Assembly (NCBI RefSeq): GCF_900167535.1
Contig: NZ_FUYE01000003.1
Location: 106,414-170,413 of the forward strand
DNA length: 64,000 bases
Source: Prosthecobacter debontii
Lineage (GTDB): Bacteria > Verrucomicrobiota > Verrucomicrobiia > Verrucomicrobiales > Verrucomicrobiaceae
Reading direction: 5' to 3'
Shown here: piece after piece, positions 1 to 64,000 of the stretch
Layout of the letters: each line of letters starts with the position of its first letter
How positions within the stretch are numbered: the first letter of the stretch is position 1
Translations under genes and position numbers: made by a program
Notes under the pieces: generated by a model
Database searches by the model: none
What the model was told of the DNA's origin: nothing
Seen by the model: only the letters and a program-made list of their open reading frames with translations

Positions 1-1
1 G

Positions 2-223
2 GTTGGCGGCACTCAGGTTGGCGTCACGCAGGTCGGCGGCACGCAGGTCGGCGGCACGCAGGTTGGCGTCACGCAGGTCGGCGGCACGCAGGTTGATGCT
101 ATTCTTAACGGCCCACCTGACTGCAAGGCCAAGCTTGATGCTGCGCGGCGTGTCTTCAGAGCACTCAATCTCTGCGGTGCATTTAATTTCGTTGGTCCAA
201 CGGTTATGGATGGTGAATTGCAT
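2..223 (-). CDS. Pentapeptide-repeat protein, C-terminus cut by window edge
   Basis: Reading leftward from an ATG at 223, the protein begins MQFTIHNRW, has about 40 residues of non-repeat head, then runs into at least six tandem A(D/N)LR-type pentapeptides (positions 2-97) that continue off the left edge. The DNA repeat of about 15 bp there is simply the codon-level trace of this protein. Pentapeptide proteins fold as a right-handed beta helix. In phages the head-plus-repeat form is common and of unknown role. No Shine-Dalgarno is visible at this ATG; the frame stays open upstream, so a longer start is possible. It lies at the distal end of the leftward early operon. Confidence 0.75.
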   Translation of the reverse strand, partial: MQFTIHNRWTNEIKCTAEIECSEDTPRSIKLGLAVRWAVKNSINLRAADLRDANLRAADLRAADLRDANLSAAN

Positions 224-307
224 ATTGATATTGGTTTGTTGGGTGTGGTGTTGGGTGTGGTGTTGGGAAATGGGCGTAGCTCGGTCTTTGATAGGGGCCT
301 TCTGTGC

Positions 308-505
308 CTACTCAGCCGGGGTGCAATCCGGGTCGTTTTCGTAGTGCTTGCAGCGCTTGCACTTGTCCTTGTCCGTGTCGGGCTCCCAGATGTTGCCAAA
401 GGACTTGACGGCGCATTTGGCCGCGCCGGATTCATTCACCAAGTGCCGCCAGGTGATGCCGTAGGATGACTTCCAGGTGAAAAGCGGTTTGGTTTCTTCG
501 GGCAT
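308..505 (-). CDS. Small Cys-containing phage protein, function unknown
   Basis: This 65-aa reading frame has a plausible globular composition (Trp, Tyr and charged residues rather than the Pro/Arg-rich look of shadow frames). Near its C-terminus it has a CKRC pair plus further Cys at about residues 31 and 61, suggesting a small metal-binding or redox site. It sits 3 bp from its upstream neighbour, in line with the tightly packed leftward early operon. I do not recognise the family. Confidence 0.55.
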   Translation of the reverse strand: MPEETKPLFTWKSSYGITWRHLVNESGAAKCAVKSFGNIWEPDTDKDKCKRCKHYENDPDCTPAE

Positions 506-508
506 GGA

Positions 509-748
509 TCAGCCTTTCAGGTGGGGTGGAATGCCTTCGGGCATCTGTTGAGCCAGCTCGTGAAGCACGTCTTGTTTGTCCTGCTGGGCATGGGCCTCCA
601 TGAACTCCAAGACGGCGGCGCCTAAACACATGGCGGGAGTCATGTGATCGTCCGGTGACGGCTGGGGCTCCACCTCGGCCATGACTGTAACCTGGTGGGG
701 ATCTTCTGCCGTGGGGGTATCGGTGAGGGTGATGATGATTTTCTTCAT
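509..748 (-). CDS. Small acidic early phage protein, function unknown
   Basis: The start is set at the ATG at 748, which overlaps the bet stop codon (ATGA), the typical coupling in this operon; the longer frame to 787 would run well into bet. The 79-aa product starts MKKIIITLTD, a short beta-strand-like opening, followed by an acidic, Pro-rich segment and a helical tail. It is coupled to the annealase gene, so a role in recombination or replication is possible but only inferred from position. Confidence 0.6.
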   Translation of the reverse strand: MKKIIITLTDTPTAEDPHQVTVMAEVEPQPSPDDHMTPAMCLGAAVLEFMEAHAQQDKQDVLHELAQQMPEGIPPHLKG

Positions 749-1620
749 TTGGCGATTTTGATAAAGGATGTGGTGGCGGTATCCCACGTTAGGCCCAGGG
801 CTTTGGCACGATTCTGGATGGTGCGTTTGGCGGCGGCCTTGTGCTTCTCGACCGTGAAGGCCTCGGCATCAGCGATGAACTCCTTGAGAGCCTCAGGGGT
901 GGTCGCCTCGCGGATGGCATCCAAGAGATCGTAGAGCTTAGGCGTCTCGGGATCTTCGACGGTTTCCGCCTCCATGGTGGTGGGTGCAGGCTTGGGCTCC
1001 GGCTCTTTGATCGTGACCTCGGCATAGACGGGTGGCTCTTTGGGAGATGCTGGCTGCGGAGGCGGCTGTGGCAGATGATCTTCCCGAAATTCTTCCTCGG
1101 TATAAAGTCCGCCGGACTCTTCTGGGAAAGCCTTGCGAAGCGCGGCGGCCTCGGCGCATTTGCCAAGCTGTCCGAAAGGTCGCTGTTGCCACATGCTGGT
1201 GACGGCACCTTCCCTCGTGGTCTGCACATATTCATCCCAGAACACTGAGGAGGTGAATGGAATGCGCTGACCATGCACCATGCGATAAACGGTGACGGTG
1301 GCTTTAGTCGGGTGCCAGACGTTGGATTCGGTGACGAAGACGGGATCGTCATTGCCTGCATATTCACCGGTGCGTGCGGCAATGGCGCGGAGCCCATCAA
1401 TGCCGACCTGGAAAGTCAGTGTTTCGCGTTTCGCTTTGCTATCCCAACGCTTCACCGCGTGGATCTGACGGCGGAAGGGGTCTAACTTACAACGCTGTGC
1501 GACCTGCATGAAGAACTCGACCTCGACGGGGGAGGCGCCTTTGCAGAGCACGTCGGTGATGAGGCGGCGCTGCTCCTCGGTGTATTCAATGGCGTCTTGG
1601 GTGATGATGGCGGTGCTCAT
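745..1620 (-). CDS. bet: Bet/RecT-family single-strand annealing recombinase
   Basis: The 291-aa product has the Red-beta/RecT core in residues about 15-180. Typical features include an EFFMQVAQRCKLDPF segment, a QVGIDGLRAIAARTGEY block and a KCAEAAALRKAFPE block close to the family's consensus. The C-terminal 110 residues are Pro/Glu-rich and variable, matching the family's variable C-terminal domain that contacts host SSB. Such proteins anneal complementary ssDNA during phage recombination. It is translationally coupled to a small membrane-protein gene upstream (ends 1617) and a small protein downstream (starts 748). No RecE/Exo partner lies in the window; it may be further left. Confidence 0.93.
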   Translation of the reverse strand: MSTAIITQDAIEYTEEQRRLITDVLCKGASPVEVEFFMQVAQRCKLDPFRRQIHAVKRWDSKAKRETLTFQVGIDGLRAIAARTGEYAGNDDPVFVTESNVWHPTKATVTVYRMVHGQRIPFTSSVFWDEYVQTTREGAVTSMWQQRPFGQLGKCAEAAALRKAFPEESGGLYTEEEFREDHLPQPPPQPASPKEPPVYAEVTIKEPEPKPAPTTMEAETVEDPETPKLYDLLDAIREATTPEALKEFIADAEAFTVEKHKAAAKRTIQNRAKALGLTWDTATTSFIKIAK

Positions 1621-1835
1621 GGGCGGCTGGAAGGGGAGGCGATGTCTGACGGCTGCGTTTCAGCGGTGGCGCGGTCTTGGTAGCCTTCGGCATAGGCTTT
1701 CTGGCGCTCGTTACGGCGTGCGGCTGCGATGAGGCAGGCGTGGACTTTTTCGGCGCGCAGACTGAGCACCCCCCAAAGGAGGCTGGCGACTAAGGAGCCA
1801 CAGGCGAAGGCGAGGAGATGGGAGGTGGTCATCAT
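1617..1835 (-). CDS. Small single-span membrane protein
   Basis: The frame starts MMTTSHLL at 1835 (or 1832), overlapping the stop of the preceding HTH gene, and ends over the bet start. The 72-aa product has one hydrophobic segment (residues about 6-26) followed by a basic, Ala/Arg-rich cytoplasmic-type tail. It resembles many unassigned small phage membrane proteins. A longer start at 1892 exists but would overlap the upstream gene more deeply, so the shorter start is preferred. Confidence 0.55.
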   Translation of the reverse strand: MMTTSHLLAFACGSLVASLLWGVLSLRAEKVHACLIAAARRNERQKAYAEGYQDRATAETQPSDIASPSSRP

Positions 1836-2065
1836 CAGGCGATGGCGTTGGATTTCTGATAATGGCGAAGTGAGCGAAGGGGGATGCGCCAATCTCCATT
1901 GCCGCCATTAGTGCGGTAGGCACCTTTGAATCGGCCTTTGAGGAGCTTGTCACGCAGTCCGCGGTCGCTCTCGCCCGTGGCATGGCGTAGCTCGGCGAGA
2001 GTCATGGCGGTATCGCCGGACTCATCCGGGCTGAAGGTGCGCAGTGGTTTTTTGATGCGGGCCAT
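1835..2065 (-). CDS. Small helix-turn-helix-like DNA-binding protein
   Basis: The start at the ATG at 2065 gives 76 residues, far better behaved than the long open frame to 2437, whose N-terminal half is Ser/Pro-rich shadow sequence. The segment TLAELRHATGESDRGLRDKL looks like a winged-helix or HTH reader that scans a short element, followed by basic residues (LKGRFKGAYRTNGGNGDWRIP). Phage genes of this type act as excisionases, regulators or replication accessories; I cannot tell which. It is coupled to the next gene by a TGATG overlap. Confidence 0.55.
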   Translation of the reverse strand: MARIKKPLRTFSPDESGDTAMTLAELRHATGESDRGLRDKLLKGRFKGAYRTNGGNGDWRIPLRSLRHYQKSNAIA

Positions 2066-2096
2066 GACGGTTGATTTCTGCTTCCTGGTGGAACAG

Positions 2097-2330
2097 TTAA
2101 GATTGACGGTTGAGGCTGCTGAGGATGTCTCCGACGGTGTGCCAGCCTTCTTCATCGAGGTTCTGATTCGTCTCGGCTTCGAGATCCATGACGAGGCAGA
2201 AGAGGCTAACGGAACTGAACCCAAGTTCGCTGAGCTTTGTCTCTTCGGTGATGGTGCTGACATCCACGGCGCGATAGTGGCAAGTCTGGATGACTTCGGT
2301 GATGATTTTGGCGAGTTGAGGGAGGTCCAT
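2097..2330 (-). CDS. Acyl-carrier-protein-like phage protein
   Basis: The 77-aa product matches ACP in length, acidic four-helix pattern and motif order: an N-terminal helix (MDLPQLAKIITEVIQ), then ETKLSELGFSSVSLF, then LVMDLEAET, then a terminal GDILSSL helix. The phosphopantetheine site normally reads D-S-L. Here it reads S39-S40-V41, so the modifiable serine (S40) is kept and the conserved Asp is lost. Bacterial ACPs carry acyl chains for lipid or polyketide synthesis. A phage copy may serve lipid modification or act as an unmodified adaptor. It lies in the leftward early operon. Confidence 0.7.
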   Translation of the reverse strand: MDLPQLAKIITEVIQTCHYRAVDVSTITEETKLSELGFSSVSLFCLVMDLEAETNQNLDEEGWHTVGDILSSLNRQS

Positions 2331-2433
2331 AGGATCGAGATAAACTGCCTGCTGGCGGGGTTCCCTGGCTTGTTTCGAGCGGTGCCTGTTTCCAACAGTT
2401 CAACCGCCGCCAGCGGGCAAAAGGTTTGGGTTC

Positions 2434-2832
2434 TCACTCGCCTTGGAGCCAGAGGTAGGCGTCCACTTCGTTGCGAGGCTGACCGGTGGAGGTGGATTTG
2501 CCCACCTTGATGCGGGCGAGACCACGCTTGCCGATGAGGTCGAAGGCATCGAGTTCAATCACCTCTCCATCGCCGGGATGCTTGCCAATGCTTTTGAGCA
2601 GGTGATCGATCTTCCAATAGGTGGTCTGGGCAAAGAACAGGTGGTCATAGATATAGATCTGACCAGCGATGCGCAGTTTGAGATCCAGCTTCGGTGTGCC
2701 GGCCTTGAGCTTGAGGCTATCGCGGTCGGTGCGACCTTCATGGGCATCGACGATTTCAAAGTCGTATTCACCTGGATCGAGTAGGATCGGGGTGGTATCT
2801 CGGGGTTCTTGAGCGGCGAATGTGATGGGCAT
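2434..2832 (-). CDS. DUF669-like phage protein, probable ssDNA-binding protein
   Basis: The ATG at 2832 gives 132 residues starting MPITFAAQEP; the frame upstream to 2985 is shadow sequence. The pattern LLDPGEYDFEIVDAHEG, then LDLKLRIAG, then a helical YWKIDHLLKSIG segment and a final beta region matches the layout of phage DUF669 proteins. Several DUF669 proteins are described as single-strand binding proteins next to annealases. Its place in the same operon as bet supports a recombination or replication role. Confidence 0.65.
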   Translation of the reverse strand: MPITFAAQEPRDTTPILLDPGEYDFEIVDAHEGRTDRDSLKLKAGTPKLDLKLRIAGQIYIYDHLFFAQTTYWKIDHLLKSIGKHPGDGEVIELDAFDLIGKRGLARIKVGKSTSTGQPRNEVDAYLWLQGE

Positions 2833-2867
2833 AGTGAGAAAAAGGGATGGCGATTTGAAAAGGTGAC

Positions 2868-3155
2868 TTAGATCCAGCGGACCCAGATTTCTGACCAGCG
2901 TGCGCCCAGGCGCAGGGCCATGAGAAAAGCGGAGGGGAACTGCCAAAGCGTGAAGGTGTGGGCCTCGCACTCCGCCCGCTCCCATGTGAAACCGCGACGC
3001 ATGCGGGTGATCCAGAAGACGTGGTCAGGATGGGGTGTGCAGAGAAGCCGAAAGCGACGACGCCACCATGGCACCTCATGTTGCATGCGCTGCGACATGC
3101 CGATTCCCCATGCGATGAGAACAATGTGGGTCATGATCAGAATACAGAGTGGCAT
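2868..3155 (-). CDS. Small membrane protein
   Basis: This 95-aa frame begins with a hydrophobic segment (residues about 2-20, MPLCILIMTHIVLIAWG), then a very basic Trp/Arg-rich stretch, then a Trp-rich amphipathic tail. It fits the leftward operon between its neighbours with small gaps. The family is not recognised. A start at the internal Met at 3134 is also possible. Confidence 0.45.
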   Translation of the reverse strand: MPLCILIMTHIVLIAWGIGMSQRMQHEVPWWRRRFRLLCTPHPDHVFWITRMRRGFTWERAECEAHTFTLWQFPSAFLMALRLGARWSEIWVRWI

Positions 3156-3161
3156 AAGCTG

Positions 3162-3407
3162 TTAGGCAGTGAGCTTGTTGAGGGTGATCTGAATGATGGT
3201 CACGAGGTGGCAGACATGCCGAAGCGCGGCGATGTTGGCTGCTAATTCGGTGGGGTAGAGGTCGTCAGCGTGCACAGGCTTTGCTGTGCCTTCATGCTCC
3301 ACCGACAGCATGCCCCGCCAAGGGCCATCCTGCTCTGGCTCTTCGAGGATCATCACCGAGGTTACGAGTCCGTGATTGTTCCAGAAGACTTGGTCCTTTG
3401 GTTTCAT
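3162..3407 (-). CDS. Small conserved-looking phage protein, function unknown
   Basis: The 81-aa product begins with a beta-rich half (DQVFWNNHGLVTSVMILEEPEQDG), like a small SH3-like barrel, then has a helical C-terminus. The ATG at 3407 overlaps the stop of the ribbon-helix-helix gene upstream (ATGA), giving strong support for both starts. I do not recognise a family. Confidence 0.55.
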   Translation of the reverse strand: MKPKDQVFWNNHGLVTSVMILEEPEQDGPWRGMLSVEHEGTAKPVHADDLYPTELAANIAALRHVCHLVTIIQITLNKLTA

Positions 3408-3577
3408 GGCTGGGCCTCCTTCCGCTTCCGGCGTGGAGTGGGGGTGGCTTTCTTCGCTTCGAAGTATTGCTTGAAGGCACGGCGTGCGATGCTGGAAACG
3501 GTGCGGTCTTCACTGGCCGCTTCTTCCCGCAGCGAGTCGGCGAGGGGCTTGTTTAAGGTCAAGGTGACGCGTGTCAT
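3404..3577 (-). CDS. Ribbon-helix-helix regulator, first gene of the leftward early operon
   Basis: This 57-aa gene starts at the ATG at 3577. It opens with the classic short beta strand MTRVTLTLN, then PLADSLREEAASEDRTVSSIARRAFKQYF, a CopG/Arc-type ribbon-helix-helix, and ends in a basic tail. Such proteins bind palindromic operators as dimers. It lies beside three palindromes (3594-3678) and opposite a second RHH gene at 3680, so it is a candidate autoregulator of the early operon. Its stop overlaps the next start. Confidence 0.75.
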   Translation of the reverse strand: MTRVTLTLNKPLADSLREEAASEDRTVSSIARRAFKQYFEAKKATPTPRRKRKEAQP

Positions 3578-3593
3578 GATGTGATGATTAAGC

Positions 3594-3678
3594 GGGTGTC
3601 AGACACCCATTTGTAAACGAGGTGTCAGACACCTGTCAAAATGAATTTGATCTTTTTTTTCATGGGTGTATGACACCC
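3594..3678. promoter_or_regulatory. Divergent control region with three GGTGTC-palindrome operators
   Basis: Three 15-bp inverted repeats sit between the divergent RHH genes: GGGTGTCAGACACCC at 3594-3608, AGGTGTCAGACACCT at 3620-3634, and the imperfect GGGTGTATGACACCC at 3664-3678. Their centres are 26 and 44 bp apart. The third abuts the ATG of the rightward RHH gene. The layout is that of a phage decision operator bound by one or both RHH dimers. Confidence 0.8.
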
Positions 3679-3679
3679 C

Positions 3680-3868
3680 ATGGCCAACCAACGAAAAAAG
3701 GGAATCGAGAGGGTGACGCTGACCCTGCCGGATGAGCTGCTCCGCGAGATCGAAGCGGAGGCTGAAGAACTGGGGGTGGATCGGCTGGCGCTGATGCGCA
3801 CGATCCTGGCTAACCGGAAAGCCAGCCCACGCCCCACGTCAAAGAAGCGTGGGGCAAAGGCAGAGTGA
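3680..3868 (+). CDS. Ribbon-helix-helix regulator, divergent to the early operon
   Basis: The 62-aa product has an RHH fold: basic arm MANQRKKG, strand ERVTLTLPD, helix ELLREIEAEAEELG, turn VDRL and second helix LALMRTILANRK, with a basic tail. The ATG begins one base after the third operator, leaving no room for a Shine-Dalgarno, so the transcript may be leaderless or the operator may overlap the ribosome site. It is a good candidate for the repressor of the divergent promoters. Confidence 0.75.
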   Translation: MANQRKKGIERVTLTLPDELLREIEAEAEELGVDRLALMRTILANRKASPRPTSKKRGAKAE

Positions 3869-3931
3869 CACGATGCGCCCCTTCCGCCCCAGCGGCTGCT
3901 TGGGGGTGGTTGAGTTGATGCCGAGATAATG

Positions 3932-3945
3932 TGTTCACAAGAACA
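3932..3945. promoter_or_regulatory. LexA (SOS) box of verrucomicrobial type
   Basis: The sequence TGTTCACAAGAACA is a perfect match to TGTTC-N4-GAACA, the LexA motif defined for Verrucomicrobia. It extends to a 16-bp perfect palindrome at 3931-3946. A GATAAT hexamer at 3925-3930, a possible -10, directly precedes it. It lies 70 bp upstream of the two-gene unit starting at 4016, which would therefore be SOS-inducible. Confidence 0.75.
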
Positions 3946-4015
3946 CTTGTTGCATTTTTCTACTAGCGGTCAAATAGCTGGCGGTTATACCGATAATCTG
4001 CACTTCCGAATTGAC

Positions 4016-4321
4016 ATGGCCTCCGCACTCAAAGCCCTCAAAATGCCGCCTGACCTGGCGGAAATTGCCGAGATCCGAGCCGCTGAATGCGGGTATCCCT
4101 CCTGGTCTGCCTACGTGAAAGGCCTAATCCGCCATGATGCCGCTTGCCTAGCCCGACATGGAATCACGGTCCCGTGGTCCAAGCTGGCGCTCGTGGTCCA
4201 AGACAAACTCGATGCCCTGCTTCTGTGGCGAGTGAAAAGCAAAAAAGGCATGAAGTCCCCTGAGATGGCGAAATGGGATTGGGAAGCCGAATACAACGAG
4301 ATGATGGAGGCTGGAAAATGA
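4016..4321 (+). CDS. Small putative DNA-binding protein under the LexA box
   Basis: The ATG at 4016 gives 101 residues. The alternative ATG at 3929 would place the LexA box inside the coding region and is rejected. The core MPPDLAEIAEIRAAECGYPSWSAYVKGLIRHD has the helix-turn-helix spacing of C-terminal RHH helices and resembles the product of the next gene (LALMTARAAELGYDNLEDYVWALLEKD), so the two may be paralogues. The C-terminus is charged. SOS control suggests an antirepressor or induction role, which is inference. Confidence 0.6.
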   Translation: MASALKALKMPPDLAEIAEIRAAECGYPSWSAYVKGLIRHDAACLARHGITVPWSKLALVVQDKLDALLLWRVKSKKGMKSPEMAKWDWEAEYNEMMEAGK

Positions 4322-4503
4322 GCGATCTGGAAATCGACGAGAAGACACTCGCTCTCATGACGGCGCGGGCCGCTGAACTGGGGTATGACAACCTCGAAGA
4401 CTATGTCTGGGCGCTGCTGGAAAAGGATCCCGCCGACCCCGAGGCGCATGCGCGAATGCGGAGGATCTTGGAGGGGGGACAGGGGGTGACAGGATTCAAT
4501 TGA
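4318..4503 (+). CDS. Small paralogue of the preceding SOS-controlled gene product
   Basis: This 61-aa gene is coupled to its upstream neighbour by an ATGA overlap; the true start is the ATG at 4318 (MSDLEIDEKT). It consists of one helical pair, LALMTARAAELGYDNLEDYVWALLEKD, similar to the preceding protein, and an acidic-to-basic tail. Probably an RHH-like or dimerising partner; no defined family. Confidence 0.55.
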   Translation: MSDLEIDEKTLALMTARAAELGYDNLEDYVWALLEKDPADPEAHARMRRILEGGQGVTGFN

Positions 4504-4520
4504 TTGGCCGCAAAATGCTT

Positions 4521-6131
4521 TCACCCAAGGTGGAAGCCAGTAGGCATAGATCCCCTGTCTGGCAAACCACGTGGCCTTACGATAGTATAATGAGCGTCAG
4601 GATCTCTCGCCAAATCTTTCCTATGATGGTATCTCAATATTTGGCGTCGGACTAATCCATGAAGTCTTCGTTTTGCAGTTTGCCAATGACAATTAAGAAG
4701 CCTAGTAGCTTGAGAAACATTAATGGAAATATGCTCTACTGCGTAATTAACTAGGCGCTTTTCATCCTCAGACAATTGCAAGAATACTTCTGCACTTACC
4801 ACGCTAACAGCGGCAGAGCTTGCGACAAAAAGCCGTCTCTGCTTATAGTCATTTTGCAGCAATACCTGCACTGTTGCGCTACCATCCTTGTTTTCAACAA
4901 AGGTCGGACCTGGAAGATTAGCCTTCTTCATTTCGTCCCTCATTCTCTTCGTTCCTTCGTTTGCGCATTTGACAAGGCCGAAGTATTGCAACGCGTCCAT
5001 AAGAAATGGATTTCTTGGATTGTGCATTGAGTAAATGTTCTTTGAATTGACCATTGGCGGAAACTCGCCAGGGCTTGTTACTAACAACTTGTCGTCGAAC
5101 ATTTTGACAAAAATTGGCATGGATCTCAGATGGTAGGAGCGATGAGCGCACGCATTGACGATTGCTTCATACCATACAAAACGTGGGTATTCGGGGAGAA
5201 TATAAAATCGACCATCTTTGCCGAGAGCTGAAAAGTCTCTCAGTTGTCCACCAATCACTTCTTCAGCGCGTGCTATTATCTTAGGAAGCGGACCATCAAT
5301 ATAGACGTCTTTCACAGCAGCGAACTTTTCTCCTGTCTGCTCTGTCTCGCCGTCAAACCTCATGAAACGAATTCTGCAGCCTGGAAAATGCCTCCGAGGA
5401 TCTTTTGCGAAAAGCAGCACACAAGCGTTGTTAGGAACAAATCTGCCTCCTAGAAGTGTGCCAAGTCTGTGCTGCACTAAAATGTCTTCACTTGGATTAT
5501 CATAAAGAAGACTTTTGTTTTTATGCACATTTTGAACAAACTCTGAGATGAGGTCTTCATCAAAATCTTCGGGGAAATTGATGGCCGATACTGATTCTAA
5601 TTCAAAGTGTAATTCTCCCTTTGAAATCTGAAGTTCCCTGATTTCGTCTTCATTGAGCTTCTGCTTTTTATCTCCACTTCTTTTAAATGCTTCGTTAGCG
5701 TTGGTTTTAACCACCTTATCAGCTCGGTAAGCCACTCGAAAAACAATCACAAAATCCCGGCTGCCGTCAGGCTTTATGATTTCAACACGCTTTGAATCAA
5801 CTCTGGCATCTGGGCAGAAGATACGGGCACTATCTTCAAGTGAGTTGACGTGTTTCCCAACACACTCCAAGCAGCCAGCAAGTTCTCCATCGTCTTCAAT
5901 ACCCACGAAAACTAGACCACCGCCCGGCGTATTGGACCACATAGAGAAACATTCTCCTAATGCCCTGGGATGAACTGCTACGCTTTTTTTCTCAATCCTT
6001 CGATCTTCTCCTTTTCGACGGAACCACCACTCGTTTGCCCGATCAAATATTTCATCAATCGAAACCAAATGAGGAGTTCCGGTATCGACATTCGATTCGA
6101 AAGTTAGCTCAAGTTGTTTATTTTCAGACAT
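4521..6131 (-). CDS. Schlafen/AlbA_2-domain protein with RecG-like C-terminal region
   Basis: The 536-aa product has an AlbA_2 (Schlafen) DNA/RNA-binding domain in residues about 25-160, with the typical RRIEKKSVAVHPRALGECFSMWSNTPGGGLVFVGIEDDG run. A middle region includes FVWYEAIVNACAHRSYH, like the ATP-binding HATPase_c_4 segment of COG2865 regulators, and a C-terminal winged-helix region includes ISINVSQATRLLNCHWQTAKRRL. Such proteins act as regulators or, when phage-borne, as accessory genes. It is more AT-rich than the flanking phage genes and is transcribed against its LexA-box neighbour, both signs of a later-acquired cargo gene. Confidence 0.8.
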   Translation of the reverse strand: MSENKQLELTFESNVDTGTPHLVSIDEIFDRANEWWFRRKGEDRRIEKKSVAVHPRALGECFSMWSNTPGGGLVFVGIEDDGELAGCLECVGKHVNSLEDSARIFCPDARVDSKRVEIIKPDGSRDFVIVFRVAYRADKVVKTNANEAFKRSGDKKQKLNEDEIRELQISKGELHFELESVSAINFPEDFDEDLISEFVQNVHKNKSLLYDNPSEDILVQHRLGTLLGGRFVPNNACVLLFAKDPRRHFPGCRIRFMRFDGETEQTGEKFAAVKDVYIDGPLPKIIARAEEVIGGQLRDFSALGKDGRFYILPEYPRFVWYEAIVNACAHRSYHLRSMPIFVKMFDDKLLVTSPGEFPPMVNSKNIYSMHNPRNPFLMDALQYFGLVKCANEGTKRMRDEMKKANLPGPTFVENKDGSATVQVLLQNDYKQRRLFVASSAAVSVVSAEVFLQLSEDEKRLVNYAVEHISINVSQATRLLNCHWQTAKRRLHGLVRRQILRYHHRKDLARDPDAHYTIVRPRGLPDRGSMPTGFHLG

Positions 6132-6398
6132 TTACGTTGCCGAGAAAGTGTCGAGTTGAGTGTTGAAGCAAATTGCCTATAGCTCTAAGCCGACCTGGTA
6201 GCAATACCCTTTAATAATCCGCATGCTGGGGTTCATCCTCAAGAAGGCTTGCAATTCTGTTCTGCATAGGCTGGCGCATCACATTCTGAGACATCTTCCC
6301 ATCGGTTTCGCAGCATGGGATCGACTTCATGAGTTCTTTCGAGCTTCACTGCTGGACTGTTTCGTCGCGGATTATACGCTGCGAAAAAGATGATTTGG

Positions 6399-6560
6399 TT
6401 AATCCGTCTCTACCCAAGCCTTGAGCTTGAGGCCGTTTTCGCAGTCGGGCTTGCGCGGATCCTTGTCTCTGAGCCATGAGTGGAGGTGCTGTTTGGTGAC
6501 GCCGAGATGATCAGCGAGACGCACTTTGGCCCCCTGCCCTTCTTTGTCGAGGCGTGTCAT
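6399..6560 (-). CDS. Small Cro-like helix-turn-helix protein
   Basis: The ATG at 6560 gives 53 residues, and the start overlaps the stop of the upstream gene (ATGA). The body GQGAKVRLADHLGVTKQHLHSWLRD is a compact HTH of the Cro/XRE style, too short for a sensor domain. It is the last gene of the three-gene leftward cluster with the HNH nuclease. Likely a DNA-binding regulator. Confidence 0.6.
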   Translation of the reverse strand: MTRLDKEGQGAKVRLADHLGVTKQHLHSWLRDKDPRKPDCENGLKLKAWVETD

Positions 6561-6799
6561 GACATGCTTTTGACATGGTCCGCCCGGTTCAAAAGCCACC
6601 TGGAGACGCTCATCAAGTCCACAGGATCCAGCTCCCCGCCCCATACCGCCCGCTGCACCGTCTTGTATGAGACACCAGCATGATCTGCAATCACATGCAG
6701 CCCATAGGCCCATAAATCATGCTTCCGTGTTGGCTGCCCGTTTACCAGAACAACGGCCCTTGTTACCGTTCGCCGTTCAAACCTAGATCGCTTTGGCAC
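6557..6799 (-). CDS. Small HTH protein, GTG start
   Basis: A GTG at 6799 is preceded at 7 nt by GGAGG, one of the few clear Shine-Dalgarno sites here, giving 80 residues; the longer frame to 6889 would lie inside the HNH gene. The segment YGLHVIADHAGVSYKTVQRAVWGGELDPVDLMSVSRWL looks like a LacI/XRE-style HTH. It overlaps the end of the HNH gene in another frame and is coupled to the next small HTH gene. Regulator pair suspected. Confidence 0.55.
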   Translation of the reverse strand: MPKRSRFERRTVTRAVVLVNGQPTRKHDLWAYGLHVIADHAGVSYKTVQRAVWGGELDPVDLMSVSRWLLNRADHVKSMS

Positions 6800-7304
6800 G
6801 TGCCATCCTCCGGCGCTTGTGGCGCTGCTGATTGTTTGCCTGAATGGTGGCCGTCGCCCAGCGGCAGTTCCCTGGCTCGTAGTCCCCATCTACGTCAATG
6901 CGGTCAATTGACATCTTCGGCCCTGGCCTGACTCCCATATCAGCTAAAAAGTTATCGAACGTTTGCCAGCGTTCGCATATCTTGATGCCTCTTCCCCCAT
7001 AATGCGGGTATGAAGGATTTGAAGGCTGGTAACATCTGTCCAACATAGCTCTCCATGTTCCCCATTCCGACTGCGGCTGAGGCGGCATGAAGTCTGGAGT
7101 GCATCCACATGAGGTCGCGGTGCCCACAATCACGCGCTGAATACTGACTTCACGAACCTGTCCACAGTCACACCTAGCCAGCCAGAGCGGAGATATGCCA
7201 CCGCGCGTCATCGCTAACAGGGTCAGTTTCCCGAACTTCCTACTCACCATCGCCTGTTCATGTCTCGCGTCGGCTTCTTTCAACCATCGGAACGTGTCGA
7301 TCAT
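6783..7304 (-). CDS. HNH endonuclease, phage/homing type
   Basis: The 173-aa product carries the phage HNH pattern: W-R-A-M-L-D-R-C-Y followed by YGGRGIKICERW, then DMGVRPGPKMSIDRIDVDGDYEPGNCRWAT, with N-terminal CDC (45-47) and CGC (66-68) pairs that likely bind zinc. This family includes freestanding homing endonucleases that cut cognate phage DNA, and packaging-associated nucleases. It sits between the early and late modules, 220 bp from the small terminase gene and divergent to it, so either a homing or a packaging role fits. Confidence 0.85.
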   Translation of the reverse strand: MIDTFRWLKEADARHEQAMVSRKFGKLTLLAMTRGGISPLWLARCDCGQVREVSIQRVIVGTATSCGCTPDFMPPQPQSEWGTWRAMLDRCYQPSNPSYPHYGGRGIKICERWQTFDNFLADMGVRPGPKMSIDRIDVDGDYEPGNCRWATATIQANNQQRHKRRRMARAKAI

Positions 7305-7428
7305 GTCCCACCATACCTATCCTCATGGGACAAATCCACCATTTTAGCCTTGGAACTCTCGTTTTCCTGCCCTTTGACATGGCTGAACGTCCAGTGGTAG
7401 GGCTCCAGCGCCTGGATTCCCCGTGATC

Positions 7429-7458
7429 TGACACGAAAATGCACCTCGGTTCGTGTCA
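7429..7458. promoter_or_regulatory. 9-bp inverted repeat between HNH gene and terminase
   Basis: TGACACGAA (7429-7437) and TTCGTGTCA (7450-7458) form a perfect 9-bp inverted repeat with a 12-nt spacer in the divergent gap 7305-7531. No T-run follows, so an operator is more likely than a terminator. It may control late transcription of the terminase genes. Confidence 0.45.
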
Positions 7459-7531
7459 AAACTCACCGCAACCCCAGGGACGCCCAAAGCCTGACGTTGC
7501 ACTGTGACCACTTAATCACAAGCGTGTGTGT

Positions 7532-8083
7532 ATGCCCGATGCTCCATCATCTCCGCCTCTCCGCCGCACTCCTGCCCGTGATGCGTGCTACCGCGTTCTC
7601 ACCTCCGCTATCCATAAGCGTTGGACTGTGCGTGAGCTCTCCGCCGCTGCCAATTGTGACATGGCTGTCGCTGGGGATGTGCTGGCTGAGGTCTCCGAGC
7701 AAATCCGAGCAGATGCTGAGAGAGCCATTGGTGTAGAGACTCAGAAGATGGCAGAGGAGGCACGAAAGGTGAGGACGCGGTCGCTGGCACGATTGGAGCG
7801 GCTGGGGAAGGTGTTGGATAACCTGACGGCCAGCCTGGAAGCGAAGGGAAACGATGTTAGCGCGAGGGATGTTGTGTCAGCCGTGAAGGCGGGTAGTGAA
7901 CTATGGAAACAAACCGAGAGCCTGACGGGTTTGGATGTGGTGAAGGCCATTGCGGCCAAGCAGGCACCGCAAGCAGGATCTGAGGCGACGGCTTGGGATG
8001 GTGTCGCGGCTCTTGAGGCGGTGCCTGTTGCGTCTCAACAAGAGGATTTGACTGGCATTTCTGGCTCATTACTGTCTCATTAG
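7532..8083 (+). CDS. Putative small terminase subunit / packaging protein
   Basis: The 183-aa product (ATG 7532; an in-frame ATG also exists at 7526) starts with a Pro-rich arm, then an HTH-like region (WTVRELSAAANCDMAVAGDVLAEVSEQI) and a long coiled-coil-like helical stretch (residues about 60-120) before a polar tail. DNA-binding N-terminus plus helical oligomerisation core, directly upstream of the large terminase gene, is the usual form of TerS. No sequence motif is diagnostic, so the call rests on position and architecture. Confidence 0.55.
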   Translation: MPDAPSSPPLRRTPARDACYRVLTSAIHKRWTVRELSAAANCDMAVAGDVLAEVSEQIRADAERAIGVETQKMAEEARKVRTRSLARLERLGKVLDNLTASLEAKGNDVSARDVVSAVKAGSELWKQTESLTGLDVVKAIAAKQAPQAGSEATAWDGVAALEAVPVASQQEDLTGISGSLLSH

Positions 8084-8421
8084 ACATAACTCATTGATAT
8101 ACAACGATAACGGATTTCACACTCCGGCTGTTGTTTGTAGTTATGCCATTTTGAGGGGTATTTTCGCTTTGGGCAGAACCTTCCTGACCTGTGAAGACTG
8201 GGTGAGCAACGGGAAGGTAGTGAAAGCAGTGTGGCGGAGAAGGTCGCAGTGGCGAACGCCAGGACAAGCTCAGAAAAGCCGACCCGTCTGGCGGGGGAGG
8301 GGTGGGGGTGGTCTGCTCCCCGGCCCCGTTGAATACGAGGCTCCCCGTCTGAAATTTCCCTCTCACACATCAGGGACTCAAAGCAGTTGACTCAACTCTC
8401 AGAAATCCCCTCCCTGGTCAG
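8084..8421. other. Intergenic stretch between the terminase genes, no gene supported
   Basis: 338 bp separate the two terminase genes, unusual in a block where genes otherwise overlap. Open frames exist on both strands (8094-8390 forward, 8080-8370 reverse), but both are Arg/Pro/Gly-rich and look like shadow translation of G-rich DNA (8292-8325). The last 70 bp are open in the TerL frame back to a stop at 8350-8352, so a slightly longer non-ATG TerL start cannot be excluded. Confidence 0.5.
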
Positions 8422-10233
8422 GTGATCAAATACGGACTCCAGTGGGCGGATGAAACGGACCCGATCGCCATTGAATTGGCGCTGTATTCGCGGGATGACA
8501 TTCGGGAACGTGCGGCGGGGCATTGTCTGTCGAAATGGGAGCACATGCGCAATGCGATCAAGATGCTGGTGCCGGAGAATGTGTTCGCTTGGCATCGATG
8601 GGTGGACAAGCTGGGGGAGGAATGGTGTAGGGGCGGGTGCTTGACGGTGTGGGGGGCGGGTTCGACGACGAAGTCGGGCATTCTCGGGATGCTAGCGTAT
8701 GTGGATCTGCTGTGTGCGCCAAAGGACACGCTGACGGTGATGGTGACCAACCCGCTGGAGAAGCATTGGGACCGCTGTTTTTCCAAGATGCTGCAGTGGC
8801 GCGGGGCGATGCCAGACCGCTACAAGATCGGCAAGATCACGAAGCATCCGAAACCGCAGCTTCTCACTGTGGAAGGGCAGGATGGCAGCCGCATGGGCGT
8901 GGTCTGTATCTCGAATGACCAGGGAGAATCCTCTGCGGATATGGCCAAGAAGGTCGGTGCTCACGCCAAACGAGTGCGGCTCATTGTGGATGAGGCTCAA
9001 GGCTGCACCGATGCGGTGATGGGGCTGAAGATGAACCTTGGGGCCTCGGGGGATTATCAGGAGGTGTTCATTGGCAACCCAACGAGCTGGCAAAATCCGC
9101 TGGGGCTTCATGCGATGCCTTTGGATGGCGACAAGAAGCGCATCCATGACGAAGAACCCGATGAATGGGACACAGCAAGCCTGTGGGATGATCAGCCAGG
9201 GCGCTGCATTGTGTTTGATGGCAAACGCTGCCCGACCTTGGATAGTCCGGAGGAAGCGAAGCGGTTGGGCTTCATGTTATCTCCACGCATGCTCAAACAG
9301 GCGCAAAGCATGCCGGGGGGCGAAAACTCGATCTACTACTGGAGTCAGGTGCGTGGACGCATTCCGCCGGCAGGGATGTGTGTCACCGTGCTGTCGGAGT
9401 TGGATCTCGATGCCAGCGGCTGCAAGGTGCAGGTGCCGTTCCAGGGCCAGACTCACGACTATGTCGGTGGGGATCTCAGTCTCGGCGGTGACAAGGTGCC
9501 CATGTATCGCATCCGTGTCGGCTCCGTAGCGGGGCTGGGCGTCGTAGCGTGCATTGTGGCTCGGCATTACCTGACCGTGGATATCACCAAACCGGATGCG
9601 ACGGGGCAAATGTCCAAGCAGTTCGGCCCGCTGCTCAAACGTTGGCAGATTCATCGCCTGGAAGATGTCGCTCTGGAGGCCAGCGGTCAGCAAGGCGCGA
9701 TCGTGGATACCTTTGAGCGGGATGTGAATGGTGCCACGGGGAATGGACGCATCTACCGCGTGAAATCGGAGCATGCGGTTTCTGAGCGTCGGTTGAGCTA
9801 TGGCAAAAAAGATACCCGAGGCAAACGCGAGATGGCTAAGGAGCGTTACAAGGATCGCGCCAGTGAATTGGTGATGAACATCGTGGAGTGCGTGTATCAG
9901 CGTTGTTTGTTCGGCATCGATAACGAAGTGGCGGCCCAGGTGACGACGCGGGGCATTGATGAAGGCTCCTTGGAAGGCGGGTTGCTCAAAGTGCAGACGA
10001 AAAAGAAGTGGCGAGAAAGCAACGGCGATCAGTCGCCGGATGAGATGGACGCCGTGGCGGTCGGGATCACCATGCTGTTGGAGAAAGGTATCCTGAAACC
10101 GGGGCGAGATACGCAGGTGGAGCCCGTGCGGGAAGGCCTTGAAGAGTGGATGCTGCCCAAGCCCCCGACTCCAAGCAAAGGCTTGGGAAATCGCAAGGTC
10201 GTGGTCACCGTCAGAAAGTGGGGGCGAAATTAG
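8422..10233 (+). CDS. terL: Terminase large subunit (ATPase-nuclease)
   Basis: The 603-aa protein packages phage DNA. The ATPase half has a degenerate Walker A, GAGSTTKSG (78-86), and a Walker B, RLIVDEAQG (186-194, D190-E191). The nuclease half has a GGDLSLGGDK block (D351) and a C-terminal DEMDAVAVG (D540/D543), the usual RNase-H-fold metal ligands. The start is GTG at 8422. It precedes a tRNA-like element and the portal gene, the standard head-gene order. Confidence 0.88.
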   Translation: MIKYGLQWADETDPIAIELALYSRDDIRERAAGHCLSKWEHMRNAIKMLVPENVFAWHRWVDKLGEEWCRGGCLTVWGAGSTTKSGILGMLAYVDLLCAPKDTLTVMVTNPLEKHWDRCFSKMLQWRGAMPDRYKIGKITKHPKPQLLTVEGQDGSRMGVVCISNDQGESSADMAKKVGAHAKRVRLIVDEAQGCTDAVMGLKMNLGASGDYQEVFIGNPTSWQNPLGLHAMPLDGDKKRIHDEEPDEWDTASLWDDQPGRCIVFDGKRCPTLDSPEEAKRLGFMLSPRMLKQAQSMPGGENSIYYWSQVRGRIPPAGMCVTVLSELDLDASGCKVQVPFQGQTHDYVGGDLSLGGDKVPMYRIRVGSVAGLGVVACIVARHYLTVDITKPDATGQMSKQFGPLLKRWQIHRLEDVALEASGQQGAIVDTFERDVNGATGNGRIYRVKSEHAVSERRLSYGKKDTRGKREMAKERYKDRASELVMNIVECVYQRCLFGIDNEVAAQVTTRGIDEGSLEGGLLKVQTKKKWRESNGDQSPDEMDAVAVGITMLLEKGILKPGRDTQVEPVREGLEEWMLPKPPTPSKGLGNRKVVVTVRKWGRN

Positions 10234-10247
10234 CGGCTTGCCAAAGT

Positions 10248-10265
10248 CATTTGATTACTGTAGCC
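10248..10265 (+). repeat. 18-mer repeat copy 1 (CATTTGATTWYTGTAGCC)
   Basis: This is the first of three copies of an 18-base element; the others are at 32464-32481 and 34296-34313. They match at 16 of 18 positions and lie on the same strand in intergenic DNA. Here it follows TTGCCAAAGT (10238-10247), which recurs at 40727-40736, and it is followed by AGATGGCTCAGGG, which partly recurs after copy 3. Candidate phage promoter, processing site or recombination site. Confidence 0.7.
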
Positions 10266-10271
10266 AGATGG

Positions 10272-10343
10272 CTCAGGGAGCTTCGGTAAGCCGTCAGGCC
10301 CCATAAGCCTGATATGCGGGTTCAACTCCTGCCCCTGAATCCA
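10272..10343 (+). tRNA. tRNA-like element with CAU anticodon, possibly initiator-like
   Basis: The 72 nt fold as a cloverleaf. Acceptor strands are CTCAGGG (10272-10278) and CCCTGAA (10333-10339). The anticodon stem CAGGC/GCCTG closes the loop CCCATAA (10300-10306, anticodon CAU at 10302-10304). The T arm is GCGGG-TTCAACT-CCTGC, and an encoded CCA ends the element (10341-10343). The first acceptor pair is a C-A mismatch, the hallmark of bacterial initiator tRNA. Against it: C instead of U33, no U8, and a very short D arm (GCTT-CGGT-AAGC). It may be a degenerate or non-canonical phage tRNA. Confidence 0.4.
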
Positions 10344-10350
10344 TCCTCGT

Positions 10351-10725
10351 ATGCGAACAATCTCTCAGTGGTGGCAGGGAACGAAAGCCTTCGCGATGAT
10401 CCGCGCGCGGGAGGCTGCCGGACATGAGGTGCTCGCGTCACCCGAACTCGCCACCCAGCGCGCGGCTATTTGTGTCGCATGCCGTCCGCACAATGAACTT
10501 CCGACAGACCCAAGTTGGCTAGAGAAGTGGGCGAACGGCCAGATGCGCCAGCGGATCGATGGTGCTACGACAGTCCACGACGACAAGCTGGGGATCTGTC
10601 AGCTCTGCTCCTGCGAACTACGCACGATCGTTCACTTCACGCCTGACATCCTACAGGCGAGCACATCGGCTAAGACCTTGGCCAAACTCCCTGATCATTG
10701 CTGGAAACGAAAGGAACTCGCATGA
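10351..10725 (+). CDS. Hypothetical Cys-rich phage protein between TerL and portal
   Basis: The 124-aa product has an ICVAC pair (about residues 40-44), then ICQLCSC (about 82-88) and a C-terminal HCW, a layout suggesting a zinc ribbon made from two Cys pairs. Its last bases overlap the portal start (ATGA at 10722). No family is recognised; the position points to a head or packaging accessory. Confidence 0.6.
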   Translation: MRTISQWWQGTKAFAMIRAREAAGHEVLASPELATQRAAICVACRPHNELPTDPSWLEKWANGQMRQRIDGATTVHDDKLGICQLCSCELRTIVHFTPDILQASTSAKTLAKLPDHCWKRKELA

Positions 10726-13022
10726 CCGACACGCTTGCACCGCCCAAGGCCGCCGCTCCCTCTGCTCAGACGAAGAGCCGCGCCTCAGATCCAACGAAGG
10801 CCCTGGCCATGATTCAGGCTCGGGTGCGGGCTCTGGAGCCACGGCTTGAGGTGTATCGGGAGGTCGAGAACGCTTATGATCGGGTGCCGCCGGATGATGA
10901 GAATGCGTTGCGGTTGGATGGCCTGGGTTGGACGGCCAATGTGGACTGGGGCGGCATGGAGGCGGGCATCAATGAAGGTGCCGACATTGATTGGAACCTC
11001 GCCACGCAGCCGGAGACTTACGTGAAGTTTACCCGTGCAGACAACATCCCTGCATCCCTGGTGAATGTGACGGGTATCCTCGAAGAAGCGGATAAGGAAC
11101 TGCTCGATGGATGGGGCGAGTGGCTGAATGAGCTGGAAATGATGGTGCATAACCGGCGCGCGCATGGCCTGGGCATTTTTCATTTTCCGCATCCGCATGG
11201 CTGGCACTTCCGCAGCCTGCATCCTGGCAATCTCATCACCCCGCACGACACGGCGAAGCTCAATCCCGATAGCTGGATGTGGTTTGCCATCAAGACGGAG
11301 TTCGAGATCACGGATCTGCTCACCAAGCTGGCGAAGAAAGAGGATGCGGCCAAGCTGGGCTGGAATCCCTCCGCCATCTCGAAAGCCATCGCTCACTATG
11401 CCAAGGACGGCGGCAGTTCCTTGGTCTCGCAGATTTGGCGAGATCCGGAGAGCTACTCGATGAGCCTTCAGTCCAACGACTTGTTCTTTGCTCAGGAGAA
11501 CAAGGGCACAATCCCGGGCTTCATCTTTTACGTCAAGGAATGGGATGGGGGCGTCAGTGAGCACTTTCTCACCGAAGAAGAAGGCATCGGCTTCATTTAC
11601 TCCAAGGTGGGTCGGCACAAAAGGATGTCGGAGGTGCTGGCACTTTTCCCGTTAGGCCTGGGCCAGGGCTACGTGCAAAACGTGCGCGGCTACGGCATCA
11701 AGATGCTGCCGTTCCACGACATCGAGAACCGCAACCTGAACAAGGCGGTGGACACGACCTGGATTGCCTCGAACATGACGTTCCAGGGGGACAGTGGCGA
11801 CCTGAGTGAAATGAACCGGATCCAGATCAATGGTCCGTTCACGTTTTTCGATAAGGAGCTGGAGGTCAATCAAACCTCGTTTGCCAATCCAGCGGTGGGG
11901 TTGCTCGGCCTGCAGCAGGAGTTTCGTAACATGGCCTCGGTGCGCAATCGCGCCTCAGGGGGAGCGGATTACTCACACCTGCGGGGTGGAGAAAAAACGG
12001 CCACTCAAAGCCGCATTGAGTATCAGATGACTCAGGGGGCGAAGACCAACGAGGTGGCTCGGTTCTATCTTCAACTCAAGCACTTCCACACCATCCGCTG
12101 CCGCCGCATCTTGGATCGTCAGATGACGGACCAAGATCCGGGAGGTGCTGAGGCGCGGGCCATGCTCGAGCAGGTCAAAAGCAAGGGCGTGACGGATCAG
12201 GATATTCAGTCCATCCAGCGCATTGGCATTCGAACGATCTTTGGCGATGGTGACCCGATCAATCAATTCCTGGCCCTGATGGACCTCAAGGAGTTCTATG
12301 GAACGATGTCGGAGGATGCGAAGGAAGAGTTTCGCTTTGATGTCTTCCATTCACGGCTGCGAGATCGAGAAAAAGCCGAGACCTTCTCAGGGCGGAAGAA
12401 AAAAGCCGACCATGCTCTCGCCTTGCACCGGTGGAATGCGCAGAATGAGAACAACATTTTCGAAACCAGTGATACTCGCATTGATGTGCGTCCTGACGAT
12501 GTGCATCTCATCCATGCCGGAGAGCACACGGTCTATGCCGAGGAAGTGTATCAGCGCCTTGAGCAAGGAGCTCTGTCCAATCGCGATGCCTTCCAGAGAG
12601 TCGCGCGGTGCGAGGCTCACTGCAGCGTTCACCTGAATCTCCTCGGAGCCGACAAGTTCGCTGCCGAACAGTGGAAAGACCTGAACCGACGTTGGGCCGA
12701 TCTGCGTAATCGACAGGCTCAACTTCAGCAGCGCATTCAGGAAGAGGACATGCAGCGGCAACGGCAGCAGCTTGAAGAACTGCGCAATCCTCAACCCTCG
12801 GTCAAAGATCGAGAAACAGCGGCCACAGAAGCTCTGAAGCGTGAGCTGGAAGCCCAGCGCCACAGTCTGACGGTTCAGCAGATGAAAGAGCGTCATGAGC
12901 TGGACATGCAGCTCGCCAAAGGGGGTGAAACCGCCAAAAGCCAAGCGGCTGCCCTGAAAGAAGCCCAAGCCATCCCTAGCGAAGGAAACTCATATGGAAG
13001 AATCGGAGCTCCCCAAGTCTAA
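10722..13022 (+). CDS. Portal protein (podovirus-type)
   Basis: The 766-aa product (ATG 10722, overlapping the previous stop; the frame upstream to 10698 is shadow) has the length and mixed fold of portal proteins of short-tailed phages. There is an N-terminal unstructured arm, a central region with GLGIFHFPHPHGWHF, and a long alpha-helical and coiled-coil C-terminus (residues about 640-750, Gln/Arg-rich) resembling a portal barrel. The portal is the dodecameric DNA gate at the head vertex. Assignment rests on gene order after TerL, size and architecture. Confidence 0.7.
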   Translation: MTDTLAPPKAAAPSAQTKSRASDPTKALAMIQARVRALEPRLEVYREVENAYDRVPPDDENALRLDGLGWTANVDWGGMEAGINEGADIDWNLATQPETYVKFTRADNIPASLVNVTGILEEADKELLDGWGEWLNELEMMVHNRRAHGLGIFHFPHPHGWHFRSLHPGNLITPHDTAKLNPDSWMWFAIKTEFEITDLLTKLAKKEDAAKLGWNPSAISKAIAHYAKDGGSSLVSQIWRDPESYSMSLQSNDLFFAQENKGTIPGFIFYVKEWDGGVSEHFLTEEEGIGFIYSKVGRHKRMSEVLALFPLGLGQGYVQNVRGYGIKMLPFHDIENRNLNKAVDTTWIASNMTFQGDSGDLSEMNRIQINGPFTFFDKELEVNQTSFANPAVGLLGLQQEFRNMASVRNRASGGADYSHLRGGEKTATQSRIEYQMTQGAKTNEVARFYLQLKHFHTIRCRRILDRQMTDQDPGGAEARAMLEQVKSKGVTDQDIQSIQRIGIRTIFGDGDPINQFLALMDLKEFYGTMSEDAKEEFRFDVFHSRLRDREKAETFSGRKKKADHALALHRWNAQNENNIFETSDTRIDVRPDDVHLIHAGEHTVYAEEVYQRLEQGALSNRDAFQRVARCEAHCSVHLNLLGADKFAAEQWKDLNRRWADLRNRQAQLQQRIQEEDMQRQRQQLEELRNPQPSVKDRETAATEALKRELEAQRHSLTVQQMKERHELDMQLAKGGETAKSQAAALKEAQAIPSEGNSYGRIGAPQV

Positions 13023-13365
13023 ACGTCACCTCAGCGCCAAGGACTTCTGCGCAGATACTACGGCCGTCAGAGAACTCGTGGAGTTTCTGGAGACCGACAC
13101 AGGCCGCAAGCTGCTGGCGGTGTTGGACGGAGAGCATCCGCTGAAACAAGCGGCGCGGGTGAAGAATCTGGACCCTCAGGAGTCGTTTCGTGAAGCAATG
13201 AAAGAGCAGCAAAACCCCCAAGGCATTCTGGGCTTTCATCGGGGTTACGAGGCGGTGGTTGGACTCCTCACCCAGACGCTGACGCTGCCCATCTCTGCGC
13301 CGCGGCCACCCGCCAGCCGAAAGGCCACCAGCCGGATGAAGCCGCACAAAACTGATCTCCCATGA
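12994..13365 (+). CDS. Small protein between portal and scaffold, function unknown
   Basis: The 123-aa product overlaps the portal end by 29 bp and the next gene's start by 4 bp (ATGA at 13362). Its first 80 residues are helical and charged (SAKDFCADTTAVRELVEFLETDTGRKLLAVLDGE), and its tail is Pro/Arg-rich. It lies where many podoviruses encode a small scaffold-like or head-assembly factor. Confidence 0.55.
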   Translation: MEESELPKSKRHLSAKDFCADTTAVRELVEFLETDTGRKLLAVLDGEHPLKQAARVKNLDPQESFREAMKEQQNPQGILGFHRGYEAVVGLLTQTLTLPISAPRPPASRKATSRMKPHKTDLP

Positions 13366-14675
13366 AACTGCATCCCTACCCCTTATTGAATGCCGCCACA
13401 GAGACACCACCCGCAGGCGAAGGCTCTCCCATGACTGCCGCCCAAATGGCAGGCTTCGGCGGCGGTGACTCTTCATCTCCGACGGTCGAGTCCCCTGCCC
13501 CATCGGCTCCAGCAGCGGTTTCCGACTCACCTTCGACCCCCAATTCCTTCGAGGCTTTTCTGTCGGGCCTTGGTCAGCCCGCGCCCACTCCAGCGACGGA
13601 AGCTCAAGCCGATCCCGCTCAAAGCGCAAAGCCCTCGGAGCAGTCCCCTCCTAGCTTCGACTTCGACAAGTGGTATAACGACAAGTGTCCCGAGAATCCT
13701 GACGGGACGAAGATCGCCAAACTCGAGGACTGGAAAAGCATCCGTGCCACCTTGGGAGCAGCGATGAAGGATGTGCAGGCGCTGACCGCCGAGAAGCTGA
13801 TGCTGGAGCACAAGCTCGCTCAACAGCCCGCCAAAACTCCGGGGATGCCTCAGACGGATGCGGTGAAGAGGCTGCAAGCGGAGCTGGAGGCCAATCGTGC
13901 AGCGACAGAGTCGCTCAAGCAACAGCATGCGAGCGAGTTGGCGGAGTTCACGGCATTCAAGGCCTCTCAAGAACTGGCCTCGAACCCTGCGTTTCGTGCC
14001 GAGTATGATGGGCGCCGCGCTTCCATTCTGGATGAGATGAAGGGCGTGGCCAAGGAGGCGGGGCTTGAGGAGAAGGTCGTCACGGCAGTCTTGGAAGCGA
14101 AGAGCCTGCTCCAGATTGCCACGGCCCTTGAAGGCGTCGAAAATCCGACGGTCAAAGCTCTCCTCACTGAAGGTGCGAAAAGCTTCATGGATCTCACCGC
14201 CAAACGTGAGGCGGCCTTGAAAGGCGATCCTCTGGCCGAGCTGAACAAGTGGAAGGATTATTCCCAAGCACAACAAGGTGTGATGGCCGCACGCTTCACC
14301 GATGCCCTCAAAAGCCAACTCGTGGCCGCCGTGCCCGCCGTGGCAGAGACCCTCATGGGTGAAAAGGGTAACGTGTATTTCCGCACGCCAGCCGGACAAG
14401 CGGTCATGCAACAGATCGGCAAACGCTTTGAGGCGGGTTATGATCTGACCGCTCAAGAGGTTACCGAGCACATGGCGAAGTCGGCGGGCTTCGACTTCTA
14501 TGCGAATCTCTGTCAGGATTTGATGAGCAAGGTGACAGGGCTGGAGCAGCAGCTTGCGCGCTATGGCTCACTTGAGCCAAATCAAGGCGGGCGAGCGCCT
14601 GGCGGTGGTGGAGGGGCAGCCTCTGGCTTTGACCTCGCGGGCATGTTTGGCACCATTGGGATTGGCAGGAGTTAG
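13362..14675 (+). CDS. Putative scaffolding protein
   Basis: The 437-aa product has a Pro/Ser/Ala-rich disordered N-terminal third, a long helical coiled-coil middle (residues about 125-260, EKLMLEHKLAQQ and AVKRLQAELEANRAA) and a Gly-rich C-terminus (GGRAPGGGGGAASG). Disordered plus coiled-coil composition directly before the major capsid gene is the signature of an internal scaffold that guides procapsid assembly and is later lost. No protease domain is seen. Confidence 0.7.
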   Translation: MKLHPYPLLNAATETPPAGEGSPMTAAQMAGFGGGDSSSPTVESPAPSAPAAVSDSPSTPNSFEAFLSGLGQPAPTPATEAQADPAQSAKPSEQSPPSFDFDKWYNDKCPENPDGTKIAKLEDWKSIRATLGAAMKDVQALTAEKLMLEHKLAQQPAKTPGMPQTDAVKRLQAELEANRAATESLKQQHASELAEFTAFKASQELASNPAFRAEYDGRRASILDEMKGVAKEAGLEEKVVTAVLEAKSLLQIATALEGVENPTVKALLTEGAKSFMDLTAKREAALKGDPLAELNKWKDYSQAQQGVMAARFTDALKSQLVAAVPAVAETLMGEKGNVYFRTPAGQAVMQQIGKRFEAGYDLTAQEVTEHMAKSAGFDFYANLCQDLMSKVTGLEQQLARYGSLEPNQGGRAPGGGGGAASGFDLAGMFGTIGIGRS

Positions 14676-14872
14676 AAATGTTCCATCTGATGACAAAAAT
14701 CAGTTGCCTTTGATCTATGGAATAACCCATAACTCCTCATCGGGTCTCATCAGGCAGGCGACCGCTGCCACGGGTTTAAAACACGCGTAAGCGCCGCTCC
14801 GCGACCGGGAGAGGGAAACACTGGCAAGGCCACAGCCTCATCGTGTGGTCATCACCTTCTTTTCTCTTTTCC

Positions 14873-16870
14873 ATGCCTGATATCAATACGCTGCCATTCA
14901 CCCTGGGAGGTGGGGGCAACCCTGACATTTCCGATCCCGCCGAAGTCATCACGGCGATGCAAAATACACCGGGATTCTTTTCCAGTGAGGTCTATCAGAC
15001 TCTCATGCGCGAGGATCCATTCCTGGCCTACATTTCCAGGACGAAGAAGTTCTTCGCCGAAGGGATGGGCGACACGGATACCACGCTCGTCTTCGATGTT
15101 TCCGCACCGACGGAGCGCGATGTGCTGAACTGGCAAGTGATCAAGGAAGCGGCCCCAGGTTACAACCCGAGTGCCTTCAACGTCACCAAGACGATCAGCT
15201 ACGGGCATCGCAAGGTCTCCGCCTGCCTCTACAAGGATGCGGTGAAGTCTCCGGTGTTCAGCAAGTGGGACCTGTGCTTCAAACCCAAGCGCGAAGCTCA
15301 GATGGCTCAGATCCGCCAGATCATGGTGAACTGGACGCGTGGCATCTGGATGCACTGGGCGACGATGTCTTTCCAGCGCACGGTGACCTGCCGCATCTTG
15401 AACTCTGGCTTTGGTCATCAAGCCGAACAGGTGGGCAGCTACCCGCAGTGGTGCCGCCCGACTTCGATCCTGACCTGGCGCTGGCTGGAAGCTCTGCATC
15501 CGATGGTTTACAACACGCCACGTGGAGCCACGACACCTGAGGGCCAGAAGCTCAATGATGTGCTGGCCGAGAAGCAGATGATCTTCCTGGGGCATGAGAT
15601 GTTCCAGGCGATGGCGGAGCAATATGCCCGCGAGGTGGCGACAGACTTCGGCAAGCTCGGTGGTGAGGTTCACATCCCCGAACTGGGTTTTGTGCAGAAC
15701 CGGGGCAAATACGTGTTTGCGCTGGTCCCCTACCCTCGACGTTTCCGTGAGCCTGTGGGCAACGAAACCTGGGAAGATTGCATCATCCCGAGCCGCATCT
15801 CGGTGCCTGCCTCTGGCGGTGCCGCTGCTGGCTTCGAGCAGCAGGAAAACCCTGACTACCGCAACCCCGCGATTGCGAAGTATGAGGAGATCCGTTGGGC
15901 CAACCTGGACTCCGTCGAATGGCTGGTGCCACCCCGCGCCATGGTGAAGTCCATGAGCAACGGCAAGGTGGAGATGTTCCCCGCCTCCAACTACACGGGC
16001 GAGTTCATTCCGGTGAACATCAAAACCGAGAACGATCCCGATGCGGAGAACTGCTGGTTCCTGGCTCGTTATGCCTCTGGCATGAAGGGGATGTTCCCTC
16101 AGCGTTCCCGTGCAATCATGGCTTTGGCCGCGCATCCGACGGTGAAGGATTACACGCTCAGCGGTGTGCTTCCTGGTGCCGATGCCGATGTGAACCGTTA
16201 TCCGATCACCGCCTGTGGCCTGACCGCTGCGGGTTACCTGAACTTGCTCATCACAGGCACTCTTCCAGCCGATGGTGCAACACCTCCAGGCACCTCGCTG
16301 TTCATCGTGAGTCAGACCGGGAAGAAGTATCTGATCGGCACGATCCACACGAACAACGCCTTCGCCGGTGATCATCGTCATGCCGCAGGTCGTTCGATTG
16401 ACATCAGTCTGCCGTCCAGCTTGTCTGCCGCTCAGAACTGCCGTCAGCAATGCGATCCGTGGAGTCACCTGGCCTTCCTGCCTGCCTCCACACCTTCGGA
16501 TGAAGCGGGTGAGCCTTGCGCTCTGTGTGGTGACGGCACAGAGGGTGATGCCGATGTGAACTGCACGCTGTTTGCGGCCTTCTACACCGACAGTGTGAGC
16601 GATGTGCAGAACAGCTCGAACACGTCGATTGTGACGGGTGAACCGTTCACGACGGCTGCGGCGCTGCAAACCGCGCTGAACACCTATCTGGGTGCGAATG
16701 GTGGCGGAACGGCGGTGGTGACCCTGGGAGCCGACTACCTGTGGACGGTGACAATCACGGCGGATGCGGATGGTGGCGCGGCTCTTGAGGCGCTGAAGTC
16801 GGGCCACATCACCTTCCAGGACGGTGTGGGCACCAACAAGGTCAGCTTCACCGCTGAAAACTGCGACTAA
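14873..16870 (+). CDS. Major capsid protein with long C-terminal extension
   Basis: Starting at the ATG at 14873 (MPDINTLPF), the product has 665 residues, much longer than a plain HK97-fold capsid (about 300-400). Residues 1 to about 420 look like the shell domain. The last 200 residues are beta-rich and Gly/Thr-rich, with several Cys (NCRQQC, CALC, FTAENCD), and may form a surface-exposed added domain. It follows the scaffold gene, and a strong hairpin follows it, as expected for the most highly expressed gene. No Shine-Dalgarno is visible. Confidence 0.75.
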   Translation: MPDINTLPFTLGGGGNPDISDPAEVITAMQNTPGFFSSEVYQTLMREDPFLAYISRTKKFFAEGMGDTDTTLVFDVSAPTERDVLNWQVIKEAAPGYNPSAFNVTKTISYGHRKVSACLYKDAVKSPVFSKWDLCFKPKREAQMAQIRQIMVNWTRGIWMHWATMSFQRTVTCRILNSGFGHQAEQVGSYPQWCRPTSILTWRWLEALHPMVYNTPRGATTPEGQKLNDVLAEKQMIFLGHEMFQAMAEQYAREVATDFGKLGGEVHIPELGFVQNRGKYVFALVPYPRRFREPVGNETWEDCIIPSRISVPASGGAAAGFEQQENPDYRNPAIAKYEEIRWANLDSVEWLVPPRAMVKSMSNGKVEMFPASNYTGEFIPVNIKTENDPDAENCWFLARYASGMKGMFPQRSRAIMALAAHPTVKDYTLSGVLPGADADVNRYPITACGLTAAGYLNLLITGTLPADGATPPGTSLFIVSQTGKKYLIGTIHTNNAFAGDHRHAAGRSIDISLPSSLSAAQNCRQQCDPWSHLAFLPASTPSDEAGEPCALCGDGTEGDADVNCTLFAAFYTDSVSDVQNSSNTSIVTGEPFTTAAALQTALNTYLGANGGGTAVVTLGADYLWTVTITADADGGAALEALKSGHITFQDGVGTNKVSFTAENCD

Positions 16871-16878
16871 CCAACTTT

Positions 16879-16908
16879 GAGCGGGCGGTTCTCACGAGCC
16901 GCCCGCTC
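16879..16908 (+). terminator. Hairpin terminator or attenuator after the capsid gene
   Basis: GAGCGGGCGG (16879-16888) and CCGCCCGCTC (16899-16908) form a perfect 10-bp GC-rich stem with a 10-nt loop, followed by a pyrimidine-rich tract TCTTCCTTTCT. It starts 8 nt after the capsid stop, so it may partly terminate or protect the capsid mRNA. Confidence 0.75.
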
Positions 16909-16928
16909 TCTTCCTTTCTGAAAACACG

Positions 16929-17120
16929 ATGAGTGATACGACCCTACCTCAAGCGCCTGAAGATCCGAAGCCTGGGCGCGGCTACACGGTCAAACGTGTG
17001 ATCAATGGCCGGGAGATCGAAGTCCCCTGGGGCTTCACCACCTCGGTGAAAGAAGGCAAGGCTGCGAAAGCGGCTGGCATCAACTACCCCGGCACCTCGC
17101 GAGCGGCTGAAGCTCAATAA
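16929..17120 (+). CDS. Small head-region protein, function unknown
   Basis: The 63-aa frame begins MSDTTLPQAPEDPKPGRGYTVKRVINGREIEVPWG: a Pro-rich arm, a beta hairpin (VKRVINGREIEVP), then a basic helical tail. It is 5 bp from the next gene. Its position after the capsid suggests a minor virion or decoration component. Confidence 0.6.
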   Translation: MSDTTLPQAPEDPKPGRGYTVKRVINGREIEVPWGFTTSVKEGKAAKAAGINYPGTSRAAEAQ

Positions 17121-17125
17121 CGGCC

Positions 17126-17431
17126 ATGAGCAATCCTCTCACGGAGCAACCTCCCGCCAGTGCGGATCAACTGCTGAACGCGATTCGGCAGTTGATCTCG
17201 GGCGGGGCTGCGGGTGCCTCGGCCTCAAATGCGCAGGCCGTCACTCCGAGTGATTCAACGACCTTGGAGAACTGCCGTGCGCTGTATGTGGGCACAGGTG
17301 GTGATGTGGTGGCGACGGTGGGAGGGCAAGACGTGACCTTCATCAACGTGCCCGACGGCACCTGGCTGCCCATCATGGCAACGCAGGTGAAAGCCTCGAC
17401 GACTGCATCTGATCTTGTGCGGCTCTGGTAA
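17126..17431 (+). CDS. Phage structural protein of the beta-rich spike/decoration type
   Basis: The 101-aa product has a helical start followed by a recognisable phage module, VTPSDSTTLENCRALYVGTGGDVVATVGGQDVTFINVPDGTWLPI, a small beta sandwich found after capsid genes in many phages and usually annotated as hypothetical or a head-fibre base. It has no Cys pairs or catalytic residues. Role inferred from fold-like pattern and position. Confidence 0.65.
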   Translation: MSNPLTEQPPASADQLLNAIRQLISGGAAGASASNAQAVTPSDSTTLENCRALYVGTGGDVVATVGGQDVTFINVPDGTWLPIMATQVKASTTASDLVRLW

Positions 17432-17437
17432 CACGAT

Positions 17438-18163
17438 ATGAGACTTGGACTTGGCATTGGCTTAAGCTTCCCTCACCGCTCTGGTGCTGGGTCTGTGTTG
17501 ATGCCACCAACACTCCAGCCAGTATTGAACCTCGTTCCTGGCGACGAGTTATCTTCCATTGTCGATTTGTCTTGGACTCCCAGCAATAAGACGGGCAGCG
17601 CTGGCTTTGGCTATTCGGTTGAATACTCAGACGATGACGGTGCCACTTGGGAGGTTTACAGTGACACTACTGATACTGATGAGCACGTCGATCTGACTGG
17701 CAGCGGCGTGGATACCTACTCATTCCGAGTTGTTCCTTATAATGACGCCGGAGAAGGGCCATCGTCTGAATCCGTCGCGATCATTCTGCCAGTCACGATG
17801 CAAACTCCAAACCTCTCTGTGGAGGTGGATTATTTGAGCTACGAGGCTTACCTGACTTGGAATTTGATTCCTGGTGCAAGCTACTATCGGTATTCGTGGC
17901 GATACAATGGGGGTGGGTGGAACGAGGAGAGTATCGGCCCCGATAACACCTACATGTTCAGCGGGTCGTCCGGCGACGGCTTGTATGAGTTTCGCGTCCA
18001 GGGGGCCAATGACAATGGGGAGGGGCCGTGGAGTGATCCTGCCGGGGTGACTCTGCCGGGGGAGTCTGAGGGTGGCATGGACGTCACCTATCGCCGCCCG
18101 GATGCTGTGAGCCGTTATCTCCGCCCTGATGGAACCAGTTCTTACTTGAGATTCGCCGCTTAA
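17438..18163 (+). CDS. Tandem fibronectin type III virion protein
   Basis: The 241-aa product contains two FN3 domains (residues about 25-115 and 120-205). Each has the Trp of strand B (VDLSWTPS; AYLTWNLI), the Tyr of strand C and a YSFRVVPYNDAGEGP / YEFRVQGANDNGEGP strand F-G signature. A short tail ends in two similar RYLRPDG-like repeats. FN3 domains on phage surfaces are thought to bind carbohydrates or host surfaces weakly. Confidence 0.82.
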   Translation: MRLGLGIGLSFPHRSGAGSVLMPPTLQPVLNLVPGDELSSIVDLSWTPSNKTGSAGFGYSVEYSDDDGATWEVYSDTTDTDEHVDLTGSGVDTYSFRVVPYNDAGEGPSSESVAIILPVTMQTPNLSVEVDYLSYEAYLTWNLIPGASYYRYSWRYNGGGWNEESIGPDNTYMFSGSSGDGLYEFRVQGANDNGEGPWSDPAGVTLPGESEGGMDVTYRRPDAVSRYLRPDGTSSYLRFAA

Positions 18164-18167
18164 ACCC

Positions 18168-19169
18168 ATGTCTGATTTAACCACTTCAGCTGAAGTCGAT
18201 GCCTTCATGTCTTCTTCGTCAAAGGCAGAGATGCGCACGGCTCTGGACCTGGGGAATGCCGCTACCAAAAGCACGGGCACTGGCGCTGATGAGGTGGCTA
18301 CGGGTAATCACTCGCACACTGGTCTCTCTGTCCAAGCCGCTGGCACGCCATCGGTCCGCGCCTTGGGCACAGGCAGCGCAGAGGCTTGCGCTGGCGATGA
18401 CTCACGGCTCAGTGATGCTCGCACGCCGACAAGTCACACTCACGATGACCGGTATTATACCGAAAGCGAGATTGATACTGCCCTCTCCGGAAAGGCCGAC
18501 GCGTCTCATAATCACGACGACCGATATTACACTGAGAGTGAAATCGACACCGCCCTTGCCGGGAAAGCTAATGCATCTCACACCCACTCAATCAGCAATG
18601 TTACAGGTTTACAAACCGCCCTCGATGCCAAGCTAGCCGCTTCGGATGTTTTGGACGAAGACAACATGGCGAGCAACTCGGCCACGAATCCGCCAAGTCA
18701 GCAAAGCGTTAAGGCCTACGTAGATGCCAATGTGGGCGGTGGTTCCGCTGTGGCGGGAACGGCACGTTTCCGCGTTTACAAATCCACCAATCAAACAATC
18801 AACAACAACGTAGAAACGACCGTCACTTGGGATGTCGAAGAATTTGATTCGGCAAACATTTTTAGCTCTAACGCTGTCACGATCCCCAACGGTCAAGGGT
18901 GGTTGATTGCGGCCAAGGTCGTTCACCTCAACTCAAACGTCGCGACCAGCTATAACCTCCGAATCAAGGACGGCTCTACCGTCATTCGAGAGACACCTCT
19001 AGGAGGGCGTTATTTGCAGGCAACTGATGACCATACCGTTGCTCTCACCTCGCTAGTCGAGGGTAATGGAAACGCTTGGACCGTCACACTGCAACAAGTC
19101 TCTGGGGAGACGCGCTCCCTTGAAAGCGGCACTGAATTTTGCGAATTCTGGGGGGTAAGACTATGGTAA
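18168..19169 (+). CDS. Tail-fibre-like protein with HDDRYYTESEID repeats
   Basis: The 333-aa product has two copies of an HxHDDRYYTESEIDTALxGKA repeat (residues about 87-135), a module widespread in phage tail fibres and their host-contact ends, followed by LQTALDAKLAA and a beta-rich C-terminal head domain of about 130 residues. The N-terminus (SDLTTSAEVDAFMSSSSKAEMRTALDLGNAATKS) is a fibre-like trimerising helix. Its stop overlaps the start of the next gene. Confidence 0.85.
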   Translation: MSDLTTSAEVDAFMSSSSKAEMRTALDLGNAATKSTGTGADEVATGNHSHTGLSVQAAGTPSVRALGTGSAEACAGDDSRLSDARTPTSHTHDDRYYTESEIDTALSGKADASHNHDDRYYTESEIDTALAGKANASHTHSISNVTGLQTALDAKLAASDVLDEDNMASNSATNPPSQQSVKAYVDANVGGGSAVAGTARFRVYKSTNQTINNNVETTVTWDVEEFDSANIFSSNAVTIPNGQGWLIAAKVVHLNSNVATSYNLRIKDGSTVIRETPLGGRYLQATDDHTVALTSLVEGNGNAWTVTLQQVSGETRSLESGTEFCEFWGVRLW

Positions 19170-19528
19170 AAATCGTCAAACTCAACGAGGCGGGATTGAT
19201 CGTCCACTGTGCCGAAATACCCGAAGATCATGCGGTTTGGGAGGGGTATGTGCTTTTCGACGGCCAGCTTGCTGCGCCTCCGCCTGTTCCTCAAGTCATC
19301 ACCCGCCGCCAACGGAATCTCTGGTTAGGCGCAAGCCGAGTGATGCAGATCAAAGCGGCTATCTCGGCCATTAGCGATCCGACAGAGAAGCATCATGCAG
19401 CCGTCCACTTCAACGATGCGGAATCCACCGAGCGCTATCACCCGCTCACTATCGCCATGGCTGCCATCGTTGATCTCACCACTGACGAGCAAATCGATCA
19501 AGCCTTTATCGAAGCCTCTCAATTATGA
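19163..19528 (+). CDS. Small protein after the fibre gene, possible fibre accessory
   Basis: The ATG at 19163 overlaps the fibre gene stop (ATGGTAA), giving 121 residues. It is beta-rich at the start (MVKIVKLNEAGLIVHCAEIPEDH) with a helical C-terminal half. Position suggests a fibre assembly factor, as in many phages, but no family match is claimed. Confidence 0.5.
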   Translation: MVKIVKLNEAGLIVHCAEIPEDHAVWEGYVLFDGQLAAPPPVPQVITRRQRNLWLGASRVMQIKAAISAISDPTEKHHAAVHFNDAESTERYHPLTIAMAAIVDLTTDEQIDQAFIEASQL

Positions 19529-19812
19529 GCCCTGATCTACCATCCTCGTGGGAGCCGATGCTTTCATCCAGTCCTATCGTGGCCGCTTTCATTATCGGCA
19601 TCCGATATCTATTGCAATCCCTGAAGGAACAGAGGGACAGCAATAGCGCTCTCTTGGCCCAACTTAGCCAAGAACGCAATGAGCGATTGGATGCGATGGA
19701 AGCCCACATCGAACGCTGTGAAGCCCACATCCAAGAGTGTGATACCGACCGCCAGAACCTCCGCCTTGAGCTGGTGAAGCTCGCCCAACAACGAACCCAC
19801 ATAACCGCATGA
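19525..19812 (+). CDS. Small membrane-anchored coiled-coil protein (holin or inner-spanin candidate)
   Basis: The 95-aa product has one hydrophobic segment (residues about 16-32, IVAAFIIGIRYLLQSL) and then a long charged coiled coil (residues 34-90). The topology of a single N-terminal membrane segment plus a periplasmic coiled coil is that of an inner-membrane spanin (Rz). The next gene encodes a lipoprotein and the one after it an endolysin, so a lysis role is likely. Confidence 0.6.
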   Translation: MSPDLPSSWEPMLSSSPIVAAFIIGIRYLLQSLKEQRDSNSALLAQLSQERNERLDAMEAHIERCEAHIQECDTDRQNLRLELVKLAQQRTHITA

Positions 19813-20081
19813 AAATCACGATCACCATCCTCGCCCGCCTCCTCCTCGTCTTCACTCTTGCCTGCAGCCTGCTATCCTGCGCCACCCGCGCCGATGGCAC
19901 CAAAACCTTTGCGGGCCTCTCCGCTGGCCAGTGGGGACAAGTCTCGCTGGATGCGAGCAGCGCTTATCTCGATCAGCGATACAAGCGCGGACACACCACC
20001 AGCGCCAAGGAGGCCGCTGAAGTCACTCCAGCGAAGGAAGTGTCTTGGCTGGACCTGGGTCTTTCAGTGTTTGGTTTTTGA
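19809..20081 (+). CDS. Small phage lipoprotein (outer-spanin candidate)
   Basis: The 90-aa product has a typical signal peptide with a lipobox, LLSC at residues 21-24, so Cys24 would be lipidated; the mature part is about 66 residues. With the membrane-anchored coiled-coil neighbour it could form a two-component spanin that fuses inner and outer membranes at lysis. It is coupled to neighbours by ATGA and TGATG overlaps. Confidence 0.6.
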   Translation: MKITITILARLLLVFTLACSLLSCATRADGTKTFAGLSAGQWGQVSLDASSAYLDQRYKRGHTTSAKEAAEVTPAKEVSWLDLGLSVFGF

Positions 20082-20686
20082 TGCTCATGAAGACTGAAGA
20101 CATCCAAGCCATGCAACGCCGAATCGGCGTGAAAGATGATGGAGTTTGGGGCCCCGTCTCCATGGCGGCTTGTCGCGGACATTTGCGTAAGCTGATGCCT
20201 GCGATCAACCCGTGGCCCAAGAGTGATCGGAGCAGTCTGATCGCTTTCTACGGCCAGCCGGGAGATGAAAGTCAGCTTGTTTCTTTCACCTTTCCTTACC
20301 CGATGTTTTATGGAGGGAAACGCGTGCTCACCAGCCGCTGTCATCGGAAGGTGAAGGATTCATTGCTGCGTATCCTCGCCGTTATTGGTGATCGATGGGG
20401 TGATCGTCCCGAGATCATGGAGGAAGCCGAGGACTACGGTGGAATCTACAACTTCCGCAACAGCCGTGGCGGCTCCTCCCTCTCCATGCATGCCTGGGGC
20501 ATTGCCATTGATCTGGATGCCGATGACAACGGGCTCAACACCCCGTGGCCTCTGCGAGCAGACATGCCGTTAGAGATCATGGAAGCCTTCTCACGAGAGG
20601 GCTGGCTCTCGGCTGGAGCTTTTTGGACTCACAAGACGGTCCCCAACAACGGCTACGACGCCATGCATTTTCAAGCCACTCAATGA
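20081..20686 (+). CDS. M15-type peptidase endolysin
   Basis: The 201-aa product has a short N-terminal peptidoglycan-binding-like segment (DIQAMQRRIGVKDDGVWGPVSMAA, residues 8-30) and a C-terminal VanY/M15 fold. The zinc ligands are in SMHAWGIAIDLD (H137, D144) and DAMHFQ (H196). M15 endolysins cut the D-Ala or L-Ala bonds of peptidoglycan stem peptides. The ATG at 20081 overlaps the lipoprotein stop. It completes a lysis cassette of coiled-coil membrane protein, lipoprotein and endolysin. Confidence 0.85.
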   Translation: MLMKTEDIQAMQRRIGVKDDGVWGPVSMAACRGHLRKLMPAINPWPKSDRSSLIAFYGQPGDESQLVSFTFPYPMFYGGKRVLTSRCHRKVKDSLLRILAVIGDRWGDRPEIMEEAEDYGGIYNFRNSRGGSSLSMHAWGIAIDLDADDNGLNTPWPLRADMPLEIMEAFSREGWLSAGAFWTHKTVPNNGYDAMHFQATQ

Positions 20687-21588
20687 TCCGTCGCTCACAG
20701 ACTCAAAGTGCTCTACCGCCACCGCGAAAGCTGGCGGTCATCACCTGCTTTTTTAACTTCGCCGGGTTCAAGAGGCCGCGAGCGAACTGCCTGCGCTTCC
20801 TGCGAGCGATGGAGCGGCAAGGGATTCCGGTGTTCGGCGTTGAGGCGGTGCTGCCTAACCAAATACCCGTTTTAGCCGATGCACCGAACTGGAGAGTGAT
20901 CCTGGCAGATCCCCAGAAACATGTGATCTGGCAAAAGGAGGCCCTGCTGAATGTGGCGCTGGGCATGGTGCCGCCGGAATACACGGCGATTGCGTGGGTG
21001 GATAGCGATCTGGATTTCATGAATCCGCACTGGGTGAGCCAAACGGAACAGGCTCTGATGGCCTATGATGTGGTTCAGCCCTTCCATGAAGCGTTCTGGT
21101 CCCACGAAGACGGCTCGATCGAACGACGGCATTATTGCTCGACGATGACGGGGCTGGATCAGCAATGGAAAGGGCACCCGGGGTTTGCCTGGGCAGCGCG
21201 GCGAGAAATTCTGGAACGTGCGGAAGGACTCTATCCCCGGTGTGTGCTGGGCAGTGGCGATACGCTGATGGCGGCGGCGTTTCTGGACAGTCCGCTCTGG
21301 CACCGGTGCGAACAAGCTTTGGGCACAAGGCAAGATCTGTATCTGCGTTGGAGGCTGCAACTCGGGCGTGTCTCCACCGGATATGTGCATGGGCAGATCT
21401 GGCATGAACATCACGGTAGCCGGGAGAATCGGCGCTACGATGAACGCATCGACCTCATCCGCGACCTCGACTGTGTGAATGCGGTGACGGTGGATGAAAA
21501 CGGCCTGCTGAGCTGGACCGAGGCGGCCTCGCCAGAAGTGAGGGAGGCTGTGGCACATTATTTTATCGGGAGGAGAGAAGATGGATAA
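20683..21588 (+). CDS. Phage-borne GT-A glycosyltransferase-like protein
   Basis: The 301-aa product (ATG 20683, ATGA overlap with the endolysin) has a nucleotide-sugar transferase layout: LAVITCFFNF at the start, VIWQKEALLNVAL, and AIAWVDSDLDF (residues 103-112) with the metal-binding D107-S-D109. These are features of a retaining or inverting GT-A fold. It may add sugar to virion or cell-surface targets. A methyltransferase gene follows in the same operon. Confidence 0.75.
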   Translation: MIRRSQTQSALPPPRKLAVITCFFNFAGFKRPRANCLRFLRAMERQGIPVFGVEAVLPNQIPVLADAPNWRVILADPQKHVIWQKEALLNVALGMVPPEYTAIAWVDSDLDFMNPHWVSQTEQALMAYDVVQPFHEAFWSHEDGSIERRHYCSTMTGLDQQWKGHPGFAWAARREILERAEGLYPRCVLGSGDTLMAAAFLDSPLWHRCEQALGTRQDLYLRWRLQLGRVSTGYVHGQIWHEHHGSRENRRYDERIDLIRDLDCVNAVTVDENGLLSWTEAASPEVREAVAHYFIGRREDG

Positions 21589-22126
21589 GCCACCTGTGTT
21601 CACTCAAGACTGGACCACGCACCACTTCTCCAAGTGGCGGGAAGTCCTCGGCCCTTTTGCCGGACGTGAAAAGCTGCGGGGGCTTGAACTCGGCAGCTTT
21701 GAAGGTCGTTCAGCGCTGTTCTTTTTGCAGGAGATTGCCACGCACCCGACGGCGCGTCTGATCTGCATGGATCACTGGCGTGACCGCGAGATCCATGGGC
21801 GCTTTCTGCACAACATCCTTTCGGCCGGTGTGCATGATCGCTGCGAAGTGCGCAAGGGCGACTCACATCAGATGCTGCGGAGCATCCGGCAACGCTTCGA
21901 CTTCATTTACATCGATGCCGATCACCGTGCTGAGGCGGTGCTGACGGATGCGGTTTTGGCTTGGCCCATTCTTCTCCCTGGTGGGGTGCTGATCTTTGAT
22001 GACTACGAATGGGAGAAGGCAGGGCAGAAGCCGCCCAAGCTGGGCATCGATGCTTTTCTTCAAGTCTTCGCCGGTCAATTCGAAGTCCTGCACATCGGCT
22101 GGCAGGTCATCCTCAAGAAAGTCTAA
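21581..22126 (+). CDS. SAM-dependent class I methyltransferase, phage-borne
   Basis: The 181-aa product has the Rossmann methyltransferase pattern LRGLELGSFEGRSALFF (residues 32-48, SAM-binding motif I), LICMDHW (motif II region), a KGDSHQML block and FDFIYIDADHRAEAV (residues about 110-124). This is typical of the Methyltransf_24 (FkbM/TylF-like) group that acts on small molecules or glycans. It overlaps the glycosyltransferase gene by 8 bp, suggesting joint action on one substrate. Confidence 0.75.
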   Translation: MDKPPVFTQDWTTHHFSKWREVLGPFAGREKLRGLELGSFEGRSALFFLQEIATHPTARLICMDHWRDREIHGRFLHNILSAGVHDRCEVRKGDSHQMLRSIRQRFDFIYIDADHRAEAVLTDAVLAWPILLPGGVLIFDDYEWEKAGQKPPKLGIDAFLQVFAGQFEVLHIGWQVILKKV

Positions 22127-22128
22127 CC

Positions 22129-22806
22129 ATGGCCACCACTCTCACCTTTACCCTTCCGAGCAATCCCGGCTGCCCGCCTCTGGTGTGTGGCGTGGGTAAT
22201 CTCACGTTTGTCAAACTTCTGACCGATCAGAAGGCGAAGAGCGCGGATGGTAGCGGCTATCTGCGAGCCACGATCACGGCCGTTCAACAGCTCAGCCTCA
22301 CGTCCTGGAAATACACGGTGAGCGTGCCTGATTCAGAGCTGGCCAATCCCGTGACGGGTGCCGATGTGGAGCCGAGCCTATGCTGTGTGTCGTGCGCGGA
22401 TGCGGCCATCCTAGCCAAGCTGGCGCAGATTGATCCTTCCGAAACAACGGTGCGCCTGAACTGGCAAACGATCTCGCTGCGTGATCCAGATCAAGGCGTG
22501 GTGATTGGCGATACCTATCTGCTTCGGCGCAATGTGGCTTTCCGAATCCACGCGATCGAAATCGCGATTTGCAGTGGTGCCGGGCCTGTGGACCTGACGC
22601 TGCAAGTGTCTGGGGGCAACAATGAAATCTATGTGGATCTGACCAGTGCACTGACGGTGAGTGCACCGCAACTCACAGCCCGACTGGACCCAGAAATCTC
22701 TCTGCTGGTGCCTGCCAAGTGCGCTCTGCGTGCCCGTGTCTCCCACGGGGGTATCTACCCCTCTGCCTACGGCCTGGAACTCCATCTCCTCACCTCCGAA
22801 ATCTGA
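22129..22806 (+). CDS. Structural-region protein, function unknown
   Basis: The ATG at 22129 gives 225 residues, mainly beta-rich (MATTLTFTLPSNPGCPPLVCGVGNLTFVKL). Cys clusters near the N-terminus and a CCVSC segment (residues about 84-88) may form disulfides outside the cell. The C-terminal half has a beta-sandwich feel. It lies among fibre and tail genes. A longer frame from 22009 is shadow. Confidence 0.5.
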   Translation: MATTLTFTLPSNPGCPPLVCGVGNLTFVKLLTDQKAKSADGSGYLRATITAVQQLSLTSWKYTVSVPDSELANPVTGADVEPSLCCVSCADAAILAKLAQIDPSETTVRLNWQTISLRDPDQGVVIGDTYLLRRNVAFRIHAIEIAICSGAGPVDLTLQVSGGNNEIYVDLTSALTVSAPQLTARLDPEISLLVPAKCALRARVSHGGIYPSAYGLELHLLTSEI

Positions 22807-22813
22807 TCTGATC

Positions 22814-23746
22814 ATGAGCAATTCTTCTTCCTGCGGATGCCCCTCCGGCACACCTTTCAATCCTCCCACTCCAGGTTCTCTGGTCGTCGTTCCCTATGGC
22901 TCGCAAGTGGTGCAGACACCGCAAGCGTATCCCTGTGGGCGCGAAGCAGTGCAATCCACGGGCAGTGTGGCGGGAGGTGAAGCAACCAGTTCGAGCAATG
23001 CTGCCTCGGCTTTCGCTTACCCCATGGTGAAGAGTGATTTCAACATGGTGGGCATTGACGCTTCTGGGAGTTTTCTTTCACAAAATGCGCTTCTTTGGGC
23101 TATCGTCGGCGCTTCGGTCTGGATCGCACCTCTTGGTTATGTCACGATCACGGGCGTCAGTGGCGAAGTCGTCAGTTTCAAGAATGTGAACGTTCCCGGG
23201 GGAACGTTAATCAGGGCTGGAAGCAATCTACTGATCTCTCCACCGTCGATTAATTCGGGCTCAGTTGGAGAGGTCAACGCGCTGAATGTCATCAACGGAT
23301 CCTTGAATGGGGATCCAGGAACGCTACGGGGTCAAGAGGGTCAGATGCTGAAAGTGGTCAGTGGTCGATGGCAAGCAAGCGCGGGAAAAGTGTATGCTCC
23401 TCTGACGACTCCAGTGAATGTGTTTTCTGAGACTTTTGGCTCGGGAGCCATGACAGCAACTCGCACCCTAACACTGCCCAACCTTCCAAATCCCTTACCT
23501 CCTCTGTTAGCTGTGGCGATGACGATACAGCTTTATGGAAATTCGTATGATCACACGACATTGGCGTGGGGCTTTGAGGTCAAAAAGGGAGGCATTGTTT
23601 TGGCTTCCCTTCACTCTTTTCAGAGTGTTGCCCATCCCATCGTTACTCTTGACGGAACTGTTTCACCCCTGTGTCAGTTGAACTTTGAGAAGGGGGGCAC
23701 AAGCCAAGCTTCGGCTTCCATCCATGTGCATGGTTATTTCTTCTAA
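22814..23746 (+). CDS. Fibre/tail-associated protein with Cys-rich tip
   Basis: The ATG at 22814 gives 310 residues starting MSNSSSCGCPSG. The CGC pair, Pro-rich arm, long beta-repeat body (Ser/Gly/Val) and beta-rich C-terminal domain are typical of phage fibre or collar proteins that form trimeric spikes. It overlaps the next gene by one base. No enzymatic motif. Confidence 0.5.
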   Translation: MSNSSSCGCPSGTPFNPPTPGSLVVVPYGSQVVQTPQAYPCGREAVQSTGSVAGGEATSSSNAASAFAYPMVKSDFNMVGIDASGSFLSQNALLWAIVGASVWIAPLGYVTITGVSGEVVSFKNVNVPGGTLIRAGSNLLISPPSINSGSVGEVNALNVINGSLNGDPGTLRGQEGQMLKVVSGRWQASAGKVYAPLTTPVNVFSETFGSGAMTATRTLTLPNLPNPLPPLLAVAMTIQLYGNSYDHTTLAWGFEVKKGGIVLASLHSFQSVAHPIVTLDGTVSPLCQLNFEKGGTSQASASIHVHGYFF

Positions 23747-25509
23747 TGCCAGCCGCTCTCTATGCTTCCTATGCAGGCGGCATGAATGCCGCCGCTGAGA
23801 ATCCGCGCAACTTGCGGACGGAACAACTGCGCCTCCTGGTGAACGGGACAGTGCGCACTGGATGGGCTGCGCCTCGACCGCCTTTTAAGGCAAGAGAGAT
23901 GCTGTGGATGGATGTCCGGGCACAATCTCTCTGGGAAACAGGTGTCTGCCAGGGCGTTGGAGTATTTAACTCTACGTTTGGATCCTGTTTGGTCTTTGCG
24001 TTCGATGGTCGGTTGTTGAGGTTGGACCTTGAGACGATGCGGATTTCCCATGTTTATCCGGAGGGCACAGACTCCAGCAAGCCGCTGTTCAATCCGAAGC
24101 TGCCCTTCGTGTTTTTCGAACAGCGTGCCGGTTGGCTGGTGGTGCAGGATGGCACCTCGCGACCTGTGCTGGTGAATCAGACCGCGATCCTCCAGCAGCC
24201 CATCGAGGTAGGCATGATGCGCACGGGCACTTTAATGGCGGATGGTTGGGGGAGGCTGGCCGTGGCGGATCATGGCCGCCGCCGCATTTATTTTTCGGAT
24301 CATGAGTTTGATCCCAGCAGCGGCCCTCTGGCGTTCACGGAAGCGAATGCGTATTTCAAAAACGCACGCTTTTTTGAAGTGCCTGCCACGTTGGGCCGGA
24401 TCATGGCCATGGCGTTCGGCCCGGCACTCAATGGCAATGATGATAAAGGTGCGCTCCTGGTTTTCTGTGAGAGTGGCACTCGAGCTTACAATGTGAGTAT
24501 CCCACGTGACCAGTGGATCACTTCAGATATCGGCGCCACCATCCTCCCTAAGGTGGGAGCCTGTGCTCATCGCGCTGTGGTCGCGCGTGGGAACGATGTC
24601 ATTTTCTCCGATCACAACGGCCGTATTCAATCGATGGCCTCCGCGATCTCCCGCCAACAAGACGCGCGGATTGATCCCATCGATGCCGAGGTGTGGGACC
24701 TTTACCGGACGGAGGATGCAACCTTGCGCGCTCATCGTTATGCGGTGGAGTTTGATGATCGTGTTTTGACGACCGTGCAGCCAGAGCGCATCAGGCGTTT
24801 CGATGGTCGCCATCATGTGCGGCATCGCGGGCTGGTGGTTCTCCAGAATGATGCGGTGATCCCTGTGGAGCCGGTGTGGGATGGCCTTTGGACCGGGGTT
24901 TTCCCGGTCTGCATGGCAACGGCTAGGGTTGGCGGACGCCCCCGCTGTTTCATCCTGTCGTTTGATTCAGATCATCGACATCGGCTCTACGAGTTAGGTG
25001 TCGAAATCGGGCATGATTTGGCCCCCGCTCCGAAGGCGACACCGATGATCGCATCACTGCGACCCACGGACTTGGACAATCCCTTTCGCAGCAAACCGAT
25101 TGCTGGAGTCTCGATGCGACTGGGCGATGCGCGCGGACTCGTGAAGATCAAAGGCTGGTGGCAAGTGGACCGTGGTGCCACCCAAACATGGTTTAACCAT
25201 AGTCTTCAAAGCCCTGCATGCCTAGGCTTCTCTGACTGCGGCATCCAACTCCCTGCACCCAGCCAAAGTGCGCGCATCAATCTCCCCCGACCTGAACATC
25301 CTGATTTCTTTGAGGCCTCGCCGATCTTTGAAATCACAGGCCTCGCCACCCTGCAAGAAGTCGCCATCGAAACGGGTGAACCCAAATCGGATCCGAATAC
25401 GCCCAACGTCACGGGCTGTTCAGACCCAGAACCACTGGCAGCCGATTACACCTGCCGAATGGACTTATTCTCTTACGACCTGCAGAAAGCCCCACCCACC
25501 GCTCTTTAA
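23746..25509 (+). CDS. Putative tail nozzle/beta-propeller protein
   Basis: The 587-aa product opens MPAALYASYAGGMNAAAENPRNLRTEQLRLLVNGTVRTGW. It then carries repeated short beta blocks with aromatic/Gly ends (VVQDGTS, LAVADHGRRRIYFSD, VIFSDHNGRIQ), like a propeller. In short-tailed phages a large propeller-bearing nozzle protein follows the tail genes and caps the tube. Assigned by architecture, length and position. Confidence 0.5.
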   Translation: MPAALYASYAGGMNAAAENPRNLRTEQLRLLVNGTVRTGWAAPRPPFKAREMLWMDVRAQSLWETGVCQGVGVFNSTFGSCLVFAFDGRLLRLDLETMRISHVYPEGTDSSKPLFNPKLPFVFFEQRAGWLVVQDGTSRPVLVNQTAILQQPIEVGMMRTGTLMADGWGRLAVADHGRRRIYFSDHEFDPSSGPLAFTEANAYFKNARFFEVPATLGRIMAMAFGPALNGNDDKGALLVFCESGTRAYNVSIPRDQWITSDIGATILPKVGACAHRAVVARGNDVIFSDHNGRIQSMASAISRQQDARIDPIDAEVWDLYRTEDATLRAHRYAVEFDDRVLTTVQPERIRRFDGRHHVRHRGLVVLQNDAVIPVEPVWDGLWTGVFPVCMATARVGGRPRCFILSFDSDHRHRLYELGVEIGHDLAPAPKATPMIASLRPTDLDNPFRSKPIAGVSMRLGDARGLVKIKGWWQVDRGATQTWFNHSLQSPACLGFSDCGIQLPAPSQSARINLPRPEHPDFFEASPIFEITGLATLQEVAIETGEPKSDPNTPNVTGCSDPEPLAADYTCRMDLFSYDLQKAPPTAL

Positions 25510-25512
25510 CTC

Positions 25513-26070
25513 ATGTCTCATCCATTGACCTCTGGGCAAGCAATTGCCACTCAATTCGATGTTAAGTCCATCCTCAGCCCTTACCCTGGCTGTCCAGGGA
25601 ATATGGAGGACTTAAGGCTGTGGATTGAATCAACCAAGTTATCTGTCACCGCAAACAATCTGCTCTTCGGCTACACAGCCGGCACGATGTTGCAAGCCAC
25701 TCCCGAGGATCGCGACAGGCCCAGGTTTATGTTTGATGACGATGGCCGATATCTTGGATTGGCGCTGTGGATGCCAGACCTGCAAGGTTGGACTGTGGCC
25801 GGACAGATTGGCCAGTTGATGACTGTGATCCGCACGAAGGCTACTGTTGCGGAGGACATTGCGTCCAAGCCCCTGGCGGGATGGAAATTGGCGAATGGAA
25901 CATCTTCAGGGGTTCCAGATCTCACCGCAGAGAGTGATGAAAAGCAGTTCGATACGTATAACAACAGCGGCTCTGATGACGGTTATGTGAAGATCAAATT
26001 TCCATCTCAATGGTTTCGAGGCACATCGCCTGATTGGGACGTTTATACCCTAGCCTATACAGGAACTTAA
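25513..26070 (+). CDS. Small tail-region protein, function unknown
   Basis: The 185-aa product starts MSHPLTSGQAIATQFDVKSIL and is beta-rich in the second half (FMFDDDGRYLGLALWMPDLQGW; GYVKIKFPSQWF). It sits 3 bp after the nozzle-like gene and before the adaptor candidate. Possibly a fibre or collar component; no clear family. Confidence 0.45.
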   Translation: MSHPLTSGQAIATQFDVKSILSPYPGCPGNMEDLRLWIESTKLSVTANNLLFGYTAGTMLQATPEDRDRPRFMFDDDGRYLGLALWMPDLQGWTVAGQIGQLMTVIRTKATVAEDIASKPLAGWKLANGTSSGVPDLTAESDEKQFDTYNNSGSDDGYVKIKFPSQWFRGTSPDWDVYTLAYTGT

Positions 26071-26113
26071 GGTTTTCCGTTGATCCATCTGGCTCATTAT
26101 TCAACTGTCATTT

Positions 26114-27109
26114 ATGCTCTGGCGCGTCCGTGATATTCTTGAGGTGATTTCTCCCGCCTTGCGGCTGGGATCCCTCTGCCAACCGTCTGAGGTGGGGCGT
26201 GCCATGAAGGCCTACAACCGGATCAATGAGATCCTGATGAGTCGGGATGATTGGCCGGGGACGGAGGCGGATGTGTGTTTTGTGACGGCCAAGGGCTGCA
26301 TCACGCTGCCTTCTCAGTTTGGTGCCATCACAGCGCTGGCGATGGATGGTCAGCCGGGGCGGATCCTGCCGATGGGCTTTGAGTATCTGGAATCAGGGCC
26401 CGGACACGTTTCCATGAACTCGCCTGAAGGTATCCTGCAACACTTGGGTGATCGGTTCCCCACGGTGGTGGATTTGCCAGCCACGCTGCCCGTGGGCTGT
26501 TTCTCCAGTGAGAAGGAAGATGCCGGGGCGGTACTGCGCTTTTATGGCCTGGACTGGCAGGGGCGGGAACTGCGCGGAACCAACGGCGTGCCGGGATTTG
26601 CCATTCCCATCCTTCAAGGCACAGCGGAGACGAAGCCTGCGATGACGAATGTGGCCCTGAGTCATATCTCAGCCTTGGTGAAGCCTGTGACGAAGGGATG
26701 CATCGAGGTCTTCGCCTTTGATGCCAACAGCCAAACCTATTTTTGGTTATCCCGACTTGGCCAGCATGAGACAGCCCCTTCCTTGACGCGCTATCTGCTC
26801 ACCGGTGTGGATGTGAAACATCCGGTGACGGTGCGTGCGCGGGTGTCTCTCCAGTTTGCGGAACTGTATGCGCTGGATGACATCTCCCTGATTCAGCATC
26901 GGGAGGTTTATCGGCTGATGGCTCAGTCGATCATGGCCTTTGACGATGAACAAACAGGCAAGGGCAGTGAATACCAGGAGCGCGCAGTGAAGATGCTGAA
27001 GACGGCGCTCGGCAAGTCCCGCAGCGGCCAGCGCATTGCCCTGAACGTGACCAACACGAACCGCCCGATTCGCTCTGGCTCTCGGTATTCCATCCGCAGA
27101 TTCCGATGA
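26114..27109 (+). CDS. Putative tail adaptor/neck protein
   Basis: The 331-aa product starts MLWRVRDILEVISPALRLGSLCQ and includes VGRAMKAYNRINEILMSRDDWPG, then beta-rich stretches. The start is helical, like podovirus gp11/TubA-type adaptor proteins that join portal and nozzle, and the length fits. Overlap with the next gene is 4 bp. Assignment is by position and pattern. Confidence 0.45.
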   Translation: MLWRVRDILEVISPALRLGSLCQPSEVGRAMKAYNRINEILMSRDDWPGTEADVCFVTAKGCITLPSQFGAITALAMDGQPGRILPMGFEYLESGPGHVSMNSPEGILQHLGDRFPTVVDLPATLPVGCFSSEKEDAGAVLRFYGLDWQGRELRGTNGVPGFAIPILQGTAETKPAMTNVALSHISALVKPVTKGCIEVFAFDANSQTYFWLSRLGQHETAPSLTRYLLTGVDVKHPVTVRARVSLQFAELYALDDISLIQHREVYRLMAQSIMAFDDEQTGKGSEYQERAVKMLKTALGKSRSGQRIALNVTNTNRPIRSGSRYSIRRFR

Positions 27110-27699
27110 ACAACGCACTCACCATCCTTGATGATTTTTTCCCCGAGTATGAGGCCATTCGGGCCTTTGCTCTGACGCATGACTTTGACCAAGCGCCCGA
27201 GTATGACGGCCACAAGTATCCCGGCTTTGCCCCGATCAAAGACCCGCGCTTCGGCGAGTATCTGGCGGGGCTTTTAAGCGAGGTCACGGGCTGTCGCGTC
27301 GGCATCCGCATGGCCTGTTTTACGGCGGGCCGTGAGAACTTCGAAACGGTGCAATGGATTCACGCGGATACGCTGTGCTCCAGTCATGCGGGCGTGGTGT
27401 ATCTGTTTGACCGGCCTGGCTATGGCACGGCATTCTGGCGGCATCGTGAGTTAGGCGAGGACTCCCTGACGAGGGCTTCACGCGAGTGCCTGAATGCGGA
27501 GGCTTTGGCCGCACGGTTGCAACACGATGGGCAGACCGAAGCCGCTTGGCAAAGGACCGATTATGCCGACTCCCGAAAGAACCGCCTGATCTTTTATCCA
27601 TCAGACCGGTTTCACTCCCGCTATCCTCAGCAGGCGTTTGGGGATGCTCCTGACAACTGCCGCCTGACTTTGGCGATCTTCTTTGACATCCTGCCATGA
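27106..27699 (+). CDS. DUF6445-like 2-oxoglutarate/Fe(II) oxygenase
   Basis: The 197-aa product fits the DUF6445 / 2OG-oxygenase cupin core. It has H86-x-D88 (WIHADT), a C-terminal FHSRYP (H170) and NCRLTL (R186), the iron-binding and 2OG-binding residues in the usual order. Such enzymes hydroxylate proteins or small molecules. A phage structural operon carrying one suggests modification of virion or host surface. It is coupled to a GNAT gene. Confidence 0.75.
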   Translation: MNNALTILDDFFPEYEAIRAFALTHDFDQAPEYDGHKYPGFAPIKDPRFGEYLAGLLSEVTGCRVGIRMACFTAGRENFETVQWIHADTLCSSHAGVVYLFDRPGYGTAFWRHRELGEDSLTRASRECLNAEALAARLQHDGQTEAAWQRTDYADSRKNRLIFYPSDRFHSRYPQQAFGDAPDNCRLTLAIFFDILP

Positions 27700-28142
27700 T
27701 CCGCCGCCTTCATCCTTGGGAGCTGAGCGATGTGATTCCCATCGCTCGGGAGTTCCATGGTGTGGCCCAACTGGGGGGCGAGTTTGATGAAGCGAACTTT
27801 ATGGCGCATCTGAACCGTTTCAGGATGGATGGAAGGCTGTATGCGGTCGGGAGCTACATTGAGGATCGTTTGGTCGGTGCACTGGTGGGGATTCTCGCGC
27901 CGCATTTCATGTGCCGGATCTTCCTGGCTCAGGAGCTTTTCTGGTATGTGATGCCCGAGCATCGAGCAGGCAGCGAGTCCCTGCGCATGGTGAAGGACTT
28001 CGAAGCTTGGGCCCGAGAACGAAAGGCCTTTGCCTGCATCATGGCCACTTTCCACAACGCTGATCCTGACCAGCGCCTGCCTGCCGTCTTTGAGCGCCTG
28101 GGCTTTCCTGCCATCGAAACTCATCACTTTAAACCTCTCTGA
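27696..28142 (+). CDS. GNAT-family N-acetyltransferase, phage-borne
   Basis: The 148-aa product has the GNAT body: MIRRLHPWELSDVIPIAREFHG start, then LVGALVGILAP, an ELFWYVMPEHRAGSESLRMVKDFEAW acetyl-CoA pocket-like run (with R/AG turn) and a C-terminal VFERLGF tail typical of GNATs. Small GNATs of this type lie near the ejection proteins in many T7-like phages. Substrate unknown. Confidence 0.75.
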   Translation: MIRRLHPWELSDVIPIAREFHGVAQLGGEFDEANFMAHLNRFRMDGRLYAVGSYIEDRLVGALVGILAPHFMCRIFLAQELFWYVMPEHRAGSESLRMVKDFEAWARERKAFACIMATFHNADPDQRLPAVFERLGFPAIETHHFKPL

Positions 28143-28144
28143 TC

Positions 28145-28852
28145 ATGGCCGTTACCACAGCCGCTGTTGCCGTTGCCGCCGGTGCCACTGTCGCCGCTTC
28201 TCAAGTGTCCAAAAAGGGCGCGCAGGATGCGGCTGCCCAGTTCGATAAAGTGCAATACAACCCGAAGTCGGCAGCCAAGCGGGTGAATCAATACATGCCC
28301 GTGGCCTTTGGCGGAGGCACGGCGTTCAAGGACATGCAGGAAATGACCAATGAGATCGTCCTGCAACAGCTCCGAGGGCAGGTCTCCCCAGAGACACAGA
28401 CGATGATCGGGCGGCAGATGCTCGGCACGGGTGCCACCGACATGGGGCCAGGTGCCGTAAACCAACTTTACACCGGTTACCTTGGCCTCACACAAGAGGA
28501 TGTGAAGAGCCAAGGCATTCAACAGTATCGCAGTCTCTATGCGCAGTATCAGCAGGCGGTCGATAAACAGGCTTCGGCTCAATACACTTCGGATCTCAAT
28601 CGAGCGACCGCACGTGCCGCAGGGATCCAAGGCGAAGCGGATGCGACGGCGAGCATGATCCAAGGTCTCGGAAGCCTCGTAGGTGGCTACGTCGGCGGCG
28701 GCATGGGGGGCATGCTCAACGGCGGTGGCGCTGGAGGTATGTTTGGTGCGGGAACCAATGCCGCAGGCGGTGCCCAGCCATCTAGCGCTTACTTCACCGC
28801 GATGGCTCAAGCTGGCCGCAACCCCTACCCGCAAGGGATGACGGCCTTGTAA
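28145..28852 (+). CDS. Internal virion/ejection protein, gp14-like
   Basis: The 235-aa product has a hydrophobic Ala/Val/Gly-rich N-terminus (MAVTTAAVAVAAGATVAASQV), a helical middle and a Gly-rich C-terminus with repeated GG (GSLVGGYVGGGMGGML). The composition and location, second before the very large ejection protein, are those of the first ejected internal protein of short-tailed phages. Confidence 0.55.
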   Translation: MAVTTAAVAVAAGATVAASQVSKKGAQDAAAQFDKVQYNPKSAAKRVNQYMPVAFGGGTAFKDMQEMTNEIVLQQLRGQVSPETQTMIGRQMLGTGATDMGPGAVNQLYTGYLGLTQEDVKSQGIQQYRSLYAQYQQAVDKQASAQYTSDLNRATARAAGIQGEADATASMIQGLGSLVGGYVGGGMGGMLNGGGAGGMFGAGTNAAGGAQPSSAYFTAMAQAGRNPYPQGMTAL

Positions 28853-28863
28853 TCACCTTTCCC

Positions 28864-30933
28864 ATGTCTCTTCCTACGATCTCCAGCATCCCCCTGCCCG
28901 ACTCGCGCGCTGGCCTGACTACGGCAGGCGCTTTTTTGTCGGCCTATAACGAAGCGAGTCAGCTCGCTATGCAGCAGGAGCAGTTGGCTTCTGACCTGCA
29001 AATGCGTGACCATCAGATGCAGCGTCAGGATCAGCTCATGCGATGGGAAGGTGAGGATCGGCAGTATCAAAACGATGTCATCCGCCCGTTGGAAGAACAG
29101 AAGATGCGGTTAGGCAATGCCTCGGAGATCCTGGGACTTCAGCAACAGGGAGCAGACCTGCGCTACCGGGAGGAGATGACACGTGCCACTTCCCTGCGCA
29201 CGGGATCTGACAATGCGATTTACGACAGCTTCAACAATGACCCTCGTATCCGAAGCGGTCTGGAGGCTGGCATGCGGCTTTTTGGAGGCCAGGGGGCCGG
29301 AGCACCTGGAGCCAACTCGATTGGTAAAGCGACTCGCTACGGCTATGCCAATGACAGCACCCCTGACAGCAACAGCCGCGCAGGCATCGGGGCCTGGGTA
29401 AGCCCGCAAGAACAGGCTCGAATCAAGGCGGGTGAGGATACGCCTAACCGATTGCGCTCCGGTGATCTGGCTTTGTCGCCGGACGTGGAGCGGGCGATGC
29501 GCATGGCTGGCATCAAGCCGGGGCAGACGTTGGCCCTGCAATACGCCGATGGCTCCGAGCATGTCGGACGCTGGATGGACCGCACCGCGACGTCATATCA
29601 GGGCAAGGCTCTAACGGGCCGCTTTGACATCTATGATCCCGATGGCAGCCATGCTGCGCGCGATGGACATCCCGTGGTGAGCTTTAAGCGCGCTGGGGAT
29701 GATACGGCCGCACCCATCGGAGCCAGCCAGGTGCAGACGATGCGCGATGCTGAATCCGTGCTGGATGCCTATGAGGCAGCCACGGAGTATGTGCAGAAGT
29801 TCACCCGCCAGGATAGCCGTGGCAATCTGGTGCTCGATCCCCGCGCGCAACCCATCGCTGAACAGGCCCTTGCCATGGAGACGGCCATCAAGGCGAATCC
29901 CATGCTGTCGGGAATGGCGCAGCAGCGTGTGAATCAACGGCAAGAAGAAGCGGCTCAAAAAGCGGTGTCCAGCATCATGACTTTCCATCAGCCAGGCCAG
30001 TTCGAGGACTTCCGCGCCCGCCAGCCTGGAGCCTTCCATGTGCTGCAACGCTGGGACATGGGACAAGACGTGCCACGTGAACACAAGATGCAGGCAGTGC
30101 AGATGCTGCAAGCGCATGCGGCTAACTACAAGCCTGGGCAGAATGCTGCTAAGGCCTTACCCGCGTCTGCATTGACGATGCTTCAGACCATTGGGAAAGC
30201 GCAGGCGATGCCGCGCCCACAAGGGAAACAGGATCCTTCCGACCCGAAGAAGGTCATGGAGCCCGATGCTAAAGCGATGGCTGAATGGGAGGCGGCTCAA
30301 GCCGAGGCTGCGGGTGCCGGAACAGCCCTGGCCGCCATGGCGATGTATGACCCCTCGGTGGCAGAGGTGTATCAGCGCGTGTTCGCTCCGAAGAAACAGC
30401 AGCCAGGACCGAAAGGGCCGGAGGGAAATCAGACGCCTGCACCTGCAACCTCAGATGACAGCGGCCTCACCGTTGACGAGTTGCTTGACCGTAAAAAGAA
30501 ATCTGCGGAAGCTCAACTGGAGCTCGCCAAGATGGACGATGTCACCGCAAGTGTGAACACGCTGGCCGCTGAACTCTCCAAGGAACATGGCGTGACCGTC
30601 CAGGCGGCGAACGTGGCCAATGAGATCCTCAAAGATCACAACAAGCCATCAGGCCGCAAAGCCAAGGCACCTCTTCATGTGGATGAGTTCGGGCGGACCT
30701 ACGGCGAGGGAGCCGAGACAGCCTACGACGAGATGATCCCAGCTTCTCAATTCTACGCCGAAAAGCTCAAGCTTCCTGTGGATGAACTAAAGCGCTGGGC
30801 TAAGGCGCAGCAGAAAGGGGCCAGCGCATCGAAGAAAGAAATTCATCGCGGCCTAACTCCAGAGCAGGCGCGGATGCTGCCATCGGGTTCTTTGGTAGAG
30901 GACCAGAACGGTGTGCTTCGCACCGTTCCATGA
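28864..30933 (+). CDS. Internal virion/ejection protein, long helical
   Basis: The 689-aa product is strongly helical and Gln/Arg/Ala-rich in its first 140 residues, then has a mixed domain and a long charged helical C-terminal region (about residues 490-600). It resembles the medium-size ejection proteins (gp15-type) that form a channel in the host envelope. The final part includes KRWAKAQQKGASASKKEI. It ends one base before a convergent small gene. Confidence 0.55.
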   Translation: MSLPTISSIPLPDSRAGLTTAGAFLSAYNEASQLAMQQEQLASDLQMRDHQMQRQDQLMRWEGEDRQYQNDVIRPLEEQKMRLGNASEILGLQQQGADLRYREEMTRATSLRTGSDNAIYDSFNNDPRIRSGLEAGMRLFGGQGAGAPGANSIGKATRYGYANDSTPDSNSRAGIGAWVSPQEQARIKAGEDTPNRLRSGDLALSPDVERAMRMAGIKPGQTLALQYADGSEHVGRWMDRTATSYQGKALTGRFDIYDPDGSHAARDGHPVVSFKRAGDDTAAPIGASQVQTMRDAESVLDAYEAATEYVQKFTRQDSRGNLVLDPRAQPIAEQALAMETAIKANPMLSGMAQQRVNQRQEEAAQKAVSSIMTFHQPGQFEDFRARQPGAFHVLQRWDMGQDVPREHKMQAVQMLQAHAANYKPGQNAAKALPASALTMLQTIGKAQAMPRPQGKQDPSDPKKVMEPDAKAMAEWEAAQAEAAGAGTALAAMAMYDPSVAEVYQRVFAPKKQQPGPKGPEGNQTPAPATSDDSGLTVDELLDRKKKSAEAQLELAKMDDVTASVNTLAAELSKEHGVTVQAANVANEILKDHNKPSGRKAKAPLHVDEFGRTYGEGAETAYDEMIPASQFYAEKLKLPVDELKRWAKAQQKGASASKKEIHRGLTPEQARMLPSGSLVEDQNGVLRTVP

Positions 30934-31092
30934 TTATTGCTCTGCGGGCCTGACAACGGGGAATTCTTCCCATTTCTTTTGTTCTGCCGCCTTATGCGCA
31001 TCCCACCAGCGCAGATACGCAGGGCCGGAGGCAATGATCGCGATCACGACGGCGGTGACGCAAATGGCGGCAAGAGTGCGGGCGGTGGTCAT
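30934..31092 (-). CDS. Small single-span membrane protein, cassette edge
   Basis: Reading leftward from the ATG at 31092, the 52-aa frame has one clear transmembrane helix (residues about 7-27, LAAICVTAVVIAIIASG) and a charged tail with a Trp pair. It converges on the ejection gene, abutting its stop exactly, and lies downstream of the Fic gene on the same strand. It may be part of the inserted cassette, but this is weak; a start at 31143 is also possible. Confidence 0.35.
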   Translation of the reverse strand: MTTARTLAAICVTAVVIAIIASGPAYLRWWDAHKAAEQKKWEEFPVVRPAEQ

Positions 31093-31145
31093 GGCACCAT
31101 TCAGCATGAAGCTCCATAGCATGTCAATGCATGTTGGTGACATGG

Positions 31146-32303
31146 CTATGAACTTGAGTTCTGGGAGGTATAAGGGACGAAATCCATCTCGTCACTTGTG
31201 AGTAATCGCATCAGCTTGGGATGAATGAATAGCTTTTCTCGACCCACAGCTTGCTCGTGGAGAACGCCAATTTTGGCCAAATCTTTGAGATATCGCGAGG
31301 CAGCTTGCCGACCTGCAATGGCCCGTGTGGTCACATCGCTGATCCGTGAGTAGGGCAACTCGAAGATCAAATCGACTAATTCCCTGGTGTAAATGTTAGC
31401 TGCCCGATCTTTGACGTATTGGACGGTATGCTCCTGCAAAGCCCGGATCGCGGCGATTTTTTGGGTCGTCCAGCGTGCGGTTTCTTCTACCCCGGCCAAG
31501 ATAAACACGATCCACTCCTCCCACGTTTTCTGCCGTGTAACCTCCAGAAGAAGTCTGTAGTAGTCCTCCTTGTGATGAATGATGTAGCGGCTCAAGTAGA
31601 GGATGGGCAGGTTGAGCAGCTTTTCGTGGATCAAAAAGAGGCTGTTCAATACTCGGCCAGTGCGCCCGTTCCCATCAGAGAAGGGGTGGATGGCCTCAAA
31701 CTGGTAGTGTCCAACAGCCATCCGAATGAGAGGGTCAATCTCCTGGCTGCCGTGAAGGAAAGTCTCCCAGTTGGCCAGTAGGCTACGCAAGCGATCTTCC
31801 CCTTCCGGTGGCGTGTAGATAACTTCTTTCGTGCGATGATTCGCCAGTGCGGTGCCCGGGATACGCCGGACATTCATGGTGATGCCTTTGATGACCGAAC
31901 ACACGCGTTCGGCCGTCCCTGTGCAGAGAGGGCGATCATCGAGATCTTTGAAACCTTCAAAAAGCGCATGGCTATACCGCAAAGCCTCCTTGGTGGCGGC
32001 ATCGGCGTTTCCATCCAGTGCCTCACGATACTGAAACAGCCGGTCGGTGGTGGTGACGATGTTTTCGATCTCGGAACTGGCCTGCGCTTCAAGAAGGGGA
32101 AGTGAGTTGATCAAAATCGCCTGATTCGGTATCAGTTCTGCGGCCTGCTTGAGTTCAGCGACGGCTGCCCGTGCCGTGATGCATTTTTTTAGAATGGGCT
32201 TGGTTTCTAGATCTTGATCTGGAGGCAGATAGGGCAGCGCATTATACGGTAAAGCAGGCTGCCACTCCCTGGATATGTTGTCGTTTTCAAATATTTGCGA
32301 CAT
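31146..32303 (-). CDS. Fic-family AMP-transferase with N-terminal inhibitory motif
   Basis: The 385-aa product has the Fic catalytic motif H206[11 protein letters not shown] (206-217) preceded by the inhibitory helix S76-SEI-E80-N81, matching (S/T)xxxE(G/N). Fic proteins AMPylate or otherwise modify proteins with a nucleotide, and the in-cis glutamate blocks ATP. The C-terminal third (residues about 270-360) contains a winged helix ([38 protein letters not shown]), common in regulatory Fic proteins. Its promoter region bears four repeats that may be its own operators. It sits between two phage ejection genes, so it is cargo. Confidence 0.88.
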
Positions 32304-32375
32304 GGTTTGAGATTATGTCGTCCGTAGCGACACGTCAATGAAACGTGTCGCAATTTTCGAGTTTTTGCGACACGT
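32294..32375. promoter_or_regulatory. TTGCGACACGT repeats upstream of the Fic gene
   Basis: Four related elements lie at 32294-32302 (TTTGCGACA), 32325-32335 (TAGCGACACGT), 32343-32353 (ACGTGTCGCAA, inverted) and 32365-32375 (TTGCGACACGT). The second and third form an inverted pair. The first overlaps the Fic start codon. This is a typical autoregulatory array for a winged-helix protein. Confidence 0.65.
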
Positions 32376-32463
32376 TTTCCTGATCTGTCGTTAGCGGCGA
32401 CGTGTTTTTGAGCGGCTTTTTCAAGCTATTTAAGACTCTAATATTTATATTAACGCTGAGAGA

Positions 32464-32481
32464 CATTTGATTATTGTAGCC
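32464..32481 (+). repeat. 18-mer repeat copy 2 (CATTTGATTATTGTAGCC)
   Basis: The second copy of the intergenic 18-mer lies 92 bp upstream of the sce7726-like gene. It has one substitution relative to copy 1 within the variable dinucleotide. Together with copy 3 it brackets the sce7726/beta cassette in direct orientation. Confidence 0.65.
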
Positions 32482-32572
32482 ACAGTTGAAAGCGGTTATA
32501 TTAAATCAATTGAATGACAGAATGAGGATTGATCGGAGGAAACAAAACGACATATCTTAATGTGTTGATACG

Positions 32573-33178
32573 ATGGAAACGATCCACCCAAGCACTCCAT
32601 TACGCGACCGGGATATCCGGCAGGCCCTCATCAAAAAGGTCGTTCCCACTCTTAACAAGCCCGATCCTTGCCGAGTAATCCATGAGCTTGGGGTTCTTGC
32701 GGGCAGTATTCGGATCGATATCGCCGTCGCCAATGGAAAGCTCCATGGATTTGAGATCAAGAGTGATGCTGACACTCTGGGGAGGTTAGATTCTCAAATG
32801 TCCGCCTATGGCAGAATATTTGACCGTCTTACGCTAGTGTGCGGTGTCAAGCATGCGACAAAATGTTCGCTCCATCTTCCTCAATGGTGGGGGCTTTCAA
32901 TAGCGATGCCTGCGAAAAAAGGCGTAAAAATTGAAGTCCTGCGGAAGCCATCTGACAATCCAAGTGTGGACCCTGTTGCTCTTCTATCGCTTTTATGGAA
33001 GGAAGAGCTTCTAAGCTTGATCGCCCAGAAACTTCAAAACCCCAAGACCTGTGGCGTTAATAAACGCAAGTTGGCTGAAATCGCTGCAGCACATTTCACG
33101 CTTCCTGAACTCAAAAGCTATGTTAGGGAAACACTCAAGTTCAGGGAACAGTGGAGAAATGATCCGCAACCAGGGTAA
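32573..33178 (+). CDS. sce7726-family putative nuclease
   Basis: The 201-aa product has a PD-(D/E)xK-like core: E38 (HELG), D49 in SIRIDIAV, and E61-I-K63 (FEIKSDADTLGRL), spaced as in sce7726 proteins. These are usually found beside sce7725/beta-family genes and are presumed nucleases of accessory (defence-like) cassettes. It converges on the beta-family gene with a 38-bp overlap of 3' ends. AT-richer than the flanking virion genes. Confidence 0.75.
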   Translation: METIHPSTPLRDRDIRQALIKKVVPTLNKPDPCRVIHELGVLAGSIRIDIAVANGKLHGFEIKSDADTLGRLDSQMSAYGRIFDRLTLVCGVKHATKCSLHLPQWWGLSIAMPAKKGVKIEVLRKPSDNPSVDPVALLSLLWKEELLSLIAQKLQNPKTCGVNKRKLAEIAAAHFTLPELKSYVRETLKFREQWRNDPQPG

Positions 33179-34151
33179 TGTGATGATTTGTGCCGACGGT
33201 TTTCCATGTCGCGGAGGCGCCTGATTTCACCAAGCCGTTTGCGCGTCTATGTATGTGATCGCTACCATAACTGTAATTCGGTCCAAGATAGTCATGGTGG
33301 CCAACGATTTGCTGGCACATAGTCAGCGTTTGATCCCACCCGTTAGTCTTGACTGAACGTCCTTTAATAACAATCCACTGCCCATTTGCTGTGGCATAAA
33401 GAATCTTTGGACTGACCGTCATTTTTGTTGGGTCAAAATTTACGATTTCAGGATTTGTGATGGTGTAGTCACCAAAGTCCAGACGATTGACCAATGGACG
33501 TAGTGCTGGTTCAACGGCCTTCCAAATGTCCATCTCAGCGCGATTCAGTAGAGTCAGCTGATTTGGCCTCACCGCAATAATCTCGCTGATAGCAGTCCCT
33601 GCGATGGTTAATGTCTTCCAATCCTTCAGTGACGATATCGTCTGCGCCAACGCAATAATCGACAGAGGCAATGTTCCTGTCATCTCCTCCCTGATGTGTG
33701 CTAAATCGAGAATCAAATGACCATTTTTTGCGTCGAGTGAATTAGTCACAAGAAATGCGGCCAATACTGTATCGAGATTGGCAGAAATATATCTAAGGGG
33801 GATACGAACAGCAAACTCATCCCTTTGAACCGATTTCATGTGAGGCTGTGCCGTCTTGCCATCATCCATTTGAAAGACAGGAATAATATGTCGTTTATCT
33901 TTCTCTAAGGCAGCGATGATTTGGGTAACGCGTTTAGGAGAGCTCGGAGGAATGAAGTCCAAAAGAGCAGTGCCGTTCAGAGGAATAGATTTGGCCAGAC
34001 CCTCAACAACCTTACTTTCATCTCCAGTGCCTGGAGGAATTTCAATGAGCGGAGTCATTCGCTCCCACTCCTTTGAGGATAACACAGCCAAGGCGCGAAG
34101 TTCGCCTGCTTTCGATTTCAAAATAGGGACATACCGATTTTTTACTCTCAT
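33141..34151 (-). CDS. Beta-family (sce7725-like) protein
   Basis: The 336-aa product matches the phage beta-protein family. It has an N-terminal RYVPILKSKAGELRALAVLS and ERMTPLIEIPPG opening, a central SxxLDTVLAAF segment, LILDLAHIREEMTG, and a C-terminal GHHDYLGPNYSYGSDHIHRR. The family is found in phages and accessory islands with unknown biochemical role and is often paired with sce7726. Here the two genes face each other and overlap, which suggests a joint, perhaps balanced, system. Confidence 0.75.
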   Translation of the reverse strand: MRVKNRYVPILKSKAGELRALAVLSSKEWERMTPLIEIPPGTGDESKVVEGLAKSIPLNGTALLDFIPPSSPKRVTQIIAALEKDKRHIIPVFQMDDGKTAQPHMKSVQRDEFAVRIPLRYISANLDTVLAAFLVTNSLDAKNGHLILDLAHIREEMTGTLPLSIIALAQTISSLKDWKTLTIAGTAISEIIAVRPNQLTLLNRAEMDIWKAVEPALRPLVNRLDFGDYTITNPEIVNFDPTKMTVSPKILYATANGQWIVIKGRSVKTNGWDQTLTMCQQIVGHHDYLGPNYSYGSDHIHRRANGLVKSGASATWKTVGTNHHITLVADHFSTVP

Positions 34152-34295
34152 AATAAAGCAAAATGCACGGACATAAACATTTAGTCAATAACTAGTGTAT
34201 TTCTCTACCATGTAGGTTCATTTCGATAAATGCACCTCGCACCCCCATTTTTCACCTAATTTGCTTCATCGTAAACAATAAGGCAATGCTAAGAA

Positions 34296-34313
34296 CATTT
34301 GATTTCTGTAGCC
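34296..34313 (+). repeat. 18-mer repeat copy 3 (CATTTGATTTCTGTAGCC)
   Basis: The third copy lies 19 bp before the start of the giant ejection-protein gene. It is followed by GTGTGGCTCACGG, similar to the flank of copy 1 (AGATGGCTCAGGG), forming AGCC-N4-GGCT. Copy 3 thus shares both the 18-mer and the flank with copy 1, while copy 2 has only the 18-mer. Confidence 0.7.
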
Positions 34314-34332
34314 GTGTGGCTCACGGTGGGGG

Positions 34333-37300
34333 ATGGCTGACTGGTCAGATTTTCCCGTGGTGCCCTCCTCAGGTTGGGATGCATTCCCCATCGTTGCCCC
34401 TGCCGACACTGGCCAAGGCTACGTCTCCAGCTTGGTCAACTCGGCGGGCCGTGGTTTTGCGCGCGTTGCTGCCGACATCCCTGGTGGCCTGGGCTACCTG
34501 ACGGGCTCCGATGATCTGGTGCAGTGGGGAGATGACATCGAGGCGGGCATCAATGAGGCGCTGCCGGTGAATCCGATCTACCAGGATGACTTTGCGATGA
34601 AAGCGGCGGGGGCCGTGGGACAAGCGGGCTCGATGTTTGCGACCGCAGGTATCGGTGGAGCCATTGGCAAGGGTCTTGGCGCTGTTAGAGTGGGGGCCGA
34701 AGTTGCAGGGTTGGGCTCGGGCTTTTTGGCAGGCGCGCGCGGAGGTGGTCAGGAAGCGGAACAGTATGGCCTGGAGGGTGCGGCGGCTTATGGTCGCGTG
34801 CTCGCAGGTGGCACGATTGAGCTGGCGACGGAGAAGCTTCTGTTTGGCATGGGGACGGAAACCCGGGCCGTTCAGTCCATGCTTGGCGAGACGATTGAAA
34901 GTGGCTGGGGTCGTTTCTTCAAAGATGTGGCCACCGAGGGAGGCGAGGAAGGGATCGCAGAAATCAGCAACAATGCAGCGACGGCTTTGCTGGCACCTTC
35001 GGGCACTCAAACGCCAGGGCTTTTCGAGGGCGGCTTGGAAGCAAGCCTTCTGGGGATGGTGGGTGGTGGGGTATTTGGCGGTGTGAACGCCTTGGCGGGC
35101 AGTGGGCAGGCTGAAGCTCCGGTTACCGTGGAATCCGGCACGATCCCCTTCTCTGCGGCACCGGGAGCCCAGGCCCTGGTTCCCGGCCCGACGGCACGCA
35201 CGGAGATTGCGGGGCAGCCGTTTTACTTCGACGGCTTGCAATGGAACAAGCTCACGGATCCGACGAAGGTGTCTGCCTCGCCGGAGTTGGAGCCGCCGTT
35301 CGTCCCGCTGAATCCGGCGAACCCGATCGAGGGCACTTTGATCGTGGAGCTGGAGAATCGCCGAAAGGCGGCGATGCGACAGGGACAAATCCAGACGCCG
35401 GGAGAGACATCCGAGGGGACTCCTTCACCGCCACGAGGCACGCCAGCCCCCGTGGAGACAGGCATCCCGCCGACTTCTGAGGTGGACATTTCGACGGACA
35501 ATAGCGGGATCGAAGCCTCCCGGTTCCTGCCTCCGCCTGGGCTCGCGGCAGCCGGAGAGACTGCCAAGACATTGCGACATCTGCCGGGGATGGAGCCTGC
35601 TGCTGAGGTGGCTGCTGAAGACACTTCAGTCACTGATCCTGATGAAGCCGCGGCTGATGCGGCGATGGATGCTAAGGTGGACCGTGAAGACGACATCCTG
35701 AACACCTATTCGGAAGAGGATCTCTCCACGTGGCCTTTACCCCAAGCCATGCGGGATCGCGCGCAGGCGGCCTTGGATGTTTTGGAAGAAGCTGGCTACG
35801 ATCTGGAACAGCTTGCGGCAGCGGTGGCCGACCCAAAACTGAATCAAGGGGTTCAGCAGGCGGCCCGTGAGTTGATGGAGCTGCGCAAGCGCGCTGATGC
35901 GAGATGGGGAGTTGCGCACGAGTTCATGAAGTCCCGGAGTGCGCGCTACATCCTGGGAATTGACAAATCAGTCGCTGAGAATCAAAATACGGATGATGAG
36001 CCTGCCGACAGCACCTTCAACTCCTTCCGATTTACCCCCGTTGAGGACGGAGCCTTGGCCGAACGAGAGCGAGAAGTCCTTGATCGAGTCCGAAGAAGTG
36101 AAGGCAATCCGGCGATCAGCGCAGCGGCGGGCTCATTACTTGATCGTGGACGGGAACAAGGAACTGCGACGGCTACCTGGATTGGAGCCCTGAAAGAAGT
36201 TTTTGGGAAGGATGTGCTCTTTGTGCATCCGGGGAAGGGCTCTCGCACCATCTCCTTTGAGGGAGCCTCTGTGCCAGGCCATCGAAATACGATTGTCCTG
36301 GATGCCACCTCAAAAAGTCCTGTCTTGTATCTGACGGGCCATGAGTTGACTCATGCCCTGAAGGAGCAGCATCCCGAACTGTGGAAAAAGCTGCGGGATG
36401 AGTTGCTAGCCATGGCCTCCGATTGGAGCGACTACAGAGGTCGGCTGAGGAAGCGCTATCAAGAGGATCAGATCGAGGATGAGTTCTTGGGCGATGTCGT
36501 GGGTGGGCAATTCCGGGAGCGGGCTTTTTGGGAGAAGCTGGAGCAGCGAAATCCCTCACTCTTCCGCCGTCTGGCTAGCGCTGCTCTTCAGTTTCTGAAT
36601 CGAATCCTGGGCAAGGTCGGTGGTTTGTCGCGTGATGTCCGGGGTTACTTCGCGGACATCGAAGCGGCGCGCGATGTCATTGCGGATGTGTTGGAGCAGT
36701 ATGCGGCTGCGCGCCGCTTCCCCGACCGCACTTTGATAGAAAGTGATGACGCGGATTTGGCGACTGTGGACGCGGTCAAGAAGCCGTCATCTCCGATGGA
36801 GCTGACTTCCATGCGGATGAGTGAGGCCAGCCAAGCCATGCGTAAGATGCTGAAGCCTCATAAGGCCAGTCGCGATGAACGAACTGTGGACGGAAACCCC
36901 ATTGAGGAGGCTGGGTATCTGGTGAGGCGGGATGCGGACATGGAAGCTGCGGCGGATCAGTGGTTAGATTCGTTTGCGGAAAGTCAGGCGCTACAAAGTC
37001 GTAGCCACACAGAAACGCGCGCGCTGTTGAATGAGATATTAGACGACATCGATGTTGATGTGGCGGCCATACTTCTCACCCGCCTGATTGATGGCCGTGG
37101 AAGAGAATTTGGATATGACACTGCCGAAGTTCAAGCGCTGGGTCAGAAGAACGCCAGCCGTGCAGGATTCGCACTTCTTGAATGGAAGAAGACGCTCGAT
37201 CCTTTGGATAAGCTTGTCGATCAGGCGGCTGCCAAAACAGGTGCGACGATGGGCAAGGAGCTGGGTCTGGATACGCCCAAAGAGGGTGATCCTGCGGATG

Positions 37301-40300
37301 TTCCGGCGCAACTCAATCAGCAGCTTCAACAGGAGATGCAGGCAGAGGCTGAGAAGGCGCTGCGTGAATCTCTAGATCAGATGCGCGCGCAGCTATCTGA
37401 TGTGCAGAGACAGATGGCTTCCGACAAGCAGGCCAAGGCGGAAGAAATTCAATCTCTTCACGAGCAAGCCGACAAACTCAGAGATGAGCTGGCCCGTGCA
37501 ACAGACGAGCTGGAGCGTGCTGAGCGAGAGGCAACAATTGGTGAGGTTGATTCTCAAATCACCGAATTGCAAAACCAGTTGGAGGCCACTCAAAGGGATC
37601 TCGCCAGCAGCCGGGAAAGCACGGCCATTTTCCAGAAGGTTTTGGACCTGCTCTCCAAGGCTGGCAGCAAACGGAAGGCTATTCTCAGCAAGGCTCGGAA
37701 ACTCAGTGATTCAATCATTGAGGATGCTCTCGCAAGAAAGCGGCAGCGCAGGGAAAGTGGGATGCTGTTCAGCAACCCTTTGCCTGAGTTCGCTGATGAT
37801 GTGGCCATTGGCGCTGGCATCATGCTCAAAGGCATTGTGGAGTTTGCTGCCTGGACAAAGGCCATGGCTGACACCATCGGTGAAATCACTTCAGGATCTC
37901 TGGATTCGATCTACCTCGAATCGTCTCGCAAATACAGCGAGGAGATGGAGCGGTTTGCCGGAGAAGAGCCAGCGCCTAAGCCATCAAAAGAGAGAGTTCG
38001 CAAAGAGCCTGGGGAAGTTGATCCCTATGACGCCATTGGTAAGCTGCGTGAGCAGGTTCTCAGTCTCAGGAAGAAGCTCGCTGAAGTAGAGGAGTCCCTT
38101 GGTGAAGAGAAGGCCCGAGCCGATCAGGAGAGAGAGGTCGGTATTGCCATCGGTTATGAAGAGGGGCTTGCCCAAGGTCGGGCAGAGCAACCACCTGCAC
38201 CTCCGCGCGAGATTGATCTCTTTGAAAACTGGTTGATGGGAGAGCGAATCGAAGGCCTGCCAAGCGTTGATACAGTGGCTCGTCGCTTTATCCAGCCCCA
38301 GCGCTGGGACGGGGAGAGGTTCCGTTCAGCCTTGGGTCAGCTCTTCCCTGCCCTGGATCAAAATATCCTGGACGATGCGGTGGATCGCATCACCGAGCAG
38401 ATGAACAACCGTCTCGCGGCAGCACGGCGGCGGGCGATCTCCGCCTTCACGGATCGGCTGGCCGAGCGTAACAGTCGCCTGAAGAATGATCAGCGATTTG
38501 TTACCTTCTACGGGCATCTCCAGAAAGCGGCTGAGTATGGCATCCTCGATAGCCAAGTGTTTGCCGACTCATTCGCATCTGCATGGAGTCTGAACGGCCT
38601 GACACCAGCCACGGTGCTGCAGCTTCGGCAGATGTATCAGCAGATCACGGCCACAAACGCCAACGGTCAGCCCATGCATTTCGGCATGGTGCGTGAAACC
38701 ATGGAGCGGCGATTCATCGAGGCCGTCAACCGGATTGCGCCTGGCCAGGCTTGGCTGAATTTTATCTTCAACAACTATCAGGCGCGGGTGCTGTCATCGG
38801 CATCTTCGATTCTGAATCAGTTCAGTTCAGTCTTTAGGATCCTTGCGCCTGTCGATGCTATTTCTCGGGCTTATCGCATGGGACAGGGCACCAATCCAAG
38901 CACGATCTTGGCTGAATACTGGGCTGGTGTTTCGAGCCTTGGGCGCAATCTCCCCCTTATGATGACGGCGATTCGTGGGGAGAGCCTTGGTCACTTGGCC
39001 TCTCAGGTAGCCTCCGGCCATGTGCCGACTGAGCAACAAACACAGCACTTGCAGCCAGGGGAGGCCGTTCGAGTTGGGAATACCCGACTTGGTCCCCGCC
39101 TGTCATGGCTGGCCAGGATGGCTGAGATGTGGACTTGGAGAACGATCCGGGCTGCCGAGGGCCTGACTGGAGTAGCGGATGCAGAAGCTCACTTTAGGGA
39201 AACTCTGACCAATCATTATCGTGCTCAGGGCATGACTCCCGTGGCTGCCCGAGAGCAGGCCTTGCGGGATATCCATGCATCTGGATCGGAAGTGACAGCA
39301 GCAAGACAACAGGCTCTTCAAGAGCAGTCTATCGGATCTATCGGCGCTGGCAATACAGTGATCGAACGCCGGATCGCTGAGATCATTCAGCGCAATATTG
39401 AAAATCGGCTCAATGCGCCATTGGTTGCACGCACCGAACAGCTCACCGGCTATGCACAGTTCAAGACTATGCCGACTGGCCCGATTGGATTTGCGGTGTC
39501 ACAGATGATGGCCAGCATCGCTTCCCCAGCATCCAAGGCTGGTCAGGTTGCACGATTCTGGTTTCTCTTTGGACGCTTCCTTGGACACACGGTGGATGTC
39601 ACTCTCGGTTATACGCCCGGAGCCCACCTACTCACCCGCAGCACGGGCGACTCAGGAAGCCAGCGAAACAAACTCATCCGCGAGGTCTTCGGCAGTGAAG
39701 AGGCCTATCGCCAGATGGTGGATAGTCGCGCTGTGACTGGCTCCACTTTCTTTCTGATGACTGGGGCTCTGATGGCTCTGGCTTTATCGATGGCTGATGA
39801 TGACGACGAGCCGTTCTTTGCGGTGACCGGTAGCGGAGGAATCGGCGATCCATCCCGAAAGGATGCTCTCAAGGCCACGGGCCAATGGGGTGAGATGCAG
39901 ATCCGCATCGGTGGCAGACCCGTGATCAGCTACGGCCAGATCCCTGAGTTATCCCCGTTGCTTAGCATCCTCGGCAATATTTCCGATCATGCTCGCTTTG
40001 GTCACTTCCTGAATCAGCGGCAAGCGCGCGATGGAGAACAACCGGGGAAATACCCCGCCGACCTTTCCACCCTGGGCCTGGGCTTTGGTTTTGATTGGGC
40101 GCTGTCTCCCATCAAGCGCAGCACCTACCGCTCATGGTTCGATGCCCTCGACGGCATGATGAGCATCCAGAGTGCTGGCAGCGCCGACTATGCTGGCCAA
40201 CAGTTGCTTGGGCTTGTGACTCGACCTGTCGATGGGATGCTCCGTGTCCCTATGGTAGTGGATGTCGATAAAGCCTTGAGGTTCGCGGAGGGCTCCTTGA

Positions 40301-40725
40301 AACCTGACGGCATGCTGGAGGGACTTCTCCGCCGCGTTCCATTCGCTCATGTCGGCACCGAGGTCTATAATGCCTATGGCGAACGCACCCCAGCTTGGGA
40401 CATCTTTTCCATGTTCCCTTCCTCTCCCACCTTCTCCAAGGAAGCGGAGCGCGCTGCTCGTCTGAATGTTGAAACAGGCACTCGACGTAGCGCACCCAAA
40501 GACATCTCGCTGCATTACACCGATGGCAGCGTGCGAGAACTGAAGCCCAATGAACTGGAGCAATACCAACGCCTCTCCGGCCAGCTCTACACTGAGAGCC
40601 TCCTACGCAACGAAACGGACATCCGCCGAGCCTACCAACAAGGCGGCCAAGGCGCGGCTTCCAAGATCGTGGACAACATCAGTGCGAAGGCGAATCGAGA
40701 AGCGAAAAAGCAGCTCGGATATTAG
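34333..40725 (+). CDS. Giant internal virion/ejection (polyvalent) protein with zinc-peptidase motif
   Basis: The 2130-aa product is the largest here. The first 300 residues are Gly/Ala-rich and hydrophobic (GAVGQAGSMFATAGIGGAIG), as in membrane-inserting ejection proteins. A region around residue 670 has HELTHALKE (H670-E-L-T-H674), a zinc-metallopeptidase HExxH set in a helix. Residues about 1010-1110 and 1230-1285 are coiled coil. The C-terminal part (residues about 1450-2130) holds a large-polyvalent-protein-like helical domain with a hydrophobic stretch (MTGALMALALSMADD). Such proteins enter the host with DNA. The gene ends 90 bp before the att site. Confidence 0.75.
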   Translation: MADWSDFPVVPSSGWDAFPIVAPADTGQGYVSSLVNSAGRGFARVAADIPGGLGYLTGSDDLVQWGDDIEAGINEALPVNPIYQDDFAMKAAGAVGQAGSMFATAGIGGAIGKGLGAVRVGAEVAGLGSGFLAGARGGGQEAEQYGLEGAAAYGRVLAGGTIELATEKLLFGMGTETRAVQSMLGETIESGWGRFFKDVATEGGEEGIAEISNNAATALLAPSGTQTPGLFEGGLEASLLGMVGGGVFGGVNALAGSGQAEAPVTVESGTIPFSAAPGAQALVPGPTARTEIAGQPFYFDGLQWNKLTDPTKVSASPELEPPFVPLNPANPIEGTLIVELENRRKAAMRQGQIQTPGETSEGTPSPPRGTPAPVETGIPPTSEVDISTDNSGIEASRFLPPPGLAAAGETAKTLRHLPGMEPAAEVAAEDTSVTDPDEAAADAAMDAKVDREDDILNTYSEEDLSTWPLPQAMRDRAQAALDVLEEAGYDLEQLAAAVADPKLNQGVQQAARELMELRKRADARWGVAHEFMKSRSARYILGIDKSVAENQNTDDEPADSTFNSFRFTPVEDGALAEREREVLDRVRRSEGNPAISAAAGSLLDRGREQGTATATWIGALKEVFGKDVLFVHPGKGSRTISFEGASVPGHRNTIVLDATSKSPVLYLTGHELTHALKEQHPELWKKLRDELLAMASDWSDYRGRLRKRYQEDQIEDEFLGDVVGGQFRERAFWEKLEQRNPSLFRRLASAALQFLNRILGKVGGLSRDVRGYFADIEAARDVIADVLEQYAAARRFPDRTLIESDDADLATVDAVKKPSSPMELTSMRMSEASQAMRKMLKPHKASRDERTVDGNPIEEAGYLVRRDADMEAAADQWLDSFAESQALQSRSHTETRALLNEILDDIDVDVAAILLTRLIDGRGREFGYDTAEVQALGQKNASRAGFALLEWKKTLDPLDKLVDQAAAKTGATMGKELGLDTPKEGDPADVPAQLNQQLQQEMQAEAEKALRESLDQMRAQLSDVQRQMASDKQAKAEEIQSLHEQADKLRDELARATDELERAEREATIGEVDSQITELQNQLEATQRDLASSRESTAIFQKVLDLLSKAGSKRKAILSKARKLSDSIIEDALARKRQRRESGMLFSNPLPEFADDVAIGAGIMLKGIVEFAAWTKAMADTIGEITSGSLDSIYLESSRKYSEEMERFAGEEPAPKPSKERVRKEPGEVDPYDAIGKLREQVLSLRKKLAEVEESLGEEKARADQEREVGIAIGYEEGLAQGRAEQPPAPPREIDLFENWLMGERIEGLPSVDTVARRFIQPQRWDGERFRSALGQLFPALDQNILDDAVDRITEQMNNRLAAARRRAISAFTDRLAERNSRLKNDQRFVTFYGHLQKAAEYGILDSQVFADSFASAWSLNGLTPATVLQLRQMYQQITATNANGQPMHFGMVRETMERRFIEAVNRIAPGQAWLNFIFNNYQARVLSSASSILNQFSSVFRILAPVDAISRAYRMGQGTNPSTILAEYWAGVSSLGRNLPLMMTAIRGESLGHLASQVASGHVPTEQQTQHLQPGEAVRVGNTRLGPRLSWLARMAEMWTWRTIRAAEGLTGVADAEAHFRETLTNHYRAQGMTPVAAREQALRDIHASGSEVTAARQQALQEQSIGSIGAGNTVIERRIAEIIQRNIENRLNAPLVARTEQLTGYAQFKTMPTGPIGFAVSQMMASIASPASKAGQVARFWFLFGRFLGHTVDVTLGYTPGAHLLTRSTGDSGSQRNKLIREVFGSEEAYRQMVDSRAVTGSTFFLMTGALMALALSMADDDDEPFFAVTGSGGIGDPSRKDALKATGQWGEMQIRIGGRPVISYGQIPELSPLLSILGNISDHARFGHFLNQRQARDGEQPGKYPADLSTLGLGFGFDWALSPIKRSTYRSWFDALDGMMSIQSAGSADYAGQQLLGLVTRPVDGMLRVPMVVDVDKALRFAEGSLKPDGMLEGLLRRVPFAHVGTEVYNAYGERTPAWDIFSMFPSSPTFSKEAERAARLNVETGTRRSAPKDISLHYTDGSVRELKPNELEQYQRLSGQLYTESLLRNETDIRRAYQQGGQGAASKIVDNISAKANREAKKQLGY

Positions 40726-40731
40726 GTTGCC

Positions 40732-40755
40732 AAAGTGGCTACAAAAGTGGCTACA
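40732..40755 (+). repeat. Perfect 12-bp tandem repeat next to the att site
   Basis: AAAGTGGCTACA occurs twice head to tail (40732-40743 and 40744-40755), starting 6 bp after the giant gene's stop. It is preceded by TTGCCAAAGT (40727-40736), which also occurs upstream of 18-mer copy 1. It lies 60 bp from the tRNA fragment and might be integrase or excisionase arm sites. Confidence 0.6.
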
Positions 40756-40815
40756 TTTTCTATTCACCATCGCAATTCATTCATTATCAATGGACTTTAA
40801 ATCCAAGACAGATGC

Positions 40816-40860
40816 TTTGTAATCATCAGGTCGTCGGTTCAAATCCGACACTCGGCTCCA
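40816..40860 (+). other. Right attachment site: 3' fragment of tRNA-Thr(UGU)
   Basis: The sequence from TTTGTAA (anticodon UGU at 40818-40820) runs through the variable loop AGGTC, the T arm GTCGG-TTCAAAT-CCGAC and the acceptor strand ACTCGGC to T-CCA at 40860. It is a bacterial tRNA-Thr 3' half with no D arm or 5' acceptor upstream. The anticodon stem has a C-T mismatch (40815/40823) just where host identity would end. This is the classical scar of integration into a tRNA gene; the intact copy should lie left of the window. Confidence 0.85.
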
Positions 40861-40863
40861 TTG

Positions 40864-40888
40864 AAAATCAATGGATTACGTTGATTTT
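40864..40888 (+). terminator. AT-stem hairpin just past the tRNA fragment
   Basis: AAAATCAA (40864-40871) and TTGATTTT (40881-40888) form a perfect 8-bp stem with a 9-nt loop, beginning 3 nt after the tRNA CCA. It is likely the original tRNA transcription terminator, or an att-flanking element. From 40889 to 41151 I see no gene. Confidence 0.5.
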
Positions 40889-41151
40889 AGGCGTCAAAAA
40901 TTTCCTGCGACTGTGCAAAATCTGTGCATTTTGACGGGTGATCCCTCCCTGAACGCAGCCCGCGCGTGTTCCCCTGAGCAGGAAAATTTTCAAAACATGT
41001 CGAGAGTTTGGCGTTCCGACATTTGAGGTAAGCTTTATCTCGCTGACCGGATCTCCACATCCATCCAAATCATGATATTGCCCTAGTCAGCGAGAGTCCG
41101 TGGTGAGGCAGTCAGGGGCGCGAGTACAGTGTGCACGGGGTGATTTTCTTT

Positions 41152-41373
41152 TCACATTAACTCCTTTAGATTGATTTTCAAACCATCGCAGATTTTCAAA
41201 AGCACCCATAGCGTGGGTCGGGCTTCATTTCTCTCCAGATTGGGAATTGTGTTTCGGCTGATTTTGATTTCCCTGGCGAGTTGGGCCGCTGAAATTCCCT
41301 GTCGTTCTCTTTCAGCCTTCAATGCCAGGACAATAGCGCGTTCACGAGGATCAATTTGAGATGGGTTTTCCAT
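41152..41373 (-). CDS. XRE-family transcriptional regulator
   Basis: The 73-aa product is a stand-alone HTH: REQAIVLALKAE-type start (ERAIVLALKAERERQ), then ISAAQLAREIKISRNTIPNLERNEARPTLWVLLKICDGL, the classic XRE layout with the second helix AQLAREI and recognition helix NTIPNLERN. It is divergent to the GYF-domain gene and may control it. Its codon use is AT-richer than the prophage. Confidence 0.88.
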   Translation of the reverse strand: MENPSQIDPRERAIVLALKAERERQGISAAQLAREIKISRNTIPNLERNEARPTLWVLLKICDGLKINLKELM

Positions 41374-41451
41374 CTCCTCACAAATCCCGCGTTGACGGCA
41401 CTAGCACGCCCATTAAAATGGGCAATTCCATCTGGGGCAGAATTAAAAATT

Positions 41452-42780
41452 ATGATGCAATACCATATCTTCAAGGACGGTCAGCAGGTAGGACCATTTG
41501 CTGAAAATGAAGTTACCGCAGGCGTACGCTCAGGTCGATTCGATCCAAACGATTTGGTATGGACAGAAGGGTTCACTGATTGGCTGAAGCTTAGTGCCGT
41601 CTTTCCATCTTTGCTGATCTCCGGAAATAATATTCCCCCTGTTCCACCATCAGGAAAGCCTGCGGTTGAATCAAAGTCAGAGGAAAAGTTCGGTTGTACA
41701 CATATTCTCGGACTGATATTAGCAGTAATTTTCGGACTAGTGATCCTGGGGGCTATGTTTGGAGATTCTGATTCTTCAAAAACTAAAGAACCTTTAACAA
41801 AGGAACAAAAAGCAAATGAAACCAAGAGACAGGCTAATGACGGGAATGCCGTTATTGCTAATGCATCTGAAGGGACCACCCTTCAGAAGGAACAGTATGA
41901 ACGTAAGCATCTAGGCAAAAGGTACTTCTTTAAAGGGAATGTGACAGATGTGAAATCAAGCCGAACAATCACTGTCATGCTGGACACCTGGAACCATGCC
42001 AATGTCACATTCCAGTCAGAAGATGTCAGTTCATTTCATGAAAATAAAGTAGTTTATTTCTCAGCAATAATTGAAGAGTTTGGTACAGGTATGCTTGTCA
42101 GGCACGATCTTGGAGAAGCAAGAATGGAAAATATAGACAATCCTGAGGAGGTATCCATGGAAGTAAAAACGCAAGAACCCGTGAATCCTAATATCAAGGG
42201 ACCAGAGATTCTGGATATTCAACTTGGTGACCACATTTTCAAAATCTGCGATGCCTTCAATAAGAAATATAGATCTGAACTACAGGGCGAAGAAATGGAG
42301 ATGCGGAGAGCCCCCGACAATTCTGCCATCATATGCACCACGGCACAGGGGTTGAAGGCGCTTCAGAAGATGGGTGTTCTTCATGGTTTTCAGAACGCAG
42401 TACAGAATTCAAAAGACAAAACAGCGGCCCTTTTGTTTGGAGCACTAGCTGGCGAGGAGGGATTTATTGGAGGTACTATCGAACTAAAAACTTTAAAGGC
42501 CCCCATAATCTATGCTGACAAGGATGGGATCATTAACAAAGTCTTGATTAGTCCTATGGCGGCACAGGTTTTCTTTAAAGCAGGATTAATGTCCAATGAG
42601 GAATTTGCCAGTTTTATGCGTTCCAGGTATGATCTACCTCATTTGGAAAGTGAGCTTGTTGAGGTCAGGGACGGGTTTACTCGCCAGACAAATTTTGAGA
42701 CAAAATACTTTGGTTATTCCCACGGTTATTCCGTCAGTATTGACGAAACGAAAATGTTTGTCATTGAATCAATAAATTAG
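41452..42780 (+). CDS. GYF-domain membrane protein of unknown role
   Basis: Starting at the double ATG at 41452/41455, the 442-aa product has a GYF_2-type domain (residues 1-55, QYHIFKDGQQVGPFAENEV and WTEGFTDWLKLSAVF), a Pro-rich linker, one transmembrane helix (residues about 87-107, THILGLILAVIFGLVILGAMFG) and a long polar C-terminal region. The region at about 160-230 looks like an OB-fold (YFFKGNVTDVKSSRTITVML). The frame upstream to 41356 overlaps the XRE gene and is not used. Confidence 0.7.
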   Translation: MMQYHIFKDGQQVGPFAENEVTAGVRSGRFDPNDLVWTEGFTDWLKLSAVFPSLLISGNNIPPVPPSGKPAVESKSEEKFGCTHILGLILAVIFGLVILGAMFGDSDSSKTKEPLTKEQKANETKRQANDGNAVIANASEGTTLQKEQYERKHLGKRYFFKGNVTDVKSSRTITVMLDTWNHANVTFQSEDVSSFHENKVVYFSAIIEEFGTGMLVRHDLGEARMENIDNPEEVSMEVKTQEPVNPNIKGPEILDIQLGDHIFKICDAFNKKYRSELQGEEMEMRRAPDNSAIICTTAQGLKALQKMGVLHGFQNAVQNSKDKTAALLFGALAGEEGFIGGTIELKTLKAPIIYADKDGIINKVLISPMAAQVFFKAGLMSNEEFASFMRSRYDLPHLESELVEVRDGFTRQTNFETKYFGYSHGYSVSIDETKMFVIESIN

Positions 42781-42895
42781 GCACTTCTAAAGATTGCGAC
42801 AGTCTGCATGTCAATCATATAGATTATCTGGTTTCGGTTGTTCCTTAACTCCGAGGAAATGGCAGATGGAGACTGACACATTACATGCGAAGTTG

Positions 42896-43957
42896 TCACA
42901 GATCATTCCAAGCCCAATCAGTCGGCAACGCAACTTCTGTGTCGATCAGAGAATTTAAGGGACTGAGATCCTTGAGCTTGGCACAGCCGCTTAAATCCAG
43001 CCGTCTGAGCCCCTTATTGGCCGCAAGAGGCGAGATATCTGTGACCTTGTCACAATGCATCAGATTCACGCTCTGCAAGCGTTTAAGGCGAGCGAGCGGA
43101 CAGAGATATCTTAGCACCATGGCTCCAGAAAGATCAAGTACCCGGAGTGATTCCATATCACCGATCTCAGTGATATCAGTCAGAGTTGTCGCCCCCTGAA
43201 GTTTAAGGTCCTCAATTTTTAGAAGTTTGCTCAAGACTTTGAGGTTTCGCAGTGATTTGCACTGCGCCAAGTGAAGCACTGTAAGATTGCTCAGGTAGCG
43301 AAGTGAGTACAGGTCCTCTACACCCTCTGGCAGATTGACAGAGAGATGTGTCAATGACCGTGGTAACAGGGAGGCTGAAAGCTTCTGTACGTTCTTTGCA
43401 ACAAATTCTAAATATTGGAGCTCTGCCAAATGTGAAAGAGCTTCCAACGTCACTGCTGTCAATGGCTCCAGAGCCTGGATCTGAAGCCGTTTAATACGAG
43501 ATGTGGACACGAATCCCTCAAGACCTCTGTAGGCGCACCAGGACACTGCTAAAGGCCCGTCACCGGGTGGCAGAGGACCGGGAGGACAGGCATCGGAACC
43601 GAGGACCGCGACAGGAATGGAATTGACCACTAACACATCCCAGCCGCCATATTTTAGAAATTCAAATGTCCATACGGAATCCCGTTCCCTGACTTCCGAT
43701 GGCAATGGACAGCGAATGCCAAATGCCTGCACCTGAGAGGGGACATCTTCAGGCTTACTCAAAATCAGGGTATCGCCGATGAGCTGAGCATCGTCAGGAA
43801 TGTCTAATAAGAAGCCAATGTCTCGACTTCCATGACCAAGCATCGTCCAGAATAAGGCAGCAGAAAAGTGGAAGTCAGAAAATGGGCAGCGGTCAGAATC
43901 TTTGAGAAACGGCTGTACATTGACAGTTATGGACCGTGGAAATGTCTGAGGCATCAA
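42896..43957 (-). CDS. Leucine-rich-repeat protein
   Basis: The 353-aa product has an unknown N-terminal domain (residues about 1-150) and a run of seven or more LRRs (residues about 160-340), such as SRIKRLQIQALEPL, LAELQYLEFVAKNV, LSNLTVLHLAQCKSL and LKRLQSVNLMHCDKV, ending with GLRRLDLSGCAKLKDLSPL. The repeats follow the LxxLxLxxC cysteine-containing subtype common in Verrucomicrobia and Planctomycetes. No signal peptide is seen. It is monocistronic and divergent to sparse DNA. Confidence 0.8.
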   Translation of the reverse strand: MMPQTFPRSITVNVQPFLKDSDRCPFSDFHFSAALFWTMLGHGSRDIGFLLDIPDDAQLIGDTLILSKPEDVPSQVQAFGIRCPLPSEVRERDSVWTFEFLKYGGWDVLVVNSIPVAVLGSDACPPGPLPPGDGPLAVSWCAYRGLEGFVSTSRIKRLQIQALEPLTAVTLEALSHLAELQYLEFVAKNVQKLSASLLPRSLTHLSVNLPEGVEDLYSLRYLSNLTVLHLAQCKSLRNLKVLSKLLKIEDLKLQGATTLTDITEIGDMESLRVLDLSGAMVLRYLCPLARLKRLQSVNLMHCDKVTDISPLAANKGLRRLDLSGCAKLKDLSPLNSLIDTEVALPTDWAWNDL

Positions 43958-44481
43958 ATGTGTACAAAGAGACTGAAAATGTCCTCTGGTACAGAAATTA
44001 TTAAGATCGACAAGGACGCACCCAGTTTAGTAACTAAATCGAAATCGAAAAAGTTGAAGGAACCCCTCTAAACTGAGGATTTTAGGGGTACATTTTGTAA
44101 CGAAATCAAGTGTTTCTGTGCCAAATAATATGGGAGGAGAGACACTGACGCATACATTCTGTAATCTTCTTTATATCCATAACATTGAAAAATATTATGG
44201 ATATGGATTACATGTACAATTTGGAAACTATTCTATAGTTCTCAAGTTGAGAATATAGGAGTTATTCTTTTTTGGTTTTTTTCGCCCCAGAGGCTTCTAG
44301 TATAATGCATCGAAACGCGATTGTCAATCGCATTTGGTTGGAAAACGGACGCCAATAATTATTCAGAATGAAAATTTCGTCCACCGCTTAACCCTGATGT
44401 TTCAAAGAATTGCTGAATAAGTTTACCAGCATAAACATTCTCATTTGGAATAGTTTGTCATTCTTAGCGGCATTCAATTTT
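43958..44481. other. AT-rich intergenic DNA upstream of the small 44.5 kb gene
   Basis: About 520 bp without a supported gene. One short forward frame (43979-44071, MSSGTEIIKIDKDAPSLVTK start, 30 residues, Lys-rich) precedes an ACCCCT...AGGGGT inverted pair (44063-44096) and could be a tiny peptide gene, but is too short to assert. Confidence 0.4.
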
Positions 44482-44510
44482 TTGATAAAAATGCTTGCAT
44501 ACCATACTAT
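44482..44510 (+). promoter_or_regulatory. Sigma-70-like promoter
   Basis: TTGATA (44482-44487) and TACTAT (44505-44510) are separated by exactly 17 bp. Transcription would start about 44517, giving a leader of about 12 nt to the GTG at 44529. Confidence 0.65.
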
Positions 44511-44528
44511 TTTGGTGTAGATTTCATT

Positions 44529-44765
44529 GTGAATCTAAACAACCAAAATCGACTAGATAGCAATCTAGCTAAACTTAAAACGGCCATAGCAAAGCTGAGT
44601 TCAGACCACCCTTTGCTGAAGGGGCCCGATGGAGCCCTTACAGGACGTAACGGGGCGCTTTACCATCCTACATCAGGATTGTTCATTACCTCCGAAGGAC
44701 AGGTAAAGGACTTGGACAAAATGTCCTTTGAAAGGGGAGTTCAAATGTTGACCTCGAGGCTGTGA
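44529..44765 (+). CDS. Small protein, GTG start, function unknown
   Basis: The 78-aa frame begins at GTG 44529, 18 bp downstream of a good promoter. It is Lys/Ser-rich with a helical start (NLAKLKTAIAKLSSD), a Gly-rich middle (GPDGALTGRNGALYHPTSGLF) and a charged C-terminus. A perfect palindrome follows it. It could be a regulator or partitioning peptide of the adjacent replicon-like unit, which is inference from position. Confidence 0.5.
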   Translation: MNLNNQNRLDSNLAKLKTAIAKLSSDHPLLKGPDGALTGRNGALYHPTSGLFITSEGQVKDLDKMSFERGVQMLTSRL

Positions 44766-44786
44766 GCTTGGAGGCATGTCGCGACA

Positions 44787-44807
44787 GTGATTGATTGAAT
44801 CAATCAC
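44787..44807. repeat. Perfect 21-bp palindrome
   Basis: Arms GTGATTGATT (44787-44796) and AATCAATCAC (44798-44807) flank a single G. It lies 22 bp after the small gene's stop. No T-run follows, so it is more likely a protein-binding or transfer site than a terminator. From 44808 to 45032 there is no gene. Confidence 0.6.
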
Positions 44808-45032
44808 CTCAATGTCAGTACTAACGCAAAGCAGGGGCTGGTAGAATCTGGCTTTAAAAACAAGGCGAGGCATGTTAGAGCCTCTAGTGAGGTCCCTTCT
44901 AAGCCGATGGCTACAAAATCCTTGGACTGAGCCATTTGGTATTTGACGCCTATTCTAGGCATAGACGTGCCTCGCTCTTCCGTTCTGCTAGGCCAAATTT
45001 GCCAGAACATGGTGAGTTAGCAATCAATCAAC

Positions 45033-45126
45033 GTCGCCGAGGGTGTAACATATTGCTTTAATACATTAATAATTTTCGGCGACCCACCACACCCTAATAT
45101 ATATATATATCAATTTTAATTAATTA
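45033..45126. repeat. Interlocked inverted repeats and AT tract before the polymerase-like gene
   Basis: GTCGCCGA (45033-45040) pairs with TCGGCGAC (45076-45083), and the adjoining GGGTGT (45041-45046) pairs with ACACCC (45089-45094). The a-b-a'-b' order would make an RNA pseudoknot or a cruciform pair. A run of alternating AT and AATTAATT follows (45095-45126). Such a region could be a regulatory RNA leader or a DNA-unwinding origin. Confidence 0.55.
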
Positions 45127-45209
45127 CAGTCCTCATCAATAGATACAATCAGGAGATCTGGACATCTTTCCCCACCCACCAATGGACGGGGCGCAAAATT
45201 CAATTTCAA

Positions 45210-46502
45210 ATGAAACAACCAAAATACGTACAATCTCAATTTGTTCTAACTCGAGGCGCTTATTCTAAGATCTCCAATATCGACAGGCTGCTCGCACTGC
45301 TTATCCATAAGCTTCGTAAACAACTCTCCAACCGAAGAAATAAATTCCAGAATAAAACTGCAAACCAGTTTGTGGATTATCGGTTTACTTCTCTCAGTGC
45401 CAAGAGAGACCTCACGGTGGTATTGGGAAAGAAGTATAGAGAAATAATTCTTGAGGCAGAGGCCCTAGGACTAATCAACATATTTCGCAGTAAAGAAAAC
45501 GTTGAATCTTATTCACAGCGCAAGAAGGCATCTTTCAGTAAAAAGTACACAGTCAATGACGAAATTTGGAATCAAATAAAGAATAGAGAATTTATAACAA
45601 TATGCCTTCATATCCCAAATCCAGCTCTGACACACAAGTATGGTTCTCACAAATCAAACGGTAAGGTAAAAAATAAATTTCTTATAATCAAAAACAATTT
45701 GGACCAGCTCATTATTGCCGACGAAGTATTTAGTGACCCCGACTTTGACTACCTCGAATCAAATTCTTATGTTCGCTCTTTTTTTACCAAGAAGCATCTG
45801 ATCTCAGACGGCGATCCAGATGCGATGGACGAAGAGAAGACAGGTAGAATATATCACGATGTCATATGCATGAAAAAGGCGTTGAGAAAATATATTCGTC
45901 ATGTCGGTGGCAAACCTCTACTCATTATTGATGCTTCAGCCATGAATCCAATTCTTTTGGCTAGTGAAATTGAAGATTGGAAAGAGAGGTATCGCTGGTT
46001 AAAAATATGCATGTCGGGTAATTTTTATACAGATCTTGTCGGAGTGGATAAGATTGAGAAAAATGAATGGAAAACCCCATTTATGGAGGCTATGTCGAGT
46101 AAGGACTTAAAACACAATGAAAAGGTCCAGCAGATTCGTACAGTGATTCAGAGAGACTTTCCATCTCTTCACGCAGCCCTGCAAAAGATTCATAAAAGTG
46201 GGATGACGGTGGCCAGGAAACTAGGAAAAATCGAAACCAAAATCTTTAGATCTACTTTTAAGACTGAAAACCGTTTTCACGTGTCTATGCATGACGGGCT
46301 ATTAATCTCAAAAGAGGATCTTGTTTACTTCAATGATGCCATCCAAGATGCAGCTAAAATAATTATTGGCTATCCTCTCTTACTGAAAGTCGAGACTCTC
46401 GCAGGCGATGTCATTGGTGAAGGTGCTAAAATCCATGCACGGACTATTTGTGTAAACGAAGGTTATGACACGTCGATGACATTAAAACAAATAGCAGCCT
46501 AG
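45210..46502 (+). CDS. Possible divergent single-subunit polymerase-like protein
   Basis: The 430-aa protein has an N-terminal helical region with a Lys/Arg-rich patch (about residues 30-60) and ALGLINIFRS, like a winged helix. C-terminal segments resemble the palm of family-A DNA polymerases and T7-type RNA polymerases: LLIIDASAMNPILLAS (motif A-like, D241), KNEWKTPFMEAM (motif B-like, K284/K288/M292 at the R-xxx-K-xxx-M spacing) and SMHDGLLISKEDL (motif C-like, H361-D362). The two Asp are 121 residues apart, shorter than in known enzymes, so it may be minimal or inactive. Preceded by an AT-rich repeat region and followed by an AlpA-like gene. No other family recognised. Confidence 0.45.
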   Translation: MKQPKYVQSQFVLTRGAYSKISNIDRLLALLIHKLRKQLSNRRNKFQNKTANQFVDYRFTSLSAKRDLTVVLGKKYREIILEAEALGLINIFRSKENVESYSQRKKASFSKKYTVNDEIWNQIKNREFITICLHIPNPALTHKYGSHKSNGKVKNKFLIIKNNLDQLIIADEVFSDPDFDYLESNSYVRSFFTKKHLISDGDPDAMDEEKTGRIYHDVICMKKALRKYIRHVGGKPLLIIDASAMNPILLASEIEDWKERYRWLKICMSGNFYTDLVGVDKIEKNEWKTPFMEAMSSKDLKHNEKVQQIRTVIQRDFPSLHAALQKIHKSGMTVARKLGKIETKIFRSTFKTENRFHVSMHDGLLISKEDLVYFNDAIQDAAKIIIGYPLLLKVETLAGDVIGEGAKIHARTICVNEGYDTSMTLKQIAA

Positions 46503-46530
46503 TGAGATTGGCGCATGGACAGGGGCAGTT

Positions 46531-46760
46531 TTATTCGGCCTCCAGAAATCGCCGAAACTCTCCGGTGTTTTTCAACGACTAGGCGTCGCGATCATTATTG
46601 AAGTAGGCCCATGTCCGCTTGGCATCGCTGAGGCGGCTGCGACCCACCCATGTCTGAAATTCGCATCGGTATCGTCATGCGGGTACCATCAGCGGTGCCG
46701 TGGAGTCGGATATAAATTTGGTCCGTGGTTTGATCTGCTTATCCGGCACGCCCTGCCTCG
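46531..46760 (-). pseudogene. Broken DUF72-family gene remnant
   Basis: Reading leftward, fragments read DQIYIRLHGTADGTR in one frame, then QTWVGRSRLSDAKRTWAYFNNDRDA, a stop (46579-46581), then SLKNTGEFRRFLEAE and a normal stop (46531-46533) in another. These match the end of DUF72 (YecE-like) proteins (FVRLHG..., YFNND..., NA..L). A frameshift and an in-frame stop show it is dead. The rest of 46,503-47,061 shows no gene. Confidence 0.7.
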
Positions 46761-47061
46761 TTTGAGGCTGTCGAGCATGGGATGCGCCGCACCGCCATGC
46801 GGTATGATAAAACCGATGTTTCTTCATGGCTTTTGACCTGTTCGGTATCTGCATTTCATCCCTCAGAAACTAATCTTGAAACATGCCCTAGAGAATCTGA
46901 GATCAACCTTCATCTGGTTTTATAAAGTCAGACGCTCAAAAAAATTTGGCCAATATTCATTTCATATTTTTTCTACAGTACGCACAAGATCCGATTGTTC
47001 CATTAGCGGTCTATTGAAATGTCGGCACAAAGATGCTTTTTTATTAACTGAAAATTAACTC

Positions 47062-47090
47062 TTGAATGGCAATGCCGGTGGAGTTATCTT
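47062..47090 (+). promoter_or_regulatory. Sigma-70-like promoter of the AlpA-like gene
   Basis: TTGAAT (47062-47067), 17 bp, then TATCTT (47085-47090). The ATG is at 47102, so the transcript would be nearly leaderless, like the unit at 44.5 kb. Confidence 0.6.
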
Positions 47091-47101
47091 AATTAGTTAG
47101 T

Positions 47102-47314
47102 ATGATTTCAGTAAAACCAAACAACAAAATTCAAAATGACATAGAGGCACCTTTATTATCTAGAAAAGACGTCTGCCGTATCATGTGTGTATCAAATATG
47201 ACGGTCAAACGGCTACAAGGCCGTGGTCTCTTGACACCTATTTATTTCGGCCCAAGACTTATTCGCTACCGGCCCGAGAATGTTAACAACTTAATTAGTA
47301 ATTCAGCCGCTTAG
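47102..47314 (+). CDS. AlpA/HTH_17-type DNA-binding protein
   Basis: The 70-aa product has the MerR-like excisionase pattern APLLSRKDVCRIMCVSNMTVKRLQGRGLLTPIYFGPRLIRYRPENVNNLI: helix-turn-helix (KDVCRIMCVSNMTVKRL) followed by the wing-like FGPRLIRYRPENV. Such proteins act as excisionases or small regulators of integrated elements. It lies 600 bp after the polymerase-like gene, with the dead DUF72 fragment between. Confidence 0.8.
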   Translation: MISVKPNNKIQNDIEAPLLSRKDVCRIMCVSNMTVKRLQGRGLLTPIYFGPRLIRYRPENVNNLISNSAA

Positions 47315-47844
47315 CGCGTGTCACATGTCTAACAGTAAACATTGCCCCGGATTGTTGGTAAACAATCGTATCGACTGACATAACGCATTAATTATCGTGA
47401 ACTAACAGCTTCAACATTCCGAATCCGGATGTGTACTGTTTCGACTGGGATGACTTTTAAAATTGGTTCTGCAAGATAAAAGCTTCACTCGAATCGGGGC
47501 GAATGCCGTAAGGGAGGTATCGCTTTTGTCGTCGTGTAGTCATCTGAGCTCTCAACACGGCGCTTGATCTTGTGAAGATCCTAGTCTGGACGAGCCAGTT
47601 CACGAGCACTGTACAGACACACTATTCCCGCAACTATCTATGTTGGCCCAATAGGCTGATCAAGAGATTATTCGTATTTCCAGTGCTTGGGCCAGGTGGA
47701 ACCCAAGTTTCCTGCAATATGGGTGTCGGCGGGGAGACCGTGCCAGCAACATCGTTGGCCTCGTGATTTTCCCGTACACTGCTTGGGACAACCTTGGTCG
47801 GGGGAAGGAATGGCGGTGTGGCGATATTAAAATTACAACATTGA
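47315..47844. other. Intergenic DNA between the island and the arsenic operon
   Basis: About 530 bp without a supported gene. It contains a perfect 7-bp hairpin, GATTGTT-GGTA-AACAATC (47350-47367), lacking a T-run. A forward frame at 47572-47766 is Pro/Thr/Val-rich with no domain signal and is not called. This region may hold the junction between the AT-rich island and the arsenic cluster. Confidence 0.5.
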
Positions 47845-47866
47845 CGTAACTGGAAAATACGTTACG
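47845..47866. promoter_or_regulatory. arsR: Candidate ArsR operator/promoter
   Basis: CGTAAC (47845-47850) and GTTACG (47861-47866) form a 6-bp inverted repeat spaced by 10 bp, overlapping TTGACG (47841-47846), a good -35. The ArsR start follows at 47879. The site fits autorepression of the ars operon, released by As(III). Confidence 0.65.
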
Positions 47867-47878
47867 ACTGTTTTCGTC

Positions 47879-48295
47879 ATGAAAAATATCGTTGCATTCG
47901 CCCATGCTCTTGCCGACGAGACCCGTTGGAGGATCGTTCAGTTGATTTTCAGTGAACCTATGTGTGTTTGCGAGCTCGCAGACATTCTGGACATGCCTCA
48001 GTCGTCGGTGTCGAGTCATGTCCAGGTCATTAAAAAATCGGGAATGCTGGACAGTGAGAAATGCGAGAAGTGGATCTATTACCGGCTGTCACCAAACCAT
48101 CGTCATCTCCTGACCACGATGGTTGAGTTTTTTGAGGAGTCGCCAGCAGGAGACGCTGTTCTGAAAGCAGATGCTGAGCAGGCAGTGAAGAGACTTGCCG
48201 AGCGGGATGAGAGCTGTTGTCCGATTCCGAAGGGGCTCAAGAAATTGAATCCGCTAATCCCAAAACCTAAAAGCAAAACCAAAGGAGCCAAATAA
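47879..48295 (+). CDS. arsR: ArsR-family arsenite-responsive repressor
   Basis: The 138-aa product is a winged-helix repressor. The As(III) site C29-V-C31 ELAD lies in the usual position at the start of the recognition region, with PQSSVSSHVQVIKKSGML as the DNA-reading helix and C62 nearby. The C-terminal extension beyond about residue 115 is Lys/Pro-rich and atypical. The stop overlaps the next start (TAATG), so the operon is coupled. Confidence 0.93.
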   Translation: MKNIVAFAHALADETRWRIVQLIFSEPMCVCELADILDMPQSSVSSHVQVIKKSGMLDSEKCEKWIYYRLSPNHRHLLTTMVEFFEESPAGDAVLKADAEQAVKRLAERDESCCPIPKGLKKLNPLIPKPKSKTKGAK

Positions 48296-48759
48296 TGAAC
48301 CTGAATGAATTTAAAGCACTGCTGAAAAACGAAGGTGAGAAGCATTTCAGAATTCAGCTTCCAGACGGTTCACCTGTTCCGCTTTCCTTCCATGTGACTG
48401 AAGTTGGGAAGGTGCAGAAGACCTTCATTGATTGCGGCGGGACAATGCGTGAGAACGTGGTTTGCCAGTTGCAGATCTGGGTGGGCGAAGATGTGGATCA
48501 CCGCATTGAGGCAGGCAAGGCGGCTGCCATTCTTGAGAAAGCCCGGTCATTCCTTCCTGATGAGAGCGTACCTGTTGAGGTTGAGTATGAGGACAGAGTC
48601 ATCTCCCAATACACGATTGAAGATGTGACGATGGATGAAAGCTCTGTGACGCTGAAACTCGCGCACAAGCACACTCAGTGTCTGGCCCCGGAACTTTGCG
48701 TGGTTCCCCCAAAAACCCAGGAATCAAACTGCCGCACGCCAAAGAGCGGCTGCTGCTAG
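48295..48759 (+). CDS. DUF6428-family protein of the arsenic operon
   Basis: The 154-aa product opens MNLNEFKALLKNEGEKHFRIQLPDGSPVPLSFHVTEVGKVQKTFIDCGG, the DUF6428 pattern seen in arsenic operons, and ends with a Cys-rich tail (C142-C154 region: CVVPPKTQESNCRTPKSGCC). Function is unknown; its constant pairing with arsR/acr3 suggests a metalloid-related role, and the Cys tail may bind As(III). An AAGGAG Shine-Dalgarno precedes the start. Confidence 0.8.
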   Translation: MNLNEFKALLKNEGEKHFRIQLPDGSPVPLSFHVTEVGKVQKTFIDCGGTMRENVVCQLQIWVGEDVDHRIEAGKAAAILEKARSFLPDESVPVEVEYEDRVISQYTIEDVTMDESSVTLKLAHKHTQCLAPELCVVPPKTQESNCRTPKSGCC

Positions 48760-48768
48760 GAGTTTTTT

Positions 48769-49818
48769 ATGACTAAAGATGTCGCACGGAAGATGTCCTT
48801 TGTGGACCGCTACCTGACGGTGTGGATTTTTGCTGCAATGGCCGTTGGGGTCATTCTCGGCAATTACGTGATCAGTGATCCAGCTGATTTCTTTGCACCC
48901 CTGACGGTTGGGACTACAAATCTCCCGATTGCGGTTGGGCTGATCCTGATGATGTATCCGCCATTGGCGAAGGTCCGTTATCGGGAGCTTCCCAAGCTGT
49001 TTTCCAACACGCGAATACTGACGCTTTCACTGGTCCAGAACTGGATCATCGGCCCGCTGTTGATGTGGGTGCTCGCGATTATCTTCCTCCGCGATTATCC
49101 TGAATACATGGTCGGGTTGATTCTGGTTGGCATTGCCCGGTGCATTGCAATGGTCCTGGTGTGGAATGAGCTGGCCAAGGGCAGTAACGAATATGCTGCT
49201 GGGCTTGTGGCGTTGAATAGCATCGCTCAGGTCCTGCTGTATGGGGCATATGCTTGGTTGTTCATCACCGTTCTGCCTGGTTATGTCGGTCTTGAGGGGG
49301 TAGTGGTGGATGTCAAAATGGCGGAGATTTTTTGGAGTGTCGCCATTTACTTGGGGATTCCGTTCTTCGCAGGGGCACTCAGCAGGGTGGTTTTGGTGCC
49401 TTGGAAAGGTGAGGAGTGGTATGAGAAGAAGTTCCTGCCGAAGATCTCGCCAATCACATTGGTTGCGCTGCTGTTCACGATTGCCGTGATGTTCACGTAC
49501 AAGGGCACGGCGCTTGTTGAGCTTCCGCTGGATGTGCTCCGCATTGCGATCCCTCTGGTCCTCTATTTTGGGATAATGTTTCTGGTGAGCTTTGTCATGG
49601 CAGCCAAACTTGGGGCTGATTATCCTCGCTCAACGAGCATTGCGTTCACCTCTGCTGGCAATAATTTTGAACTGGCCATTGCGGTAGCTATTGCCGTATT
49701 CGGCCTGCACTCAGGTGTTGCGTTTGCGGCTGTGGTTGGGCCTCTGATTGAGGTTCCAGCATTGATCGGACTGGTGCATGTCGCTTTCTGGCTGCGCTCA
49801 AGATTTTTCAAAGTCTAA
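48769..49818 (+). CDS. acr3: ACR3-family arsenite efflux permease
   Basis: The 349-aa membrane protein has about ten transmembrane helices and the ACR3 hallmark [21 protein letters not shown] (C125 essential in the family), then [18 protein letters not shown], and the C-terminal [43 protein letters not shown]. It exports As(OH)3/arsenite from the cytoplasm. It follows the DUF6428 gene and precedes arsC in one operon. Confidence 0.95.
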
Positions 49819-49829
49819 CAGGATATAAT

Positions 49830-50273
49830 ATGACACAAAAGCCCCTCATTCTGATTCTCTGCACAGGCAACAGCTGCCGCTCTCATTTGGCCGAAGGCAT
49901 CCTGAGAACTGCTCTCGGTGATTCACATCGTATTGAAAGTGCCGGATCGAAGCCGACTGGCTATGTACATCCGCTTGCAATCAAAGCTCTTTCCGAAATC
50001 GGGATTGATATCTCGGGCAATCGTTCCAAGCACCTGGATGAGTTCCTCCGTCAGGATGTTGAAACGGTCATTACCGTCTGCGGGAACGCCGATCAGGTGT
50101 GTCCGATGTTTCCAGGGCAGGTAAACCGTCACCATTTCCCTTTCGATGATCCTGCGCATGCGACCGGGTCTGAGAATGAACAGTTTGTCGTATTCCAGCG
50201 GGTGAGGGATGAAATCCGTGCCGTGTTTGGTGCCTATGCCGCTGGACGGCTAGACGAGGCGAAGGCGGGATAG
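49830..50273 (+). CDS. arsC: Thioredoxin-type arsenate reductase
   Basis: The 147-aa product has the LMW-phosphatase P-loop C11-TGNSC16-RS and the redox Cys pair C84/C91 ([11 protein letters not shown]), with DDP (D105-D106) as acid. This is the S. aureus-type ArsC that reduces arsenate with thioredoxin, giving arsenite for Acr3. The start follows the acr3 stop by 11 nt. The operon ends here; 50274-50374 has no clear terminator. Confidence 0.93.
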
Positions 50274-50374
50274 CGCATGTCATCTATGACTTTCTTTCTT
50301 TATGTCAAAAAGCCGGGGAGAGCTGGAATATTGCTGTCACTACCACTAACTCAAAAGTGATCTCGCTAGCACAC

Positions 50375-53300
50375 CTACAAGGTTTTCATCACATTGGGTT
50401 TATCATGGAACTCACGTCCTCTTAGCCAGAGAAAGATGACAGGAGTGACAATAAGAATGTGAATGAGGCTGGAGATCATGCCGCCGATGACGGGCGTGGC
50501 GAGGGGTTGCATGACTTCAGATCCTTGACGGTGGCTCCACATGATCGGCAGCAGGGAGGCGACAATGGTGGCGACGGTCATCACTTTTGGGCGCAAACGC
50601 AAGCGTGCGCCGTCCTTCACAGCCTGCACAAGGTCACTATAAGCGAAAGCGGCTCCAAGTTGCGCCATGCGGGCTTTCACGGTCTCCTCCAGATACACAA
50701 CCATGACGACACCGGTCTGTACAGCGGTGCCAAAGAGGGCGATGTAACCGACCCAGACAGCTCCATTGAAATTGTAACCGAGCAGCTTTTGCAGTAACAC
50801 GCCACCACTCAAAGCGAAGGGCACGGCGAGCATGACATGCGCGGCCTCCAGTGCGCTGTGATAGACGATGTAGAGCAGCACGAAGATGATAAGCAGCACA
50901 ATGGGAAAGACGACTTGCATCGTCTGTACGAAACGGCGCTGATTTTCATACTCGCCGGTCATTTTGTAAGTCATGCCTTCCCAGTTGATGGCCTTGAGCT
51001 TCTGCTCGACCTCCTGAACGAAGCCGCCAAGGTCTCGGTCTTGCACGTTGGCTTGAACGTAGGAACGGAGGCGTCCGTTCTCACTGGCAATCTCATTGGC
51101 ACCGACTTCACGGGTGATCTTCGCCACCATGCCAAGCGGGATATAAGTGATGGGTGTGTTTCCTGCGCTCAATGCCATACTTGCGGGTGGCGCGGGCGCA
51201 GCGCTACTGGTCATGCCTCCGCCACTTCCCTGCGGATCGGCACCGGATGCACTCATGCCCTGACGTGCAGCGACAAGGATGCTGCTGAGCTTCTCGATGT
51301 CGTCACGCTCGCCTCGCTGCACCCGGATCTGAATGGGAAAGCGCTGCCGACCTTCGATGGTGGTGCTGACGTTCTTGCCGCCAATGGCAATCTCCACGGC
51401 ATCAAGCACATCCTTGGCACTGAGGCCATAGCGGGCCATCGCTTGACGATCCACCTGGATATTGAGGTAGGGCTTCCCCTGCACTCGTGAAGGCGATACT
51501 CCGGCGGCCCCTTCGATGCTGTTGATAAGTTTTTCGATCTCGAAGGCTTTGCGCTGGATCTTGTCGAGGTTGTCACCATAGATCTTCACGCCGACCTGCG
51601 CTCGAATGCCAGTGTAGAGCATGAGGATGCGGTTCTCGATGGGTTGCAGGAAGGCTGGCACATAGCCAGGCACTTGCTTCATCTTTTCAGTCAGCTCGGC
51701 TTTGAGTTTTTCCACTGTCATGCCTTCACGCCATGCAGGATTGCGTTTCACGCTCCAGCGACCATCGCGGATGTATTCCGGCTTGAGCATGATCGTCGTT
51801 TCCAGCATCTCGGTGGGCGCGGGATCGGTTGCGGTTTCAAAGCGTCCCAACTTGCCCGCGACAGACTCGACTTCGGGCGTGGCAGCGATGACGGCATCCT
51901 GCCAGGACATGACGCGCTGGATCTCTTTGAGACCGGTCTTTGGCATCATCACAGGCATGTAGAGCAGGCTGCCTTCATTGAGCGGAGGCATAAATTCTTT
52001 GCCAAAACCCGTGACGATTTCACTGAGGCGCGGATAGCCTGCATCGCGGATGCTCTTCACCGTGGCGCGTGGCAGGCCAAAAGCGGTGAGCAGAGCCACC
52101 GCGAGGATGCACATGGCTGCCGTGATGACCGTTTTCCGATGATTGAGCGCCCAGTTGAGCGTTGGCTCATACAAACGGAGCAGGAACTTCATCACGATGT
52201 TGCTTTCCTCTGAATGAAATGGCCCGCGCACCAGCAGCGAGCACAGCACCGGCACCAGAGTCACCGCGAGCAGAGTGGAGCCGATCATGGCAAAAGTCTT
52301 GGTGAAGGCCAGCGGATGAAACAGTTTCCCCTCCTGACCGCTGAGCGCAAATACCGGCACAAAAGCGAGGATAATGATCGCCATGGCGAAGAAGATGGGC
52401 CTGCCGACCTGTGTGCAAGCAACGAGCGTGATATCCCAGGTTTCTTTGGAGTTTAGCCGCCCGCCTTTTTTGTGCTCAGCTTCCTCACAGTGTCGAATAA
52501 CGTTCTCAGTGACGACGATGGCCGCATCCACCAGCACACCGATGGCGATGGCGATGCCAGTGAGCGACATAATGTTGCTGGTAATGCCAAACTCCTTCAT
52601 CAGCAGGAAAGAGATCAAGATCGAGATCGGCAAGGGCAGCGTAACAATGAGAATGCTGCGGAAGTGCCAGAGAAAAATGATGTGTGCGAACGTGACGAGA
52701 ATGAACTCCTCCAGTAGTGCGTGCTTGAGTGTGCCAATGGTGTTGTCGATCAGCTCACTGCGATCATAGAAGGGCTTGATGGTGACACCAGGTGGCAGGC
52801 TGGACGCGATCTGTGCGATCTTTTCCTTGATGCGCTCGATGACGGCTTTGGCGTTTTCACCGGTGCGCATGACCACGGTGCCGCCCACGGCCTCATGTCC
52901 GTTTAAGTCGAGCGCACCGCGTCTAAAGTCGCCACCGATCTGCACGGTGGCGATGTCCTTCAAGTAAATGGGCGTGCCCCCCATCGCCTTCACGGTGACG
53001 AGTTCCAGGTCTTCGACACTTGTGACGAGGCCGATGCCACGCAACACAAACTCGGCCCCATTTTCTTCCACTACCTTGCCGCCGACATTGAGGTTCGCAT
53101 TCTGCACCGCCGTCATCACATCCATCAGTGTGATGTTCGACATGCGCATCTTGGTAGAGTTCAGTTCGACCTGATACTGCTTCACAAAACCGCCGATGCT
53201 CGCCACCTCTGCCACGCCTTGCACACTGGCGAGTTGGTAGCGCACATACCAATCTTGCAGCGAACGAAGCTCCGCGAGATCATAGCCACCGTCCTTTGCT

Positions 53301-53749
53301 TTGGAGGCATCAACATCGAAGTAGTACTGATATACCCAGCCCAGGCCGGAGGCATCAGGGCCAAGCTGTGGCTTCACACCTTCGGGCATGGAGCCTTGCA
53401 AGTAGTTCAGTCGCTCCAACACTCGCGCTCGTGCAAAGTAAGTGTCCACCTTGTCCTCGAAGATGATGGTGATGAGCGAGAAGCCGAACATCGAAGTTGC
53501 ACGCACCTCTTTGACCCCCGCCAGACCTTGCAGTCCGGTGGACAGCGGGAAAGTCACCTGATCCTCGACCTCCTGTGGGCTGCGGCCCATCCACTCGCCA
53601 TAGACGAGCACCTGGTTCTCCGTGAGATCGGGAATCGCATCGACAGGCGTGAGGTAAATGGCCCGCACGCCCAGCGCGATGAGCAGCAACGCAGCACAAG
53701 CGACCAGGAAGCGGTTTTTCAGGCTCCAATGAATGATGGCCTCAATCAT
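50375..53749 (-). CDS. cusA: CusA/CzcA-type heavy-metal RND efflux pump
   Basis: The 1124-aa protein has RND features: N-terminal LKNRFLVACAALLLIALGVRAIYL helix, VDAIPDLTENQVLVYGEWMGRSPQEVEDQVTFPLS, TM4 GVLVDAAIVVTENVIRH with the proton-relay Asp, and 12 predicted transmembrane segments. The monovalent-metal (Cu/Ag) or Czc class is set by motif details I cannot score exactly, but the neighbouring copper genes favour CusA. It takes periplasmic ions with CusB and CusC to the outside. It overlaps the cusB end (ATGA-like). Confidence 0.9.
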   Translation of the reverse strand: MIEAIIHWSLKNRFLVACAALLLIALGVRAIYLTPVDAIPDLTENQVLVYGEWMGRSPQEVEDQVTFPLSTGLQGLAGVKEVRATSMFGFSLITIIFEDKVDTYFARARVLERLNYLQGSMPEGVKPQLGPDASGLGWVYQYYFDVDASKAKDGGYDLAELRSLQDWYVRYQLASVQGVAEVASIGGFVKQYQVELNSTKMRMSNITLMDVMTAVQNANLNVGGKVVEENGAEFVLRGIGLVTSVEDLELVTVKAMGGTPIYLKDIATVQIGGDFRRGALDLNGHEAVGGTVVMRTGENAKAVIERIKEKIAQIASSLPPGVTIKPFYDRSELIDNTIGTLKHALLEEFILVTFAHIIFLWHFRSILIVTLPLPISILISFLLMKEFGITSNIMSLTGIAIAIGVLVDAAIVVTENVIRHCEEAEHKKGGRLNSKETWDITLVACTQVGRPIFFAMAIIILAFVPVFALSGQEGKLFHPLAFTKTFAMIGSTLLAVTLVPVLCSLLVRGPFHSEESNIVMKFLLRLYEPTLNWALNHRKTVITAAMCILAVALLTAFGLPRATVKSIRDAGYPRLSEIVTGFGKEFMPPLNEGSLLYMPVMMPKTGLKEIQRVMSWQDAVIAATPEVESVAGKLGRFETATDPAPTEMLETTIMLKPEYIRDGRWSVKRNPAWREGMTVEKLKAELTEKMKQVPGYVPAFLQPIENRILMLYTGIRAQVGVKIYGDNLDKIQRKAFEIEKLINSIEGAAGVSPSRVQGKPYLNIQVDRQAMARYGLSAKDVLDAVEIAIGGKNVSTTIEGRQRFPIQIRVQRGERDDIEKLSSILVAARQGMSASGADPQGSGGGMTSSAAPAPPASMALSAGNTPITYIPLGMVAKITREVGANEIASENGRLRSYVQANVQDRDLGGFVQEVEQKLKAINWEGMTYKMTGEYENQRRFVQTMQVVFPIVLLIIFVLLYIVYHSALEAAHVMLAVPFALSGGVLLQKLLGYNFNGAVWVGYIALFGTAVQTGVVMVVYLEETVKARMAQLGAAFAYSDLVQAVKDGARLRLRPKVMTVATIVASLLPIMWSHRQGSEVMQPLATPVIGGMISSLIHILIVTPVIFLWLRGREFHDKPNVMKTL

Positions 53750-55452
53750 GGCTGGCTACCTCCACGCTTGATTTCCTTGGCGCAGTTGAGCATTTCCTTC
53801 CCGAAGAAGGGGTTCTCGCCCGCTCGCCCAGGCATCTGCACCCAGCGGCCTTTCTTCGGCGCATCTGGAATGGCTTGATCCACCATGGCGCATTCCCAGA
53901 CGTTGAATGAGGGTGCGCCATCCGCCATGCGCAGCGGTTCAAGGACAGCGGTGGCTGCTATGGTGAAAGAATGGAAGGCAACGCGTGCTTTTTGAAGGTC
54001 GTCGAAGCCGTGGAAGTGCCTGGATTTTTCGAGGGCATCCAGCGTGTCCAGCGTGCCTTCAGGAGAACGCAGCGCCTCGATCAATTCGCCGGCCTTCATC
54101 ATCGCGGGTTTACTGGCTTTGTTGAATGCAGCCAAGTCATCAGCGGCAAGGGCTGCGGCCATGGCATCGGATAGTTTCACAAAATCACTGATGGCCTGCT
54201 TCTTCGCGTCGCTCAACGCGGGCATGGGAGCTGCGGGTTTCATCGGCTCCACGGGTGTCATGAAGGAGCGGTTCATCTCGGCCTGTCCATCAATGAGAAG
54301 GTTGCCATTTGTCACCACTTTGTCCCCGGCCTGGATACCAGAGAGTATCTCCATCAGCTTGTCGCCACGGCGGCCCAGTTTCACAACGGTGCGGGCGTAG
54401 GCACCTTCGCTCCGATCAACATAGACGACTGCCTCGGGGCCGGTCTCGATGACGGCGGAGCGTGGCACGGTAAGCATGGCGGGGGCTGCGACTTTTAGAG
54501 CACCATCCGCATAGAGGCGATGCAGCAGCACGCGGCGGCCATTGATGAGAGGGTTTGCCAGCTCGACGCGCACCTTGGTGGAGCGCGTGGTTTCGTCGAA
54601 ATTCGGGTCGATGAAGGTGATTTTCCCCTCGAAGGATTTTCCGGGCAGAGATGGCGTGGTCACGGTCACACTTTGACCGATCTCTATCCACGGCATGTCC
54701 TGCTCATAGGCGCGGAACTGAAACCACATGGTTGAGAAGTCTGCGATCTCAAGCAGCTTCTCCCCTGCCGTCACATACTGGCCTTCATAGACGTTCTGCC
54801 CCACGACTGTGCCGCTGATGGGAGAGAGGATCTGGGAGGTCAGAGCATCACCGGCTTTTTTATCCAGTGCTTCGATCTGTGATGGTGTCAGCCCCATCTG
54901 CCGCAGGCGCAGGCCGGTGTTCTTCTTCAGATCGCCCGTGAGCTGGCGGTATTCGCGCTCAGACTGGAGCAATGTTGGGCTGTAGAACTCTGCGAGCGGC
55001 TGGCCTTCGCTGACCTCCGCGCCCATGAAGTTCACATGTAGCTTCTCGATCCGACCATCTATGTAGGCCGAGAGGATGCGGTGGCGCGTGGCATTGTCAT
55101 CGATCATGCCTGCCACAGGCAGCGTCCGAGTGAGCGGCTGAACCTTCGCCGCCGCTGTCTCCACATGCAGGACTTGAATTTGGTTTTGAGTCAGAGCGAC
55201 AACTTCGCCACCGCCAGAGGTATCTATGCCTTTTTCTCCCTCATAGACGGGCGTGAGAGCCATGCCGCAGATGGTGCAGCGTCCCGGCTTGTCGCTTTTC
55301 ACCCAGGGGTGCATGGCGCTCTGGTAAAAGAGCACCTTGCGCTCATTGGTCGACGGCGCGGCAGTTATGGACGTGCCGCCAAATTTGTCGCGAAGGAACC
55401 AGCCTCCGGCGAGGGCGGCGATGATGATCAGCAGTGTGATAAAGTATTTCAT
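53746..55452 (-). CDS. cusB: CusB-type periplasmic adaptor with metal-binding and DUF3347 domains
   Basis: The 568-aa membrane-fusion protein has an N-terminal anchor helix (residues about 5-22) and a heavy-metal-binding domain at residues about 46-73 (SAMHPWVKSDKPGRCTICGMAL). Next come the RND adaptor barrel/lipoyl/hairpin region (residues about 80-370, with SPISGTVVGQNVYEGQYV) and a C-terminal DUF3347-like helical domain (residues about 390-568). The added C-terminal domain is typical of large CusB forms in Bacteroidetes and relatives. Metal relay to CusA is expected. Confidence 0.88.
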   Translation of the reverse strand: MKYFITLLIIIAALAGGWFLRDKFGGTSITAAPSTNERKVLFYQSAMHPWVKSDKPGRCTICGMALTPVYEGEKGIDTSGGGEVVALTQNQIQVLHVETAAAKVQPLTRTLPVAGMIDDNATRHRILSAYIDGRIEKLHVNFMGAEVSEGQPLAEFYSPTLLQSEREYRQLTGDLKKNTGLRLRQMGLTPSQIEALDKKAGDALTSQILSPISGTVVGQNVYEGQYVTAGEKLLEIADFSTMWFQFRAYEQDMPWIEIGQSVTVTTPSLPGKSFEGKITFIDPNFDETTRSTKVRVELANPLINGRRVLLHRLYADGALKVAAPAMLTVPRSAVIETGPEAVVYVDRSEGAYARTVVKLGRRGDKLMEILSGIQAGDKVVTNGNLLIDGQAEMNRSFMTPVEPMKPAAPMPALSDAKKQAISDFVKLSDAMAAALAADDLAAFNKASKPAMMKAGELIEALRSPEGTLDTLDALEKSRHFHGFDDLQKARVAFHSFTIAATAVLEPLRMADGAPSFNVWECAMVDQAIPDAPKKGRWVQMPGRAGENPFFGKEMLNCAKEIKRGGSQP

Positions 55453-55456
55453 GGCG

Positions 55457-56725
55457 TTACTTTCCTTGAGGGTTGGAGGTGCCGCCAGTGAGGGCGATTA
55501 ATGCCTGCGCGGCTACGTGCCGGGCGGCGAGCGCCCTTTTCTGTTCCTGCCGTGCCTCTAAAAGGGAGCGACGCGCATCGAGTACTTCCAGCAGCGTGGC
55601 CTTGGAGGAAATCCAGGCGTTCTGGATCGTCTCAACAGCTTCCTCTGTCTTTGGTAGCACTTCGGCCGTGTAGGCTTTGACGGCTTGTTGGTTATTCTGC
55701 GCCTCAGTGATCAGCGTGGTGAGTTGCATATATAGCTCGCGTTGCTGGGCAGCGAGATCACTGCGCGCGGCATCACGCAGGCTCTCAGCACGGGCGATGT
55801 CCGCTTTGTAAACAGAGCGATTGAACCACGGCAGAGTGATCCTCACGGCGAACATCGCATCGCGGAAATCACCGCCGGAATAGGTGTTCGTCTCGACGCC
55901 GACGGAGATGATGGGCTTGCGTTTTTCACGCGATGCATCCGCCTCCGCCTGCGCACTATCGATCTGATGGCGCATGACCGCGAGCCTTGGATTGCCGCGT
56001 TCCAGCCGCGTTTTCAAGGCCGTAGCATTGGTCAGTTCGGACGCCTTGCTATCAAGGGCCAATGATTGCCATGGAGTGTCAGCACCACGTCCCAAAAGAA
56101 GATTGAGCGACGTGGTGAATTGCGTGCGTTGTCGTTTCAGGGACGCGAGCGTCTGCGTGCGCACGGCCAGTTCGCTCTCCAGCCGCAAGGATTCCGTCGC
56201 CGTGGCACCTGGGTTCTTCGTCCGCTCCTCAGCGGTCTTCACGATGGTTTGCAGCCAGGTGAGATTCTCAGTTTGGAGACGGATCAGCTCATCTGCCAGC
56301 GCCAGTTCCAGCACCGCCTGACCGACAGAAAGCCCCAGCTCTGCCGCTGTTTGCTGTCGTGTCGCCTGTTGCACTTGCCGTTCAGCGGTTGCGCGGCGCT
56401 TCTCTGCGTTGTAAAGCCCTCGACGTGGCAGCATTTGATCAACGCCGACAAAGATATCACCATCATCTTGCCTCATCGAACGCCGCGCGGCGGTGAGGCC
56501 GAGTCCGAGCTGCGGATCTTCCCAAAGCCGCACGGCTCCTATGGCTGATGTCGCGGCTTGCATACGCGCCTCTACGGCGGCGATGGAGGGATGCGTGGTG
56601 ACTGCCTCATGCATGAGACGGCTAATAAATATCGGTCCTGCAACCGTGGTGCTGTCTTCGGCCTGGGCCGTGAATACTACTGCCACGGACAGCGCCAGAA
56701 CAGAGAGTGGTGATGATGTCTTCAT
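55457..56725 (-). CDS. cusC: CusC/TolC-family outer-membrane efflux protein
   Basis: The ATG at 56725 gives 422 residues with a signal peptide (MKTSSPLSVLALSVAVVFTAQA). The frame upstream is shadow. The two long-hairpin TolC repeats are visible (MQAATSAIGAVRLWEDPQLGLGL and a later DAARSDLAAQQRELYMQLTTL), with TLLEVLDARRSLLEAR at the end. It exports ions across the outer membrane as the tunnel of the Cus complex. It lies 4 bp from cusB. Confidence 0.88.
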   Translation of the reverse strand: MKTSSPLSVLALSVAVVFTAQAEDSTTVAGPIFISRLMHEAVTTHPSIAAVEARMQAATSAIGAVRLWEDPQLGLGLTAARRSMRQDDGDIFVGVDQMLPRRGLYNAEKRRATAERQVQQATRQQTAAELGLSVGQAVLELALADELIRLQTENLTWLQTIVKTAEERTKNPGATATESLRLESELAVRTQTLASLKRQRTQFTTSLNLLLGRGADTPWQSLALDSKASELTNATALKTRLERGNPRLAVMRHQIDSAQAEADASREKRKPIISVGVETNTYSGGDFRDAMFAVRITLPWFNRSVYKADIARAESLRDAARSDLAAQQRELYMQLTTLITEAQNNQQAVKAYTAEVLPKTEEAVETIQNAWISSKATLLEVLDARRSLLEARQEQKRALAARHVAAQALIALTGGTSNPQGK

Positions 56726-56807
56726 TGAGTCCTCGTGGAAAAAGCTTCGTTTCGGGGTCGTGCCGCGCGGGAAACGAGCACAATTCTCCTGTTGAAACGA
56801 GGCTTCG

Positions 56808-57170
56808 TCAGATGAGGAGGGTGCAATGCAGCGCCAATGCAGGCGGGCAGTGCGGCAGGAATGCATTCTCTGTAAGAGACCGTGGCGGCTTCTGGGAAAC
56901 AAGCGGAGCAAAGCGTGGCACTACGACGCTCTTGAGCATCGGCACGAACTTGATCTCTTGAACGTGTGCAACCGGAGCCAGAGGAGTAGGCTTCGCTGGG
57001 TTTTGCGATGGGGCCATTCCACATTCACAGTCCGCACTCACGCAGCAAGCGAGTTTGCATGAGACCACCTCCTTGTCCTGAGCGCATGAAGGCACTGAAA
57101 TAGAGGCACCTGCCACCTGCGCCATCAGGAAGATGGCGGTGGTGATGATTCTGATGCAGGCGTGTCTCAT
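56808..57170 (-). CDS. Small secreted Cys-rich protein of the copper cluster
   Basis: The 120-aa frame has a signal peptide (IITTAIFLMAQVAGASISVPSC) and a Cys-rich segment, SCKLACCVSADCECGMAPS (residues about 37-55), with five Cys that could bind Cu(I) or Cd(II); the rest is Pro-rich. It sits between the MCO and cusC, behind a motif shared with two other genes of the block (57217-57234). Family not recognised. Confidence 0.6.
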   Translation of the reverse strand: MRHACIRIITTAIFLMAQVAGASISVPSCAQDKEVVSCKLACCVSADCECGMAPSQNPAKPTPLAPVAHVQEIKFVPMLKSVVVPRFAPLVSQKPPRSLTENAFLPHCPPALALHCTLLI

Positions 57171-57216
57171 GGGTCAAAGGAATCGGGTCTCGTGACTGTG
57201 CAACGCTGAGAGAAAG

Positions 57217-57234
57217 CCAACCCCTCAAAAATTC
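57217..57234 (-). promoter_or_regulatory. AACCCCTC-ATTC motif, copy 1
   Basis: On the + strand AACCCCTC (57219-57226), 4 bp, ATTC (57231-57234); read on the coding strand, GAAT-N4-GAGGGGTT. It lies about 50-65 bp upstream of the Cys-rich gene's start. See the copies at 60405 and 63241. Confidence 0.4.
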
Positions 57235-57267
57235 TCAAAATTGTTGGCAGCCCTGTCACCGGCATTA

Positions 57268-59532
57268 TCAGAACCGGAAGCCGACGCCTGCGCCCAAGCC
57301 ATACTGATTGTGATACTGGCCGACGAGTGAGAGATTTTTGTGCAGGAAATACTCAGCGCCTGCGGAGGTTTCCCAGCGTGCTTTGGTGTCATACTGGGCG
57401 CGGCCAAAAAGTGAGAAGCGGGCGGTGATGGGAAAGACCTTGCTGACGGTAAAACGGAAGTCGCCATCGGTGTCCACGGAAGCCTGGGACTGGATGAGGA
57501 AGGGCAAGAGGTAACGGGTGCCAAACATAGCGCGGTCATCGTTGATGCCGTTGCTCCACTCGTTGCTGGCAAAGGCGCTGAGGTTGGAGGTGATGAAGCG
57601 GTCGTAGTCGATGCCGAGTTCATAGTCGGTGTCGCTGCCATTGCCGAGCCGCGACTGCCAATGCACCATGAGGCCGTTGCGATTGTTTTCCACGGAGGCG
57701 GTGCCTTCGGTCATGTTGGAAAGCAGGGTGCCTTCGCCAAAGAAGAATTTGGGATCGTGGGGGCCGCCAATCAAGGGAAGGGACTTCATCGGGTGATGGG
57801 CCATGTAGCTCGGCGTTGGCGCGTCTTCGTAGTGGACCACGCGCATCATGCCCACCTCGGCATGATAGAGAAGGTGGCAGTGCATCATCCAGTCGCCCGG
57901 TTCATCAGCGGCGAACTCAATGGTGCGGCTGGTCATGGGGGGCACATCCACGGTGTGTTTCATCGGCGAGAGGTTTCCGGCGCTGGTGACAAGTCGGAAG
58001 AAGTGCCCGTGCAGGTGCATCGGATGGTGCATCATCGAATCATTGATGAAGATGAAGCGCACCTTCTCGCCACGGCGCACATTGATGGTATCCGCCTCGG
58101 TGAAGGTCTTGCCGTCCAGCGTCCAGACATAGCGGGTCATATCGCCCTGAAGGCGGAAGGTGTATTCTCGCAAGGGGCGTGAGTCGGAGATCTCGGTGCT
58201 GCGTAGAGCACGCAGTTTTTCATAGGGACTGTCTGGGCGTTCGGGGTCGTCCATGCCCTGCATTCCAGCCATCGGCGGCATGTTCTTCATGGCGGGCATC
58301 GGCATGGTGCTGTGGTCCATGCCTTTCATGTTTGCCATGACATCCGGTTTCATAGCTGGCTCTGTTGGAGACATGCCTTTCATTCCCTTCATGCCGGCCA
58401 TCGCGCTATGATCCATCGCGGGTTCAGGCGCAGCCATGTCGCCTTCGCCCATACCCGCCATCGCACTGTGATCCATGCCTTTCATGTCAGCCATGCCACT
58501 CATGCCGGACATGGCGTGGCTTTTATAGACATTGGGTTTCGGCACGTCAGGGGCAGCGTGCCTTTCTCCTTCGCCGATGAAGAGGCTGCTGTGGCCGGTG
58601 CCATCCTGGGCAGTGGCACGCAGTTCCCAGGCTCCACCTTTGGTTGGCACCTTCACCAACAAGTCATAGGTTTCCGCGATGGCGAAAAGAAAACGCCCGG
58701 TCGCCACGGGCTGAACATCGGTGCCATCGGCAGCGATGATCTTCATGCCGCCGCCTGCGTAGTCGAGATGGTAATAGGTGCTGGCACTTGCGTTGATTAG
58801 CCGCAGCCGAACTGTAGCACCTGGCTGCGCGGGAAATTCAGTGGCGGGTTGGCCGTTGGCGAGAAAGGCGTCATAGCCCACATCGGAAAAATCCATGGGA
58901 GGCATTCGTGTCATCGAGCGCTTCACCATGTCAGTCCACGCATCATGCTGGATGGCACCGACGATGGTCTGGGCGGTGCCTTTCTTGATCTGCTGCCACT
59001 CGCGGCCTGCGCGGAGCTGCGCCAGCACGTCATACGGGCGCTCATTGGTCCAGTCTGAGAGCATCACCACGAGGTCGTGATCAGTCTTGATGCGTTCACC
59101 GCCCTTGGGCGTGATGACGATGCTGCCGTAAATGCCGAGCTGCTCCTGCAAAACACTGTGGGAGTGATACCAGAACGTCCCGCCGTGCCGCAAGCGGAAG
59201 CGATACTCGCGGGTTTCACCAGGTTCAATGGGCGCCATGTTCACATGCGGCACGCCATCCTGATCGTTGGGGACCAGCAATCCGTGCCAGTGGATCGAGG
59301 TTGATTCCTTCAGGTCATTGCGCACTCGCAGCACGGCATCATCTCCCTCAGTAAAGCGCAGGGTCGGTCCGGGGATTGAGCCATTAATCGCCATCGCCCG
59401 TCGCTCCTTGCCGCCGAAACTCACCGTCATCTCTGACAGGTTGAGGTCATAGTTCACGGTCTTCGCCCATAATGCCGAGGATGAGGACAGGAGGACAAGC
59501 CACACGAGGGCGGAGATAAAGTGGTAGCGCAT
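57268..59532 (-). CDS. Multicopper oxidase fused to a CopB-like outer-membrane barrel
   Basis: The 754-aa protein has a Sec signal (residues 1-23) and cupredoxin copper motifs HWHGLL (81-86) and HSHS (123-126). A Met/His/Asp-rich MAGM/GMDHS insert (about residues 340-430) follows. C-terminal type-1/trinuclear ligands HHPMHLHGHFF and HCHLLYHAEVGMMR come next. The last about 140 residues (NGLMVHWQSRLGNGSDTDYELGIDYDR...GVGFRF) match CopB, normally a separate outer-membrane protein. The enzyme would oxidise Cu(I) in the periplasm while tethered to the outer membrane. This fusion is notable. Confidence 0.88.
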   Translation of the reverse strand: MRYHFISALVWLVLLSSSSALWAKTVNYDLNLSEMTVSFGGKERRAMAINGSIPGPTLRFTEGDDAVLRVRNDLKESTSIHWHGLLVPNDQDGVPHVNMAPIEPGETREYRFRLRHGGTFWYHSHSVLQEQLGIYGSIVITPKGGERIKTDHDLVVMLSDWTNERPYDVLAQLRAGREWQQIKKGTAQTIVGAIQHDAWTDMVKRSMTRMPPMDFSDVGYDAFLANGQPATEFPAQPGATVRLRLINASASTYYHLDYAGGGMKIIAADGTDVQPVATGRFLFAIAETYDLLVKVPTKGGAWELRATAQDGTGHSSLFIGEGERHAAPDVPKPNVYKSHAMSGMSGMADMKGMDHSAMAGMGEGDMAAPEPAMDHSAMAGMKGMKGMSPTEPAMKPDVMANMKGMDHSTMPMPAMKNMPPMAGMQGMDDPERPDSPYEKLRALRSTEISDSRPLREYTFRLQGDMTRYVWTLDGKTFTEADTINVRRGEKVRFIFINDSMMHHPMHLHGHFFRLVTSAGNLSPMKHTVDVPPMTSRTIEFAADEPGDWMMHCHLLYHAEVGMMRVVHYEDAPTPSYMAHHPMKSLPLIGGPHDPKFFFGEGTLLSNMTEGTASVENNRNGLMVHWQSRLGNGSDTDYELGIDYDRFITSNLSAFASNEWSNGINDDRAMFGTRYLLPFLIQSQASVDTDGDFRFTVSKVFPITARFSLFGRAQYDTKARWETSAGAEYFLHKNLSLVGQYHNQYGLGAGVGFRF

Positions 59533-59570
59533 GATTGGCTGGCAGTGGATGGAGGTAAGTTACAATGACG

Positions 59571-59604
59571 GCACGGCGGCACCCGTTAAAGGATGTCGCC
59601 GTGC
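59571..59604 (-). terminator. Hairpin between the small lipoprotein and the MCO gene
   Basis: GCACGGCG (59571-59578) and CGCCGTGC (59597-59604) form a perfect 8-bp stem with an 18-nt loop, in the 92-bp gap. No T-run is clear; it may attenuate read-through or protect the mRNA. Confidence 0.5.
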
Positions 59605-59624
59605 GGTGAGCATGGAGCCGACCT

Positions 59625-59762
59625 TTACATCTTAGCGTGCTCGGCTGCTGACATGCCGGGCATGGACTGGTTCTGACCCCCAGGAGATTTCTTGCGGGTG
59701 GCGCAACTGCTCACAGTGATGAGGGTGACCGCAGCAAGGACGATGGTGATGAGTTTGTTCAT
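59625..59762 (-). CDS. Small lipoprotein with Met-rich tail
   Basis: This 45-aa gene reads MNKLITIVLAAVTLITVSSC, then ATRKKSPGGQNQSMPGM, ending SAAEHAKM. The lipobox VSSC (residues 17-20) would leave a 26-residue lipidated peptide with a MPGM/AEHAKM Met/His tail suited to Cu(I). It lies directly before the MCO gene on the same strand. Small Met-rich lipoproteins of this type occur in copper operons, so the call is plausible though short. Confidence 0.6.
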   Translation of the reverse strand: MNKLITIVLAAVTLITVSSCATRKKSPGGQNQSMPGMSAAEHAKM

Positions 59763-59843
59763 GACGGGGTGTGTTCGTTGTCGAGTTTGGCTTTGGTTGT
59801 GTTGAATTCCAGCAAATTTGAGTGCTAGAAAATAATGTTGTGA

Positions 59844-60338
59844 CTATTCATGCAACGTATGCTGATGTCGCGGCTCCACTGCCGCAGGGGGTGGTCCATC
59901 GCGAAACTCCGGGTGTCGCACACGACCGCCCGCATAGCTGATCCAGCCGCCGACTCCCATGCTTGCGGCAGCGAAGGCCAGAGTAGCCAGCGCCAGCGGC
60001 ACGGCTGTCTTGGGCTTCCATTTTGGCACAGCAAGAGCTGCCCCTGCGACGAGCAGCAAGGCATAGTAGATATAGATGGTGGTTTCGGCCCGTTCCATGT
60101 GGGTGTCGAGCCAGCCCTGGCCTGGCTCATCGGCCATGCCACGCACGGATTTGTAAGCTTGCTGCCCAAGAAACAGCACCGGATAGGCGGCAGCGGAACT
60201 GACCAGGACTACGACCAATGCCACGATCTGCGCCTGCCTGCTTTTCAGGAACAAGGCGAGAAGTAGGGCTAAAATCCCAAGCCCGACACCAATGACGAGC
60301 ATATGATTGGAAATGGCGTGGAGATATTCAGGTTTCAT
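59844..60338 (-). CDS. Polytopic membrane protein in the copper cluster, function unknown
   Basis: The 164-aa product starts MKPEYLHAISNHMLVIGVGLGILALLLALFL and has four transmembrane helices with short loops and a His/Pro-rich C-terminal tail (EFRDGPPPAAVEPRHQHTLHE), which could bind metal. It lies between the ATPase and the lipoprotein gene. A GAGGGGTT motif lies 70 bp upstream. Family unknown to me. Confidence 0.6.
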   Translation of the reverse strand: MKPEYLHAISNHMLVIGVGLGILALLLALFLKSRQAQIVALVVVLVSSAAAYPVLFLGQQAYKSVRGMADEPGQGWLDTHMERAETTIYIYYALLLVAGAALAVPKWKPKTAVPLALATLAFAAASMGVGGWISYAGGRVRHPEFRDGPPPAAVEPRHQHTLHE

Positions 60339-60404
60339 GGCCGGTTGGGGCGTGGATGTAGTGGGAACATTGCCTTCAGTCGCTATTTGAACTCCACTGA
60401 ACCC

Positions 60405-60424
60405 CCAACCCCTCTAACTAATTC
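60405..60424 (-). promoter_or_regulatory. AACCCCTC-ATTC motif, copy 2
   Basis: AACCCCTC (60407-60414), 6 bp, ATTC (60421-60424). It lies 67-86 bp upstream of the membrane-protein start at 60338, on its coding strand as GAAT-N6-GAGGGGTT. Confidence 0.4.
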
Positions 60425-60469
60425 TTGAAAACAGCCTGTGCTGGAACACGGCGGCAGACCATGGGGTGT

Positions 60470-62803
60470 TTACCCCAACTTCGCGCGGCCCAGGCGCAGG
60501 GCGTTGGTGATGACGGAGACGGAACTCAAGCTCATGGCAGCACCGGCCACGATGGGACTGAGCAGGAGACCGAAGAATGGGTAAAGCACGCCTGCGGCGA
60601 GCGGAATGCCAAGGGCATTGTAGAGGAAGGCGAAAACGAGGTTCTGGCGAATATTGCGCAGCGTGGCGCGGCTCAGGTGGATGGCTTTGGCGATGGCACG
60701 AAGGTCGCCTTTGACCAGGGTGACGCCTGCGCTTTGCATGGCGACATCGGTGCCAGTGCCCATGGCGATGCCGACATCGGCAGCAGCAAGTGCAGGGGCG
60801 TCGTTGATGCCGTCACCAGCCATTGCGACGACTTCACCGGCGTCATGCAGGCGGCGCACTTCGGCGATCTTGTCTGCGGGAGTTACTTCGGCTTTGAAAT
60901 TGTCGAGCCCGAGCTTTCTCGCGACGGCTTGGGCGGTGCGGGTGTGGTCGCCAGTGAGCATGATGACTTTCACACCGAGGTCATGCAGGCTGTGTAGCGC
61001 TTCTTCGGTTGTAGCTTTGATGGGATCAGAAACCGTGAGCAGGCCTGCGGGGCGGCCATCGAGGGCCATGTAGAGCGCGGTTTCGCCGAGTTCCTGACGC
61101 TCCGCAGCCTGCGCTTCCAGAACATCGAGATCCGTCACGCCTTGTTCGCGGAGGAAGGCCGCTTTGCCGATGAGCACGGTGCGTCCGCTGATGCGACCTG
61201 CGACACCTCCGCCTGTGTGGGAGGTGAAATCTTCGACGGGAAGCAATGGCAGGCTGGCGTCCTTCGCGGCTTTCACCACGGCTGAGGCGAGCGGATGCTC
61301 GCTCGACTGTTCCAGTGAGGCAGCGAGCTGGATCATGGTATCTGGTGCTTCATCGCCCGCAGGTATGGCCTGAGAAAAATGCGGCCTGCCTTCCGTGAGC
61401 GTGCCGGTCTTGTCCACGAGCAGTGTCGTGACTTTCTCCAGCCGTTCCAGTGCTGCGGCATCCTTTACCAGCACGCCTTCACGCGCCCCACGACCGACAC
61501 CTACCATGATAGACATGGGCGTCGCCAAACCGAGCGCACAAGGACATGCAATGATAAGCACGGCCACCGCGTTGACGACGGCAAAGGCAAGGCGAGGCTC
61601 AGGTCCGAACCACCACCAGACTGCGAACGTGAGCACTGCGATCACGAGCACGGCGGGAACAAACAACGACGCAAATTTATCCGCGAGGCCTTGGATCGGT
61701 GCGCGGCTGCGCTGTGCCTGCGCCACCATGTCCACGATCTGGGAGAGCAGGGTCTCACTGCCCACACGCTGCGCTTTCATCACGAAACCGCCTGTGGTGT
61801 TAAGCGTTCCGCCGGAGACACTATCGCCGGGTTTTTTCTCTACGGGAATTGGCTCCCCCGTGAGCATGGACTCATCCACGGAAGATGTGCCTTCAGAGAC
61901 GATGCCATCCACGGGAATTTTGTCACCAGGACGGACTCGCAAAAGATCGCCGACTACCACTTCGTCCAAAGAGATCTCTTCATCCGCACCGTCACGGATA
62001 CGGTGTGCAGAACGCGGAGCCAGGTCCAGCAACGCGCGGATAGCGTTGCCTGTGCGGCTGCGGGCGCGGGCTTCAAGCCATTGGCCGACGATGACGAGCA
62101 CGATGATGACGGCTGCCGCCTCAAAATAAAGCGCCACCTTGCCGTCCATCTGCATCGAGGCTGGAAACAAGGAGGGAAGTAGAATTGCCACCACACTGTA
62201 GGCGTAGGCGGCTCCGACGCCGATGGCGATGAGTGTCCACATGTTCCAGTGACCGGAACGCAGGGAGTTCCAACCACGGCGGAAAAACGGCGCACCAGCC
62301 CAGAGCACTACGGGCGTGCTGAGCAATGCCTGCACCCAGCGTGAGGCATCGCCATTGATCCAGTGTGAGTGTCCCAAGCCTGGCAAAAGATGCGCCATCG
62401 CCAGAATGAAGACTGGCAGCGTCAAAAGGGTGGAAATCCAAAGTCGGCGGCATAAGTCTCGTTCCTCACCACCTTCATCCTCATTATGGTGAGCCGCCAG
62501 CATGGGTTCGAGTGCCATGCCGCATTTTGGGCAGTCGCCGAGGCGATCCTGCACCACCTCGGGATGCATTGGGCAGGTGTAGCGGGTCTTGGTCGTGGCT
62601 TTCCAAGCGGGATTGCGTTCCAGAGCCATGCCACATTTGGGACAGTCGCCGGGGTGGTCGGACTCGACGCCGGGACACATCGGGCAAAAGTATTTCGCAC
62701 CCGATGAAGGCTGCACGTCGCTGTGATGATCAGCGTGGCTAGTCTGGCAGCAGTCCTTTTTCGTGGTGGCCTTCGGCTCGGTGTGATCGCTGCTTTTGTT
62801 CAT
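60470..62803 (-). CDS. copA: Copper-exporting P1B-type ATPase
   Basis: The 777-aa protein lacks a ferredoxin-like HMA domain. Instead it has two heavy-metal-binding domains at residues about 37-64 ([22 protein letters not shown]) and 73-100 ([22 protein letters not shown]). It has the metal site C420-P-C422, the phosphorylation site D464-KTGTLTEG, the HPLASAVV motif and [10 protein letters not shown]. It pumps Cu(I) from cytoplasm to periplasm. The His/Asp/Ser-rich N-terminus ([26 protein letters not shown]) may also bind metal. Confidence 0.95.
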
Positions 62804-62908
62804 GGCATGTCCAATTTGATTCTGGGAGCCAGTGTGATAAGCAACACCAGAGCTGCGATGTTCCTCAAGGCATTGATGATTTCATGATTGGCTGACCGAA
62901 AGCCTCCC

Positions 62909-63166
62909 TTATTTCTTTTCTGCGGCTTTCACCTTGGCAACGAACTTGACGGGGTCCTTGTTAAAGTCCTTTAGACAGGACTTACAGCAAAGATACACGT
63001 CGGTACCTTCATGGGTGACTTTGACCGGCTTGCCCATACCACCAAGTTCTTCGTCGGAAACGACGCATTTTTTGAGGGGATAGGTGGTCGGCACACCAGT
63101 ATCAGTGGCGGAGGCGAGGCCAGCACTGAGAAGCAGGCTGGAGAGGAGGGCGAGGGTAAGTTTCAT
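62909..63166 (-). CDS. Small secreted YHS-like metal-binding protein
   Basis: The ATG at 63166 gives 85 residues with a signal peptide (MKLTLALLSSLLLSAGLASA), then a short domain with KKCVVSDEELGG and YLCCKSCLKDFNKDP. The CCxxC plus upstream Cys pattern resembles the YHS-type metal-binding domain. It is probably a periplasmic metal chaperone or buffer. It lies between the ATPase and the ECF sigma gene, with a GAGGGGTT motif upstream at 63241. Confidence 0.65.
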   Translation of the reverse strand: MKLTLALLSSLLLSAGLASATDTGVPTTYPLKKCVVSDEELGGMGKPVKVTHEGTDVYLCCKSCLKDFNKDPVKFVAKVKAAEKK

Positions 63167-63240
63167 GATAGATGAGAAGGTCGTTGGTTTTGTGAGTGCC
63201 TGGTAATAGCAGGCAAACCGTGCAACTCCAGACAGCGAGG

Positions 63241-63262
63241 AACCCCTCAACATTCCTTTAAA
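63241..63262 (-). promoter_or_regulatory. AACCCCTC-ATTC motif, copy 3, in a hairpin
   Basis: AACCCCTC (63241-63248), 3 bp, ATTC (63252-63255). It also forms a long inverted pair ACCCCT/AGGGGT with 63270-63275, just inside the sigma gene's end, so it may double as a terminator. It lies about 75-90 bp upstream of the secreted protein start. Confidence 0.4.
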
Positions 63263-63266
63263 AAAT

Positions 63267-63836
63267 TCAAGGGGTCTGTTTTGTGATGATCTTCCTGAGC
63301 ATCTGCCGCGCTCGATAGATGCGAACTTCGATGGCTTTGGTGGAGCAGCCGAGGGCTGCTGCTACTTCGGCATGGCTCATGTCTTCTACGGTGAAGAGCA
63401 GTAGGGCCTCCCGTAGGTCGGTGGGCAAGGCGACGATGGCTTGGTTCACAAGCGCAGTTTTCTCATGCAGATCCGCCGCAGCATCAGGAGACAATTGTAG
63501 ATCAGCAGGCTCGTGGATCATAGCGCCTTCCTCGTCGGTGAGTGGCACGGTCGGATGCCTGCCTTTCCATCGAATATGGCTTCGGGCCAGATTGGCCGCG
63601 ATGTGAAAGAGGTAGGTCGAAAAAACGGCTGTGGGCTGGTAGCGGTGACGGCTGCTATAGAGGCGCACAAAGCTCTCCTGGGTAAGGTCCATCGCCGTCG
63701 CATGATCACCCACCATTCGCAGAAGGAAGGCGGCGACTCGCTCGCGCCATCGTGCCATGAGCGTGTTCAAGGCAAGGTCTTCACCATTGGCGAGCCGTTG
63801 CATGAGCTGAATGTCGTCATCAGATGAGGAGGTCAT
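63267..63836 (-). CDS. ECF sigma-70 factor
   Basis: The 189-aa product has the ECF layout: region 2 (ALNTLMARWRERVAAFLLRMVGDHATAMDLTQESFVRLY, with the -10-binding region following), a linker, and region 4 (LPTDLREALLLFTVEDMSHAEVAAALGCSTKAIEVRIYRARQMLRK). It lies 15 bp behind a CnrX-like gene and probably directs the copper block, in the manner of CnrH. It has no extra anti-sigma domain. Confidence 0.9.
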   Translation of the reverse strand: MTSSSDDDIQLMQRLANGEDLALNTLMARWRERVAAFLLRMVGDHATAMDLTQESFVRLYSSRHRYQPTAVFSTYLFHIAANLARSHIRWKGRHPTVPLTDEEGAMIHEPADLQLSPDAAADLHEKTALVNQAIVALPTDLREALLLFTVEDMSHAEVAAALGCSTKAIEVRIYRARQMLRKIITKQTP

Positions 63837-63851
63837 GCGCAGAAAGAACGG

Positions 63852-64000
63852 TTAATGTCCACCAGGACTGTGTCCGGCATCCGGGCCGATGATCTGCGGC
63901 AGCATGATGTCAAGATAGTGCTTCGCTTGGTCGGGCGACATGACGGCAGCGGTTTCATGCAGGTGCTTGAGCATGGCTTTCTGGCATTCTGCCCGCACAG
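63852..64000 (-). CDS. C-terminus of a CnrX-like periplasmic metal sensor
   Basis: Only the last 48 residues are in the window: they include ECQKAMLKHLHETAAVMSPDQAKHYLDIMLPQIIGPDAGHSPGGH in two helices, ending in a His/Gly tail, followed by a TAA at 63852. The MSPDQAKHYLDIMLP pattern is that of CnrX/ZraP-like periplasmic sensors (Heavy-metal resistance family). With the ECF sigma factor directly downstream, it resembles the cnrYXH metal-sensing unit. Confidence 0.65.
   Translation of the reverse strand, partial: VRAECQKAMLKHLHETAAVMSPDQAKHYLDIMLPQIIGPDAGHSPGGH

Follow-up and report, generated by a model that had tools for sequence, protein, structure and literature searches.

A stand-alone mini family-A polymerase, probably of the TV-Pol type, encoded in a tRNA-Thr island of Prosthecobacter debontii

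Results

Boundaries and gene content of the island

The stretch of DNA that was analysed, referred to here as the window, comprises 64,000 nucleotides of the P. debontii contig NZ_FUYE01000003.1 and contains the features listed in Table 1. The sequence-only reading had singled out a 430-aa ORF at 45210-46502 as a small polymerase, and this ORF is present with an ATG start; its product is treated below as a mini family-A polymerase of the TV-Pol type. The gene lies in an island of 36.5 kb that is bounded by two 45-bp tRNA-Thr repeats and extends from 40816 to C3:183764. The right repeat is identical to the left one and lies beyond the window (C3:183720-183764; L052:15721-15765), where it is adjoined by the gene of a 499-aa tyrosine integrase (L052:14209-15708; Phage_integrase, E 2.6e-9). 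The intact tRNA-Thr gene (TGT) is found 54 kb to the left of 40816 (L051:4690-4764), and the DNA between the two holds a prophage-like region arranged in tandem with the island. The polymerase was rejected as a prophage gene, since the prophage lies to the left of the repeat at 40816. The integrative element that had been proposed from the sequence is therefore confirmed as a chromosomal tRNA-Thr island with repeats and an integrase, and the plasmid offered as the other option is unsupported because the gene is located in this island. The right flank differs among the genomes G000, G018 and G033, and a search for a clean empty site was therefore unsuccessful.

Table 1. Features of the island, the polymerase gene and its neighbours, in window positions
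Feature	Position	Strand	Remarks
Left island end, 45-bp 3' end of tRNA-Thr	40816..40860	+	
Cro/CI-type HTH regulator, left end of island	41152..41373	-	Pfam
GYF_2-domain protein	41356..42780	+	Pfam
Leucine-rich-repeat protein	42896..43957	-	Pfam
AT-rich leader with hairpins	43958..45209	.	candidate origin/promoter
Small ORF in leader	44529..44765	+	78 aa
Stand-alone mini family-A polymerase (TV-Pol type)	45210..46502	+	430 aa, ATG start
N-terminal region, possible winged helix	45258..45560	+	residues ~17-117, low confidence
TGR...R element, codons R213 to R226	45846..45887	+	by eye like PolA 'TGRLSS..NLQNIPxR....EIR'
Motif A, D241 to L250	45930..45959	+	first catalytic Asp
Motif B (fingers), K284-xxx-K288-xxx-M292	46059..46085	+	KxxxK form of RxxxK
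G339 to E342	46224..46235	+	81-row alignment
Motif C, H361-D362	46290..46295	+	second catalytic Asp
AlpA-like HTH protein (excisionase / activator)	47102..47314	+	70 aa
Arsenic cargo: ArsR, DUF6428, SBF-family transporter, LMWPc	47879..50273	+	
RND metal efflux operon: pump, outer-membrane protein, HlyD_D23/HMBD adaptor	50375..56911	-	pump and outer-membrane protein by reading; adaptor by Pfam
Cargo region: multicopper oxidase and heavy-metal P-type ATPase	57268..62803	-	
Multicopper oxidase	57268-59532	-	
P-type ATPase with heavy-metal domain	60470-62803	-	

In the arsenic block the SBF-family transporter reads as the arsenite type and the LMWPc protein as the arsenate reductase type. The island also carries a Lamassu system (LmuA, E 9e-41; LmuB, 9e-133; LmuC, 3e-9). 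Pfam recognised no helicase, relaxase, SSB or packaging gene among 18 island proteins, so that no candidate for opening the duplex emerged, a point against the replication role proposed below for the polymerase. A scan of 40500-48500 with Rfam gave nothing credible (best E 0.67). A repeat at 46780-46897 was rejected as part of the polymerase module because copies of it occur elsewhere in the genus.

The region preceding the polymerase gene had been described as AT-rich with inverted repeats, and it has a G+C content of 40% against 54.9% for the window and contains 8 short hairpins, compared to a mean of 2.3 in shuffled sequences, 1 of 40 of which reaches 8. The right part of this leader (44800-45209) taken alone has 0 hairpins; the hairpin-rich part, up to ~44800, is kept in G033 beside a different polymerase, as is an ORF like the small one in the leader. 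The leader is thus named here as a candidate origin/promoter region. The AlpA-like gene noticed downstream of the polymerase was confirmed by a match of its product to PHROG 66, excisionase and transcriptional regulator (E 6e-4); no Pfam model matched this protein.

Database searches and relatives

Searches of Pfam, NCBIfam and PDB with the single 430-aa sequence gave no match, PHROGs gave chance-level matches only (best E 0.063), and protein searches of viral contigs, genome contigs and phages gave none. The sole plasmid match, in Acetoanaerobium, was dropped: it covers residues 9-178 at 30% identity and E 0.08, and the ORF reads like a sensor kinase. An exonuclease domain had been said to be absent, in accordance with the lack of any Pfam domain at E <= 1; the same holds for the DNA_pol_A family model. 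A search of the P. debontii genome with PF00476 gave PolA at C5:188115-189254 as its sole match.

Relatives were obtained by widening the search. A six-frame search of 56 genomes returned the genome itself and G018, a member of the same genus whose protein is 94% identical, and 6 more genomes with matches of 23-29% emerged when 384 genomes of the class were examined. A profile of nine sequences matched in 18 of the 384 class genomes, own genome included, and in 8 of 387 genomes drawn from the phylum, 4 of which were known before; the iterated profile gathered 22 ORFs from the 2787 of the fetched stretches. With a related profile, viral contigs yielded 110 relatives, of which 80 were retrieved, and genome contigs another 22, from Verrucomicrobiota, Bacteroidota, Planctomycetota, Ignavibacteriota and one Rhizobium MAG; a scan of the viral and genome-contig loci gave 104 of 1111 ORFs at E <= 1e-3. 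The single queries L007 and L010 found no relative in viral contigs. Among the first nine relatives, matches to Pfam and NCBIfam were weak and scattered, each confined to a single member, with best E values of 0.088 for Pfam and 0.0089 for NCBIfam. Two of the later relatives match PHROG 4756 (E 3.5e-9 and 3.3e-10), a group without assigned function, and another matches Rep_1 below the cut-off (E 0.008).

Conservation of the polymerase motifs

Conservation was measured on an alignment of 81 rows that includes the window protein and from which L128, L129 and a duplicate window row had been dropped. The residues D241, K284-xxx-K288-xxx-M292 and H361-D362 had been read from the sequence as three ordered motifs, and all occupy those positions. 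The suggestion that they might be due to chance did not hold, as D241, K288 and D362 are each invariant (81/81). R213 and E342 have one exception each (80/81), and H361 (78/81), P247 (78/81) and R226 (77/81) are nearly as constant. The first alignment, of nine rows, had shown the same order of motifs, with R213, R226, D241, L250, P318, E342, H361 and D362 invariant. In the hhalign register the two conserved palm aspartates, D241 and D362, correspond to motifs A and C of PolA. The RxxxK motif of the fingers is present in a conservative form, KxxxK: column 284 is Arg in 56/81 and Lys in 20/81 rows, the window and G018 proteins having Lys in common with 18 others.

Upstream of motif A, the segment TGRIYHDVICMKKALR of the window protein resembles the TGR element of PolA, a pairing made by eye, the hhalign path starting after it. 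A search pattern found the element TGRLSS..NLQNIPxR....EIR in 9 of 29 PolA rows and did not find it in the PolA of P. debontii. R213 is a candidate for the Arg that TV-Pols carry on a beta-hairpin ahead of the palm, on account of this TGR context, again by eye; DSSP of the predicted model gives no hairpin there. Position 271, where we would guess the fingers aspartate of TV-Pol, is Asn in the window protein and Asp in 13/81 rows.

The glutamate of the Pol I motif DYSQIE acts as the sugar gate. The equivalent column 246 contains Q in 69 rows, H in 5, N, F and M in 2 each and Y in 1, with Glu in 0 of 81. From this column one might guess at a relaxed choice of sugar.

The possibility that the protein is a degenerate, inactive relative, which the sequence-only reading had left standing, draws on several departures from the family pattern. 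Column 339 is Gln in 77/81 rows and Gly solely in the window and G018 proteins; Lys replaces Arg at 284; and the Phe and Gly that follow motif B in many rows (F at 296 in 60/81, G at 297 in 49/81) are S296 and S297 in the window protein. Against it, both catalytic aspartates, K288, R213 and E342 are intact, and comparison with the G018 orthologue gave a dN of 0.026, a dS of 0.151 and a ratio of 0.17 by NG86, and 0.030, 0.102 and 0.29 by YN00. The gene is under purifying selection. Degeneracy is very unlikely, because the dN/dS of 0.17-0.29 and the intact catalytic residues leave it unsupported.

Predicted structure

The AlphaFold model was built with 61 relatives, kept from 104 ORFs after those more than 75% identical or of unusual length had been left out. 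It has a mean pLDDT of 73.6 and a pTM of 0.71, and each block of ten residues from 221 to 400 has a value of 81-97. When the model was compared with the PDB using Foldseek, the best 50 of 435 rows were all family-A DNA polymerases, with a best E of 5.5e-5, 11 of the 435 rows at E <= 0.001, and whole-model TM-scores of at most 0.37 among those best 50. VIA-align placed Pol theta at the top (Z 14.1, rmsd 3.1 Å over 239 aligned residues), followed by apPOL (Z 13.5) and by Taq, Bst, Klenow and T7 DNA polymerase (Z 12.3-13.2); the best 50 entries among 998 chains are family-A DNA polymerases, and the family-A matches cover residues 137-418 of the protein. The structure search that had been suggested as a check thus returned family-A DNA polymerases among the best 50 rows of both programs. 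A search of viral models gave a 409-residue protein as its best match (E 7e-11), with the replication protein of the Zamilon virophage at rank 25 (E 9e-4).

According to DSSP, D241 lies in the strand 237-242 of the model and H361-D362 between the strands 357-359 and 363-367, a placing that would be that of a palm. The model has helices before the palm at 138-146, 151-164, 171-175, 179-183 and 186-194, in blocks with pLDDT values of 50-89, where the thumb of TV-Pols is a bihelical coiled coil. A palm/fingers fold of the family-A DNA polymerase type is therefore well supported by prediction, and the motifs and the predicted fold bear out the description of the protein as a relative of single-subunit polymerases of minimal size. 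The N-terminal region may be a winged helix: several VIA rows for the N-terminal model are winged-helix proteins by title, at a Z of at most 5.2, with a model pLDDT of 65, a pTM of 0.49 and a best Foldseek E of 1.5, so that the evidence is weak.

Comparison of profiles gave a fainter link. Using hhalign, the core alignment of 77 rows scored 23.6 when compared with 29 PolA-type proteins from the phylum (P 0.031, probability 1.6%) and the full-length alignment of 81 rows scored 25.4 (P 0.042), while alignments of 20 rows scored lower, at 18-19 (P 0.24-0.28). The control cores, 40 with shuffled columns, reached at most 15.2 and the reversed profile 13.8. The alignment path set motif A on DYSQIELR, KxxxK on RxxxK and HD on HD. 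Profile searches of PDB sequences (profiles A1 and A4) gave no polymerase and nothing relevant. As hhalign is weak and no PDB profile matches, the link to family A rests on the order of the motifs and the predicted core fold.

The single-subunit polymerases also include RNA polymerases, and the window protein could in principle be a transcriptase of the T7 kind that serves the island genes. The missing Glu of DYSQIE, absent from every row at column 246, would agree with this. T7 RNA polymerase is about twice the size of the 430-aa protein, the best 50 rows of both structure searches are DNA polymerases, with room for RNA polymerases lower down, and a scan for consensus promoters counted 14 sites where shuffled sequences had 9.0, with no sign of special promoters. 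On these grounds a transcriptase is hardly credible.

Exchange of the polymerase between related elements

The island of G018 has the same ends (45-bp repeats), an integrase 95% identical and the same polymerase (94%); the arsenic block is missing and the AlpA region lies ~200 bp from the RND operon. The island of G033 shares the ends, the integrase (92%), the left 4 kb (40809-44800; 87%) and the AlpA region (79% DNA identity). Between the left 4 kb and the AlpA region G033 has a different TV-Pol ORF (L053:9542-11056), which the profile picks up no earlier than its second round (E 6e-28) and whose frame is broken near the start (ORFs 9288-9647 and 9542-11056). In a quick tree of 54 of the 81 rows, with long branches and about 2/3 of the viral rows dropped, the G033 polymerase groups with that of L111 from G007, an open gene coding for 496 aa, at 100, and a single clade of the window, G018 and G033 proteins is rejected (62 log units worse, AU p 0.003). 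In three islands the slot from leader to alpA is thus occupied by a TV-Pol, the type of which varies, G033 having the shared flanks with another polymerase between them.

Six of the 48 genomes of the genus contain AlpA homologues, at 7 places in total. At 4 of these (G000, G018, G033 and G007; 45-100% identity) the gene follows a TV-Pol, of two types; at a fifth, in G013 (48%), the contig end cuts off the upstream side. The two AlpA-like places of G028 (34-38%) lie near an integrase match; the upstream sequence that is available there contains no TV-Pol, and the opposite side is cut off. The search for homologues beside AlpA-like genes, also suggested earlier, was therefore positive for 4 of the 5 AlpA homologues of at least 45%, the fifth being the one at the contig end.

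With the window, G018 and G033 set aside, 19 TV-Pol stretches remain, and 11 of them have a tyrosine integrase, 10 detected by profile (L128 weakly) and L126 by Pfam; the integrase of L111 has a profile E of 3e-44 and no Pfam match. A second copy of part of a tRNA gene, 43-58 bp long, was found in 4 of the 9 tRNA-bearing stretches tested. Compact tRNA elements of 6-11 kb with an integrase and a TV-Pol occur in four other genomes: L111 (tRNA-Leu, 3' half; 11.2 kb), L121 (tRNA-Arg, 3' end; 8.0 kb), L124 (tRNA-Thr, 5' half; 8.9 kb) and L126 (tRNA-Val, 5' half; 6.3 kb). L126 encodes the integrase, the TV-Pol and an HTH_17 protein, together with an unknown protein of 211 aa and small ORFs; in L111 the integrase and the TV-Pol are accompanied by an AlpA-like protein and by others that are either surface proteins or unknown. 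Among the genes scanned in these elements, which exclude the small ORFs and all genes of L124, no helicase or capsid domain was recognised. L113 is, by reading, a prophage with terminase-like genes. Twenty other integrase stretches of the genus (L090-L109, 5.8-19.9 kb) contain no TV-Pol (0/20), and a related island at tRNA-Thr in G183, with an integrase of 70% identity, likewise has none, so that integrase and polymerase are separable.

That separability, and the Lamassu and metal genes of the island, could mean that the polymerase is itself cargo with another job, such as repair or anti-phage defence, and is not the replication gene of the island. PADLOC gave no match for the polymerase at E <= 0.01, and a defence polymerase was rejected for this reason. 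The repeated position of two distinct types of TV-Pol before alpA speaks against cargo, as does L126, which has little besides integrase, HTH_17 protein and TV-Pol. We regard a cargo function as distinctly unlikely.

Discussion

The sequence-only reading had suspected an undescribed replicon; the kind of polymerase is already on record as the TV-Pol family, described in 2008 by Iyer, Abhiman and Aravind (PMC2579912). Like the window protein, TV-Pols are stand-alone family-A cores of 400-600 aa without a nuclease, found in mobile elements with integrases, and have the pair of catalytic Asp residues and a fingers motif of the RxxxK type; they also have a conserved Arg before motif A, for which R213 is the candidate here (PMC2579912). 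Their genes are linked to an integrase, resolvase or transposase or to a D5 helicase; in the window island the integrase stands at the other end, and no D5 helicase was recognised among the island proteins scanned. The tRNA att repeats, the AlpA-like partner and the metal and Lamassu cargo distinguish the island from that description. MAP_030 of Microcystis phage Ma-LMM01, likely a published TV-Pol, was not recovered by HMMER from the first 50 kb of the record; by hhalign it ranked 2nd of 27 ORFs over 33 columns, at 19.5, the highest of 60 shuffles reaching 18.9, and behind an rIIA-like ORF at 22.1. In view of this profile comparison, the protein is filed as TV-Pol-like: it would work like a TV-Pol and probably is one, in a variant setting of tRNA islands that have AlpA and no recognised helicase. 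No paper that names tRNA islands with TV-Pol and AlpA was found among titles and abstract openings of the mostly non-subscription literature.

The reading that we favour, and consider reasonably probable, is that the 430-aa protein, a mini DNA polymerase of family A and of the TV-Pol type, is the replication protein of the integrative island. The anatomy of the island suggests that the integrase at the far end and the AlpA-like excision factor or activator would recombine the tRNA-Thr repeats to give a circle. The polymerase, made from the gene just before alpA, would bind the AT-rich leader of the element, perhaps via its putative winged-helix N-terminus, for which the evidence is weak, and would start and extend DNA there, probably as its own primer-maker. 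The replisome and helicase of the host would complete the copying of the circle, and the copied circle would go back into tRNA-Thr, either in the same cell or in a new one.

The ColE2-type Rep proteins, which have a fold of the archaeo-eukaryotic primase type, are a familiar case in which one protein of the element both binds the origin and makes the primer. They offer a comparison for how the window polymerase might work, its fold being different.

A characterised enzyme of SCC elements, CCPol, leads to another reading of the priming step. TV-Pols were forecast to combine primase and polymerase in one protein, given their pairing with D5 helicases, and CCPol was counted among them (PMC2579912). 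Later reports describe CCPol of SCC as extending primers alone and priming solely with its partner MP, within a PolA-SSB/CCPol-MP class for which priming is shown or proposed (PMC7581432, PMC10061031); other TV-Pol members were biochemically uncharacterised to the knowledge of the authors in eLife 2020 (PMC7581432). The CCPol-MP / PolA-SSB primases resemble the present case in having a small family-A polymerase on a chromosomal island with a site-specific recombinase (PMC7581432, PMC10061031). CCPol is described as closely similar to housekeeping Pol I and as acting together with MP and a helicase (PMC7581432, PMC10061031), whereas the window protein is too distant from Pol I for Pfam and no MP or helicase was recognised among the genes scanned. 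The protein could thus be a primer extender or primase helper only, making or lengthening primers at one site while the host replisome copies the circle. The behaviour of CCPol without MP favours this, together with the fact that no partner gene was recognised here; on the other side, Pfam recognises no partner beside the window gene, although an OB-fold partner may still lie among the small ORFs, and the compact elements hold just small or unidentified ORFs beside the TV-Pol. We take a helper role to be a serious possibility, though not the leading one.

Phage satellites of the Gram-negative PICI or P4 type have also to be considered, with the TV-Pol in place of pri-rep and the tandem prophage as a possible helper. 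PICIs are compact elements, and the Pri-Rep proteins of PICIs and P4 are of the primase-helicase type. The set of integrase, AlpA regulator and one replication protein is the same, and in EcCICFT073 deletions of int, alpA and pri-rep lower transfer (PMC6092414); the prophage-like region in the same tRNA-Thr could be the helper. The window island differs in its family-A mini polymerase, in its size of 36.5 kb with metal-resistance cargo and in the lack of any packaging gene recognised among the 18 proteins scanned. A satellite is accordingly an unlikely reading.

Taking the favoured reading of a replication protein further, one might tentatively imagine a family of tRNA elements in Verrucomicrobiota whose core would be the integrase, the AlpA-like excision factor and the TV-Pol. 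Each would replicate without a helicase of its own by means of a single protein, a polymerase that has a DNA-binding N-terminus, lacks the gate Glu of the Pol I type and would both start and extend DNA. The polymerase would be an exchangeable cassette set between a conserved leader and alpA, and the core would have grown from 6 kb to the 36-kb island with its metal-resistance and defence genes. We hold this wider proposal to be somewhat doubtful.

The compact TV-Pol elements, in which no helicase or other replication gene was recognised, reduce a test of the 2008 forecast of a primase-polymerase to a single protein and a single leader. They would indicate the lower size limit of a replication module, and the few primer-making enzymes known so far would be joined by one of family A. 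The exchange of polymerases in the slot, with two distinct polymerases beside one conserved leader, amounts to a built-in test of origin recognition.

Integrated elements at the tRNA-Thr gene

A prophage-like region of approximately 54 kb lies to the left of the TV-Pol island, and the two elements are arranged in tandem within the same tRNA-Thr. This region encodes a 2130-aa protein and contains terminase-, portal- and capsid-like genes assigned by reading only; a Pfam scan of the terminase-like ORF gave no match. The Lamassu genes LmuA, LmuC and LmuB were identified by PADLOC and are carried, together with the metal genes, by one island, that of the TV-Pol. Between the mini polymerase and alpA, an apparent remnant of a GNAT acetyltransferase gene was seen by eye, followed by a repeated sequence with copies in several genomes of the genus.

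Location of features (window positions unless prefixed; C3, own contig)
Feature	Coordinates	Setting
Prophage-like region	1-40808 (window part); C3:92.7-147.2 kb	left of island
Terminase-like ORF	8422-10233	prophage-like region
2130-aa protein	34333-40725	prophage-like region
Stretch holding GNAT-like remnant and repeat	46502-46900	polymerase-alpA interval
Repeated sequence, ~115 bp	46780-46897	after remnant
LmuA, LmuC, LmuB	L052:9902-13600; C3:177.9-181.6 kb	TV-Pol island
G033 polymerase	L053:9288-11059	sister-genome island
122-aa ORF	L113:2122-2490	prophage, after TV-Pol
MAP_030	L262:22749-24293	phage Ma-LMM01

Relatives of the mini polymerase

The reading frame of the G033 island polymerase is broken near its start, which may reflect decay, a sequencing error or a programmed shift. 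A TV-Pol ORF of G082 (L029, contig C22) is a 763-aa open frame with an N-terminal extension that, judged by eye, appears to resemble a primase-type domain.

Relatives are also encoded in records of huge uncultured phages of 595-735 kb (LR756501, LR756511, LR745206 and three more), with 27-34% identity to a Rufibacter member. In the L113 prophage the TV-Pol is followed by an ORF resembling, by eye, a small phage sigma factor. MAP_030 of Microcystis phage Ma-LMM01 is annotated as hypothetical and adjoined by transposases; the TV-Pol motif order is visible in it by eye, and it is probably the member intended by the 2008 paper (PMC2579912).
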